The notes below the pieces were generated by a model. That model saw only the letters and a list, made by a program, of their open reading frames with translations, had not been told where the DNA came from and did no database searches. Below are positions 1 to 64,000 of a stretch of DNA of 64,000 nt, piece by piece. This DNA comes from Tachypleus tridentatus (taxonomy: Eukaryota > Arthropoda > Merostomata > Xiphosura > Limulidae): the NCBI RefSeq assembly GCF_004210375.1, contig NC_134835.1:74120447-74184446 (forward strand). Reading direction: 5' to 3'. The position numbers and the translations under genes are program-made. Each line of letters begins with the position of its first letter. Position 1 is the first letter of the stretch.

Positions 1-19
1 ATTTAGTGCAAGAAAAATT

Positions 20-965
20 TAGTGAGAGTTCAACAAACAGTGAATATTTGTTGTGTCTCCTTTTACTTTAATAACTATGGAAAGTCTTTCAGGTTTTGTT
101 ACAAGATGTTTAATCACAGTGTCCTTTGGGAGTTTAGTCAAAATGTCTATGAAATCCCAAATCTGCTAATTTAAGTTGAGATGTGGGCTCTCAGGGAACT
201 GTTGTAATTTTTTGAATAACTCCAGTGGCTTATTTCTCAGCTAAGTAATTTCTGCATATATTGGATGAGTGTTTGGGGTCATTATCCTCTTGGTAGTAGA
301 ACTCGTTACATATAATTTGCAAACCACTGGGTCTGCCATGATGGATCAGTATTTAGTGGTCCATTATTCCACCTATTTTACAGAAAGTTCCTGTCATCTC
401 TGCAGAACAACACTCCAAACCATCACACTGCCTCTCCCATGCTTTATCACAGGTGCTGTGCATTGACATAAGAATCTTTCATCTTTCTTCTGCTGGATGT
501 ACAATGTACACTTTGAAAACATATTTCAAACTTTGACTTATCCATCCTTCTTTTATATTACTTCTTTCCAGTTATCAGCAGTCCAGTTTCTTGTCAATAC
601 TTGGAGAACAAAGTAAAAGTTTTTTTAACTGCTACATGATCAAATATTCTGTCATCATTGACTCATCTTGATACTGTAAATCTGGACAATTTTCTTTCAT
701 TTAGTACATGGTCGTTTATCTCATGTTTGAAACCAGTGTTCCTTCTATCCAGAAGGTTGCATAAACAAAGGTACTTAATGCCAGTATCATTGAATCTAGG
801 TGTTCTGTTTCTTCCTTTCTTATTTTCAAATTTATTTGTATTATTCTCATGATCTATGATGTACTTCACTGTATTTGGGGAAAATTTCAAGTCTACAACA
901 ATTAGATGAAGAGTCCAACAAGCATCACATAAAGTTTTTATGCAAAGTTTCTGATCTACTGACAA
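20..965 (-). pseudogene. Tc1-like transposase fossil
   Basis: This is a decayed DNA-transposon transposase (Tc1/mariner superfamily, DDE cut-and-paste enzyme) read on the minus strand in several frames. From the N-terminal side, 663-965 resembles the helix-turn-helix region, including a GRNRTPRFND stretch and a terminal RFTVSR like the family's 'RRTVSR'. Around 425-455 I read KHGRGSVMVW, the classic Tc1 'KHGGGSVMVWG' block. Around 262-300 I read FYYQEDNDPKHS, the 'QQDNDPKHT' block with the second catalytic Asp. At 60-110 the C-terminal 'AVIxAKGGxTxY' signature survives as VIKVKGDTTN. The third catalytic motif (normally NPIENLW) has degraded to NQQIWDF, so the Glu is lost. Stops and frame changes occur throughout, so it cannot be functional. 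Terminal inverted repeats were not found; the 3' end may lie outside the window. Confidence 0.85.
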
Positions 966-1954
966 TTCTTTCCTCTTTATGAATTGTGGAATGATAACTT
1001 CATATGTGTGTTATCACTGTTTTTATCAAGATTTATTTGTGGATTGCTATTACATTTATTCCTTCTAGCACATACTGGTTCAATATACTAGCTTTTTTCT
1101 ACATTGTCAAGACATTGCATGTAGTACCATGACATTTATTTCAGGCCCTAAATTTTACCACTATATTCATTCAAACAGAACCATTATGACATGTACAAGG
1201 TACAAGCATAGGAAATTCTAAAAACTCAGTGTTCTCACCCCAGCTCGTTTAATTGTTAAAAAGTGATCAATGAATCACTACCATGGCATTAAAATTTACA
1301 ATCAGTAATAACATGGAAGAATTAGCCCATAAAATGGAAAGAATGACAAGATATTTTGCCCTTACTCTTTCACACAGTATTGTATAAAGAGACTAATTAA
1401 ACAAACTGTATGTGATGTATAATAAGCACTTTTGTTAAACAGATGTTTTTTTATTTTTCACACAGCATCTGTTCATTGAAGTAGGTGGTCAGTGAAAACA
1501 ATACAGCCCACTACAGTGATAACTAGATTCACATTAATAGCTCAAAAACCAAATATCCTAATATACATGTTGAAATATATTGACCATGAAGACTGGCATC
1601 ATTTTAGGACAAGAAAATTAACAGATTGTATTTCTCAGATTTCTCCAAGAGCATTAGTATATTGGGTGTCACGACTTCCTATTATTCAGCTTATTAGATT
1701 TTGAAAATAATATCCATTTCTCCTCCATGTAAAAATGTTGTTATGAGTTAGGAATAAATAAAACTCTTGCTTAGATCAAATTATTACTTTATTTGCTACA
1801 ATGAACATTTTTTATTATGTTTGTTGATAAAAATAAAAAAAATGAATAAACGAGAGGAAAGTTGATGTCAAACAGATATGCATTCAGATTCATCCTGATA
1901 TTTTTGTGAAATCTACATTTAGTGTCAGAACTATGTACTATGATCTCACGTATT
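966..1954. other. No gene recognised; AT-rich spacer
   Basis: Short open frames only, none with a recognisable motif. The sequence at 1786-1830 (TACAATGAACATTTTTTATT) recurs in similar form near 27533, so part of this stretch is probably an old interspersed repeat. Confidence 0.5.
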
Positions 1955-2035
1955 GCAAGTTCAACTTGCAGTCTGTGAGTTGTGGGTTGAATCCTTGTCC
2001 AACCAAACATGCTTGTTTTTTTCAGCCAAGTAGTC
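1955..2035 (+). repeat. Fragment of tRNA-derived SINE (family 1)
   Basis: The stretch reading GTGAGTTGTGGGTTGAATCC, then CCAACCAAACATGCTTG, then TTTCAGCC matches, with substitutions, the tRNA B-box and the 'ACCAAACATGCTCGCCCTTTCAGCC' junction of the better-preserved copies at 14930 and 24166. Head and tail are both missing or unrecognisable. Confidence 0.55.
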
Positions 2036-2219
2036 ATTATAATCAACCCTACTTTTCTTTAATAAAAAGTAACCAAAAGTTGACAGTGGATGCTGATGAT
2101 TAGCTGCATTTTCTTTAGTCTTTCATAGCTAATTTTGGGATAGTTAACACAGATAGCTTTTGTGTGGCTTAATGAAAAAATTCAAATAAACAAACAGACT
2201 TAGATATGTTCATTTTAAG

Positions 2220-2453
2220 TCAGTTTTCTAATCTGAGGCTAAAAAAAATCCTTTTAAGTGTTGCTTCTGAAATTGCTAGGAATTCCTCATACAGGTACTT
2301 GAAACAGTCACCATCTTTGTTTAAGATTATTACAAATTGATCTATCAAGCCCAGTTTTATATGAAATGAAGGTAATAGGACATTCTTTGTGTCAACCAGA
2401 CTTTCACATTCAGTGTTTTCAATTCTGGTATCCGTCTGATTTTGCGTGGCCAT
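2220..2453 (-). pseudogene. Fragment of the 'LLPxxIKLGL' arthropod repeat-protein family
   Basis: A 77-codon frame starting MATQNQTDTRIENTECESLV, then LLPSFHIKLGLIDQFV and DGDCFKYLYEEF. It is clearly related to the frame at 9306-9503 on the other strand (MATRSQPDSGIENIECESLV, LLAPLQIKVGLMNQFV). From memory the 'LLPPLHIKLGLMKxFVKAxDK' block is common in predicted proteins of arthropods and other invertebrates, usually in multicopy, transposon-like contexts. Its biochemical role is not known to me. The reading frame stops soon after the conserved block, and no neighbouring exon was identified. The upstream flank (TTTTGTGTG..AAATGGGACAA in the sense direction) also matches the flank of the 9306 copy, so the duplication unit is larger than the frame. 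Confidence 0.6.
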
Positions 2454-3289
2454 TACTTCTTATCCAGCACTGATTTTGTGTCATTTGTCCCATTTCACAC
2501 ACAAAATGTGAAAACTTTGTCTGACTGGGTGTTTAATCTGACAACATTCAAAGGACTTTCAAGTTTCCACAAAATAGCTAGCCATGTTCTTTGTATTAGA
2601 CCTTATTAACAAGAATTTTAATAGTTTTGTATGTTTCCTTCAAATGAATCGATCGACTAATAGGAACAAATACATATATGTTACTGTTTTGAAGAACAAC
2701 ACATTTTGGACCTGTATTGAAGGTATCAGTGAACTATATCCACTCTTCAGTCACAGGCTGCAACTCGTAATATTGGTATTAATTTAACAATATTGTTTCA
2801 ATAAAGCAGTGAACATTCTTGCTAAATGTATGGAATAAATTCTTTCTCTTGATTTCTAGAAGCTTCAGTTTAGAGTTATTTGGCATTATGGCCGTTTTCA
2901 GAAAGTAAAATAAGACAAGTTTTAAAAGACTTGTAGCAAAATTTTAATAATTATAACTCACCAGGTTGACTAATGAGTAGTTCAAACAGCAGCATTAGAC
3001 AGTTGGCCTTTCCAGTTCTGGTTTCGAGCTATTTGATGTAACGGCTGTTTTCTAATTTCAAATCAAACTACATGGACTTTGATTTTTAAAAGAGAATTAT
3101 GTTAAAAAAGATGTAATGTGTAAATTAAAAAGTTAAATGGCATTAAAAAAATGAATGGCCTTTAAAAAAATAAAAATATGTGTAATGTTACTGATAAACC
3201 ATGGAACAGAACATGTTTAAATTGGTGCTGTTGTTGAGAGTCATAAAATGTGGCTTGTTGTGACCTGAATGTTACAGAGACAACACAGT
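2454..3289. other. No gene recognised; AT-rich spacer
   Basis: Low-complexity, A/T-rich, with poly-A runs near 3110-3175. The open frame at 2584-2787 has no recognisable domain and is probably fortuitous. Confidence 0.5.
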
Positions 3290-3876
3290 GGTGCAACAAT
3301 GTCAGATAAAAGAAAACGAGTTAAAAAACTGACCAATGCATAGTCTAGTTAAGAAAACTTCCTCTTTCTGATCCTTGTGGAAGCAAGATGGCCAAAGTTC
3401 AATAGAGGGTTTTATTTGGAAAAGCTTGTTTTCACGTTGCTCACTCCAAGCCAACTGGCACAGAGCTGAGTCTTGAATACAGGACCATAGTCCATGTATG
3501 AAACAGACACAGCAGTGATAGTGCCAGAGCAGACAGATTTAGCTGCAGTGTCAGTGAGCCCATTCCTGTGAATACCAACATGGCCTGGTATCTAGAAAAA
3601 CTGGATAGAAGTAGATGTTAAAAGAGAAATGGGCCTGTCAGTTTTGAATATTGATGAGAACTGATGTGAAGCAATTCCAGGGCCAGTAGAGAACAAAGTG
3701 AATCAGTACAAATGGTGCAATTTGAGTACTGCTTTGCTTCTATGTGATCCAGGGCAAGAGAAATGGCATACAGTTCAGCAGTGAACACAGAAAATGTTGA
3801 GGGGATTCTGTGTGCAACCACCGAACCACAACAAACCATGGCAGAGCCCACACAATCACCTGATTTTGAACCATCC
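3290..3876 (-). pseudogene. Non-LTR retrotransposon RNase H domain and C-terminal tail
   Basis: The minus strand encodes the RNase H domain of an I/Jockey-group LINE, which removes the RNA strand after reverse transcription. Blocks in order are: FTAELYAISLALDHIEAKQ (active-site Glu), CTICTDSLCSLLALE (active-site Asp), a degraded 'W.PGHVGI..N..TDTAAKS' block around 3540-3600, then a tail near 3310-3420 resembling the family's 'EEVFLTRLRIGH..LTHSYLL'. The first 77 codons (3618-3851) are open; the rest needs frame shifts and crosses stops. The upstream reverse transcriptase is absent. The N-terminal end coincides with the palindrome centre at 3877-3894, so the fragment was cut there rather than by ordinary 5' truncation. 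Confidence 0.8.
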
Positions 3877-4026
3877 TTCTATTTCTATTTATATGGATGG
3901 TTTGAAATCAGGTGACTCTGTGGGCTCTGCCATGGTTTGTTGTGGCTCAGTGGTTGCATACAGAATCCACTCAACATTTTCTGTGTTCACTGCTGAACTG
4001 TACGCCATTTCTCTTGTCCTGGAGTA
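3745..4026. repeat. Head-to-head inverted duplication of RNase H sequence
   Basis: Arms 3745-3876 and 3895-4026 are reverse complements across an 18-nt spacer. I count about 10 mismatches in roughly 130 bp. Both arms encode the same RNase H segment, so this is a true palindromic duplication and not two different parts of one element. Confidence 0.85.
3895..4026 (+). pseudogene. Second, inverted copy of the RNase H fragment
   Basis: Plus-strand copy reading YMDGLKSGDSVGSAMV (first active-site Asp in YMDG) and then FTAELYAISLVLE (active-site Glu). The frame is open through this arm but leaves homology near 4024-4026. There the sequence changes abruptly into the hAT-like relic lying on the opposite strand. 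Confidence 0.75.
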
Positions 4027-4039
4027 CCTGATTTTCTCA

Positions 4040-5520
4040 AATGATTTAAAGAAAGACCACATTTGGGGACTGTAATAAGCCTTGGTGAGATGTGCTGACC
4101 AGTAAATACTGCTATGTTATCCAAGAACAGACCCAATGTTTTTTGTAGCTCTCCAACCATTGTAGCACTAGCATCTTTTGACTCAATTGTATAGTCTAAA
4201 TCCATATATATGGATTTGAAATTTTTATTCATCAGAACTTCAAGTGCTCTATAGAGATGAGGAGCCCATCTTATCACTAAGATGTTCACAGGTTTTAATG
4301 TGTTTACTTCTAGAGCATCACTGACACTTTTTTAATTCCCTGCTTGCTTTGGCACTCAAATGATACTGTTTGTAAAGTCCTAACAGAAGGTATTTTATGT
4401 CCGATAAAAACTTTTAATTCCTTCACAGCATCCAACAGTGGGCCACACACTATACCCCAACTAACCATGGCATCCTATCTCTAGTAAGAAGTGCAATTAG
4501 TCCATTTTCTGCTCCATTATTGATGGAAACACCATCAGTACCTATACTGGTTGCCTTTCTTTTGCAGTTCTTTACATCAACTGTCTCAAATACTTTTTCA
4601 ATTGCTGTTTTTAATCCTGTGGCAGTATCACTGGGTGGGGCCTGCAAGTCCAAAAATTTTGTAACAACATTTCCTGCCATAACAAATAGTTTCTTCTTCA
4701 TATTGCTCCAGTTTCTTTAGATACATCTGAGATGAAGGAAAACACTGCAGCATTATCAAGGTCTGCTCACAGATCTTACATCATGATGTCATTAATGCAT
4801 GTGATAAAGTTTTTCGCTGATTTCTCATTTATGTACGTGTCTCCATTTATTTTCTGTAACTCGCATAATGGCCCAAATAGACAAAACAGCTATTCTGTTA
4901 CTACTAAGTAAGAGGCGGTAGTGAAAAGTTTTTCCAGTTTCTCAATCTAATAAGCGTGTAAATTTCTCATGCATAAATCCATCTGCTGAACCTGTAGTTT
5001 AGATTCAGCATTGGCAGCTTGAATACACAGAGTATGCCTTCCACTTATATCGTGGGCTTTGATCAATTGTAGACGAAAATTACTGGTACCTTTTACAAAA
5101 ACACTATCACCTTGGCACACGTTTTTGTGGCTTTTGCATGCCTTGCAAAACATTTCAGTAGTTTCTTGATCAAACTTTAACCAAGGGAATGTTTCTTCCC
5201 ATTTTGATAGGTAACTCCGAGATCGTTTCTCTCATACTTTTCATTGCATTCCGCAGAAGGCATTAACTGCTTGATCTTGCTGCCGAAGCGGCAGGAATGA
5301 TCCCACTATGACCACTGACACTCACTAGGTGCCTGCTTTTTCCTCGACTTTTTTATCCTTGTCAATTCTGACATCTTCACTACAGAGTTCCTTTCGCTTT
5401 GTACAACTATTGTCTTTACTAATATCACTTTCTCTATTCAATTCTAAACTCTCATCATCAGATTTCCTTCACTTTTTGAAATATTTCAACAAAGTCGCAT
5501 TCTTTGGTAAAACCACACAT
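4040..5520 (-). pseudogene. hAT-type transposase relic with TTF zinc finger (ZNF862/KIAA1586-like)
   Basis: Minus-strand relic of a hAT-superfamily transposase of the type also found domesticated as ZNF862/ZMYM-like genes. Near 5060-5230 is a TTF/BED-like zinc finger: WEETFPWLKFDQETTEMFCK, then CKSHK, then GTSNFRLQLIKAHDISGRH, with CxxC and paired His. Downstream, 4450-4701 encodes KFLDLQAPPSDTATGLKTAI and TSIGTDGVSINNGAENGL, the hAT 'GFGSDGASVMVG' catalytic-core block. It continues past a stop (where 'W' of WCVAH is expected) into CVAH, with DAVKELKVFIGHK in another frame. Near 4200-4290 I read RALEVLMNKNFKSIYMDLDY. Many stops and frame changes make it non-functional. An acidic, Ser-rich N-terminal region may extend to about 5520. 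Confidence 0.75.
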
Positions 5521-6001
5521 TAACCACAGACAAGAACTGCTATTCTGTTTATTAGATGCACGGACTTATTGGGCTAGGTAAATTATATGGAAACAGTCAG
5601 ATATCGGAGGGAGGGCATCTGTTCACAAAAATTGCTGGCCCTGAAACCCTGTCACCCAAAGATAATGTCATCAGTGCACAGAAACTACTGCACAAGGCTG
5701 TTCAATATAGTTTTCACATGTACCTTCTAATCTATATGTTACAATACGTGTTGCCGGTGCGGCAGGGGGATAATGTCTGATGAAAGAAATTGCAGCTTGT
5801 TTGCCCCGCTTCCAGTTTTATTACAGGCTGTTACTGCCCAGTATCGGCAAAAATTCGTTAAGGATGACCAATAAGACAATTACTTAAACGTAAAATATCA
5901 CTTATCTGCTCTGGAAATAGACATAGCAAGAACTGTTGCCTGTAGGTAATGTTTATATGCCCCGGGATGTCTGGCAGTTCATAATTTTGAACTCTAGACT
6001 G
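5521..6001. other. Unassigned, slightly GC-richer stretch upstream of the hAT relic
   Basis: Two GC-rich patches, near 5745-5770 (GCCGGTGCGGCAGGGGGATA) and 5795-5815. The open frame at 5556-5780 has no recognisable domain. Given its position it could be the 5' part of the hAT element at 4040-5520. Confidence 0.3.
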
Positions 6002-6101
6002 TAGTAGCTTATATACAGTGATTGTTCTGTACTGGTACACGTACATAACATATAATCAATTGTAAACTGCAGTGCATGTTGAACTACTAAATGGGTTAGG
6101 C
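6002..6101. repeat. Interspersed repeat shared with 22363-22472
   Basis: About 100 bp, including TACTGGTACAC, AACATATAATCAATTGTAAA and TTGAACTACTAAAT..GGGTTAGGC, recur at 22363-22472 with a few substitutions and small indels. Both copies lie a few hundred bases upstream of a minus-strand hAT relic. The segment may therefore be a shared hAT terminal or leader region. Confidence 0.75.
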
Positions 6102-6242
6102 CTAGGTTAGAGTACCTTAATCAACTCAAATATCTGAAGAATGAGTTGCAACCTCGACTTTGAACTCAGTTTTGACCTGGGGACTTAAAAAATGCCAACA
6201 AACCATACATCAACAAAATAGGCATATTTCTGAAACTTTATC

Positions 6243-6391
6243 TGTATGCATGGATGCGAAAGTAAATTCAAAACAACGGCCTTAAGTTGGGAATAGTACA
6301 CTGGAAATGCTACTGTAGCCCGAAATAATGAAGTGGACTATTCCCAACCTAAGGTCGTTGTTTTGAATTTACTTTCGCATCCATGCATGCA
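6243..6391. repeat. Fold-back repeat (55-bp arms)
   Basis: Arms 6243-6297 and 6337-6391 are reverse complements with about three mismatches, around a 39-nt loop. The core GCGAAAGTAAATTCAAAACA appears inverted as TGTTTTGAATTTACTTTCGC (with one flanking difference). Such hairpins are typical of fold-back MITEs. No target-site duplication was identified. Confidence 0.85.
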
Positions 6392-7509
6392 ACTCAGTAC
6401 TAACTTTGCTCACTTCAACTTGTTCAACTCGTGCACTTTTCCAGACAATCCTAAATTGATTTTGTTGATTTGTCGGTTCTTTACACTAACTTTATATGAA
6501 GACAGTGCCACAGTACTGTACTACTACTAGTAGTATAGTGTATACATAACAAAGTTAAGAATAATGTTGTTATACGTGTCGAAGTCTCACGCAATTTGAC
6601 CTAAAAGGTCGAATTATCGTCTTTATTATGATTTTAGGACAGGATTAAGGAAGAAGTTAGGTGAATATAATTGTGATCTCCATTTTTGAGTTCAAAAGTG
6701 GCATATTTGACAAAATTTTGTTGGCTATTTATAAACTAGAATAAAAACCGGGCACTCTTGTATTTATCTCATTAGTAAATCTTAGCTTCAGATCTGTTTA
6801 TGTTATTACACAATCACAAGAGAATACACACATGCCCAAATACTCGTATAGGTTACATGTAATCTATGAACGGTGGCATTGTTACAGTGGCATTCCTTTC
6901 TAAATTGTTTCTTGGTATGATAAATTTCGAAACATGTACTCACACACAAAGAACAAATGAAGTTTTTTTACAGCAATTTATTTAAAGCCAAAAATTACGG
7001 CTCACAAAAGTTTCAACGTGAAAAACACAAAAAAATATTACAAAACACACATGAATAATGCAGTGCTAACGGAAATAGAACTAAAACCAACGAGACAATA
7101 ACTCAAATATAACGTACGAAAACAAAAGCTGAAAAACAAAACTAGCCACATCTCTGTACACATCTGTCACCATTTCGTTTGACTTGTATTTCTGTGGTAT
7201 GATACTCTTATTTTTCTGTAGATGTGACTAAATAAAGCAGTAAAAGATGAAACAAAACAGTTCCACTACCTATAATTTCTTATAAATAGCCACAGTAGAA
7301 AGAATGTCAGACATCATAACATACGATTATCTTTCACTTGAAGTTTTATCAAGATTATGTGCTGCTCTTTACAGTAATATTTTGTAAACCAATGACTACT
7401 TGCTTCAGATACATAGTTTTGTAGTTTCTCGAAACTTTATTTACTCACCGAGCCAAAGAAAATGTGTTCTTAACAATGCAGAGTAAAGTCGAACATGGCA
7501 GATAAGGAT
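6392..7509. other. No gene recognised; AT-rich spacer
   Basis: Long A-rich runs (7020-7140) and short fortuitous frames. No domain, tRNA or repeat family was recognised. Confidence 0.5.
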
Positions 7510-8480
7510 AATTACAAAAAAATCGACTAAAGTTGAGTGTGGCAGTGAAAGAATTGAGGGCATTGTAGTTGGGAGAAAAACTTTGTGGTGTCCTCTTCCC
7601 TTGGTGCGCTAAACATGTGATTATTTTGCTTAATGGTTAATCCAGGGTTGAGGTCAAAAAGCTTTTCATTTGGTTTGAGAACAATTCTTTTGGAGGCACG
7701 TAGCAGCATATGTTCAGGATGAAGTAATGGACAGCAACTTTTGAGCCTCAAGTTAGTTAAGGTATTGAATTGTCTTCAAATGTTGCCTTACTTTTTCTCC
7801 CAATAATTTAGGGCAAGAATAGAAGTAGAATGGGTGAGAGCCATTGCAACTGACGCAATTAGGGTCCGTTTCACACTCATAGACATCATGGTCCTTGCCA
7901 CCACAATGAGCACACATCAAGGAACTACAACATGATGTCTTCGAGTGACCAAACTTTTGACACTGAAAAAATTTGAGAGGTTTTGGAATGTATAGTCGTG
8001 CCTTGCAATTAAGATAACCTGCCTTGATGGTGGCAGGTGCAAATAATGATGTAAATGTTAAAGTGAGAACATTGGTCAGCATCATAATTCCACCTCTGCA
8101 AGTTGAGATATGCCTCACTGCAGAAACTCCTTAGGTGGAGAAACCAGAGAGGATCTATGACCTTGGGATGCTCTTCAAATCCCTCTCAACAATAACTCCT
8201 CATGATGAATTCAAAGTAGGATGAGGCATAACCTCAATAGGTATATCCCCAATCGCCTTTGCGTGTAAGAAGTTCACTGCATTGAGATGTGGATGTTTCC
8301 ACCAATATGTCACCAGAGCGAAGCTTTTGACTGACTTTTGAGAGCCAGCAAATCCTTCTATTCCCTTCTGAATGAAAAAGGGAGACATTTGCCCTAAAGG
8401 TTTGTCTGAAAGAGAATGTAGAATAAGAAAATGAGGTACAGGTGTTACAAATGTTGAAGATTGCTGCCCAAAATCTTCAA
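7510..8480 (-). pseudogene. Non-LTR retrotransposon ORF1 (gag-like, zinc knuckles)
   Basis: Nucleic-acid-binding ORF1 protein of a Jockey-type LINE, read on the minus strand in at least three frames. Upstream (8200-8400) it reads FFIQKGIEGFAGSQKSVKSF and then AKAIGDIPIEVMPHPTLNSS. The 7753-8118 frame contains three zinc-knuckle-like motifs. The first, FFQCQKFGHSKTSC, has lost its first Cys. CAHCGGKDHDVYEC is an intact CX2CX4HX4C, and CVSCNGSHPFYFYSC is the third. The 7527-7751 frame continues the C-terminal part (LRASKRIVLKPNEKLFDLNP). Homology stops near 7510 and no ORF2 (endonuclease or reverse transcriptase) follows. The element is therefore broken on its 3' side, which is the reverse of the usual 5' truncation of LINEs. 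Confidence 0.8.
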
Positions 8481-8995
8481 GACGTGGGCATATACCTGTG
8501 GACTGTTCTTCACTATTTTATTTAAGTTTTTATTTGGATGGTCCATAATAATAAAGAATATTTCGGTGCTCACTGACCCCACCCGCCATGGAGTCCTACG
8601 ACGGGACAGACTACAATGCCCAACAAGAACACTGCAGTAACACCAGGGTTTCATGAGCACTATACCCAAAGACCAGTATCAGATATCATGTCCACAACAC
8701 CTGTTGAGAACATCCAACACTGGTACTTGGTTGATTCTAGCCCAAATGGACTAGCCAATTGACCCAAGGTCGCTCATCTACAGGAATTCAAGGCCAAAAT
8801 GGTGTGTTAGGGTTGAATCCCTCAACCACCAGGAACCTCTCCTCCCCTTTATAGGTCATCATGTACGACAAACACGTGGGTGGATGTTTAGAACCCAGAG
8901 GAGGTAAACTGAAAGAAAATCCTTCCCTGGGAGGTCCCCTTACCATGTACAGGAATCCACACCGAGGGATCGATGCTAGGAGATGAAGTTTGATC
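8481..8995 (-). repeat. 5' leader region of the same non-LTR element
   Basis: Sequence immediately upstream of the gag relic in its sense orientation. It contains no open gag frame and is GC-richer than its surroundings, for example around 8575-8610 and 8820-8960. The change in base composition near 8995 suggests the 5' end of the element. The boundary is inferred, not demonstrated. Confidence 0.5.
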
Positions 8996-9242
8996 ATTTA
9001 ATGAATGGTAATTGTTTATTGATTTTTCCAACAGTTGTCCCAAATGTGTTCTCCTTCTTAATGATAAGATATATGTATTTGTTACTATTACTCATTTTGG
9101 TCACTTGAAGGAAACACACTCGAACTTCTTATTGATAAAGTCAAATATAAAAAATGTGTTTGGCTACTTTGTGGAGACCTAAAAGTCTTTTAAATGTTGT
9201 AGGATTAACAATACTGTTATACAAAGATTCTGCGTTGTTGTT

Positions 9243-9260
9243 TTTGTGTGTGTGTGTGTG
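9243..9260. repeat. (TG)n microsatellite
   Basis: About eight tandem TG units after a T-rich run. A related, shorter T/G-rich tract flanks the paralogous fragment at 2220-2453. Confidence 0.8.
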
Positions 9261-9305
9261 AAATGGGACAAGCAAAGTACTAAATAAGCACCAGATAAAG
9301 ACGTA

Positions 9306-9503
9306 ATGGCCACCCGGAGTCAGCCTGATAGCGGGATAGAAAACATTGAATGTGAAAGTTTGGTTGTCACAAAGAAAGTCCTATTAGCTCCACTTCAAAT
9401 TAAAGTGGGCTTGATGAATCAGTTTGTGAAGACTTCAGACAAAGATGTTAACTCTTTCAAGTCTTTACGGACAATTTCCAACCTTTTCAGAAGTTACATT
9501 TAA
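9306..9503 (+). pseudogene. Second copy of the 'LLPxxIKLGL' family fragment
   Basis: A 65-codon plus-strand frame with MATRSQPDSGIENIECESLV, LLAPLQIKVGLMNQFV and DKDVNSFKSL. It aligns with the minus-strand frame at 2220-2453 over its whole length but diverges after the 'FKxL' block, where a deletion changes the frame. The family usually continues past this point into 'SEAKLKEG.FVGPQI'; that part is absent. The two copies differ at many positions, so they are old paralogues or independent insertions of a multicopy element. Function unknown. Confidence 0.6.
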
Positions 9504-10353
9504 AGAAAGGACTTTGTTTAGCCTCGGATTAGAAAATTGACTTTTGGCATTGTTTCACTTCATGTATATGTGCATGTATAAATAGCTTGCATACTATAGA
9601 TTGCATTTATTGTTAATAGGCGATTAAATGAGCAATATAAAAGAATAATGAATTAAATACTTCATTACGATTATTTGTCCAGGTTTTCAAATTGTTGTCA
9701 TAATTGATAATACCACCCGAATGTTCTTGGTGTATTCCATCATTCAGAAATAATCCAAAAACCAATGTCAGTCTAGTCGAACATCATGGAAAATCGTAAA
9801 AAAAATAAATAAATTAAGTAATGGTACAAAGCTGAGTGTTTACACCAACAACGATTAAACTTCTAATGTATTTCACTGTCTAAACCTCGTTTTGGAAACA
9901 CAGTTACCATTAAATACCTTATAAAAGAAAGCAAATGGATAGAAGCCGGTCTCTAATATTTCGACTAATTGTTCTCCCTACCTCCACCCTTCCAACACAC
10001 AAAAAAGCTATAAAAATGTATACCCTACCATAATATGTGTGTGTTTTTTTATGATTATCCATGACAGCTGACTGGATTAACATCACTGTTTGGATTTTGA
10101 CTGATAGTTGGGATATCCCATAGGCATTATCCATTATGACAATAAGTTGGTAACATGGACCAATAAAATCAATGTGATACTGATATATATATATAAAGCA
10201 ATTTGGGAATTAACCGAAATTATATAGTAAAGCACATACATACGCAAATAGAAGTTGTACGTAAACAAACAAAACCAGTATGTAAATGGTACGCAAACAC
10301 TTATCATACTGTCACTAACACCATGTTAAACATAATAATGGATATTTTAATTC
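9504..10353. other. No gene recognised; AT-rich spacer
   Basis: A short (TA)n tract occurs near 10182-10193. The minus-strand frame at 9919-10134 shows no family resemblance. Confidence 0.5.
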
Positions 10354-10626
10354 GTTTTATTTATATGTGGGGACATTATTAAATCCTGCTTAACTCTAAT
10401 GTAAAAGGTAACACTGACTTTGTAGGTACATTTGATATAGTAGAGACACACTCACCACTATCTGTAAATATTTCAATTTTTTTTATTTGTATGCGAGAAC
10501 ATTATTAAATCCTGGGTGGCTCCACAGTAAGAGGTAAAATTTAACACTGGTTGTTGTTTCAGCTATGTAGATATATTTGATACAGTAAAGACATGGTCAC
10601 CACTATCTGTAAATATATTCAATTTT
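10354..10626. repeat. Two-copy direct repeat (about 130-140 bp unit)
   Basis: Copy 1 (10354-10482) and copy 2 (10483-10626) both contain GACATTATTAAATCCTG or GAACATTATTAAATCCTGG, then ACACTG, TTTGATA.AGTA, and end with CACCACTATCTGTAAATAT. Substitutions and small indels separate them. Confidence 0.75.
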
Positions 10627-11039
10627 TTCACAAGCGTCTTCATAATTTTTCTAATTATTTGAAAAATCAACAGAATAAGTTTTTGTGTTTTTTCTTAACA
10701 TACCATAAAGGAATAAAAATGTTTCATACTTTAAATTAAGCGTCAGAACTATATTTCCATACATAAACATGAAAATCACGTGACTATATGTTTATATTTT
10801 TATATCATCACAGAACCAGTTTTATGTTTATAATTTAATATAATGTGCTGAAATATTAACTTACAGCCCAGTTATGTTTTAATCATAATATATATATGTA
10901 ATTATTATCACATTTTGAACTTCCTCTGTTAATTTGTATAAAAACACAAAATTATTTATGGCATTGTCAGTTCATCATTAGATTGATTTATAACGTCTAC
11001 AAGCCAAAAGGTAAAAGACTGCATCTATTATTCGCTCTG
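10627..11039. other. No gene recognised; very AT-rich
   Basis: Contains (TA)n-like tracts near 10889-10900. No motif or domain was recognised. Confidence 0.5.
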
Positions 11040-11152
11040 CTCCCCGATGGTACAAAGGCGAGCTTACAGATTTACAACGCGAAAATCACAGGTTTGATTC
11101 CACTTGGTGGACAGTGTAGATAGCCTGATGCTGCTTTGCTATAAGAAAATTA
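11040..11152 (+). repeat. SINE family 2 copy (tRNA-like head, short tail)
   Basis: Reads GATTTACAACGCGAAAATCA, then GGTTTGATTCCACTTGGTGG (B-box-like GGTTTGATTCC), then GATAGCCTGATGCTGCTTTG and CTATAAGAAAA. The copies at 14803 and 27958 share the order 'GATTTACAAYGC - GGTTCGATTCC - TAGCCTGATGTGGCTTTGCTATAAGAAAACAC'. The head is tRNA-like, but I could not settle the parent isotype. Confidence 0.75.
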
Positions 11153-12544
11153 CTATTCACTTACAAAAATATATCTCAACTGTATAGATAGCTTTTCTCC
11201 AGAGTTACATTATTCACTTCTAATATTCACAAATATTGTTGAAACAATAAATTTCTTAATTCTACAAAATTTGGTTATAAGAATAGATAAGCAAACAACT
11301 TAAGCATAACTGTGAGCATAAAAAGTGTTTTATTCATGGTGGAACATATTACATGTTTGAAGAATACATTGGTTTGTCTTCTTGAGAAACAGAAGACATA
11401 TTTTCACTATTTCTTACCAACAGTGAAACACTTCTTTATGTTTATAAATCGTTGTTTTTCTACCTACTGTTATAATTACATGATGTTCTTCACAATTAAT
11501 GTATTTAGTTAAAATGTTATTGATCAACCTAAGGTATTATTCAATATTTCCTACCTGTAGTCATATCCAGTTACAGTTATAACGTCTTTACTATTTCTCT
11601 TAAACCTAGTTTTTATTAAGTTCTTGTTCCACATTTTCAAGTCTTTCTCTTCATCAATCACCGTTGTTGTTCATTTAACTTTTCAAACAGCACTTGAACT
11701 ACAAGTGTAAAAGTTTTATCTGTTTTTTCCCTTTCCTTACGTTTCTGATAAAACATGTAAATAAGTTTAAAATATATTATATCTTAATAAAAATAAATGA
11801 AGTAATGGGGACGCTGTAAAATATTTTGAATGGAGATTTCATTATTTAATACCTTTGCTATTAAAGTTAAGTACTTATAAGTTTATATTATAAATTCATA
11901 ATAATATAAACATTTAAAATTAAACAATATAAGCAGGTCAGGGTAATAATCAGATGCTCAAAACTTGTAAAACTATTCACAAACTACAAGAAGAAACTGT
12001 GTCGTTAGAAATGTTTATCAGATTAGGATCAACTTCAGTTTTGTTCTTTATTCATTGTCTCCATCAAACACTAGAACGTTTCTGCAGAGACTCTGTGCAC
12101 CCAATGTAGCTAGGTAATTACTTTGTGCCACAAGAACTATTTTGATTATAGCTCTTTTACATCTTCAAGAAACTGATTAGTTCATCTCCTGTGGTCAGAG
12201 ATGTATGATGGGAGGTAACTGGTTGCTTTTATTGTTCATCCATTGTCACCAAGAAGAAAAAATTGACAGTTTGGTAAAATGTACACTTTTTATCGATTAC
12301 TGTAGCAAGAGCGGCTCTTTAGAGATGTCACATAAAGATATTCTATGTTGGGTGAGAAGCTTTAGAAGTATTGTCTTGTTTGTGAGGAACATCTTTATTA
12401 TAACTTCTAATAGATAAGTTTCAGACATTTTCACATTGTAATTATAGACAGTGCTTGAGATACTAACTCGTCAGCAATGGAAGATGAACCACGAGTGCAT
12501 CAATCTTAATTTTTACTTGCTTTCAGCGACCCTTTCTTGTTGGT
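11153..12544. other. No gene recognised; AT-rich spacer
   Basis: The open frames at 11312-11512 and 12205-12417 have no recognisable motif and look fortuitous. Confidence 0.5.
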
Positions 12545-12995
12545 GAAATATAGATAGTTTATACTGTCTCGTACACTCAGGCTATAGTTCAACAGAAGCG
12601 GCCGAAATGTTGAGGAACTAGTTTCAAAGCTGAATCAAGTTATGTATGGATAGAGTCAATAACTGGTGTGTCCCTTTAGTAGAATTTGGCATCAGCTAGG
12701 GAGTATTGTAGTTGTCTGTTGATGTGTGCTTCCCAGTGTGCATGTCGCAGTAGAAATCTAGATTCGTCAGACCAAGCGACGTTTTTCCAATCTTCAATCA
12801 TCCAGTTTTGGTGATCCCCTGTAGCGTCATCTTCCTGTTCTTAGCTAACAGGAGTAAAACCCGGTGTGGTTTTCCGCTGATGTAGCCCAATATGCTTCTG
12901 CACATCATTGCTATAAAGAGTGGTTATTGTGGTCTTCCTGTCAGCTTGAACGAGTCTGGCCTTTCTCACTGACAGTGTTTTTCCCACAAAACTGT
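12545..12995 (-). pseudogene. Tc1-like transposase fossil, lineage A
   Basis: On the minus strand, 12841-12990 ends KARLVQADRKTTITTLYSND, matching the start of a common arthropod Tc1 transposase. After a stop, 12700-12840 reads HQNWMIEDWKNVAWSDESRF, then LLRHAHWEAH. This contains the 'WSDESRF' block with the first catalytic Asp, followed by the family's 'LLRHADGRVRIWR'. The frame then meets stops, and the remainder of the catalytic domain (second Asp, Glu) is not recognisable beyond 12545. Terminal inverted repeats were not found. The apparent 162-codon frame at 12841-13329 only partly belongs to it; its N-terminal two thirds is unrelated. Confidence 0.8.
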
Positions 12996-13272
12996 TGCTC
13001 ACTGGATTTTTTTTCTCACCATTCTCTGTAAACTCTGGAGACTGTAATGAGTTAAAATCCCATACTTTTTCACATGCAAATAAAATCAGCGCTCTAAAAC
13101 AATAATACACATAGTATAAACCAAAAATAATTACAATATAATTGAAATTCAAAAACATGCCTCTACTACCATTCCTTACTGTTGTTCTTTGTAATGGTTG
13201 TGGAGGGTGTTCTTGAATTTTATATACATCTCGCTTTTTTAGTTCATATATGTACACCACACTGGCAGTAGA

Positions 13273-13850
13273 ATGAGTCATAGTGAAAAGCTCAGTTACT
13301 TTCAACGTGGCGCTGTTATAGGATGCCACCTTTCCAACAAGTCAGTTCGTCAAATTTCTACCCTGCTAGAGCTGCCCTTGTCAACTATAAGTGCTGTTAT
13401 TGTGAAGTGTAAACGTCTAGGAGCAATAACAGCTCAACCACAAATCAGTAGGCCACACAAACTCACAGAATGGGACCGTCGAGTGTTGAGGTGCGTAGCG
13501 CGTAAAATCATCTGTCCACAGTTGCAACACTCACTGCCGAGTTCCAAACTGCCTCTGAAAGCAATGTCAGCACAAAAACTGTTCGTCAGGAGCTTCATAA
13601 AATGGGTTTCCATGGCCGAGCAGCCTGACGCAAACCTAAAATCAACATGCACAATACCAAGCGTCGGCTGAGTGGTATAAAGCACATTGGACTCTGTAGA
13701 AGTGGAAAAGCGTTCTCTGGAGAAATGAATCATACCTCACTATCTGGCAGTCTGACAAACGAATCTGGGTTTAGCTGACGCCAGAACGCTACCTTCCTGA
13801 ATGCTTAGTGCCAACTGTAAAGTTTTATGGATGAGGAGTCTGGTAACACT
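13273..13850 (+). pseudogene. Tc1-like transposase fossil, lineage B
   Basis: A 132-codon plus-strand frame starting MSHSEKLSYFQRGAVIGCHL, then NKSVRQISTLLELPLSTISA and RPHKLTEWDRRVLRCVARK. This is the paired-type helix-turn-helix DNA-binding half of a Tc1 transposase of the kind seen in fish and arthropods. After about codon 85 the frame shifts. Downstream remnants in other frames correspond to 'KTVRxELHKMGFHGRAA', then 'KRRL..', and finally 'CQL..KFYG' near 13810-13835. The catalytic domain is otherwise missing. It lies head-to-head with the lineage A fossil at 12545-12995. Confidence 0.8.
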
Positions 13851-14304
13851 ACTCATTAACTGTCGTTTTGTCAGCAATTCAGATAATTTAAAAATGTATC
13901 TGGAAACGTATTTTAATACATTTCAATTTCTGAAGAAAGAAAATGTAACCAGTTATTTAATTTGTTAACTTGGTTGATCCAATAATGTTTTTAACAAAAC
14001 TTTGATGCTTCAAATGACTTTATTACAACATAAACTAATTTTAATTCGGTGATTTGTTGTACGCCTGCATTATATTGTGAATAAACTGTTAGTGCTATCT
14101 GATCAATGATTTGAGTATGACTTAGAAACTATTTGATTTGCTGTATATGTCCAAACTTTTATATATTATAAGTATGAAAGAGAGATGAAATTATTGGTAA
14201 TAGTAAATTTGAGAAATATTTTCACAAAAGTAGCTTTTCTATTTTGAAATAAACTTAATATTAAAGGTAAAATATTTATTAATATTAAGTCTTAGCATAT
14301 ACTA
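13851..14304. other. No gene recognised; AT-rich spacer
   Basis: Only short frames and T/A-rich sequence up to the SINE at 14305. Confidence 0.5.
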
Positions 14305-14546
14305 GGGCCGGGCATGGCCAGTTGGTTAAGGCGCTCGAATCGTAAACATGTTCGCTCTTTCAGCCGTGGGGGCGTTATTATATGATAGTTACTCTCTCTA
14401 TTTCTTGGTAAAAGAGTAGCCCAGGAGATGGCGATGGGTAGTAATGACTAGCTGCCTTCCCTGTAGCCTTACACTGCTAAATTAGGTACGGCTAACGCTG
14501 ATAGCCCTTTTGTAGTTTTGCTCCAAAATTTAAAAAAAACAAACCA
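14305..14546 (+). repeat. SINE family 1 copy (tRNA-Thr-derived)
   Basis: Starts GGCCGGGCATGGCCAGTTGG (A-box region) and then TTAAGGCGCTCGAATCGTAA. The body follows with TGGTAAAAGAGTAGCCCAGG, ATGACTAGCTGCCTTCC and ACGGCTAACGCTGATAGCCC, and an A-rich end. The B-box region is damaged in this copy. The flanks CATATACTAG (14295-14304) and CATATATTAG (about 14546-14555) differ by one base and may be a target-site duplication. Confidence 0.9.
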
Positions 14547-14707
14547 TATATTAGAGATTAAAATATTGTGTAAGTTTTAAGTCACACTATTACTACGTCT
14601 TGTAAGAATTATTTTTTAAAACTTGTATACTTTATATGGTATATAAATTATTATTGTCAATAACAACTCGGTGAAAATGAATTCAACCTACTATTTATGA
14701 CAAATAT

Positions 14708-14793
14708 GTAAAAGGCACAGCAGTATGTCTGCAGACTTATATTGCTAAAAACCGTGTTTCGATAGTCGTGGTGGATAGAGCACAAATATCCTT
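14708..14793 (+). repeat. SINE family 3 copy, truncated
   Basis: Reads GGCACAGCAGTATGTCTGCA, then GACTTATATTGCTAAAAACC and GTGTTTCGATAGTCGTGGTG, then GAGCACAAATATCC. A fuller minus-strand relative is at 30401-30532. The head is tRNA-like (GTTTCGATA B-box analogue). The tail is interrupted by the family 2 copy that follows. Confidence 0.65.
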
Positions 14794-14802
14794 TTGTTTT
14801 CT

Positions 14803-14924
14803 TCCCCCACGAGTGCGGCGGTAAGTCTACGGATTTACAATGCCAAAATCAAGGGTTCGATTCCCCTCGGTGGATTCAACAAATAGCCTGATGTGGCTTT
14901 ACTATTAAAAACACACACACACAC
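14803..14924 (+). repeat. SINE family 2 copy
   Basis: Contains GGATTTACAATGCCAAAATC, then AGGGTTCGATTCCCCTCGGT (clear tRNA B-box GGTTCGATTCC), then AATAGCCTGATGTGGCTTTA. It ends in (AC)n, which probably grew from the family's AAAACACAC end. Confidence 0.85.
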
Positions 14925-14929
14925 TTTTT

Positions 14930-15203
14930 GGCCCAGCATAGCCAAGTGTGTTAAGGCATTCGACTCGTAATCCGAGGGTCGCGGATTCGAATCCCGGTCG
15001 CACCAAACATGCTCGCCCTTTCAGCGGTGGGAGCGTTATTATGTACGGTCAATCTCACTATTCGTTGGTAAAAGAGTAGCCAAAGAGTTGGCGGTGGGTG
15101 GTGATGACTAGCTGCCTTACCTCTAGTCTTACACTGCAAAATTAGGGACGGCTAGCGCAGATAGCCCTCGAGTAGCTTTGCGCGAAATTCAAAACAAACA
15201 AAA
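14930..15203 (+). repeat. SINE family 1 copy, best-preserved head
   Basis: The first 75 bp fold as a degenerate tRNA. They read GGCCCAGCATAGCCAAGTGT, then TTAAGGCATTCGACTCGTAA (anticodon loop CTCGTAA, anticodon CGT, Thr), then GGTCGCGGATTCGAATCCCG (B box), ending CACC. The tRNA-unrelated body contains GGTAAAAGAGTAGCCAAAGA, GGCGGTGGGTGGTGATGACT and ACGGCTAGCGCAGATAGCCC, and ends in an AAACAAACAAAA tail. The internal A and B boxes would act as an RNA polymerase III promoter. It encodes no protein and depends on a LINE for movement. Confidence 0.92.
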
Positions 15204-16291
15204 TCCCTTTGTTTCACCCATGTAGGTTAAATTGCACGTGTCACGACGTTTGGAGCGTTATTTTCAAAATTTTATTAACTTACATTTTTAACCACTTACG
15301 TCAATGAGATTAGCATCAAAACGTAGTTCATAATCTAAATTTTAAAATTATATATGTTTTAATTTTTTAATTTAAGAGGAAATGTAAAGAAAAAAGTTAA
15401 ATATCTGTTATTGTATGTCACATAATACGTCCAGCTGTCTTATTACTCAGTTTCTATTTCATCATGCCCACTATTCAACATGTACAAATATTTAAAGAAT
15501 TTGAAACTCGAATTTGAGCTACGGACATAATAAATATAAAATAAGAACCTCCCTCTTCTATGATTTGTCGAGATAGCAATATATTTAGCAAATCAACATG
15601 AGTAACTACGCCCTTCAAACCAATCATTTGAAAGTTCTTAAGTAGTACCACCGACTACTGTGACCAATAGAAAGAGTATTTTACAGTGTACGTAATTCTG
15701 ACAATTGTTTGTTTGTGATCAGTAAGACGTTTCTCTGGAAAGGAATGAGATTTTTTCAACCCACATATATTTTGCTTAGAGACCCTACTAAATTACAGGG
15801 ATTTTCAGGATATTAACACAGTAATTTGATGTGTGTTTTTATTTATCAAAAGTTAATATTTGAAGCATACACACCCCGCTCGCAAGTGTAAAGAAAGCTT
15901 AATGATAGTACATATGTACGAGTGCACAAGTTCGTACTCGAAATCGGTGTTTTTCAAAGTATTTCTCATTTACTTTCTATGTTTTAAGAAATACGACTCA
16001 AATTTAAACATTTATGAGTAAATAGTTATTTGTATATTTCTACACACATGTAACGAACGGTATATTGTACATGTGGTATACTTTTGTAGGTCAACACAAA
16101 TATATACTCCTACTGCACTTGTGTTATTTTCTAAACTGAGGTAAATTTAAAACCACATTCAAAATTTGACAACTTTAAAGCAAGAGGATAGTAAATTTAA
16201 TAAGTGCCCGATAAACACGACACACATATGCTGCGAAATTCAACAAAACCCAAATATATGAGTTGTTGTACTTAAACATATAGAAAACCTT
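15204..16291. other. No gene recognised apart from an interspersed repeat segment
   Basis: AT-rich. The part at 15945-16100 is an interspersed repeat listed separately. No coding motif was seen. Confidence 0.5.
15945..16100 (+). repeat. Interspersed repeat, inverted relative to 38048-38205
   Basis: GTATTTCTCATTTACTTTCT, then ATGTTTTA, ..GTAAACATT-like.. and GTATACTTTTGTAGG recur in the same order on the opposite strand at 38048-38205, with many substitutions. It has no coding content; the family is unidentified. Confidence 0.65.
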
Positions 16292-16413
16292 TTTATATGC
16301 AAAAACGGCTCGTTTGGGCTGAGAAAACACTTTTACATAGAAGAGCGAACAACGTTTCGACCTTCTATGTAAAAGTGTTTTCTCAGCCCGAACGAGCCGT
16401 TTTTGCATATAAA
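16292..16413. repeat. Fold-back repeat (52-bp arms)
   Basis: Arms 16292-16343 and 16362-16413 are reverse complements with a single mismatch. The spacer is 18 nt (16344-16361). The arm includes CAAAAACGGCTCGTTTGGGC and CTGAGAAAACACTTTTACAT. The near-perfect match implies a recent palindromic duplication, gene conversion or selection on the hairpin. Confidence 0.9.
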
Positions 16414-16528
16414 TTTCTCAACAAGTGGGTTTCTCGTCATCACTGATCTAGAAAACCTATAATGTTTATTGTACAAGCGCAACTTTAAACCATATAATAA
16501 GTCGACAGTTTTAACAAAACCAATGCGC

Positions 16529-17483
16529 TGTCGACTACTTTCTTGACATTGAGAGAGCATGTGACACTGTACAGCACAATGGTCTATGGTTCCACGTGAA
16601 TGAAGTGGGACTACCGCGTGGAATTATTCGCTGGTTATCTAACTTTTTGAAAAATAGAAAATGTAGAGTAAATGTAGCGCGAACCTTTTCTGAGTACTTT
16701 ACTCCAGAAACTGGTGTCCCTCAGGGAGGGATGGTTAACTTTATACTCTTCATCATGTATGTAAACAATTTACCATTGAAGGGTCCTAAGCATGGATTCT
16801 CCTCACAGTTTGCTGATGATGTGGCAGTCTGGAAAAGTTCCATACAGTTCCAATAGTAGCAGCCATAAACATACAACCACAATTAAACAGAATAAGCGAA
16901 TACTGTCAAAAATACAGAATAAAAATAAATACAGCAAAGTTGATAAAATACAAAACAAAACTACAGCCTGAAATATATGTGAATGTAATACTACTTCCGC
17001 CTACCACATCGGCAAAATTTCTACGTCTAACCTATGACTCAAAATTAACATGGATTAACCATGTAAATAAAATTAAATTCTGGCGAAGAACCAATTATGC
17101 TTGGAGTCTAACTGGCAAGAATAGTATAGCATCAACAGACAACATACTAAAAATTTACAAAACACACATTAGACCAGTAAGTGACTATGCAGCTCCAGCG
17201 TGGATAAATGTAAGTGACAAAACAATTAAAACGAAGTTACAAACAATCCAAAACACACTCTTCACAACAGCATGCAGTTTACAGAGCAACATCATCCAAA
17301 TTTACACATTCAAACATACTAACCATACCAGATAGACCCCTACATAGCACAATAAAGTATTTTGATAAAAATTGGATGAAAAATGAATTATTAAACGAAC
17401 AAGAGAGGTACCTCATACATGATGAAGATAGTCCTAAACACTTCTACCAGATCAACATACATTTTAAACACAAAAATAAATAG
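16529..17483 (+). pseudogene. Non-LTR retrotransposon reverse transcriptase, 5'-truncated and broken
   Basis: C-terminal two thirds of a Jockey-type LINE reverse transcriptase. It starts in the fingers/palm with YFLDIERACDTVQHNGLW (first catalytic Asp region), then NEVGLPRGIIRWLSNFLKNR, GVPQGGMVNFILFIMYVNNL and FADDVAVWKS. FADD is the catalytic box, usually written F/YADD. After a stop, 16940-17335 continues in another frame with the thumb/C-terminal region: AKFLRLTYDSKLTWINHVNK, SLTGKNSIASTDNILKIYKT and HIRPVSDYAAPAWINVSD. A third frame carries RPLHSTIKYFDKNWMKNELL to 17483. No RNase H domain follows, as expected for Jockey. At least two stops or frameshifts and the missing endonuclease make it dead. 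Confidence 0.85.
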
Positions 17484-17770
17484 ATGAAAAAAAGGATGAA
17501 ATAATAATATATATTAAGTAAAAGGGCCACCATCAAACTAGACTTCCTACTGATAGGGCAAAATAATATTTATATATGTATACCAGTACATAAACATTTA
17601 TCTTAAAAAGGTCGGAGTAAATTCAGTCCACTCTGAACCTAAAGCAGTGAGTAACACCAACCAACACTGCATGATCATATAAGTAAAGAAAGGGGGAAGA
17701 GGTCAAAGAGCACCTGACCCTCCAGAGTACATGTGATACCCAAAACCCAAGAGAGAAAAAACAATACGCA
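17484..17770 (+). repeat. Probable 3' untranslated region of the Jockey-like element
   Basis: Non-coding sequence directly after the reverse-transcriptase relic, reaching an A-rich tract (GAGAGAAAAAACAA) near 17752. The end is inferred from that tract. No target-site duplication could be assigned. Confidence 0.4.
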
Positions 17771-19290
17771 GTGCTGTATTTATTCTCGAATATTATAATC
17801 ATGTTACTAAAAATTATTAATCGCTCAACTTATAATTAAAGAATCAAACAGTAAGTTGATTTAGACTGACTGTATTAGTTATACTCATACTGACCAAATT
17901 CATGTTTGTCCTTCCATAACGTCGTTACATTACTCATGGCGCCCGAGAAACGAGCCTCCGGTGACACTTTCTGGAACAACGACGCCACACTGAGCTGTGA
18001 ACGCGCCATATGGTGACAAATTTTGGAAATATGTCATTCTCTTTGATGACAACATATCTTTTCCACTTCAGACCGACACATATGTAGCACATCTAAAGGC
18101 CTGTTGCATAAGACCTGGGATAAATATTTACGCCTGTTGATTTTTTTGTAACTGATATACAAGTTGCATGTTGTATAGTAAAAACTTAAAGAAATTTGTG
18201 CTATAATTTGGGTACAAAATTTATGCTTACAATATTCTCTATGGCCAACCTTTTTAGGATAATGACGAAATTTACATATCTAGAAAATCATTCTTATAAT
18301 CTATTCAGTCTTTACTGTTTTCGTTTATTTCGAACAGTGACTTCTATTTAAAATACTGTCAGCCATTAAAGTGTGCTGCAAAATGTTTTACAGTCCAAAT
18401 CCTATCATTATGGCCATAACGCGCATACGTTTGCTATGAATGGAACTTAAATATTTAGGTCTCTAAAATAACACAGGGCTCCGACAATTCCAAGAGGCAT
18501 TCAGTCGTTTATCAGGTATAATAGCCAAGCCGATAAAGCAGTTCGTTTTTGTCCTATTATCTTTAATATAAGAAAGAATAGAAATAGAATTCAATATGAG
18601 GAGAACATAAAATGTGGAACATAAACATGTCAGAGAGGAAAGGGTATAACGGTACAACGATATAAATGACACTTGAATCAGGTATTTTAAGACAATTAGT
18701 GTTTATTATGACAGTGTATTGTTCAGTCTGATGATAAGAAGAAAATTGTTTCGTTTCAAATAACCAACAGATAGCGGGTCAACAATGATCAACGTACTTT
18801 TTATATTTATTTTCAATTGTATTTATGATGGGAAATTGGTAGAATGGTAAAGCATTTTTTGTTTTTTATTACTAAGTCGTTTACTTCTCTTATGTGTTTC
18901 TGTTTAACATTAATTCCATCAACCTTTAAACTTTGTTCACCAATTTTCATCATCCCAGTGAGTAAACTCAATGTTTTATTATCTCATCCGGGTTACGAAG
19001 TATACAGATAATACAGTAACGTGTCATATATCACCCAGAAGACACTAAAATGACGTCATACAATGGATGCTTAATACTGCAATTCGTACTGTTGTGAAGT
19101 AGTAAAACGTGTGACTGTCATGAATTACAAAAAGAATTAGGCAATCTGTAGACTAGAACACGATGTGGCATGTGACCTGAAAAAGCAAATAAAAATATTT
19201 GTTACTCCTAAACTTGGATTTATTTACTCTTGAAACAGAAAATTTTCGAAGTCTTATTTCAATACTTAAAACTAGGTTTACTATTTTTTA
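17771..19290. other. No gene recognised; AT-rich with one CpG-rich patch
   Basis: The patch at 17935-18010 is richer in CG (GCGCCCGAGAAACGAGCCTC and following) but has no clear frame. The minus-strand frame at 18463-18672 has no recognisable domain. Confidence 0.45.
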
Positions 19291-19550
19291 AGTTTATTTT
19301 CAAAGTTCGCGCAAAGCTACACGAGGCCTATCTGCGCTAATCATCCCTAATTTACCAGTGTAAGACTAGGGGGGACAGCTAGTCACCACCACCCATCGCC
19401 AACTCTTGGACTACTATTTGACGAACGAATAGTGGGATTGACCGTAACATTATAACGACCTTCTGACCGAAAGGGCGAGCATGTTTGATGCGACGGGGAT
19501 TCGAACCCGCGATACTCACATTTAGAGTCGAGCGCCCTAACCACCTGGCT
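19291..19550 (-). repeat. SINE family 1 copy
   Basis: Full-length on the minus strand. The tail is at 19291-19320 (AAAGTTCGCGCAAAGCTAC on the plus strand). The body includes CTAGTCACCACCACCCATCG, and the tRNA part GGGGATTCGAACCCGCGATA continues to the A-box end ACCACCTGGCT at 19550. Confidence 0.9.
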
Positions 19551-20592
19551 TATTCTTTAGGTCTAGTATCTTTCACACGTTAATATATTTTTAAATCTAG
19601 GAGGTTTTATTTAAATATATTTCAACACTTTCCTAACATTGTTTCACCCTAATAGTAATACGGTACTTTTGTTAACATCACATTAAATATTAATGTGAAT
19701 AATTTAAAAATACTGGATATTTAGAATAATACAAAATATTTCTAATTGCACATACCTAAAAATGCATGTCTGCTTGTGTTTGGTGTAACAGGACTTAAGC
19801 CTTTATTTAATAAATACGGCCTATATTCGTTAAATAAGTTAACTTTTGTTCGTTTTTTGCTTTCGTTTACTGAGGACAAAGTTTACCGTTCGTAATACTA
19901 TCAACAGGTAAACTTATGTTATTTTACTATCTAACGTTAGACCTTTTCAAAAAGTTTTAATATATCGTACAAAATGTATACGAAATTATATTTACACTCG
20001 CCTTTTGCTTGCATCAGTTAAGTGCGTGCGCGCATATTTAAAGAGTACGATTTAAAACACGCATTTTCAAGACAGACAAAAATTGATTATTACAATAATA
20101 AACACAATCTTTGTTGTCCTGTTGATAATATAAGCCTAGAGTACGTGTAGTACAATAGTATAGAAATACTGCTGGTAAAACTATAAGGTATTTAAACTCT
20201 GATATATTTGTAAAACAAATCGGTAAAACATAATCAGGAACACAACATTTTAAATGTTACACTTCTGGTATATTTTGAAGTACAATAATTATAAAATACT
20301 ACATATACTGAAACGTATATGTTTTATTGGTCCTTTGTTTTTTTTCCAAAACTAGTGCAACATAAATATGTTACTTCGACAAGTGAGACATGAACATTAT
20401 CAACCTCCAAAATTCTCCAAATAAAGAAGTTACAAAAACGAACTTGATACATAAATACAAAGAATACAACAGTAACTGGACAATTTTAAATGTGAGAGAC
20501 CTGAAGTACGACTGTAACATCCTCACAAATTTACATTATGTTTACGTAAATCATTGAGCAAATTCAATATTGTCTGAAAGACTACAAGAATG
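19551..20592. other. No gene recognised; AT-rich spacer
   Basis: No frame longer than 60 codons with a motif and no repeat family recognised. Confidence 0.5.
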
Positions 20593-20907
20593 TTAAAAAT
20601 GAAAAAAATTAAATCCATACGTGTCAATTAGATAATCCGTTGTGACTGAATATTGTTCTAAAGATAAATTATTTAAGCACAGCAGAGGCAATAGTTTTAA
20701 TTCTGTGAGAATTTTGTGGGTAGAAGTAAAACGTGGCTTCATTTCCCTATTCTGAGTATCATATGGATTTACATTCAAACATAACTTATTCCAACTTTCA
20801 TAAAATACAAATTCATGAAAAAGAAATGTTTCAAAATCTTCATTAATTAATTTACAGGCGCATATAAGAATAATGTTAACAGAATCAACTTGGTTACAAA
20901 TTTTCAT
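20593..20907 (-). other. Open frame of unknown identity next to the hAT relic
   Basis: A 104-codon minus-strand frame (MKICNQVDSVNIILICACKL at its start). I do not recognise it. It sits directly downstream, in sense, of the hAT relic at 20940-21960 and could be its diverged C-terminal part. However, I see no hAT dimerisation motif, and a chance frame in AT-rich DNA is equally possible. Confidence 0.25.
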
Positions 20908-20939
20908 CAGTATAAGTGTCCCTTACTGAAAATATAATT

Positions 20940-21960
20940 TAATATCATATCACATAAAAACAAATTCTAGCTCTTGCATAAAATTTGAAATATTGTCTGT
21001 TTCTCTTCTAGTGTCTTCCTTTGGTGACTGGTTTTCAACTAGACATTCTAAAGCTTCCAAAATCTTAAAGAAAGACTTCAAAATTGCTGTTGTTGCCATA
21101 GCATGTGTCTCCCATCTGGTATCAGAGGAATTTTAACACACTTTCATTTCCAAGACAAGTTTTAAGAATTTTTCACTGGCTGGTTGAGGCTGACATAAAT
21201 GTATAAAGCAAATGCATCATAGAGAAAAAATTAATTGCGACTAGACAGCAGTCAACAGCACCTCGGCCTATCAGATTTAGTGAATGGGCTGTACAGGGCA
21301 CATGTGTGGCAAACTTATTTTCTTCTAAAACTTTTTGCTGCTTACTCTTATAATAGCCAGACATGTTGGCAGCATTGTTGTAACACTGACCCCTATATTT
21401 TGAAAAATTAAGTTTGCAAACTTCACTTAAGTACTGCAATACCTGGTTTGCCATTTCATCAGTCATATGGCTTTTCAGTTCCAGAAAGGTTAAAAAGCAT
21501 TCAATAGGTTGCCCATCTTTTAAGTATCGAACACTTAACTGATTTATATGTGATATATTTTAGCTTGTCAACTGACAAGCTCTTGTAGAGCAACTTGCAT
21601 CAACATTAACACCAGAGATATCTGGAGAATTTAGAGGCAAAGTGAGATCAATTGTGGAACTTGTGCCAGTTGAGCAAGCCTGTGACACCTCAACGTCATC
21701 ATGATGTTCTGAAAGTGGACAAAGTGGTACTTGTAAGTGTGGAGCTTGGTTCAACTTCAATCTTGTCAGAGTCAGATACAGTACAAGTGACTTCTGATGG
21801 CAGAGATGAGTTTTGATTTGGAAGATCTTGTTGTGCAAGTTCAGTGAAAAAATTAGTCAGCTATCTAGTCTTGGCCACTAAATCGAAAGCCTTTTGTTGG
21901 TTTTTTTTTGCCAGTTTTTTCTTTTGTGCATCACTTAATTGAACATGTTTCATCTTGCAG
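20940..21960 (-). pseudogene. hAT-type transposase relic (ZMYM1-like)
   Basis: Minus-strand relic of a hAT-superfamily transposase resembling the ZMYM1-like proteins found in many animals. The N-terminal end at 21890-21955 reads QLSDAQKKKLAKKNQQKAFD. A Ser/Thr-rich linker follows to about 21560. The 21173-21466 frame encodes MTDEMANQVLQYLSEVCKLN, then YRGQCYNNAANMSGYYKSKQ and HVPCTAHSLNLIGRGAVDCC, the hAT core ('C.GQSYDNAANMSG', 'CAAHSLNL'). Next, 21050-21130 gives SSDTRWETHAMATTAILKSF, matching the 'SDTRWSSR' block, and 20975-21035 gives SPKEDTRRETDNISNFMQEL. Stops and frame changes interrupt the linker and the central region. The TTF zinc finger expected between linker and core was not found. 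Confidence 0.75.
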
Positions 21961-22362
21961 TCTGAAAAATACAGTAATAAAAAACACAAAAGAACATGGA
22001 TCATATATAGTTATAATGCTAAGAAAAATACTGAAATTCATAAAGAAAAATGTTGATAAGACAGTCTAACATACTAAACTTTAGGTCTACATTTGGACAA
22101 AGATTGTCAGAAAGTTATCCTAGGGCCAAGGTCCATCAGCACATAAACATGAATTCATAACTACCTTTATCGATTTGCTGCATTCTGATACGTTGAAAAC
22201 CATTTGTGACTGGCTTCAATCCATTTTAGAAAAAAAAATAGTTTTCAGCCATTGCAAAAGTTTCATTAAGGTTGTTGTATAGTGGCTGTTTGGAAGAAAC
22301 AATGTCAATGGTAATATGTAAATCCATTGTGAACCAAAACAATTTGTGCTCAACAACACATA
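21961..22362. other. Upstream region of the hAT relic; no gene recognised
   Basis: AT-rich, non-coding. It separates the N-terminal end of the ZMYM1-like relic from the shared repeat at 22363. Confidence 0.45.
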
Positions 22363-22472
22363 CTGTACTAGCCTATATACTCAGTGATCATTCTATACTG
22401 GTACACACACAAAACATATAATCAATTGTAAAATGTACTGGACATTGAACTACTAAATACTGGGTTAGGCAC
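22363..22472. repeat. Interspersed repeat shared with 6002-6101
   Basis: Includes TATACTGGTACACA, AACATATAATCAATTGTAAA, TTGAACTACTAAATACTGGG and TTAGGC, in the same order and orientation as at 6002-6101. Both copies lie upstream of a minus-strand hAT relic. Confidence 0.75.
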
Positions 22473-22534
22473 TAAAAAGACACCATTGGTGTGAGAAAAC
22501 GGTGTGATTAAAAAATGATTCAGCGTACTATTTG

Positions 22535-22765
22535 AAGGAATGAAATCAAAAGTGATATCAACACTTATGGTATTTTTTATTTGTTTACAGCAAGTTTACA
22601 GTCACTAGCTACCTAGACCACGTATTTTGTTTTATCTACCATCATGTTAGAAGCTGAACAAACACGTAATCCTGATTGACTAATGAATGAACATTCACCA
22701 TAAGTCTGTTATCAATACTATAAGTATAGCTACCAGTATGGACGCCAATTTTGATTTCATTCCTT
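22535..22765. repeat. Pair of 17-bp perfect inverted repeats (possible small element)
   Basis: AAGGAATGAAATCAAAA at 22535-22551 has its exact reverse complement at 22749-22765, about 200 bp away. This could be the ends of a MITE, but no flanking duplication was evident, so it may be coincidence or an older rearrangement. Confidence 0.45.
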
Positions 22766-23099
22766 TAGTCGCATACTCAATTTTTTTCTATTGGTCGTAC
22801 TTTTCTTCCACACGCGAGATCTTTATGGTTAGATAACTATAACACATCATTAAAGGCTATACGGAGGTAGAAAATCATAGATCAGAAGAAGGTTACAAAA
22901 AACTTTCAAAGTCGCTGATTATCTCTTTAAATACGGTAAAGTTCATCATTGAGAAGTGGAATGTGCTTCATAATAAAGTTTTCAGCGAAACAAGTAAATA
23001 ATATGTTGTAGAAACTTAGGCATTAAAAATTGAGTTTTTGGTGTAAATTAAAGGCGTTACGTCTGGCACTAGTCCAACACAATACATCACTAAGTAAAC

Positions 23100-23600
23100 A
23101 CCATCCCATCTGTCAAATATGGTGGTGATAGCATTGGGAAGTTGTCAGGATTGAGGGGAAGATGGATGGTGCAAAGTAGGGTGAATCCTAGATGAAAATC
23201 TGTTTGAGTCAGTCAAGAATCTAAAACTTGGTCAAAAATTCACATTTCAGCAGGACTATGACCCGAAACACAAGGTAAAAGTCACATTAGAGTGATTTCA
23301 AAATAATAAAGTGGATGTTTGGGAGTAGCTTAGTCAAAGTTCTGATTTTAATATGAAAGAAAATTTATGGCGAATTTTGAATACTGCAGTCCATCAACGA
23401 TCTCCAAGGAACTTGTTAGGAATGAACCAATTTTACCAGAAAGATTGGGGAGAAATTACACCACCCCATTGTGCAAGGTTGGTTGAGACCTATCTAAAAA
23501 GATAGTAATAACTTCCAAAAATGCTTCCACCAACTACCAACTTAGAGGGGCCTTAGTACTTATGATATCAACAGATTTCAATTTACATATTTTCTTTGCA
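23100..23600 (+). pseudogene. Tc1-like transposase fossil, lineage C
   Basis: Plus-strand relic of the catalytic half of a fish-type Tc1 transposase. Blocks in order: VRIEGKMDGAKYR near 23146, then KNLKLGQKFTFQQDYDPKHK (second catalytic Asp block, normally FQQDNDPKHT) near 23222-23275. Next come SDFNMKENLWRILNTAVHQR (normally SPDLNPIENLW, with the catalytic Glu position still E) and SPRNLLGMNQFYQKDWGEIT, then HCARLVETYLKR near 23475-23505. Internal stops, such as the one after 'KVTLE', rule out function. The N-terminal DNA-binding half is missing. No terminal inverted repeats were identified. Confidence 0.8.
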
Positions 23601-24165
23601 GGGTTTGCTGACATTCAACCTTTTTCATACACAACAATGTTCAGTCTGGTTCATTATAATTTTGAACAAAATAAATTACGGTTACAAACAGAATAGCAAC
23701 ATCCAATCTCTTCTTTAATGTAGTTCACATTTAGCAGAGTAATTCTCTAAGTTTGTTTAGCAAAAATTTGTAAGTAACTTGTCTTTTATGCGCCTGTCGT
23801 GGGGATTAAACCACATAATCTAGCTTTATAAGGCCTCAAGCTTACCGTTGAATCGTCAAGGGGAAACTCTCTAAGCATCTAGACATTATGAGAAACCTAG
23901 TGTTACGATGTATTGATTTGTTAGAAATATACTCGTATTATTTACTTGTGATTCTTGTGTGATAGAAATTAAAGTATACTCTTTCTTGTTTTCATATTTG
24001 AAGAAAATGTTATCAAAATTCAGAGAAATTAAAAAAAAGTTTAAAACAAATTATTAAGAAATGGAATGTGCTTTTTACTTACTGTATCCCTAAATCTGAA
24101 AATAAAACATGAGTTTTAAATATAGCACTAATTTGTGCGTATTAAAGTCTTGTTATATAAGAAAT
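23601..24165. other. No gene recognised; AT-rich spacer
   Basis: No frame with a motif. The part at 23790-23880 has a few CG dinucleotides but no recognisable repeat family. Confidence 0.45.
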
Positions 24166-24434
24166 GGCCTGGCATGGGCAGGTGGTTAAGGCACTCGACT
24201 CGTCATCCGAGGGTTGCGGGTTCGAGTCCCCGTCATACCAAACATCCTCGCCCTTTCAGCCGTGGGAGCGTTATAGGTAATTGTCAATTCCACTATTTGT
24301 TGGTAAAAGAGTAGCCAAGGGTTGGCGGTGGGTGGTGATGACTAGCTGCCTTTCCTTTAGTTTTATACTGCTAAAGTAGGGACGGCTAGCGCAGATAGCC
24401 CTCATGTAGCTTCACACGAAGTTCAAAACAAACC
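24166..24434 (+). repeat. SINE family 1 copy
   Basis: The head GGCCTGGCATGGGCAGGTGG is followed by CTCGACTCGTCATCCGAGGG and the intact B-box stretch GGTTGCGGGTTCGAGTCCCC. The body has GGTAAAAGAGTAGCCAAGGG and ACGGCTAGCGCAGATAGCCC, and the tail is AAACAAACCAAACC. This is one of the clearest full-length copies. Confidence 0.92.
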
Positions 24435-25051
24435 AAACCAATAAATAAAATACATAAAACTCAAAAATAAAGATAAAATTTTACATAAGTTTTCAAAGTT
24501 ACTTTTTACATTGGTACAAATGGGTTCAGTTTTCGTCATTTCTATAAAAAAAGGTATACAAAATTAGATTATCATTAAATAAATAAATCCTAATCGGTAT
24601 TGCATGCTTTTGAATGACCCCATCTTCCAAACCAGCATTATGTAGCACAATTTACTGTCAGGAATTCCTGCAAGGAATAAAACGGTGTGGTCGAAGTCAG
24701 CACAGTTTACTATATCACGAACATTATCGTAATCATATGATTTTGAGTGAGATAATATTCAGTACAAGTAAGAACAAAAGAAGAAAACTGCTTATATTTA
24801 ATAGCTGCAATATTTCATAGTAAATGAAATTTTCCTTCTAGTATTTTTAGACATTTTTATTTATCTTATGTGTCATTCACTATACGGCTTTGCATGCCTA
24901 CTCTTAAAATCTGCTTCTTTTATCAGAAGTTTCTGAAAACTGTATCTATTGCCTCACGATCATGCTTTGGTGTCAAGAAACTTGTTATTTATACAATTCT
25001 TCTGATGTATAAACAAGCGCAAACTTATTATTTAGTAGTTAAGTTATGATC
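24435..25051. other. No gene recognised; AT-rich spacer
   Basis: The open frame at 24614-24820 has no recognisable domain. Confidence 0.45.
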
Positions 25052-25170
25052 TGTGTGTGTGTTTTCTTACAGCAATGCCGGATCGGGCTATTTGATAAGT
25101 CCATATGATCCGTGAAGGAAGTTTGATTTTATCTCACGTTGTTGATAATTTACCGAGTGGAACGTAACAT
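25052..25170 (-). repeat. SINE family 2 copy, degenerate
   Basis: Plus-strand text GTGTGTGTTTTCTTACAGCA, then ATGCCGGATCGGGCTATTTG, is the reverse complement of the family 2 tail (TAGCC.GATGTGGCTTTGCTATAAGAAAACAC). The head region near 25130-25165 (CACGTTGTTGATAATTTACC) is strongly mutated. Confidence 0.6.
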
Positions 25171-25371
25171 GTAAGTACAACCAATGTTTTTAAGCCTATA
25201 ACAATTAATGAAGTTATACTTCACACAAAATAAGTTCAGCTTTATATTTTCGAAGCATTTTAATGGCACTATTTGTAATTCCAATATTAGATTTTCCAAT
25301 ATTTTTTAACCTTTAAGAAAAGGTTGTTCAAAATGTGTGCAACTTTATACTTTGGTAACAACGAACCTCAG

Positions 25372-25492
25372 TTTTTTTTTTTTTTTTTTTTTTTAATTTT
25401 GCGCAAAACTATATCAGGGCAATTCGCGCTAGCCATCCCTAATTTAGCAGTGGGTGGTGATAATTCGCTACCTTCTCACATGGAGAATTTGC
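25372..25492 (-). repeat. SINE family 1 fragment with poly-T (poly-A) end
   Basis: A run of about 22 T is followed by TTTTGCGCAAAACTATATCA and GGGCAATTCGCGCTAGCCAT, then CCCTAATTTAGCAGTGGGTG. This is the 3' part of family 1 on the minus strand. The tRNA head is missing, and a deletion joins the 'TTTAGCAG' and 'TGGGTGGTGAT' sections. Confidence 0.8.
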
Positions 25493-25548
25493 ACATCTGA
25501 CATATCTAAACGTTTCTTTAGTATTTGTGATCATTGTTTAACAGCATA

Positions 25549-26455
25549 CGAGGTCTGTTCAAAAAATACGCGGACTGACGTCATAAAACAAAATGTACTT
25601 TATTTAGAAGTTACAGGTCTGGGACCCTTTCAAAGTACTCTCCTCCCCAACGCACACACTTATCCCAACAGTGTTTCCACTTGTTGAAACAGTCCTGGTA
25701 CGCTTTTTTTTTAATGCCCTCCAGCTCCTTCGTCGCATTTGCCTTAATCTCGGGAATCGTCTCAAATCTTCTTCCTTTCAAGGGTCTTTTGAGTTTGGGG
25801 AACAAGAAAAAATCGCAAGGAGCAAGGTCAGGTGAGTAGGGGGGTGGGGAAGAACAGTGATCGATTGTTTGGCCAAAAACTCACGAGTTCTGAGGGCTGA
25901 ATTTCGCAGCAACGCGGTGCATCTTCAATTTTTCGGTCAAAATCTCGTAACAAGATCCAACTGATATCCCACACTCTTCAGCAAGCTCCCTGACAGTCAG
26001 ACGTCGATTTGCCCGCACCAGGGTGTTGATTTTGTCGACATGTGGGTCGTCAGTTGACGTGGAAGGACGTCCAGGACGCTCATCATCTTCAATGGACTGT
26101 CGACCATCTTTAAAACGTTCATGCCACTTGAAACATGCCGTACGCTTCATAGCAACATCACCGTAAGCCGTGTTAAGCATAGCAAAAGTTTCAGTCGCAG
26201 ATTTTTCCAAGTTCAACACAAAATTTCACAGCAAGTCGTTGCTCCTTCAGGTCATTCATTCTGAAATCCGCCAAACGAAAAAATCGCACTTCACTTAAAA
26301 CCGCGTAGCTAATACACAAATGATGATATCTGCAATCGGGAAATGGCTTCGTAATCAGCTGATCTGTGCGAACCTAGCGACATCAAGCGGATTCCCCTGG
26401 AACCAACTGGAGCCGCGCAATTCAAACAGTCCGCGTATTTTTTGAACAGCCCTCG
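25549..26455 (-). mobile_element. Mariner transposon, internally deleted
   Basis: Bounded by 28-bp terminal inverted repeats with one mismatch. The left end starts CGAGGTCTGTTCAAAAAATA at 25549. The right end is the reverse complement finishing at 26455. Each end is flanked by the dinucleotide TA (25547-25548 and 26456-26457), the target duplication typical of Tc1/mariner elements. The length of 907 bp is well below the usual ~1.3 kb. The transposase is on the minus strand and has lost its centre. The sharp ends and near-identical repeats indicate a comparatively young insertion. Confidence 0.93.
25611..26265 (-). pseudogene. Mariner transposase with frameshift and central deletion
   Basis: Cut-and-paste transposase of the mariner family, DD34D catalytic triad. 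The start codon near 26263 opens a frame MNDLKEQRLAVKFCVELGK. An extra A in the run at about 26205-26210 shifts it into the 25881-26219 frame, which encodes the two helix-turn-helix DNA-binding motifs: SATETFAMLNTAYGDVAMKR, CFKWHERFKDGRQSIEDDER, PGRPSTSTDD, RRLTVRELAEECGISVGSCY. After KMHRVAAKF the sequence jumps to the C-terminal part (TREFLAKQSITVLP-like). It then continues in another frame to YSPDLAPCDFFLFPKLKRPL, ending near 25611 with WGGEYFERVPDL. The deletion removed the region with the first two catalytic Asp residues. The third Asp (in APCD) remains. Non-functional. Confidence 0.9.
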
Positions 26456-26865
26456 TATTAAGTTATGGTAGGTTATCGTTATCTCATTTGCTTAATTAAC
26501 AGGAGTATTTTACAGAAATCATATATTAAATCTCGACTAGACAAAAAACAGCATTGTAACATTAAAGTCAATAAATCTGTTAAAGTGACAACAGTTAGAT
26601 ATTCCATCCAATTTTGAGACCATCGATATATTATATGTAGTAACCTAATATCAGATGAAGACTGTTTAATTGTGTCGCTTAGGATTATAGTTAGTCCTAA
26701 TCCGTGATCTATAATATATATGGAATGCAAATATGTAAGGTTTGTTAATATAATCTAGTAATGTCTGTTCCACTGATAACTTTACTTAGTATAAGATGGT
26801 TGGTAGAATTTATCTGAGGTATTTTTAGTGTAAAAAACTGAATCATTTGTCTTTCCTTTCTCTTT
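26456..26865. other. No gene recognised; AT-rich spacer
   Basis: The minus-strand frame at 26479-26730 has no recognisable domain. Confidence 0.45.
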
Positions 26866-27120
26866 AGTTGTTGTTTGTTACAGACGTTTGTCACAAAGCT
26901 ACACAAAAGGTTATCTATGCAAAGCTAACCCTAATTTTAAGCTGGTAGCTAATCGACAGGATCCACCACCAATTCTTGGCTTACTTTTGACTGACAAAAT
27001 ACTTGGATTTGATTGTCGCTCTTATAGTGAACCCATAGCCTTATAACTTGGGACGCATTTTTGAAGTAATGGAAGGCAAACCATCGATTCTTGGATTCAG
27101 AGTCCGAGCACACTATTCAC
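26866..27120 (-). repeat. Old SINE family 1 relative
   Basis: The minus-strand order of blocks follows family 1: tail (GTCACAAAGCTACACAAAAG), core (GCAAAGCTAACCCTAATTTT; CACCACCAATTCTTGGCTTA; TTTGACTGACAAAATACTTG), then head (AAACCATCGATTCTTGGATT, CAGAGTCCGAGCACACTA). Almost every block carries several substitutions, so this is an older copy or a sister subfamily. Confidence 0.65.
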
Positions 27121-27957
27121 AAAGTTACGCAATGTCTCAAGGATCGTATTCGTCCAGGATATCTGATGTCAGTATTTCAATAACAGGCGACTTCATATGA
27201 AAAGCTATGTTCAATTGCTTGCAAAAACATTTTGCATAACACTTAAATGCAAACTATTTAACGGTTAATCTTAGTTCTCAAAATGAATAAAGCTGATATT
27301 TTAGAAAAGGTTGCCAAAGGAAAAAAAATAATTCTGAAAACGACACTCTGATGATATTCTATTAATCGCTAGCGGTAGCTCACGCCTGTGAAGTTAAACT
27401 TCATGAATGATGTTTTGGTTTTAATAATTAATTTTCCATAATTCAACTAAGCAAAGTTCAAAAATATTGATTTTTCATATAAGGATATTTTAGAAATCTG
27501 GAAGAAAAAAACCTCTTATTATTATTTTGTTTACCACAATGAACATTTTTTGTTATGTTTGTTAGCACAAAAGTACAAACAAATTGAAAAAAAGGGAAGA
27601 ACATTTATGTGAAAAGGATGTGTATCCTCATTCATACCGATGTGGCTTTGCTGTAAGAAAACACACCAACTTAAAAAAACAAGTTTGTTTGCTGTTTGTT
27701 TTATATTTGAAACTTACTACTTCCTGTTTGTAATTTGTGTTATCTTAAACATTTTGCAAAAAAATTCAATTGTTTAATGTATTGTTCAACTATAAAAATG
27801 CTGCATAGTTATAAAAATATTTCCCTGTTATTATTGTTAATGTTCTTTGCGGTAGTTTCTGAGATCTCAGTTTTGGATTTCTACTTCACAAGCTCGATCG
27901 AAGATCAACCTTAGACAAGACAAAACAATTTTGGTGTAGTCTGAGCTGATTTCTCTC
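27121..27957. other. No gene recognised; contains a SINE family 2 tail fragment
   Basis: At 27637-27667, CCGATGTGGCTTTGCTGTAA followed by GAAAACACACC is an isolated family 2 tail. Sequence at 27533-27560 resembles 1786-1830. The remainder is AT-rich without motifs. Confidence 0.5.
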
Positions 27958-28060
27958 CCGCTGGAACAGCGGTTAGTCTATGCACTCTATGGATTTACAA
28001 CGCTAAAACCAAAGACACAGCAAATAGTCCGATGTTGTTTTGCTATAAGAAAACACGCAC
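27958..28060 (+). repeat. SINE family 2 copy
   Basis: Reads CCCGCTGGAACAGCGGTTAG, then GGATTTACAACGCTAAAACC. The B-box segment is deleted. The tail AGTCCGATGTTGTTTTGCTA with TAAGAAAACACGCAC is well kept. Confidence 0.75.
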
Positions 28061-28460
28061 TAAGCTAATTTACCAATTAATTGACCACGTTTCCATTAAT
28101 CTCAGAAAGTGTAGAATATCTATTTGTGAAAAGATGTCAATGGTTTATCCTTCTTTATAGTTGTGAGTAATTTTAATTCTTTATTAAGTAATATACGGAT
28201 TTAATGATTATAAAAATGAATGAAATGAACTATTCTCAAAATATAATTATAGTGAGTAGGTTAAATGAGCAGACGTTTGTTTCTCCAACAGACCATTTAT
28301 GAGTGAATCATTTTATTTTGTAATGAGTTTATATTACTAGGTAATGTCTCAGACTTATCTAATATTCGTTATAGATCTTGGCTGTAGAGGTGTATGCTGC
28401 TATTGAAAAACAAATTATGCTCATTTTGCAATTATTTTACTTATAATTTTGCAAACTCTA

Positions 28461-28595
28461 TTAACACTCCTACGAAAAGTGGGGCCTAATAGGCCCCAGA
28501 GCAACTTGAAAGGTTATTAATATTAGGCTAATAATTTTGTATTTAAATGAAATTGCCATTTAAATCCATTAATGAATGGATTAACGAGATTCCCA

Positions 28596-28630
<35 letters not shown>

Positions 28631-28685
28631 GGTGAACGGGCTTGGAGAAATCAGGACTAGAAACGTCTTTTCGTAGGAGTGTTAA
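28461..28685. mobile_element. TTAA-flanked terminal-inverted-repeat element carrying 28S rRNA sequence
   Basis: A perfect 19-bp inverted repeat, 28461-28479 and 28667-28685, begins and ends with TTAA. Read as a piggyBac-type insertion, TTAA (28461-28464 and 28682-28685) is the duplicated target. The element itself is then 28465-28681 (217 bp) with perfect 15-bp ends CACTCCTACGAAAAG. Inside are a 17-bp palindrome (28481-28497, GGGGCCTA-A-TAGGCCCC), a 9-bp-arm hairpin (28541-28565) and an 8-bp-arm hairpin (28563-28582). A stretch of large-subunit rRNA sequence follows (28572-28654). There is no transposase, so it would be non-autonomous. Perfect termini suggest recent activity. Because TTAA is self-complementary, it cannot be separated from the inverted repeat by sequence alone, so the superfamily assignment is an inference. 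Confidence 0.75.
28572..28654 (+). pseudogene. Fragment of 28S rRNA (R1/R2 target zone)
   Basis: About 83 nt match the highly conserved eukaryotic 28S region that contains the R1 insertion site. It begins ATGAATGGATTAACGAG, then ATTCCCACTGTCCCTATCTA, CTATCTAGCGAAACCACAGC, and ends near GAACGGGCTTGG and ATCAG. Against the remembered consensus the differences cluster at CCAAGGGAAC (here CCAGGTGAAC) and near GGCAGAATCAG (here GGAGAAATCAG). The flanks are not rRNA, so this is a captured or transposed fragment and not part of an rDNA unit. Confidence 0.9.
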
Positions 28686-28704
28686 CAGGTAATTTATACG
28701 GAAG

Positions 28705-28843
28705 GTATAATATGTTTGGATAGGTACTCCTATTGAATGTTAATTTATATATATATTTTTTAGAAAAAGGTGTAATATGTTTGGGTACGTACGCTATTGG
28801 AAGATAAATTGTTAAACAAAACGAGTAATATGTTTGGGTAGAT
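28705..28843. repeat. Motif repeated three times (GTAATATGTTTGGGTA)
   Basis: GTATAATATGTTTGGATAGG at 28705, GTGTAATATGTTTGGGTACG at 28770 and GAGTAATATGTTTGGGTAGA at 28823. Copies are spaced 65 and 53 bp apart, with partly similar sequence between them. It lies just outside the 28S-carrying element. Confidence 0.6.
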
Positions 28844-29239
28844 GAGAAAATTAATAACACTATGTAACACAAATATTTTTCCTGGATAGTATGTTTTACT
28901 TCTCAATTGCTTATGCTGTAAAAGTACAGAAAATGGCCATTATTCCCTTCAAACTTTGCTTTTGTGAACTGGATAATGAAATTTAGAAATTCACCTATTT
29001 TCTGTGTAGAAACGGGCAAATTTGCACATTTTAATTTACATAAGATCTGAATAAAACAACATATGAATCAAGATTTACATGTATTTATACTAAAGTTATA
29101 CAAAAATGTTTAGAAGTGAGTATTTTTTCGAGATTTGCGACTGTAATGTAAATCACTTTCAAGTATCAGTCCCGAAATATAGTCTCTCATCATGTTTTCG
29201 TTATACACTCCTCGGTAGCGGCGTTCAAAGTCCAGTATA
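28844..29239. other. No gene recognised; spacer before a Tc1 relic
   Basis: The plus-strand frame at 29106-29528 crosses the Tc1 terminal repeat at 29240 and has no domain, so it is fortuitous. Confidence 0.5.
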
Positions 29240-29986
29240 CAGTCATGTGAAAAGGTTAGGACCCCCTATAAAACCCTGTGTATTTTTGAAACATTTTTGG
29301 ATATATAGATATTTAATCTCAATTTTAATAATACTGAGAGATTATAGGAATATAACTAAACAATTAAAAGTGAAGAAAAGACTTTTCAAGATCTTCTGTA
29401 AATGTAATTCTACCAAAATGCACACTCGAAATGAAGGAAAAGTTAGGACACTCTACCCCCTAATAGCTAGTGGTAACCCCTTTGGCTCAAATAAGTGCAG
29501 TGAGACGCTTCTTGTAGCCATCTACTAGTCTCTGATATCGGTTTGAACCATTCCTCAATGCAGAATTTTTTCAGCTATCAGATATTTGAGGGTTTTCTTG
29601 CATGTACAGCCCGTTTCAAGTCACCACACAGCATCTCAATGGGATTAAGATATGTGCTTTGACTCGACCATTCCAGGACTCTCCATTTCTTAGTTTTCAG
29701 CCAGTCCTTGGTGGATTTACTGGTATTTTTTGGGTCATTGTCATGTTACGGGGTCTAGTTCCCTCTTCAATTTTAATTTTCTCACAGATGGTCTCACATG
29801 ATCCTCAAGCACCCTGTGATACACAGTAGAATTTATGGTTGATTCTATGATTGTGAGCTGTCCAGGTTCTGCTGCAGCTAAGTAGCCCCAAACCATGACA
29901 CTTCCTCATCCATGCTTCACAGTTGGTATGAGATTCTTTCCCTTGAATGCTGTATTTGGTTTACGCCAAACATGTCCGGTGTTTTA
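29240..29986 (-). pseudogene. Tc1-like transposon, lineage D: one terminal repeat and catalytic half of transposase
   Basis: The terminal repeat begins CAGTCATGTGAAAAGGTTAG at 29240, directly after TA, as in a known fish/frog-type Tc1 lineage (from memory 'CAGTCATGTGAAAAAGTTAGG'). The minus-strand coding relic runs from 29986 toward 29450: VWRKPNTAFKGKNLIPTVKH, then a stop inside the 'KHGGGSVMVWG' block, GSVMVWGYLAAAEPGQL, and a damaged stretch. It continues with [20 protein letters not shown] (second catalytic Asp), [20 protein letters not shown] (catalytic Glu kept) and [10 protein letters not shown]. The last block is a degraded 'LIRAKGVTTSY'. Homology stops abruptly near 29986. The N-terminal half and the other terminal repeat are missing. 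Confidence 0.88.
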
Positions 29987-30000
29987 CATCGTGTTATATG

Positions 30001-30078
30001 CTGAAGCCACCAATGGGAATCGACCCCCTAATTTTTGCGTTGTAAAATCGTAGTCATACAGCAGTACTAGGGGGGGGA
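30001..30078 (-). repeat. SINE family 2 head fragment
   Basis: Plus-strand CCACCAATGGGAATCGACCC, then CCTAATTTTTGCGTTGTAAA and ATCGTAG, is the reverse complement of the family 2 head (GGATTTACAACGCTAAAATC..GGTTCGATTCCC..GGTGG). It is followed by a run of G (30069-30078). The family tail is absent. Confidence 0.7.
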
Positions 30079-30400
30079 GGAGCAAATTTGCAAATGAAAT
30101 TCATGGTCTGTTTACTTTAAGCACTCTTGTTGAAGTATTGTTGTATGCTTAAATATCAATCGAAATGTAGAAATATTTTTAGATGGAATAACAAAATTCA
30201 TTTAGTGAGAAAAACAGACATGTCATTTTAGTTTGTTTCTTTCAACTGCAAACTATAGCTCTGAATACTAGCAGGATTACTTCTTACTATTCAAACTCCT
30301 GTATTAATGTTGTACAAGCAGTCAGTAGGGAACAACTGGAAAATATTCACACAAATCCCTGTTTTTATCTTCAGGCAAGTTTATATCCGTTTAAAATATC
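30079..30400. other. No gene recognised
   Basis: AT-rich with no motif. Confidence 0.45.
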
Positions 30401-30532
30401 AATTTGTTTGTTTGTTCAGAATTAGCCACAAAGCTACAGAGTGAACTATCTGTGCTCTGCCTATCAGGGGTATCAAAACATTGTTTCAGGCGGTGCGGGT
30501 CCGCAGACATACCACTTTGCCACTAGAGGGCT
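30401..30532 (-). repeat. SINE family 3 copy, full length
   Basis: On the minus strand it reads CCCTCTAGTGGCAAAGTGGT, then ATGTCTGCGGACCCGCACCG and TTTTGATACCCCTGATAGGC, then AGAGCACAGATAGTTCACTC and TGTAGCTTTGTGGCTAATTC, with an AACAAACAAACAAA tail. The tail resembles that of family 1 (AGATAGCCC..GTAGCTTTG.GC.AAATTC), although the heads differ. Confidence 0.75.
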
Positions 30533-31817
30533 TAAAATATCGGGAATAAATGAGAAACATAAAGAATTATGAAGCTATTATTTACAATATCACGATTGAG
30601 ATTTTTGTGTTACTGAATTTTTATTGTCTTTGTAGGTAACACATAAATTGAGTCAACTTTTGGGTCTTACTTAAAAGATAAATATCATATCTGATGTTTT
30701 TTTAAAATTAAAATGATCAACCCCTTTCTTTAAAAACAAACACTGATGACAAAATTTTATCTTATTATACATTTACAACATAGAATTAGGTAACTACTCA
30801 TTTCTCAAAGCAATATGAAAATTGAATTTCAAGACTAATATCTTTATCATAATTATTTTTAACTAGTTTTACACATGAGGTCATCCAATAAGTAATGTCC
30901 GAAAATTTAATACAAAAGTGTATCATCATTTATGTCTTTATGTCTATAAAGATGTTTAGACAAGTAAAAGAAATTAATCTAACTCTGCGCGAAATCCAAA
31001 ACAGAGCAGACAGAAAATTTACAGGAACAAGATATGTAGTGTAACGTGAAAATACAATAGAAAAAAATGAGAGTGAAAATAAACTAAATCTTTAAGGCCC
31101 AGAATTAACATTATTCCTGCAAGCTACAAGTATTTATTTTGACACTTCTAACTATTAGAATTTATAAAATTGAGTTAAACTAGTAATTTGTAACTGGATA
31201 TGGTTTTTCATACCAATATAGGGAAGAGCACATATAGCTTATAGCGAAGCTTTACGACTAACAAGGAAATAAAAAAAAACAGACAAATCATTTGTGATAA
31301 ATGGCTTTCGATATAATTTGAGAGGGTTTAAGTGCAGGTATAAAGTAATAAGACTTATCAAATAGAAAAAGAGTTATTAATTGATCTGTATTCGTATATA
31401 AAGGAATAACATATTCGAGCCATTAACGAAAACACATTGTTATGAAATAAAAAAATATATATTTAAAACACGCTGCACAATTATTTATTTTAAAAAAGAG
31501 GATCGCAGGGTACAAGTTACAAGGTGGAATTATAAAGTGTGTCCTAGGTTTTGGAGATGAGTGAGAAAGTAGGAGCCACACTGCGGTGGAGATAGACCGT
31601 CTATCAGTCATAATGTTGTAAATTTTACATCAAAATTTCTTTCTTTCTCTTTGAAATACCTTTATACAACGGGAAACTAAGTTTCAATTTTCAAACAAGG
31701 TCTGAGTAACTGTCATATACTTGCGATTGAAATGTCAAGCAAGATGTTTTGAGAATTTCCGCAGAACACTCCCAACGTTGTCAATATTTCACAAGTTTTC
31801 TTCGGTGCTGCCCTCTA
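30533..31817. other. No gene recognised; possible mariner end near 30880
   Basis: GAGGTCATCCAATAAGTAAT at 30879-30898 resembles a mariner-type terminal repeat I remember as 'GGTCATCCAATAAGTNATGTC', but no partner end or transposase was found. The remainder is AT-rich. The minus-strand frame at 31423-31611 is not recognisable. Confidence 0.4.
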
Positions 31818-31861
31818 TATGTAACACTTGTTACAAAGAACAAGAGACACTCATGATAATG

Positions 31862-33290
31862 TAACACTTGTTACAAAGAACAAGAGAACTCGTGATAATA
31901 TAACACTTGTTACAAAAAAAAGATATACTCTTGTTAATGTAACACTGGTTACAAAGAACAAGAAACAATCCTGTTAATATAGCACTTGTTACAAAGAATA
32001 AGAGAACTCGTGTTAATGTAACACTTGATAGAAAAAACCAGACAACTCGTGTTAATATAACACTTGTTTCAAAGAACAAGAGACACTCGTGTTAATGAGA
32101 AACTTGTAACAAAGAACAAGAGACACTCGTAATAAGGTAACACTTGTTACAAAGAACAACAAACAATCATTTTAAAGTAACACTTGTTACAAAGAATAAA
32201 AGAAGTCGTATTAATATAACACTTGTTACAAAGAACAACAGACACTCATGTTAATGTAACACTTGTTACAAAGAACAAGAGGTCGTCTAAATATAACACT
32301 TGCTACAAAGAACAAGAAGCAATCATGTTAATATAACATTTGTTACAAAGAACAAGAAAACTCGTGTTAATGTAACACTTGTTACAAAGAACAAGAAACA
32401 ATCATGTTAAAATAACACTTTTTTCAAACAACAAGAGACAATCATGTTAATATAACACTTGTTACAAAGAATAAGAAACACTCACGATATGATAACACTT
32501 CTCACAAAGAACAAGAAAACTCGTGTTTATGCAACACTTGTTACAAAGAACAAGAGAACTCGTGATAATATAACACTTGTTACAAAAAAAAGATATACTC
32601 TTGTTAATGTAACACTGGTTACAAAGAACAAGAAACAATCCTGTTAATATAGCACTTGTTACAAAGAATAAGAGAACTCGTGTTAATGTAACACTTGATA
32701 GAAAAAACCAGACAACTCGTGTTAATATAACACTTGTTTCAAAGAACAAGAGACACTCGTGTTAATGAGAAACTTGTAACAAAGAACAAGAGACACTCGT
32801 AATAAGGTAACACTTGTTACAAAGAACAACAAACAACCATTTTAAAGTAACACTTGTTACAAAGAATAAAAGAAGTCGTATTAATATAACACTTGTTACA
32901 AAGAACAACAGACACTCATGTTAATGTAACACTTGTTACAAAGAACAAGAGGTCGTCTAAATATAACACTTGCTACAAAGAACAAGAAGCAATCATGTTA
33001 ATATAACATTTGTTACAAAGAACAAGAAAACTCGTGTTAATGTAACACTTGTTACAAAGAACAAGAAACAATCATGTTAAAATAACACTTTTTTCAAACA
33101 ACAAGAGACAATCATGTTAATATAACACTTGTTACAAAGAATAAGAAACAATCATGTTAAAATAACACTTTTTTCAAACAACAAGAGACAATCATGTTAA
33201 TATAACACTTGTTACAAAGAATAAGAAACACTCACGATATGATAACACTTCTCACAAAGAACAAGAAAACTCGTGTTTATGTAACACTTG
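31862..33290. repeat. 670-bp higher-order tandem duplication inside satellite 1
   Basis: The ordered set of variant units at 31862-32520 recurs at 32532-33290 with an offset of 670 bp and very few changes, including the private variants ACAAAAAAAAGATATACTC and CACTTGATAGAAAAAACCAG. The second copy carries an additional 80-bp (two-unit) duplication near 33124-33204. Confidence 0.9.
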
Positions 33291-34049
33291 TTACACAGAA
33301 CAAAAGACACTCATGTTAATATAACACTTGTTTGAAAGAACGAGACAATCATGTTAATATAATACATGTTACAAAAAACCAGAAACACGTTAATATAGCA
33401 CTTGTTACAAAGAACAAGAGAACTCCTGTTTATGTAACACTTGCTACAAAGAACAAGAGACACTCATGTTATGTAACACTTCTTACAAAGAACAAGAAAC
33501 ACTCATGTTAATATAACACTTGTTTTAAAGAACAAGAGACACTCATGTTGATATAACACTTGTTACAAAGAACAAGAGACAATCATGATAATATAATACT
33601 TGTTACAAAGAACAAGAAACACTCACGTTATGATAACACTTGTTACAAAGAACAAGAGAACTCGTGCTAATGCAATACTTGTTACAAAGAACAAGAGAAA
33701 GTCATGTTAATGTAACACTTATTACAAAGAAGAAGAAAACTCGTGTTAATATAACACTTGTTTCAGAGAACAAAAGACACTCATGTTGATATAAAACTTG
33801 TTACAAAGAACAAAAAACACTCACGTTATTATAACACTTGTTACAAAGAACAAGAGAACTCGTGTTTATGTAACAGTTGTTACAAAGAACAAAATAACTC
33901 GTTTTAATGTATCACTTGTTACAAAGAACAAGAAACACACACGTTATTATAACACTTGTTACAAAGAACAAGAGACAATCATGTTAATATAACACTTGAT
34001 AAAAAAACAATAGACGCGCATGTTAATGTAACACATGTTACAAAGAACA

Positions 34050-36504
34050 AGAGACACTCATGTTAATGTAACACTTGTCACCAAAAGAAGAGAACTCGTG
34101 TCAATATAACACTTGCTACAAAGAACAAAAAACACTGATGTTAATGTAACACTTGTTACAAAGAACAAGAAACACTCACGTTATTATAACACTTGTTACA
34201 AAGAACAATACACACTCCTGTTAATGAAACACTTGTTACAAAGAATAAAAGTCGTTTTAATATAACACTTGTTACAAAAAACAACACACTAATGTTAGTG
34301 TAACATTTGTTACAAATAACAAGACGTCGTCTTAATATAACACTTTCTACAAAGAACAAGAGACAATATTAATATAACATTTGTTACAAAAAACAAGAAA
34401 ACTCGTGTTAATGTAACACTTGTTATAAAGAACAAGAAACAATCATGTTAAAATAACACTTGCAAGAGACACTCCTGTTAATATAACACTTGTTACAAAC
34501 AACAAGAGACAATCATGTTAATATAACACTTGTTACAAAGAAGAAAAAAACTCGTGTTGATATAAAACTTGTTACAAAGATCAAGAGAAACTTATGTGAA
34601 TGTTACACTTGCTACAAAGAACAAAAAACACTCACGTTATGATAACACTTCTTACAAAAAACAAAAGAACTCGTGTTTATGTAACACTTGTTACAAAGAA
34701 CAAGAAACACTCGTGTTAATATAACAGTTGTTACAAAGAAGAAGAGAAATCGTGATAAAGTAACACTTGCTCCAAAGAACAAGAGACACTCATGTTAATG
34801 TAACATTTGGTAGAAGAACAAGAGAACACCTGTCAATATAACACTTGTTTCAAAGAACAAGAGACACTCGTGTTAATATAACACTTATTACAAAGAACAA
34901 AATACACTCGTGTTAATGTAACACTTGTTACGAAAACAAGAGAACTCGTGTCAATATAACACTTGTTACAAAAAAAGACACACATGTAAATGTAACACTT
35001 GTTCCAAGAACAAAAGACACTCATATTAATGTAACACTTGTTACAAAGAACAAGAGACACTCATATTAAAGTAACACTTGTTAGAAAGAACAAGAGACAC
35101 TCATATTAATGTAACACTTGTTACAAAGAACAAGAGACACTCACGTTATTATAACACTTGTTAAAAAAAGAGAACTCGTGTTAATTTTTAAAATTGTTAC
35201 AAAGAACAAGACACTCATGTTAATGTAACACTTATTACAAAGAACAAGAGAACTTCTGTTAATATAACACTTGTTACAAAAAACAAGAGACAATCATGTT
35301 AATATAACACTTGTTACAAAGAAGAAAACTCGTGTTGATATAACACTTTTTACAAAGATTAAGAGAAACTCATGTGAATATTACACTTGTTACAAAAAAT
35401 AAGAAACACTCACGATATGATAACACTTTTTACAAAGAACGAGAAAACTGGTGTTTATGTAACACTTGTTACAGAGAACAAGAGACACTCATTTTAATAT
35501 AACACTTGTAACAAATAAGAAAAGACACTCCTGTTATTGTAACACTTTTAAGAAAGAACGATAGACACTCATATTAATTTAACACTTCTTAGAATTAAAC
35601 AAGAGAACTCGTGTGTATGTAACACTTGTTACAAAAAACAAGAGACACTCATGTTAATATAACACTTGATACATAGAACAAGAGACACGTGTTAATGAAA
35701 CATTTATTACAAAGAACAAGAGACACTGATGATAATATAACACTTGTTAGAATGAACAAGAGACAATCATGTTAATATAACATTTGTTACAAAGAACAAG
35801 AGACACTCATGTTAATGTAACACTTGTCACCAAAAGAAGAGAACTCGTGTCAATATAACACTTGCTACAAAGAACAAAAAACACTGATGTTAATGTAACA
35901 CTTGTTACAAAGAACAAGAAACACTCACGTTATTATAACACTTGTTACAAAGAACAATACACACTCCTGTTAATGAAACACTTGTTACAAAGAATAAAAG
36001 TCGTTTTAATATAACACTTGTTACAAAAAACAAGACGTCGTCTTAATATAACACTTTCTACAAAGAACAAGAGACAATATTAATATAACATTTGTTACAA
36101 AAAACAAGAAAACTCGTGTTAATGTAACACTTGTTATAAAGAACAAGAAACAATCATGTTAAAATAACACTTGCAAGAGACACTCCTGTTAATATAACAC
36201 TTGTTACAAACAACAAGAGACAATCATGTTAATATAACACTTGTTACAAAGAAGAAGAAAACTCGTGTTGATATAAAACTTGTTACAAAGATCAAGAGAA
36301 ACTTATGTGAATGTTACACTTGCTACAAAGAACAAAAAACACTCACGTTATGATAACACTTCTTACAAAAAACAAAAGAACTCGTGTTTATGTAACACTT
36401 GTTACAAAGAACAAGAAACACTCGTGTTAATATAACAGTTGTTACAAAGAAGAAGAGAAATCGTGATAAAGTAACACTTGCTCCAAAGAACAAGAGACAC
36501 TCAT
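34050..36504. repeat. Second segmental duplication inside satellite 1 (offset 1749 bp)
   Basis: The unit order from about 34050 (with the private variant GTCACCAAAAGAAGAGAACT) to about 34785 recurs from about 35799 to 36504. One 40-bp unit (near 34280-34320) is missing from the second copy. The offset at the start is 1749 bp. Older, unrelated units lie between the two. Confidence 0.85.
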
Positions 36505-36509
36505 AACTC

Positions 36510-37536
36510 AACTTTGAACATCTTCTGTCTTTTCCAAGTGCTACCCCCTATTATCTGTTTTATATATCAGTCTCTATTTTCGTTTTCTTTCGCTTACGTT
36601 ATATATTTACAACAATTGATTGACAAGTATTGCACCATTTCTAACCAATACTAACTGAGAAAGACAACAATAAAGAGAAAGCACAATATTATTGAATATT
36701 AGCATATTAGTAACTAAGGAGACAAAATCTTAAAGTAAGAATCGAACTGTGCGAAGAAAGAACTAAATTTTATAGTAAAAAGTTTCTCAACTTGCATTCC
36801 ATGGGTATTTCGGCCAGTACAATTTGTAGGTATAACGTTTTGTATAAATATTTTAGTTGTATATTCACATAAGATCATTCTATAAACCTGAATGAAATTC
36901 TTGAAGTAAGAAACAAAAGTTAGATAACTAATAAGTAGCATTTACGTTACTTTACAACCTGTGTGAGGCTTAGTAATTAGGGTTAGCAAACATTGGGCTG
37001 GTTCAGATAGCGTCACACTGAAAACTTTAGTAAAGTGAATATTTTATGAGAAAAAATATCCTTTTACAGCAAGTACTACAGGCGAAAAGTGTTCGGATTG
37101 TACTGATATAAACTGTATTTTTTATCTGTTAAATGTGGTATCGTTTGTTGAAAAAATATTTTTTTTATAACTCTATTCCTTAAAACTGTACGAATGACAC
37201 CATTAAAGATTTGTTTGTTTGTTTTGGAATTTCGCACAAAGCTACTCGAGGGCTATCTGTGCTAGCCGTCCCTAATTTAGCAGTGTAAGACTAGAGGGAA
37301 GGCAGCTAGTCATCACCACCCACCGCCAACTCTTGGGCTACTCTTGTACCAACGAATAGTGGGATTGACCGTCACATTATACACCCCCACGGCTGGGAGG
37401 GCAAGCATGTTTAGCGCGACGCTGGCGCGAACCCGCGACCCTCGGATTACGAGTCGCACGCCTTACGCGTTTGGCCATGCCAGGCCACCATTAAAGATAT
37501 AATCACATTTTCACATTCAGTCCCAGTGAAAGGTCG
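36510..37536. repeat. Paralogous segment copy 1 (interrupted by a SINE)
   Basis: The sequence beginning AACTTTGAACATCTTCTG matches 38711-39447 in the same orientation, with frequent substitutions and small indels. Good blocks include AAGACAACAATAAAG, ACAATTTGTAGGTATAA, TTGTATATTCACATAAGATC and ATTCTATAAA. Copy 1 contains the SINE at 37211-37485, which copy 2 lacks. It starts within a few bases of the end of satellite 1. No coding motif. Confidence 0.88.
37211..37485 (-). repeat. SINE family 1 copy with perfect 13-bp target-site duplication
   Basis: A full-length minus-strand copy. The tail is at 37211 (TTGTTTGTTTGTTTTGGAAT on the plus strand) and the head ends GGCCATGCCAGGC near 37485. Both sides carry CACCATTAAAGAT (37198-37210 and 37486-37498). 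The paralogous segment at 38711-39447 has a single uninterrupted CAATAAAGATATAATC at this point, i.e. the pre-insertion site. This fixes the boundaries of the family at base resolution (275 bp). Confidence 0.96.
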
Positions 37537-37844
37537 AATATTGGAATAACCGGCTTATGCTTTCTACAACACTTACAAACGAAATTTTCAAGGCTAATAA
37601 AATTGTAATTAAAATGTGTGAAAATATTTATTATATGGTTCAAAGTTTCACTGGTTCAGTAAACACTAGGATCTGAGATCGCAGGTGTTTTAATACTACT
37701 GCTCATCTATTTGACGTCTGTGGAATTTCGCAGCATATGTGAATGAAGGTGTTATTTGGGCACTTACTCGTAAAACTTATTACCCTATTGTCTTCAATTT
37801 GTCAAGTGTTGAGTATGATACAATGCGGTGTTAAATTTACCTTA
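37537..37844. other. No gene recognised
   Basis: AT-rich spacer between the paralogous segment and the hAT MITE. Confidence 0.45.
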
Positions 37845-37852
37845 GTTTAGAC

Positions 37853-38022
37853 CAGTGGTTCTTAACCTTTTCAGTGTTTGCACCCCTTTCAAATCAGTAA
37901 TCATTTCTCGCACCCCTGAAACTTAAATATAAAAATATAAAGCATACTCTTATGTAAAAATATAGATTTGCTTTAATTATTCATGGGCATCCTCGCACCC
38001 CCTAGGGGTGCGGGCACCCCTG
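37853..38022. mobile_element. Non-autonomous hAT element (MITE), 170 bp
   Basis: Flanked by a perfect 8-bp duplication GTTTAGAC (37845-37852 and 38023-38030), the length typical of hAT elements. The left end CAGTGGTTCTTAACC resembles Charlie-type hAT termini, and the right end finishes GGGCACCCCTG. The termini share CAG.GGT in inverted orientation. Internal text has repeated GCACCCC blocks, including a hairpin CACCCCCTAGGGGTGCGGG near 37996-38014. No coding capacity. Confidence 0.9.
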
Positions 38023-38047
38023 GTTTAGACAATAACACAAATGCAGT

Positions 38048-38205
38048 AGGTCTAATTACGTATTGGCCTACAAAAGTATACTATTTCGGCCACCGTACGT
38101 TACTGTATAATATACACATGCATATTACTATATGTTCATTAATGTTTACACTTTAGTTATATTTAATAAAACATAGAAAGTAAATGAGAAATACATTGAT
38201 TTCAA
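38048..38205 (-). repeat. Interspersed repeat, counterpart of 15945-16100
   Basis: The reverse complement contains GTATTTCTCATTTACTTTCT, ATGTTTTA and GTATACTTTTGTAGGCCAAT, in the same order as 15945-16100. Family unidentified. Confidence 0.65.
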
Positions 38206-38281
38206 GGGTTCCATGAAGCATATTTTGAAAATCCACGAGTATCACACAATCCTACAGTTTGTTTTTATCACTGTTAGTAAA

Positions 38282-38386
38282 TGATGACTAGCTGCCTTTC
38301 CTCTAGTCTTACACTGCTAAATTAGGGACGGCTAGCACAGATAGCCCTCGAGTAGCTTTGTGCGAAATTCCAAAACAAACAAACCC
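38282..38386 (+). repeat. SINE family 1, 5'-truncated copy
   Basis: Starts within the body (TGATGACTAGCTGCCTTTCC), continues ACGGCTAGCACAGATAGCCC and ends GCGAAATTCCAAAACAAACA. Lack of the tRNA head fits LINE-type 5' truncation. Confidence 0.88.
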
Positions 38387-38710
38387 TTCAACTTTAAATG
38401 TTTGTTTCTCAGTAGCAACTATTTGTGTACTTTAATCTAATCATAAAACATTTGTGGTTATCTCTATTTTTATATTTCATATAATACATACATATAGTAT
38501 ATATAAATATATATATATAAAAGGTTAAAGTCGTATGCACAGAATAAATCTACAGACGACAAATAAAACTTGTCACATCTAAAACTTATTGATCTAAAAT
38601 CAACGCCGACAAATCGTCATACACGTAATCGCGAGAAACAACCCTTTATTTATAATCTAGGTACAATTTGTTTGCTAGATTTGAAGGATAAATTTTCGTT
38701 TTCATCACGT
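38387..38710. other. Spacer with (TA)n tract; no gene recognised
   Basis: An AT-repeat tract at about 38493-38520. The frame at 38570-38818 runs into the paralogous segment and has no domain. Confidence 0.5.
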
Positions 38711-39447
38711 AACTTTGAATATCTTCTGAGTTTCCCACTTCTACCCTCTCACTTATCAGTTTTATTTTTATGCCATTTTCCTTCTATTTTGCTAACGTCA
38801 TTTCATTACAACAATTGATTCAAGAGTATCGTTACACTTGAAACCAATACAAACTGTGAAGAAAGACAACAATAAAGTTAAACCACAATATTACTGAAAG
38901 TTGCATATTGTAACTATGGAGACCAGACATTAAAATAAAAGCCGAACTTTGAGAAGAAAGAACAAAATTTTATTGCAAAAAAGTACCCACCTTACATTCC
39001 ACGGACATTTCGACCAGCACAATTTGTAGGTATAAAGTTTTGTATAAATATTTTAATTGTATATTCACATAAGATCATTCTATAAATCTGAATTAACTTC
39101 TTGGAATAAGAAACAAAAGTCAGACAAGTGGTAACAATCACTTTACTCTACAACCTGTGAGGCTTAGCAATTAGGGTGAGCAAATACTGGGCTGTTTTAG
39201 ATAGTGTCGTACTGAAAAATTAAGAAAAAGGGACCATTATCTAAAACAAAAAATATTATTTATCACAGTAATTAAAGTAGTGGAAAACTGTTTTCATTGT
39301 GCTAAGCAAACATTATTTTTATCTATTAAATGTGGTACGTTTATATAAAATTAACAGTGTTTTTCACTCCTTTTCTGAAAACTATATTTGTATATTACAT
39401 CAATAAAGATATAATCAAACCTTCAGATATAGTCCTAATGAAAGTCG
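38711..39447. repeat. Paralogous segment copy 2 (SINE-free)
   Basis: Diverged duplicate of 36510-37536. It retains the empty SINE target at about 39399-39417. It is not adjacent to a satellite, unlike copy 1. Confidence 0.88.
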
Positions 39448-40559
39448 GGTTTTTGTTACGATGACAATATTTTAAAATTTTGTTCTTTGATAAACAAAGG
39501 TTTGTCGAACGTATCGTAGTTATTTTTATAATTGTCTGAATTTAGGATACCAAAGTGGGAATTTTTTATAGATTTTATTTTGTGGTGCCATTTAATAGAT
39601 AGTGACATAATGTATTTATTATTTCGGTCACATAGATACAAATATGCACGTCATGTCCTTTAGATAATAGTAAGATTAGAAAATATAACGTAATTCTTTG
39701 TATTGGATTTACTAAAATATTTATTTTCAACATAATATAATGCTGTAATTCTTAATAGATAGCCTATACCATGTTGCTGTATTGTTAATTAACTGTGCTT
39801 TTACTTCGTGATTTTAGTAAATTTGGGATAATTCTATCTATATAACTCACAATAACAAATTAATATACTGTGATGGTTTACCTGGTGTCGTCTCATTATC
39901 AGTCATGTGTCTACGACATTTTTCATTCTAAGTTCCCTCAGGTATCTTTGGAATGTTTCTTTACGTTGGATGACAATGAATAGGCAATGATAAGGATTTT
40001 AAATGTGGTAGAGTTGTCAAGAATAACCACGATTTTTATCAAGTAATTATTTTAGTTAAGAATAACTAACGGACAATGTAACATAAACATTTTTATTTAA
40101 TAATAGTTCTTTTAAAAGAATTATTCAGGGCTTAAACACCAAGGACGAATATAAGACATAAACTTATAAAAAAGTAAAAAAAGGCAGATTTCTTTATTTT
40201 CATCATGAAAAAGTTACTGAGTCGATAAAAGTTACATTATCTTTCATAAGAAGGTCCTTTTAATGTCTGTATTGTGATTCAAAGTGCAAATTAATTAGGT
40301 ACATAGAGTTTATGTGGTGGAAGAGAGAACTGAAGACCTTTAGCTAGCACTGATTTACACTGATTATTTATGCTATAATTACCTAGGTTAACAATCTGGT
40401 CGTCAGGATGAAACTAGGAATCAATGCTGTTAGTCAGTCAACTCAGCCTCAAATTGTGGACATATTCACAATGGACAATTTGTCTTCGTTCCATTGGTTC
40501 CACTTGTTTAGTACATTACTGTAATCAACACTGTTAACAACGATCCAAAGGTTAGTACA
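39448..40559. other. No gene recognised; AT-rich spacer
   Basis: Contains a 14-bp palindrome TTCTTTTAAAAGAA near 40108-40121. The minus-strand frame at 39456-39641 has no domain. Confidence 0.45.
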
Positions 40560-40869
40560 GCACAAGAACGAACTCTACACACTGGATGAGAAGAAACTGG
40601 AAGGAAGTGCCCGACACTCTGAATGAGAAATAACTACAAGAACGAACCCTACACAATGGATGAAAACAAACTGGAAGTGCTCTACACTCCGAGTGGAAAA
40701 GACTACTAGAAAGAACTTTAAACACTGGATGAAAAGATACTGAAAAGAAGTGTCCTACTCTCCGAGTGAGAAATGACTACAAGAAGGAACACTACACACT
40801 GGATGACAAGACACTGTAAGGAAGTGTCTATACTCTAAGTGAGAAATGACTAGAAGAAAGAACCCTACA

Positions 40870-43800
40870 CAGTGAATTGGAAGAAATTGGAAGGAAGTGT
40901 CTTACACACCGAGTGAGAAATGACTACAAGAAAGAACCTTAGACACAAAATGAGAAGAACCTGGAAGGATCTGTCCTAAACTCCGAGTGAGAAATGCCTG
41001 GAATAAAGGCCCTACACACTGGATCAGAAGAAACTGGAACTGTCCTACACTCCGGGTGAGAAACGCCTAGAATAAAGAGCCCGACACAATGGAAGAGAAT
41101 AAACTGGAAAGAAGTAACCTACACACTGAGTGAGAAATGACTACAAAAAGAACCCTACACACTGGATGAGAAGAAACTGGAAGGAATTCTCGTACACTCT
41201 GAGTGAGTAATAACTACAAGTGAGAATCCAACACACTGGGTGAGAAGAATTTGGAAGGAAGTGCCCTACACACTGAGTGAGAAATTACTACAAAGAAGAA
41301 CCCTACACACTGGATGAGAAGAAACTGTCAGGAAGTGTTTTACACTCTGAATGAGAAATGACTAGAATAAAGTGCCCTACACACTGGATGAGAAGAAACT
41401 GGAAGGAACAGTTCTACACCCTGAGTGAGAAATGTCTACAAGATAGAACCCTACACACTGAATGAGAAGAAACTGGAAAGACGTTTACTACACTCTGAGT
41501 GAGAAATCCCTAAAATAAAGAGTCCTACACTCTGGATGAGAAGAAACTGGAAGGAAGTGTTCTAAATTCGAGAGAGAAATCACTACAAGAAAGAACCCTA
41601 CACATTAGATGAGAAGAAACTGGAAGGAAGTGTCCTACACTCTTAGTGAAAATGACTACAAGATAGAACCCTACACACTGGATGAAAAGAAACTGGAAGG
41701 GACTGTCCTAATCTCCGAGTGAGAAGTACCTAGAATAAAGAGCCCTACACACTGGATGAGAAGAAACTAGAAGGAACTGTCTTAATCTCCGAGTGAGAAA
41801 TACCTAGGAGAAAGAGCCCTAAACATTGGAATAGAAAAACTGGAAGGAAGTGCCCTGAACTCTGAGTGAGAAATGACTAGAAGAAACAGCACTACACACT
41901 CGATGATGAGAAACTGGAAGTGCCCTACACTTTGAGTGAGAAATGCCTCGAATATAGAGCCCTACACTCTGGATGAGAAGATACTGGAAGGAAGTGTCCT
42001 ACACTCTGAGTGAGAAATTAATACAAGAAAGATCCATATACACTGGGTGAGAAGAAACTGGAAGTGCCCAACACTCCAACTGAGAAATGACAACAAGAAA
42101 GAGCCCTACACTCTGGATGAGAAGAAACTGGAAGGAACAGTTCTACACTCTGAGTGAGAAATGTCTACAAGATAAAACCCAACACACTGAATGAGAAGAA
42201 ACTGGAAAGGCGTTTACTACACTCTGAATGACAAATCCCTAAAATAAATAGCCCTACACTCTAAATGAGAAGAAACTGGAATGAACTATTTTTCACCCGG
42301 CTGAGAAACGCCTAGAAGAAAGAGCCCTACACACTGAAAGAGAAGAAACTGGAAGGAAGTGCCCTACAGTCTGAGTGAGAAATGACTACAAGAAAGAACC
42401 CTACACACTGGATGAGAAGAAACTAGAATTGTCCAACACTCTGAGAGAGAAATGACCTCAAGAAAGAACCCTACACAGTGGATGAGGGGAAACTGGAAGG
42501 AACTGTCCTACACACCGGGTGAGAAAAGCCTAGAGCAAAGAGCCCTACACACTGGAAGAGAAGAAACTGGAAAGAAGTGCCCTACACTCTGAATGAGAAA
42601 TGACTACAAGAAAGAACCCTACTCACTGGATGAAAAGAAACTGGAAGGAACTCTCCTACACTCCGGGTGAGAAAAGACTAGAATAAAGAGCCCTACACAC
42701 TGGAAGAGAAGAAACTGGAAGGAAGTGCCCTGCACTCTGAGTGAGAAATGACTAGAAGAAACAGCACTACACACTCGATGATGAGAAACTGGAAGTGCCC
42801 TACACTTTGAGTGAGAAATGCCTCGAATATAGAGCCCTACACTCTGGATGAGAAGATACTGGAAGGAAATGTCCTGCACTCCGAGTGAGAAATGACTACA
42901 AGAAAAAACATTACACACTGGAAGAGAAGAAACTGGAAGGAACTGTCCTACACACTAAGTGAGAAATATCTACAAGAAAGAACCCTACACACTGGATAAG
43001 AATTAACTGGTAGGGAGTGCCCTACACTCTGATTAAGAAATGCCTAAAATATAGAGCAATTCACAGTAGATGAGAAGAAACTGAAAGAACGTGCCCTACA
43101 CTCTGAGTGAGAAATAACTACAAGAAAGAACCAAACACACTCAATGGGAAGAAACTGGAAAGAACTGTCCTACACTCTGAGTGAGAAATGACTACAAGAA
43201 AAAAACATTACACACTGGATGAGAAGAAACTGCAAAATCTGTCCTAGACTCCGAGTGAGAAATGACTACAAGAAAGAACCCTACACACTGGATGAGAAGA
43301 AACTGCAAGGAACTGTCCTAATCTCCGAGTGACATATACCTAGAATAAAAAGCCCTACACGCTGGATGACAAGAAACAGGAAGGAACTGTCCTACATACA
43401 ATCTGAGTAAGAAATGCCTAGAAGAAAGAACCCTACACATTGGATGAGAAGAAACTGGAAGGAACTGTCCATTACTTCGGGTAAGAAACGCCTAAAATAA
43501 AAAGCCCTATACACTGAATGAGAAAAAACTGGAAGAACGTGACCTACATTCTGAGTGAGAAATAACTACAAGAAAGAACCCTACACACTGGATAAGAATT
43601 AACTGGAAGGAAGTGCTCTACACTCGGAGTGAGAAATGACTACAAAAAAGATCCCTGCACACTGGATGAGAAGATACTGAAATGAACAGTCCAACACTCT
43701 CAGTGAGAAATGACTACAAGATAGAACCCTACACACTGGATGAGAAGAAACTGGAAGGAACTGTCCTTCACTTCGGGTGAGAAACGCCTAGAATAAAAAA

Positions 43801-46800
43801 AGCCCTATACACTGAATGAGAAAAAACTGGAAGAACGTGACCTACACTCTGAGTGGGAAATGCCTAGAATAAAAGCTCTGCACTCTGAAGGAGAAGAAAC
43901 TGGAAGAACGTGACCTGAGTGGGAAATACCTAGAATAAAGATCCATACTCTCTGGATGAGAAGAAAATGGAAAGAACTGTCCTTCACTTCGGGTGAGAAA
44001 CGTCTAGAAGAAAGAGCCCTACACACTGGAAGAGAAGAAACTGGAAGAACGTGACCTACACTCTGAGTGAGAAATGCCTAGAATAAAGAGCCCTACACTC
44101 TGGATGAGAAGAAACTGGAAGTGCCCTACAATCTGAGTGAGAAATTACTACAAGAATGAACCCCATACACTAAATAAGAAGAAACTGGAAGGAACTGTCC
44201 TACACTCTGAGTGAGAAATGACTACAAGAAAGAAACCTACATACTGAATGATAAGAAACTGGAACGAAGAGTCCTACACTCTGAGAGACAAATGACTGCA
44301 AGAAAAAACTCTACACACTGGTTGAGAAGAAACTGGAAGGAAATGCCCTACAGTCTGAGTGAGAAATGACAACAAAAATGAGCACTACACACTGGATGAG
44401 AAGACACTGGAAGGAACGTTCCTACACACTAAGTGACAAATAATTACAAGAAAGAACCCTACACACTGGATGAGAAAAAACTGGAAGGTACTGTACTACT
44501 CTTCTGGTGAGAAACGCCTAGGATAAAGAGCCCTACACACTGAAAGAGAAGAAACTGGAAGGAAGTGCCCTACTCTCTGAGTGAAAAATGACTACAAGAA
44601 AGTGCACTACACACTGGATGAGATAAAACTGGAAGAGAAGTGCCCTAAATTCTGATTAAGAAATGCCAAGAATTAAAAGCCCTACACATTGGATGAGAAT
44701 AAACTCGAAGGAAGTGTCCTACACTCTGAGTGAGAAATGACTACAAAGAAGAACCCTACACAGTGAATTGGAAGAAATTGGAAGGAAGTGTCTTACACAC
44801 CGAGTGAGAAATGACTACAAGAAAGAACCTTAGACACAAAATGAGAAGAACCTGGAAGGATCTGTCCTAAACTCCGAGTGAGAAATGCCTGGAATAAAGG
44901 CCCTACACACTGGATCAGAAGAAACTGGAACTGTCCTACACTCCGGGTGAGAAACGCCTAGAATAAAGAGCCCGACACAATGGAAGAGAATAAACTGGAA
45001 AGAAGTAACCTACACACTGAGTGAGAAATGACTACAAAAAAGAACCCTACACACTGGATGAGAAGAAACTGGAAGGAATTCTCGTACACTCTGAGTGAGT
45101 AATAACTACAAGTGAGAATCCAACACACTGGGTGAGAAGAATTTGGAAGGAAGTGCCCTACACACTGAGTGAGAAATTACTACAAAGAAGAACCCTACAC
45201 ACTGGATGAGAAGAAACTGTCAGGAAGTGTTTTACACTCTGAATGAGAAATGACTAGAATAAAGTGCCCTACACACTGGATGAGAAGAAACTGGAAGGAA
45301 CAGTTCTACACCCTGAGTGAGAAATGTCTACAAGATAGAACCCTACACACTGAATGAGAAGAAACTGGAAAGACGTTTACTACACTCTGAGTGAGAAATC
45401 CCTAAAATAAAGAGTCCTACACTCTGGATGAGAAGAAACTGGAAGGAAGTGTTCTAAATTCGGAGAGAGAAATCACTACAAGAAAGAACCCTACACATTA
45501 GATGAGAAGAAACTGGAAGGAAGTGTCCTACACTCTTAGTGAAAAATGACTACAAGATAGAACCCTACACACTGGATGAAAAGAAACTGGAAGGGACTGT
45601 CCTAATCTCCGAGTGAGAAGTACCTAGAATAAAGAGCCCTACACACTGGATGAGAAGAAACTAGAAGGAACTGTCTTAATCTCCGAGTGAGAAATACCTA
45701 GGAGAAAGAGCCCTAAACATTGGAATAGAAAAAACTGGAAGGAAGTGCCCTGAACTCTGAGTGAGAAATGACTAGAAGAAACAGCACTACACACTCGATG
45801 ATGAGAAACTGGAAGTGCCCTACACTTTGAGTGAGAAATGCCTCGAATATAGAGCCCTACACTCTGGATGAGAAGATACTGGAAGGAAGTGTCCTACACT
45901 CTGAGTGAGAAATTAATACAAGAAAGATCCATATACACTGGGTGAGAAGAAACTGGAAGTGCCCAACACTCCAACTGAGAAATGACAACAAGAAAGAGCC
46001 CTACACTCTGGATGAGAAGAAACTGGAAGGAACAGTTCTACACTCTGAGTGAGAAATGTCTACAAGATAAAACCCAACACACTGAATGAGAAGAAACTGG
46101 AAAGGCGTTTACTACACTCTGAATGACAAATCCCTAAAATAAATAGCCCTACACTCTAAATGAGAAGAAACTGGAATGAACTATTTTTCACTCCGGCTGA
46201 GAAACGCCTAGAAGAAAGAGCCCTACACACTGAAAGAGAAGAAACTGGAAGGAAGTGCCCTACAGTCTGAGTGAGAAATGACTACAAGAAAGAACCCTAC
46301 ACACTGGATGAGAAGAAACTAGAATTGTCCAACACTCTGAGAGAGAAATGACCTCAAGAAAGAACCCTACACAGTGGATGAGGGGAAACTGGAAGGAACT
46401 GTCCTACACTCCGGGTGAGAAAAGCCTAGAGCAAAGAGCCCTACACACTGGAAGAGAAGAAACTGGAAAGAAGTGCCCTACACTCTGAATGAGAAATGAC
46501 TACAAGAAAGAACCCTACTCACTGGATGAAAAGAAACTGGAAGGAACTCTCCTACACTCCGGGTGAGAAAAGACTAGAATAAAGAGCCCTACACACTGGA
46601 AGAGAAGAAACTGGAAGGAAGTGCCCTGCACTCTGAGTGAGAAATGACTAGAAGAAACAGCACTACACACTCGATGATGAGAAACTGGAAGTGCCCTACA
46701 CTTTGAGTGAGAAATGCCTCGAATATAGAGCCCTACACTCTGGATGAGAAGATACTGGAAGGAAATGTCCTGCACCTGAGTGAGAAATGACTACAAGAAA

Positions 46801-48650
46801 AAACATTACACACTGGAAGAGAAGAAACTGGAAGGAACTGTCCTACACACTAAGTGAGAAATATCTACAAGAAAGAACCCTACACACTGGATAAGAATTA
46901 ACTGGTAGGGAGTGCCCTACACTCTGATTAAGAAATGCCTAAAATATAGAGCAATTCACAGTAGATGAGAAGAAACTGAAAGAACGTGCCCTACACTCTG
47001 AGTGAGAAATAACTACAAGAAAGAACCAAACACACTCAATGGGAAGAAACTGGAAAGAACTGTCCTACACTCTGAGTGAGAAATGACTACAAGAAAAACA
47101 TTACACACTGGATGAGAAGAAACTGCAAAATCTGTCCTAGACTCCGAGTGAGAAATGACTACAAGAAAGAACCCTACACACTGGATGAGAAGAAACTGCA
47201 AGGAACTGTCCTAATCTCCGAGTGACATATACCTAGAATAAAAAGCCCTACACGCTGGATGACAAGAAACAGGAAGGAACTGTCCTACATACAATCTGAG
47301 TAAGAAATGCCTAGAAGAAAGAACCCTACACATTGGATGAGAAGAAACTGGAAGGAACTGTCCATTACTTCGGGTAAGAAACGCCTAAAATAAAAAGCCC
47401 TATACACTGAATGAGAAAAAACTGGAAGAACGTGACCTACATTCTGAGTGAGAAATAACTACAAGAAAGAACCCTACACACTGGATAAGAATTAACTGGA
47501 AGGAAGTGCTCTACACTCGGAGTGAGAAATGACTACAAAAAAGATCCCTGCACACTGGATGAGAAGATACTGAAATGAACAGTCCAACACTCTCAGTGAG
47601 AAATGACTACAAGATAGAACCCTACACACTGGATGAGAAGAAACTGGAAGGAACTGTCCTTCACTTCGGGTGAGAAACGCCTAGAATAAAAAGCCCTATA
47701 CACTGAATGAGAAAAAAACTGGAAGAACGTGACCTACACTCTGAGTGGGAAATGCCTAGAATAAAAAGCTCTGCACTCTGAAGGAGAAGAAACTGGAAGA
47801 ACGTGACCTGAGTGGGAAATACCTAGAATAAAGATCCATACTCTCTGGATGAGAAGAAAATGGAAAGAACTGTCCTTCACTTCGGGTGAGAAACGTCTAG
47901 AAGAAAGAGCCCTACACACTGGAAGAGAAGAAACTGGAAGAACGTGACCTACACTCTGAGTGAGAAATGCCTAGAATAAAGAGCCCTACACTCTGGATGA
48001 GAAGAAACTGGAAGTGCCCTACAATCTGAGTGAGAAATTACTACAAGAATGAACCCCATACACTAAATAAGAAGAAACTGGAAGGAACTGTCCTACACTC
48101 TGAGTGAGAAATGACTACAAGAAAGAAACCTACATACTGAATGATAAGAAACTGGAACGAAGAGTCCTACACTCTGAGAGACAAATGACTGCAAGAAAAA
48201 ACTCTACACACTGGTTGAGAAGAAACTGGAAGGAAATGCCCTACAGTCTGAGTGAGAAATGACAACAAAAATGAGCACTACACACTGGATGAGAAGACAC
48301 TGGAAGGAACGTTCCTACACACTAAGTGACAAATAATTACAAGAAAGAACCCTACACACTGGATGAGAAAAAACTGGAAGGTACTGTACTACTCTTCTGG
48401 TGAGAAACGCCTAGGATAAAGAGCCCTACACACTGAAAGAGAAGAAACTGGAAGGAAGTGCCCTACTCTCTGAGTGAAAAATGACTACAAGAAAGTGCAC
48501 TACACACTGGATGAGATAAAACTGGAAGAGAAGTGCCCTAAATTCTGATTAAGAAATGCCAAGAATTAAAAGCCCTACACATTGGATGAGAATAAACTCG
48601 AAGGAAGTGTCCTACACTCTGAGTGAGAAATGACTACAAAGAAGAACTCT
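40870..48650. repeat. 3.89-kb tandem segmental duplication inside satellite 2
   Basis: 40870-44760 is repeated at 44761-48650 with an offset of 3891-3896 bp. The order of variant units is preserved throughout, including private variants such as CAGTGAATTGGAAGAAATTG and CACTCCAACTGAGAAATGAC. By eye only scattered substitutions and a few 1-5-base indels separate the copies, for example GCACTCCGAG at 42877 against GCACCTGAG at 46772. Confidence 0.92.
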
Positions 48651-49077
48651 ACACACAGGATGAGAAGAAATTGGAAGGAAGTGTCCTAAACGCTGAGTGA
48701 GAAATGCCAAGAATAAAGTGCCCTACACAATGTATGAGAAAAACTGAAAGGACGTTTCCTACATTCTGAGTGAGAAATGTCTGGAATAAAGAGCTCTACA
48801 CTCTGGATGAGAAGAAACTGGAAGGAAGTGACATACATTCTGAGTGAGAAATGACTACAAGAAAGAACCCTACATACTGGATGATAAGAAACTGGAAGGA
48901 ATAGTTGTACACTCTGAGTGATAAATGACTGCAGGAAAGAACCCTACACACTGGATGAGAAGAAACTGGAAGGAAGTGGTATCACGCTGAGTGAGAAATA
49001 ACTACAAGAACGAACCCTACACTCTGGATGAGAATAATTGGAAGGAACTGTCCTACACGCTGAGTGAGAAATGACTA

Positions 49078-49500
49078 CAAGAAAGAACCCTACACAATGG
49101 ATGAAAAGAAACTGGAAGTGCTCTACACTCCGAGTGGAAAAGACTACTAGAAAGAACTTTAAACACTGGATGAAAAGATACTGAAAAGAAGTGTCCTACT
49201 CTCCGAGTGAGAAATGACTACAAGAAGGAACACTACACACTGGATGAGAAGACACTGGAAGGAAGTGTCTATACTCTAAGTGAGAAATGACTACAAGAAA
49301 GAACCCTACACAGTGAATTGGAAGAAATTGGAAGGAAGTGTCTTACACACCGAGTGAGAAATGACTACAAGAAAGAACCCTAGACACAAAATGAGAAGAA
49401 CCTGGAAGGATCTGTCCTAAACTCCGAGTGAGAAACGCCTAGAATAAAGAGCCCGACACAATGGAAGAGAATAAACTGGAAGGAAGTAACCTACAAACTG
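49078..49500. repeat. Third, partial copy of the start of the satellite 2 duplication
   Basis: It matches 40636-41130, including TGGATGAAAACAAACTGGAA-type units and the CAGTGAATTG marker. A deletion removes about one unit near 49435. After about 49540 the array is a mosaic of pieces seen at 42055-42375 and 43680-44100. Confidence 0.75.
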
Positions 49501-52500
49501 AGTGAGAAATGACTACAAGAAAGAAACCTACATACTGGATGATAAGAAACTGAAATGAACAGTCCAACACTCTCAGTGAGAAATGACTACAAGATAGAAC
49601 CCTACACACTGGATGAGAAGAAACTGGAAGGAACTGTCCATTACTTCGGGTGAGAAACGCCTAAAATAAAAAGCCCTATACACTGAATGAAAAAAAACTG
49701 GAAGAACGTGACCTACACTCTGAGTGAGAAATGCCTAGAATAAAGAGCCCTACACTCTGGATGAGAAGAAACTGGAAGGAAGTGCCCTACTGTTTGAGTG
49801 AGAAATAACTACAAAAATGAATCCGATACACTAAATAAGAAGAAACTGGAAGGAACTGTCCTACACTCTGAGTGAGAAATACCTAGAATAAATAGCCCTA
49901 AACTCTGGGTGGAAAGAAACTGGAAGGAAGTGCTTTACACTTTGAGTGAAAAATGACAACCAGAATGAGCACTACACACTGGATGAGAAGAAACTGGAAG
50001 TGCCATACAGTCTGAGTGAGAAGTAACTACAAGAACGAACCCTACATACTGGATGAGAAGAAACTGGAAGCAACTGTCCAACACACTGAGTGAGAAATAA
50101 CTACAAGAAAGAACCCTACACATTGGGGGAGAAGAAATTGGAAGGAAGTGTCCTACACTCTGAGTGAGAAATGACTACAAGAAAAAACTCTACACACTGG
50201 TTGAGAAGAAACTGGAATGATGTGCCCTACCCTCTGAGTGAGAAATGACTAGAAGAAAGAACACTACACACTGGATGAGAATAAACTGGAAGGAACGTTC
50301 CTACACACTAAGTGACAAATAATTACAAGAAAGAACCCTGCACACTGGATGAGAAAAAACTGGAAGGTACTGTAATACTCTTCTGGTGAGAAACGCCTAG
50401 GATGAAGAGCCCTACACAATGAAAGAGAAGAAACTGGAAGGAAGTGCCCTACTCTCTGAGTGAAAAATGACTACAAGAATGAGCACTACACACTGGATGA
50501 GAAGAACCTGGAAGTGCCCAACACTCCAACTGAGAAATGACAACAAGAAAGAGCCCTACACTCTGGATGAGAAGAAACTGGAATGAACTGTTTTTCACTC
50601 CGGCTGAGAAACGCCTAGAAGAAAGAGCCCTACACACTGAAAGAGAAGAAACTGGAAGGAAGTGCCCTACAGTCTGAGTGAGAAATGACTACAAGAAAGA
50701 ACCCTACACACTGGATGAGAAGAAACTGGAAGGAACTGTCCCACAGTCTGAGTGAGAAATCACTACAAGAAAGAATCCTATATACTGGATGAGATGAAAC
50801 TGTAAAGAAGTGCTCTAAACTCTAAATAGAAATGCCAAGAATTAAGAGCCCTACCCACTGTATGAGAAGAAACTGGAATGAACTGTCCTTCACTCCGGCT
50901 GAGAAACGCCTAGAATAAAGAGCCCTAAACATTGGAAGAGAAGAAACTGGAAGAAAGTGCCCTACAATCTGAGTGAGAAATGAATACACGAGAAAGCACT
51001 ACACACTGGATGAGGAGACATTGGAAGGAACTGTCCTACAGTCTGAGTGAGAAATCACTACAAGAAAGAACCCTACCTACCGGATGAGATTAAACTGTAA
51101 GAGAAGTGCTCTAAACTCTAAATAGAAATGCCAAGAATAAAGAGCCCTGCACACTGGATGAGAAGAAACTGGAAGGAAGTGTCCTACACTCTGAGTGAGA
51201 AATTAATGCAAGAAAGATCCCTACACACTGGTTGAGAAGAAACTGGAATTGTCCAACACTCTGAGAGAGAAATGACCACAAGAAAGAACCCTACTCACTG
51301 GATCATAAGAAACTGGAAGAGTTCTACACTTTGAGTGAGAAATGCCTCGAATAAAGAGCCCTACACTCTGGATAAGAAGAAACTGGAAGGAATTTCTTTG
51401 CACTCTGAGTGAGAAAAGGTTACAAGAAAGAAATTGAAACACTGGATGAGAAGATACTGGAATAAAATGTCCTACACTCCGAGTGAGAAATGACTACACG
51501 AAAAAACATTTCACACTGAATGAGAAGAAACAGGAAGGAACTGTCATACACTCTAATTTAGAAATTACAGGAAGAAAGAACCCTACACTCTGCATGAGAA
51601 GAAACTGGAAGTGTTTTACAGTCTGAGAGAGAAATGACTACAAGAAAGAACCCTACACAGTGGATGAGAAGAAACGGGAAGGAAGTGCTCTAAACTCGGA
51701 GTGAGAAACGACTACAAGAAAGAACCCCACACACTGGATTAGAAGAAACTGTAACGAACTTTACTAATCTCCGAGTGAGGAATGCCTAGAATAGAGAGCC
51801 CTACACTCTGGATGAGAAGGAACTGTCCTACACTCCTGGTGAGGAACGCCTAGGATAAAGAGCCCTATACACTGGAAGAGAAGAAAGTGGAAGGAAGTGC
51901 CTTACTCTCTGATTGAGAAATGACAGCAAGAAAGAGCACTACATACTGGATGATAAGAAACTGGAACGAAGAGTGCAGCTTTCTGAGTGACAAATGATTG
52001 GAAGAAAGAGCCCTACACTCCAGATGAGAAAAAGCTGGAAGGAAGTGCCCTACACTCTGAGAGAGAAATGACTACAAGAAAGAGGCTACACACTGAATGG
52101 GAAGGAAGTGCTTTACACTCCGAGTGAGAAAAGACTACAAGAAAGAACCCTACACACTGAATGAGAAGAAACTGGAAAGACGTTTACTACACTCTGAGTT
52201 AGAAATCCCTAAAATAAAGAGTCCTACACTCTGGGTGAGAGATACTGGAAGGAAGTGTCCTACACTCCGAGTGAGAAATGAGTACAAGAAAGAACACTAC
52301 ATATCGGATGAGAAGAAACAGGAAGGAAGTGTCCTATACTCTGTGTGAGAAATGTCTACAGGGTAGAACCCTACACACTGGATAAGAAGAAACTGCAAGG
52401 AACTATCCTAAACTCTGAGTGACAAATGCCTAGAATAAAGAGCCTTATAACTGGATGAGAAGAAACTGAAGGAACTGTCCTACACTCCGAGTGAGAAATG

Positions 52501-53000
52501 CCTAGAATAAAGAGCCCTACACACTGGATGAGAAGAAACTGATAGGAAGTGCCCTACACACTGGATGAGAAGAAACTGATAGGAAGTGCCCTACACTCTG
52601 AGTGAGAAATGACAACAAGAAAGAACCCTACATACTGGATGATTAAGAAACTGGAAGGAATAGTTGTACACTCTGAGTGATAAATGACTGCAGGAAAGAA
52701 CCCTACACACTGGATGAGAAGAAATGGGAAATGTCCTACATTCTGAGAGCGAAATGACTACAAGAAAGAACCCTACACACTGGATGAGGAGAAACTGGAA
52801 GGAACTGTTCTAAACTCCGAGTGAGAAATGCCTAGAATAAAGAGCCCTACACAATGGATGAGAAGAAACTGGAAGGAAGTACCCTACACTCTGAGTGAGA
52901 AATAACTACAAGGAAGAACCCTTCACACTGGATGAGAAGAAACTGGAAGGAAGAGCCCTACACTCTGGATAAAATCTAACTGGAAGGAATAGTCCTATTT

Positions 53001-53565
53001 TGAAATTCAAAATGGATGCCTTGAACATTAATGTAAAAGCTGGCAATACGGCGCGCTGCGCAAAGACGATCGGAGATTCCAGCTTTATTTACAATGGGTT
53101 TAACTTAGGATATTGAAAGTAAAATAAACATAAAAACTTATAAACCACAGTGTACATCCTTCTGACTTGCATACGAGAAACACGTAAATACCTAAACACC
53201 TTAGTGATCCACGATAGGTTAGTTACAAAATATATACAATTATCGAGATTGTTTTGTATTGCGCAAACACGTATCAGTCAATTGATGGCGACATCTATAA
53301 AGTTATCCTTATCAGATTATACGAGTTTTCAAACATGTTTACAAGTCTGCTATTTTTTCTTCTACCCAAGGAGGAAGTGAAGTACTATCAATGTTAGAAT
53401 TATTATGCAGAAAGTGTAAAAACATCTTGGTCCACATTTCAGTAGCCAGTGTATGAGATTTACTTAACCCTTGTTTGAAATTACAGCAGGTTAATAATCC
53501 AGAACTTAGGTTTCCTCTGTATGAAATTATTTGAAAGCGAAGGAAAGAAATTGGGATGTAAAATT
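53001..53565. other. Unique spacer between satellites 2 and 3
   Basis: About 565 bp of non-repetitive DNA. A short CG-rich patch lies at 53048-53072 (ACGGCGCGCTGCGCAAAGAC), inside a stem formed by AAAGCTGG (53036-53043) and CCAGCTTT (53079-53086). The plus-strand frame at 53150-53380 has no recognisable domain. Confidence 0.5.
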
Positions 53566-56500
53566 GATCAGTTTAATATCATATACTTACTTAGTATATC
53601 ACTCAAAGTGATCAGTTTAATATCATATACTTAGTATATCACTCAAAGTGATCAGTTTAATATCATATACTTAGTATATCACTCAAAGTGATCAGTTTAA
53701 TATCATATACTTAGTATATCACTCAAAGTGATCAGTTTAATGTCATATACTTAGTATATCACTCAAAGTGATCAGTTTAATGTCATATACTTAGTATATC
53801 ACTCAAAGTGATCAGTTTAATGTCATATACTTACTTAGTATATCACTCAAAGTGATCAGTTTAATATCATATACTTACTTAGTATATCACTCAAAGTGAT
53901 CAGTTTAATGTCATATACTTAGTATATCACTCAAAGTGATCAGTTTAATATCATATACTTAGTATATCACTCAAAGTGATCAGTTTAATATCATATACTT
54001 AGTATATCACTCAAAGTGATCAGTTTAATATCATATACTTACTTAGTATATCACTCAAAGTGATCAGTTTAATGTCATATACTTACTTAGTATATCACTC
54101 AAAGTGATCAGTTTAATGTCATATACTTAGTATATCACTCAAAGTGATCAGTTTAATGTCATATACTTAGTATATCACTCAAAGTGATCAGTTTAATGTC
54201 ATATACTTAGTATATCACTCAAAGTGATCAGTTTAATGTCATATACTTACTTAGTATATCACTCAAAGTGATCAGTTTAATATCATATACTTACTTAGTA
54301 TATCACTCAAAGTGATCAGTTTAATGTCATATACTTACTTAGTATATCACTCAAAGTGATCAGTTTAATATCATATACTTACTTAGTATATCACTCAAAG
54401 TGATCAGTTTAATGTCATATACTTAGTATATCACTCAAAGTGATCAGTTTAATGTCATATACTTACTTAGTATATCACTCAAAGTGATCAGTTTAATATC
54501 ATATACTTAGTATATCACTCAAAGTGATCAGTTTAATGTCATATACTTAGTATATCACTCAAAGTGATCAGTTTAATGTCATATACTTGCTTAGTATATC
54601 ACTCAAAGTGATCAGTTTAATGTCATATACTTGCTTAGTATATCACTCAAAGTGATCAGTTTAATGTCATATACTTAGTATATCACTCAAAGTGATCAGT
54701 TTAATGTCATATACTTACTTAGTATATCACTCAAAGTGATCAGTTTAATATCATATACTTACTTAGTATATCACTCAAAGTGATCAGTTTAATGTCATAT
54801 ACTTAGTATATCACTCAAAGTGATCAGTTTAATATCATATACTTACTTAGTATATCACTCAAAGTGATCAGTTTAATGTCATATACTTACTTAGTATATC
54901 ACTCAAAGTGATCAGTTTAATGTCATATACTTACTTAGTATATCACTCAAAGTGATCAGTTTAATATCATATACTTACTTAGTATATCACTCAAAGTGAT
55001 CAGTTTAATGTCATATACTTACTTAGTATATCACTCAAAGTGATCAGTTTAATATCATATACTTACTTAGTATATCAGTCAAAGTGATCAGTTTAATATC
55101 ATATACTTACTTAGTATATCACTCAAAGTGATCAGTTTAATGTCATATACTTAGTATATCACTCAAAGTGATCAGTTTAATATCATATACTTAGTATATC
55201 ACTCAAAGTGATCAGTTTAATATCATATACTTAGTATATCACTCAAAGTGATCAGTTTAATATCATATACTTATTTAGTATATCACTCAAAGTGATCAGT
55301 TTAATGTCATATACTTAGTATATCACTCAAAGTGATCAGTTTAATGTCATATACTTACTTAGTATATCACTCAAAGTGATCAGTTTAATGTCATATACTT
55401 AGTATATCACTCAAAGTGATCAGTTTAATATCATATACTTAGTATATCACTCAAAGTGATCAGTTTAATGTCATATACTTAGTATATCACTCAAAGTGAT
55501 CAGTTTAATGTCATATACTTAGTATATCACTCAAAGTGATCAGTTTAATGTCATATACTTACTTAGTATATCACTCAAAGTGATCAGTTTAATGTCATAT
55601 ACTTAGTATATCACTCAAAGTGATCAGTTTAATGTCATATACTTAGTATATCACTCAAAGTGATCAGTTTAATATCATATACTTACTTAGTATATCACTC
55701 AAAGTGATCAGTTTAATGTCATATACTTAGTATATCACTCAAAGTGATCAGTTTAATATCATATACTTAGTATATCACTCAAAGTGATCAGTTTAATATC
55801 ATATACTTAGTATATCACTCAAAGTGATCAGTTTAATATCATATACTTACTTAGTATATCACTCAAAGTGATCAGTTTAATGTCATATACTTACTTAGTA
55901 TATCACTCAAAGTGATCAGTTTAATGTCATATACTTAGTATATCACTCAAAGTGATCAGTTTAATGTCATATACTTAGTATATCACTCAAAGTGATCAGT
56001 TTAATGTCATATACTTACTTAGTATATCACTCAAAGTGATCAGTTTAATATCATATACTTACTTAGTATATCACTCAAAGTGATCAGTTTAATGTCATAT
56101 ACTTAGTATATCACTCAAAGTGATCAGTTTAATATCATATACTTAGTATATCACTCAAAGTGATCAGTTTAATATCATATACTTAGTATATCACTCAAAG
56201 TGATCAGTTTAATATCATATACTTACTTAGTATATCACTCAAAGTGATCAGTTTAATGTCATATACTTACTTAGTATATCACTCAAAGTGATCAGTTTAA
56301 TGTCATATACTTACTTAGTATATCACTCAAAGTGATCAGTTTAATGTCATATACTTACTTAGTATATCACTCAAAGTGATCAGTTTAATGTCATATACTT
56401 ACTTAGTATATCACTCAAAGTGATCAGTTTAATGTCATATACTTACTTAGTATATCACTCAAAGTGATCAGTTTAATGTCATATACTTACTTAGTATATC

Positions 56501-59500
56501 ACTCAAAGTGATCAGTTTAATGTCATATACTTACTTAGTATATCACTCAAAGTGATCAGTTTAATGTCATATACTTACTTAGTATATCACTCAAAGTGAT
56601 CAGTTTAATATCATATACTTACTTAGTATATCACTCAAAGTGATCAGTTTAATATCATATACTTAGTATATCACTCAAAGTGATCAGTTTAATGTCATAT
56701 ACTTACTTAGTATATCACTCAAAGTGATCAGTTTAATGTCATATACTTACTTAGTATATCACTCAAAGTGATCAGTTTAATGTCATATACTTACTTAGTA
56801 TATCACTCAAAGTGATCAGTTTAATGTCATATACTTACTTAGTATATCACTCAAAGTGATCAGTTTAATGTCATATACTTACTTAGTATATCACTCAAAG
56901 TGATCAGTTTAATGTCATATACTTACTTAGTATATCACTCAAAGTGATCAGTTTAATGTCATATACTTACTTAGTATATCACTCAAAGTGATCAGTTTAA
57001 TGTCATATACTTACTTAGTATATCACTCAAAGTGATCAGTTTAATGTCATATACTTACTTAGTATATCACTCAAAGTGATCAGTTTAATATCATATACTT
57101 ACTTAGTATATCACTCAAAGTGATCAGTTTAATGTCATATACTTACTTAGTATATCACTCAAAGTGATCAGTTTAATGTCATATACTTACTTAGTATATC
57201 ACTCAAAGTGATCAGTTTAATGATCAGTTTAATATACTTAGTATATCACTCAAAGTGATCAGTTTAATGTCATATACTTAGTATATCACTCAAAGTGATC
57301 AGTTTAATGTCATATACTTACTTAGTATATCACTCAAAGTGATCAGTTTAATGTCATATACTTACTTAGTATATCACTCAAAGTGATCAGTTTAATGTCA
57401 TATACTTAGTATATCACTCAAAGTGATCAGTTTAATGTCATATACTTACTTAGTATATCACTCAAAGTGATCAGTTTAATATCATATACTTACTTAGTAT
57501 ATCACTCAAAGTGATCAGTTTAATGTCATATACTTAGTATATCACTCAAAGTGATCAGTTTAATATCATATACTTACTTAGTATATCACTCAAAGTGATC
57601 AGTTTAATGTCATATACTTACTTAGTATATCACTCAAAGTGATCAGTTTAATGTCATATACTTACTTAGTATATCACTCAAAGTGATCAGTTTAATGTCA
57701 TATACTTACTTAGTATATCACTCAAAGTGATCAGTTTAATGTCATATACTTACTTAGTATATCACTCAAAGTGATCAGTTTAATATCATATACTTACTTA
57801 GTATATCACTCAAAGTGATCAGTTTAATATCATATACTTACTTAGTATATCACTCAAAGTGATCAGTTTAATGTCATATACTTAGTATATCACTCAAAGT
57901 GATCAGTTTAATATCATATACTTAGTATATCACTCAAAGTGATCAGTTTAATATCATATACTTAGTATATCACTCAAAGTGATCAGTTTAATATCATATA
58001 CTTACTTAGTATATCACTCAAAGTGATCAGTTTAATGTCATATACTTAGTATATCACTCAAAGTGATCAGTTTAATGTCATATACTTACTTAGTATATCA
58101 CTCAAAGTGATCAGTTTAATGTCATATACTTAGTATATCACTCAAAGTGATCAGTTTAATGTCATATACTTACTTAGTATATCACTCAAAGTGATCAGTT
58201 TAATGTCATATATACTTAGTATATCACTCAAAGTGATCAGTTTAATGTCATATACTTACTTAGTATATCACTCAAAGTGATCAGTTTAATGTCATATACT
58301 TAGTATATCACTCAAAGTGATCAGTTTAATATCATATACTTAGTATATCACTCAAAGTGATCAGTTTAATGTCATATACTTAGTATATCACTCAAAGTGA
58401 TCAGTTTAATTCATAACTTAGTATATCACTCAAAGTGATCAGTTTAATGTCATATACTTAGTATATCACTCAAAGTGATCAGTTTAATGTCATATACTTA
58501 CTTAGTATATCACTCAAAGTGATCAGTTTAATGTCATATACTTAGTATATCACTCAAAGTGATCAGTTTAATATCATATACTTACTTAGTATATCACTCA
58601 AAGTGATCAGTTTAATATCATATACTTACTTAGTATATCACTCAAAGTGATCAGTTTAATGTCATATACTTAGTATATCACTCAAAGTGATCAGTTTAAT
58701 GTCATATACTTAGTATATCACTCAAAGTGATCAGTTTAATATCATATACTTAGTATATCACTCAAAGTGATCAGTTTAATATCATATACTTACTTAGTAT
58801 ATCACTCAAAGTGATCAGTTTAATGTCATATACTTAGTATATCACTCAAAGTGATCAGTTTAATGTCATATACTCAAAGTGACTTAGTATATCACTCAAA
58901 GTGATCAGTTTAATGTCATATACTTAGTATATCACTCAAAGTGATCAGTTTAATGTCATATATACTTAGTATATCACTCAAAGTGATCAGTTTAATGTCA
59001 TATACTTAGTATATCACTCAAAGTGATCAGTTTAATGTCATATATACTTAGTATATCACTCAAAGTGATCAGTTTAATGTCATATACTTACTTAGTATAT
59101 CACTCAAAGTGATCAGTTTAATGTCATATACTTAGTATATCACTCAAAGTGATCAGTTTAATATCATATACTTACTTAGTATATCACTCAAAGTGATCAG
59201 TTTAATATCATATACTTACTTAGTATATCACTCAAAGTGATCAGTTTAATGTCATATACTTACTTAGTATATCACTCAAAGTGATCAGTTTAATGTCATA
59301 TACTTAGTATATCACTCAAAGTGATCAGTTTAATATCATATATACTTAGTATATCACTCAAAGTGATCAGTTTAATGTCATATACTTACTTAGTATATCA
59401 CTCAAAGTGATCAGTTTAATGTCATATACTTACTTAGTATATCACTCAAAGTGATCAGTTTAATGTCATATACTTAGTATATCACTCAAAGTGATCAGTT

Positions 59501-62500
59501 TAATGTCATATACTTAGTATATCACTCAAAGTGATCAGTTTAATGTCATATACTTACTTAGTATATCACTCAAAGTGATCAGTTTAATATCATATACTTA
59601 CTTAGTATATCACTCAAAGTGATCAGTTTAATGTCATATACTTAGTATATCACTCAAAGTGATCAGTTTAATATCATATATACTTAGTATATCACTCAAA
59701 GTGATCAGTTTAATGTCATATATACTTAGTATATCACTCAAAGTGATCAGTTTAATGTCATATACTTACTTAGTATATCACTCAAAGTGATCAGTTTAAT
59801 GTCATATACTTACTTAGTATATCACTCAAAGTGATCAGTTTAATGTCATATACTTACTTAGTATATCACTCAAAGTGATCAGTTTAATGTCATATACTTA
59901 CTTAGTATATCACTCAAAGTGATCAGTTTAATGTCATATACTTACTTAGTATATCACTCAAAGTGATCAGTTTAATGTCATATACTTACTTAGTATATCA
60001 CTCAAAGTGATCAGTTTAATGTCATATACTTACTTAGTATATCACTCAAAGTGATCAGTTTAATGTCATATACTTACTTAGTATATCACTCAAAGTGATC
60101 AGTTTAATGTCATATACTTACTTAGTATATCACTCAAAGTGATCAGTTTAATATCATATACTTACTTAGTATATCACTCAAAGTGATCAGTTTAATGTCA
60201 TATACTTAGTATATCACTCAAAGTGATCAGTTTAATATCATATACTTACTTAGTATATCACTCAAAGTGATCAGTTTAATGATCATATACTTACTTAGTA
60301 TATCACTCAAAGTGATCAGTTTAATGTCATATACTTACTTAGTATATCACTCAAAGTGATCAGTTTAATGTCATATACTTACTTAGTATATCACTCAAAG
60401 TGATCAGTTTAATGTCATATACTTACTTAGTATATCACTCAAAGTGATCAGTTTAATGTCATATACTTACTTAGTATATCACTCAAAGTGATCAGTTTAA
60501 TGTCATATACTTACTTAGTATATCACTCAAAGTGATCAGTTTAATGTCATATACTTACTTAGTATATCACTCAAAGTGATCAGTTTAATGTCATATACTT
60601 ACTTAGTATATCACTCAAAGTGATCAGTTTAATGTCATATACTTACTTAGTATATCACTCAAAGTGATCAGTTTAATATCATATACTTACTTAGTATATC
60701 ACTCAAAGTGATCAGTTTAATGTCATATACTTACTTAGTATATCACTCAAAGTGATCAGTTTAATGTCATATACTTACTTAGTATATCACTCAAAGTGAT
60801 CAGTTTAATGTCATATACTTAGTATATCACTCAAAGTGATCAGTTTAATGTCATATACTTAGTATATCACTCAAAGTGATCAGTTTAATGTCATATACTT
60901 ACTTAGTATATCACTCAAAGTGATCAGTTTAATGTCATATACTTACTTAGTATATCACTCAAAGTGATCAGTTTAATGTCATATACTTAGTATATCACTC
61001 AAAGTGATCAGTTTAATGTCATATACTTACTTAGTATATCACTCAAAGTGATCAGTTTAATATCATATACTTACTTAGTATATCACTCAAAGTGATCAGT
61101 TTAATGTCATATACTTAGTATATCACTCAAAGTGATCAGTTTAATATCATATACTTACTTAGTATATCACTCAAAGTGATCAGTTTAATGTCATATACTT
61201 ACTTAGTATATCACTCAAAGTGATCAGTTTAATGTCATATACTTACTTAGTATATCACTCAAAGTGATCAGTTTAATATCATATACTTACTTAGTATATC
61301 ACTCAAAGTGATCAGTTTAATGTCATATACTTACTTAGTATATCACTCAAAGTGATCAGTTTAATATCATATACTTACTTAGTATATCACTCAAAGTGAT
61401 CAGTTTAATGTCATATACTTACTTAGTATATCACTCAAAGTGATCAGTTTAATGTCATATACTTAGTATATCACTCAAAGTGATCAGTTTAATATCATAT
61501 ACTTAGTATATCACTCAAAGTGATCAGTTTAATATCATATACTTAGTATATCACTCAAAGTGATCAGTTTAATATCATATACTTACTTAGTATATCACTC
61601 AAAGTGATCAGTTTAATGTCATATACTTAGTATATCACTCAAAGTGATCAGTTTAATGTCATATACTTACTTAGTATATCACTCAAAGTGATCAGTTTAA
61701 TGTCATATACTTAGTATATCACTCAAAGTGATCAGTTTAATGTCATATACTTAGTATATCACTCAAAGTGATCAGTTTAATGTCATATACTTACTTAGTA
61801 TATCACTCAAAGTGATCAGTTTAATGTCATATACTTAGTATATCACTCAAAGTGATCAGTTTAATGTCATATACTTAGTATATCACTCAAAGTGATCAGT
61901 TTAATATCATATACTTACTTAGTATATCACTCAAAGTGATCAGTTTAATGTCATATACTTACTTAGTATATCACTCAAAGTGATCAGTTTAATGTCATAT
62001 ACTTAGTATATCACTCAAAGTGATCAGTTTAATATCATATACTTAGTATATCACTCAAAGTGATCAGTTTAATATCATATACTTAGTATATCACTCAAAG
62101 TGATCAGTTTAATATCATATACTTACTTAGTATATCACTCAAAGTGATCAGTTTAATGTCATATACTTACTTAGTATATCACTCAAAGTGATCAGTTTAA
62201 TGTCATATATACTTAGTATATCACTCAAAGTGATCAGTTTAATGTCATATACTTACTTAGTATATCACTCAAAGTGATCAGTTTAATGTCATATACTTAC
62301 TTAGTATATCACTCAAAGTGATCAGTTTAATGTCATATACTTACTTAGTATATCACTCAAAGTGATCAGTTTAATGTCATATACTTACTTAGTATATCAC
62401 TCAAAGTGATCAGTTTAATGTCATATACTTACTTAGTATATCACTCAAAGTGATCAGTTTAATATCATATACTTACTTAGTATATCACTCAAAGTGATCA

Positions 62501-64000
62501 GTTTAATGTCATATACTTAGTATATCACTCAAAGTGATCAGTTTAATATCATATACTTACTTAGTATATCACTCAAAGTGATCAGTTTAATGTCATATAC
62601 TTACTTAGTATATCACTCAAAGTGATCAGTTTAATGTCATATACTTACTTAGTATATCACTCAAAGTGATCAGTTTAATATCATACTTACTTAGTATATC
62701 ACTCAAAGTGATCAGTTTAATGTCATATACTTACTTAGTATATCACTCAAAGTGATCAGTTTAATGTCATATACTTACTTAGTATATCACTCAAAGTGAT
62801 CAGTTTAATATCATATACTTACTTAGTATATCACTCAAAGTGATCAGTTTAATGTCATATACTTAGTATATCACTCAAAGTGATCAGTTTAATATCATAT
62901 ACTTAGTATATCACTCAAAGTGATCAGTTTAATATCATATACTTAGTATATCACTCAAAGTGATCAGTTTAATATCATATACTTACTTAGTATATCACTC
63001 AAAGTGATCAGTTTAATGTCATATACTTAGTATATCACTCAAAGTGATCAGTTTAATGTCATATACTTACTTAGTATATCACTCAAAGTGATCAGTTTAA
63101 TGTCATATACTTAGTATATCACTCAAAGTGATCAGTTTAATGTCATATACTTACTTAGTATATCACTCAAAGTGATCAGTTTAATGTCATATACTTAGTA
63201 TATCACTCAAAGTGATCAGTTTAATGTCATATACTTACTTAGTATATCACTCAAAGTGATCAGTTTAATGTTAGTATATCACTCAAAGTGATCAGTTTAA
63301 TGTCATATACTTACTTAGTATATCACTCAAAGTGATCAGTTTAATGTCATATATACTTAGTATATCACTCAAAGTGATCAGTTTAATATCATATACTTAC
63401 TTAGTATATCACTCAAAGTGATCAGTTTAATGTCATATACTTACTTAGTATATCACTCAAAGTGATCAGTTTAATGTCATATACTTACTTAGTATATCAC
63501 TCAAAGTGATCAGTTTAATATCATATACTTAGTATATCACTCAAAGTGATCAGTTTAATGTCATATACTTAGTATATCACTCAAAGTGATCAGTTTAATG
63601 TCATATACTTACTTAGTATATCACTCAAAGTGATCAGTTTAATGTCATATACTTACTTAGTATATCACTCAAAGTGATCAGTTTAATGTCATATACTTAG
63701 TATATCACTCAAAGTGATCAGTTTAATGTCATATACTTACTTAGTATATCACTCAAAGTGATCAGTTTAATGTCATATACTTACTTAGTATATCACTCAA
63801 AGTGATCAGTTTAATGTCATATACTTACTTAGTATATCACTCAAAGTGATCAGTTTAATGTCATATACTTACTTAGTATATCACTCAAAGTGATCAGTTT
63901 AATATCATATACTTACTTAGTATATCACTCAAAGTGATCAGTTTAATGTCATATACTTGTATATCACTCAAAGTGATCAGTTTAATGTCATATACTTAGT
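53566..64000. repeat. Satellite 3: 40/44-bp tandem repeat array, continues past window end
   Basis: About 10.4 kb, roughly 245 units by division, very homogeneous. The unit is GATCAGTTTAAT, then A or G, then TCATATACTT, an optional ACTT, then AGTATATCACTCAAAGT. Units are 40 bp (no ACTT) or 44 bp, with rare 42-bp forms (TATATACTT). Two dyads recur in every unit: ATCACT-CAA-AGTGAT, and ATATAC-TTA-GTATAT, whose spacer grows from 3 to 7 nt in the 44-bp form. Rare oddities include TTGCTT and TTATTT versions of the insert, CAGTC at 55076, and rearranged units near 57220, 58420, 58873, 63270 and 63958. No spacers or coding content. Confidence 0.98.

Follow-up and report, generated by a model that had tools for sequence, protein, structure and literature searches.

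The 225-bp sequence that runs from TTAA to TTAA at positions 28461-28685 (+ strand) of the window, the 64,000-nucleotide stretch of horseshoe-crab DNA analysed here, is very probably a MITE of the piggyBac superfamily that consists of a transposon left end, a 28S rRNA insert and a bare right terminal repeat, and that is mobilised in trans. Its outer TTAAs are the duplicated target. The original prediction had proposed a non-autonomous piggyBac-type element, and the copies that we read bear this out in their common tips, their TTAA, an empty site and a transposase-bearing relative. COX1 on contig C205 of the same genome, translated with code 5, is 100% identical over 446 amino acids to Tachypleus tridentatus, as against 99% for Carcinoscorpius and 97% for Limulus, so that the host is probably T. 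tridentatus or, less likely, a sister Tachypleus.

Structure of the element in the window

The element has the following parts (positions in the window).

28461..28685, + strand: whole element, 225 bp, delimited by the end counts, the TTAA tips and the empty site; among copies the flanks differ and both orientations occur
28461..28479, + strand: left terminal inverted repeat TTAACACTCCTACGAAAAG, whose first 18 nt recur unchanged at both tips of the autonomous element L067
28480..28498, no strand: 19-bp palindrome TGGGGCCTAATAGGCCCCA directly inside the left end, a palindrome present at both ends of the autonomous element
28461..28560, + strand: segment corresponding to nt 1-100, the left end, of the autonomous piggyBac element, with 98% identity to L067 over 100 bp
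28561..28571, + strand: 11-nt filler TAAATCCATTA from the left end to the 28S piece, the left junction being exact in 28 of 32 copies
28572..28654, + strand: captured 28S rRNA piece, sense, 83 nt, from comparison with 28S units and the 32-copy consensus
28655..28666, + strand: 12-nt filler GACTAGAAACGT, exact in 22 of 32 copies and with at most two mismatches in 31 of 32
28667..28685, - strand: right terminal inverted repeat, from repeat pairing, without a palindrome inside it and with G as the 19th base from the tip

Both the predicted perfect 19-bp inverted repeat with TTAA at its outer ends (28461-28479 against 28667-28685) and the predicted 28S piece of 83 nt at 28572-28654, with an internal TTAA at 28581-28584, are exact to the base. 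In the copies read the ends of the element are CACTCCTACGAAAAG. The 28S piece reads ATGAATGGATTAACG...GAGAAATCAG, and within it, at 28597-28610, lies what we take to be the R1 target 14-mer. Two 28S units of this genome served for comparison: the family consensus departs from L102 at 3 of the 83 sites of the piece and from L101 at 5 of 83, and the window copy carries one difference beyond the family consensus. Against the usual 28S reading the 32-copy consensus differs at one site, CCAGGGG for CCAAGGG, where the window copy has CCAGGTG. Rfam gave no match in the window at the gathering threshold, with LSU_rRNA_eukarya reaching E = 0.14 for 28616-28645, and for a piece as short as 83 nt Rfam alone is a weak test. 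The filler TAAATCCATTA and the start of the 28S piece form a small hairpin. The element as a whole folds on itself far more strongly than shuffled sequences (z = -5.8 as DNA and -5.1 as RNA, with none of 200 shuffles equalling it), as expected from its inverted ends and internal palindromes. By analogy with T. ni piggyBac, the palindrome at 28480-28498 is the predicted, and probable, site bound by the C-terminal cysteine-rich domain of the transposase (PMC7351741, in excerpt).

Three large satellite arrays lie elsewhere in the window, at 31822-36504, 40562-52997 and 53561-63998, with units of about 40, 74 (37) and 44 bp; AT skew is strong (0.34-0.40) in the middle array. At 25539-26465 a 927-bp stretch stands between 39-bp inverted arms of 90% complementarity; it is possibly a Tc1/mariner-type element, the type being our guess. 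Three fold-back-like inverted repeats with short loops, at 3748-4023, 6243-6391 and 16292-16413, have arms of 134, 60 and 58 nt that are 91-95% complementary.

Copies in the genome and the autonomous partner

With up to two mismatches the 19-bp end has 5,676 matches (2842 + 2834) in the element's own genome of 2.17 Gb, against 25 (9 + 16) for the reversed pattern. A 38-mer across the junction of left end and 28S piece gave 2,018 matches with up to three mismatches, and its reversed control gave none. These genome-wide counts against controls led us to reject a single-copy element or a chance hairpin, and they agree with a multicopy element with fixed ends, which the original prediction had raised as a possibility. 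From 2,018 against half of 5,676, about 71% of the family would carry the 28S piece, a rough share that assumes two countable ends per element and that combines searches with different mismatch limits. Within the window alone the end motif is at chance level (2 matches against 1.5 expected, with up to three mismatches). The short length of 225 bp, the inverted ends, the lack of coding capacity, the 2,018 junctions and the near-identity of the copies are those of a MITE.

A first DNA search of the genome returned 15 places only, because it skipped common words: the window copy, six further full copies, one copy with a deletion (L008) and seven 28S pieces that lack transposon ends. For the same reason 15 was rejected as the true copy number. 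The variants CCAGGTGAACGG and, in several of the loci L009-L015, AAGTGAACGG were likewise rejected as host 28S, since this search favoured copies with rare variants. The eight copies that it found have unrelated flanks and hold the element in both orientations. We also considered whether the deletion in L008 is the precise loss of a TTAA-bounded piece; by eye there is one extra A at its junction, and we regard it as an ordinary deletion.

Among the first 100 ends listed, all on C1, there are 34 pairs of exact ends within 500 bp, of which 28 measure 223-227 bp and the remaining six 64, 76, 144, 162, 319 and 393 bp, one each; 32 ends have no exact partner. The loci read contain 42 distinct elements with both tips at three mismatches or fewer, 35 of them with the 28S piece, in a set that is not random, as eight come from the first DNA search and 20 loci were picked for odd size or single ends, and in which L056 and L057, having common flanks, are not independent. 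The mean distance from consensus is 1.5% for the 32 copies of 215-230 bp; variants shared at columns 175-181 of their alignment partly reflect the choice of rare-word copies by the first DNA search. The smallest family members read, L042 and L046 (57 and 64 bp), consist of about two tips and one palindrome and, if mobile, would be very short piggyBac substrates.

An exact TTAA is present at both tips in 39 of the 42 elements, the exceptions being L002, L008 and L056. Joining the flanks across one TTAA and comparing them with the loci read identified three paralogous sites. One of them is a clean empty site: the local paralogue of L038, which lies at the very end of L039, has a single TTAA, and since the locus ends there the comparison on the right covers about 25 bases. 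The filled site L047, with TTAA, has an empty paralogue at 28855-29057 of the window that reads TCAA instead (86% identity across the site). The third pair, L002 and its empty paralogue, is 73% identical; the empty copy has TTAC, and the right tip of L002 is mutated to TTAG. TTAA on both sides and empty sites had been anticipated for a piggyBac-type element, and 39 of 42 elements and one clean empty site of the three agree with this. The stretch at 28855-29057 is itself part of a repeat that at L047 holds a 162-bp TTAA member of the same family.

A profile search of the genome with PF13843 gave 1,650 candidates; 116 were scored, all of them matching, and six loci were taken for reading. One of these, L067, contains at 361-2569 an element of 2,209 bp with the 18-bp tips TTAACACTCCTACGAAAA at both ends and an open reading frame of 520 amino acids. 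Its protein matches DDE_Tnp_1_7 (PF13843) with E = 2.5e-68, covering the profile from 1 to 349 of 349, and T. ni piggyBac (PDB 6x67) with E = 5e-66. The best relative of the transposase in a protein search has 65% identity over 67% of the query, and the tail of the protein is a cysteine-rich stretch. VDEQL at 219, TDNFF at 297 and GVDTLDQ at 392 align with piggyBac and presumably contain the three catalytic aspartates.

The first 100 bp of L067 are 98% identical to nt 1-100 of the MITE, and in ten further autonomous copies the left end has 98-99% identity over 98-100 bp (10/10). The left tip is found in all ten (with one mismatch in L097), as is the right tip (with one mismatch in L088). L067 has the palindrome TGGGGCCTAATAGGCCCCA 1 bp inside its left 18-bp repeat and a match of 18/19 bases 27 bp inside the right one. 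In the further copies the left palindrome is present in 10 of 10, with 0-2 mismatches, and the right palindrome lies 27 bp from the tip in nine, the tenth having been read over too short a stretch. An autonomous relative with the same ends and a piggyBac transposase, as the original prediction would have it, was thus found in L067 and ten further copies. Ends held in common with an element coding for DDE_Tnp_1_7 (L067 and 10 of 10) and duplication of a TTAA target both place the MITE in the piggyBac superfamily.

Other candidates for the partner were discarded. The five other PF13843 loci read (L066 and L068-L071) have no such ends at up to five mismatches within 3-4 kb each, and L058, in which the common tip is followed by unrelated sequence, has no open reading frame above 119 amino acids in 5.3 kb. 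A 12-nt likeness between positions 102-113 of the autonomous element and the R1 stretch of 28S was considered as the site of capture and dropped, the junction being elsewhere.

Birth of the MITE and source of its 28S piece

We propose that the founder was an internally deleted copy of the autonomous element, perhaps with left ends on both sides (LE-LE). The 83-nt 28S fragment would have been taken up in gap or break repair, with the right arm reduced to its tip, and the autonomous element's transposase would have mobilised the resulting MITE in trans, by cut and paste at TTAA. It may have remained a good substrate if one end, with the palindrome, is gripped by the C-terminal domain of the transposase and the other needs little beyond its tip. 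In the autonomous copies the 19th base is T (eight) or G (two) at the left tip and A at the right tip (10/10), and in the right repeat of the MITE it is G; this one base suggests that the right tip of the MITE descended from a left end. Left-end sequence occurs on both sides, without 28S, in L046, L047, L048 and L050. In the 393-bp L049 two left ends flank a 28S piece that extends further 3', and one locus matched the L049 junction exactly. L049 may be the progenitor or may represent a second, separate capture.

Both ends of T. ni piggyBac carry, in an asymmetric arrangement, a 19-bp palindromic internal repeat to which a dimer of the cysteine-rich domain binds, on one end only in the structures (PMC7351741 and PMC11707139, both in excerpt). 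LE35 and RE63 are the working pair in cells, the wild-type enzyme does not mobilise a pair of left ends there, and footprints span the internal repeats of both ends (PMC7351741, in excerpt). The inactivity of LE-LE and the footprints on both internal repeats weaken the ideas of a single grip and of easy LE-LE success.

The 28S piece or a filler could also be functional, having replaced the right subterminal region, improved the element as a substrate and been selected and not merely carried, a reading that we consider rather unlikely. It would fit with the prevalence of the 28S-bearing form (about 71% of the family) even though two-palindrome forms exist, and piggyBat is known to be inhibited by subterminal sites (PMC11707139, in excerpt). 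However, a single lucky founder would also account for the copy number. In addition, the 28S part is less conserved than the left end, with 31 differences in 20 x 83 sites (1.9%) against 19 in 20 x 100 (1.0%) among 20 copies of exactly 225 bp (those from the first DNA search and the misaligned L057 excluded), although it may just hold more CpG.

The distribution of 28S sequence in the genome bears on where the piece came from. A 42-mer of the R2 site, which is absent from the MITE piece, has 125 matches, and 107 were obtained with a 39-mer from further upstream; the controls gave 0. A 37-mer directly 3' of the MITE piece has 12 matches, eight of them at C11:2.35-3.76 Mb, and a 34-mer of the sarcin-ricin loop has seven, six of them in the same region, this last test being stricter than the others because the host differs from the pattern at two letters. 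Outside the C11 region the adjacent downstream 28S (4 of 12 matches) and the sarcin-ricin loop (1 of 7) are therefore nearly absent. The C11 region contains 28S units, two of which were scanned (L101 and L102). In both, by eye, non-28S sequence lies upstream of TAGCCAAATGCC, which fits an R2-type insertion. At L075, whose 28S part lies near 1468, non-28S sequence similar to that of L101 and L102 is joined to TAGCCAAATGCC, as for an R2-type 3' end, and the downstream 28S stops at the ATCAG edge.

The genome thus holds more than 100 dispersed 28S fragments that run from upstream of R2 to about 60 nt past R1, reaching variably far in the 5' direction and ending on the 3' side within a zone of about 30 nt. 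The 28S core was found in 14 of the 15 non-MITE loci tried (L009-L015 and L073-L080), L014 being the exception; as these loci were found through their likeness to the R1 stretch, they are informative by their edges only. Measured against a partly reconstructed reference, the 3' edge agrees with that of the MITE, ATCAG, exactly or to one base in L009, L073, L075, L076, L077 and L080, and L011 has its 5' start at ATGAATGG, the same as in the MITE. Other 3' edges are CTTGG (L011, L074), GAGAAA (L010), ATC (L015), GGGGAAA (L012, L079) and GGGGAAAGAAG (L078); an insertion shortens the edge measure of L013, and in L012 a rearrangement does the same to the 5' extent. Since edges vary, those common to the MITE and the scattered pieces may partly be coincidence. 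Some of the scattered pieces are tandem or permuted (L011, L015, L077), and those of L012 and L073 lie, by eye, inside a tRNA-SINE-like repeat. The scattered pieces might have arisen by retroposition of a defined 28S RNA piece.

Because 28S pieces without transposon ends occur elsewhere, some of them with the edges of the MITE, we moderately favour an origin of the MITE's 28S sequence in a scattered fragment, or in the process that scatters them, over a stay in rDNA. A more far-reaching version, in which a 28S piece spread through RNA became the inner part of a functional piggyBac end and the one-palindrome form prevailed over siblings with two palindromes, spreading about 2,000 R1 target sites across the genome, appears to us improbable; we rate it lower because the 28S part varies more than the left end.

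The original prediction had instead supposed a passage of the element through rDNA in which it acquired flanking 28S, a piggyBac copy inserted at a 28S TTAA taking the flank with it through aberrant excision or choice of ends. The captured fragment does contain a TTAA. However, its 28S is continuous across that TTAA, which therefore represents an empty site, and it sits internally, behind fillers and away from the tips. The R2-R1 stretch of 28S is also scattered without transposon ends. A check of rDNA units for insertions at the ATTAACG site had been suggested, and neither of the two 28S units read (L101, L102) has one at the TTAA of the fragment. In such flanking sequence as was viewed, no element among the 42 was seen inside a 28S unit. 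The captured fragment starts, by our placement, 25 nt upstream of what we take to be the R1 target 14-mer. Combining the base preferences given in PMC3849761 with the usual 28S sequence, we assume that the Pokey TTAA is that of CTCTCTTAAGG and not the ATTAACG site. Situated 75 bp upstream of the R1 site, the Pokey TTAA falls outside the fragment, so that the view of the fragment's TTAA as a Pokey-type site does not hold, and Pokey itself remains the precedent for the rDNA route, with inserts in 28S and with IGS and ITS2 pieces of rDNA inside it (PMC3849761, in excerpt). The different position of the Pokey TTAA and the unbroken 28S disfavour a stay in rDNA, though not decisively, and we regard it as distinctly unlikely, whereas uptake of a scattered fragment remains our preferred reading.

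A 28S-derived SINE, or a chance hairpin that resembles a TTAA element, has next to no probability, since despite the scattered 28S fragments in the genome it is contradicted by the fixed inverted ends, the TTAA duplication and the 98% identity of nt 1-100 to a transposase-bearing element, in line with the distinctness from 28S-derived SINEs that had been claimed.

Relation to known systems

Pieces of rDNA within a piggyBac element (the IGS and ITS2 of Pokey) and MITEs with interiors of other origin are already known. We recognised no report of a highly amplified piggyBac MITE with a 28S coding interior in the open-licence PMC literature, and piggyBac goes unmentioned in the available portions of the horseshoe-crab genome papers PMC7011531, PMC7815833 and PMC7210998. 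The element is an unusually clear case of gene-piece capture, in which highly constrained rRNA coding sequence lies inside a piggyBac MITE. As one genome offers the autonomous partner, sibling forms, an empty site and independent 28S fragments, the steps in the birth of a MITE are traceable. Natural forms exist with two palindromes, as in L050, and with a single one, as in the 225-bp element; they bear on the question of why piggyBac needs asymmetric ends and are a possible natural test of its end requirements. In this genome, about 2,000 dispersed 28S pieces of 83 nt could also confound the mapping of rRNA, the analysis of small RNAs and counts of R1 targets.

The autonomous element resembles T. 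ni piggyBac (IFP2) in its DDE_Tnp_1_7 transposase with a C-terminal cysteine-rich tail and in TTAA duplication, as well as in its short inverted repeats and asymmetric 19-bp palindromic internal repeats (PMC7351741 and PMC11707139, both in excerpt). It differs in that the 18-bp tips of L067 have another sequence and its transposase is distant, aligning over 74-464 of 520 amino acids, and the right end of the MITE, unlike those of T. ni piggyBac, is without a palindrome. The CMITEs of Acropora corals differ from our element in that its internal region is here identified as 28S. Pack-TYPE elements of plants are likewise DNA transposons that are non-autonomous and take up coding DNA of their host (PMC8903248, in excerpt), but these are described in plants and the piece captured here is from an animal rRNA gene. 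Pokey and mPok of Daphnia share with the horseshoe-crab family the piggyBac superfamily, TTAA, MITEs of an autonomous element and rDNA inside; both have as their target in 28S a TTAA near the R2 site, and spacer repeats are found in Pokey, whereas the horseshoe-crab piece is 28S coding sequence, in a MITE of 225 bp as compared with about 750 bp (PMC3849761, in excerpt).
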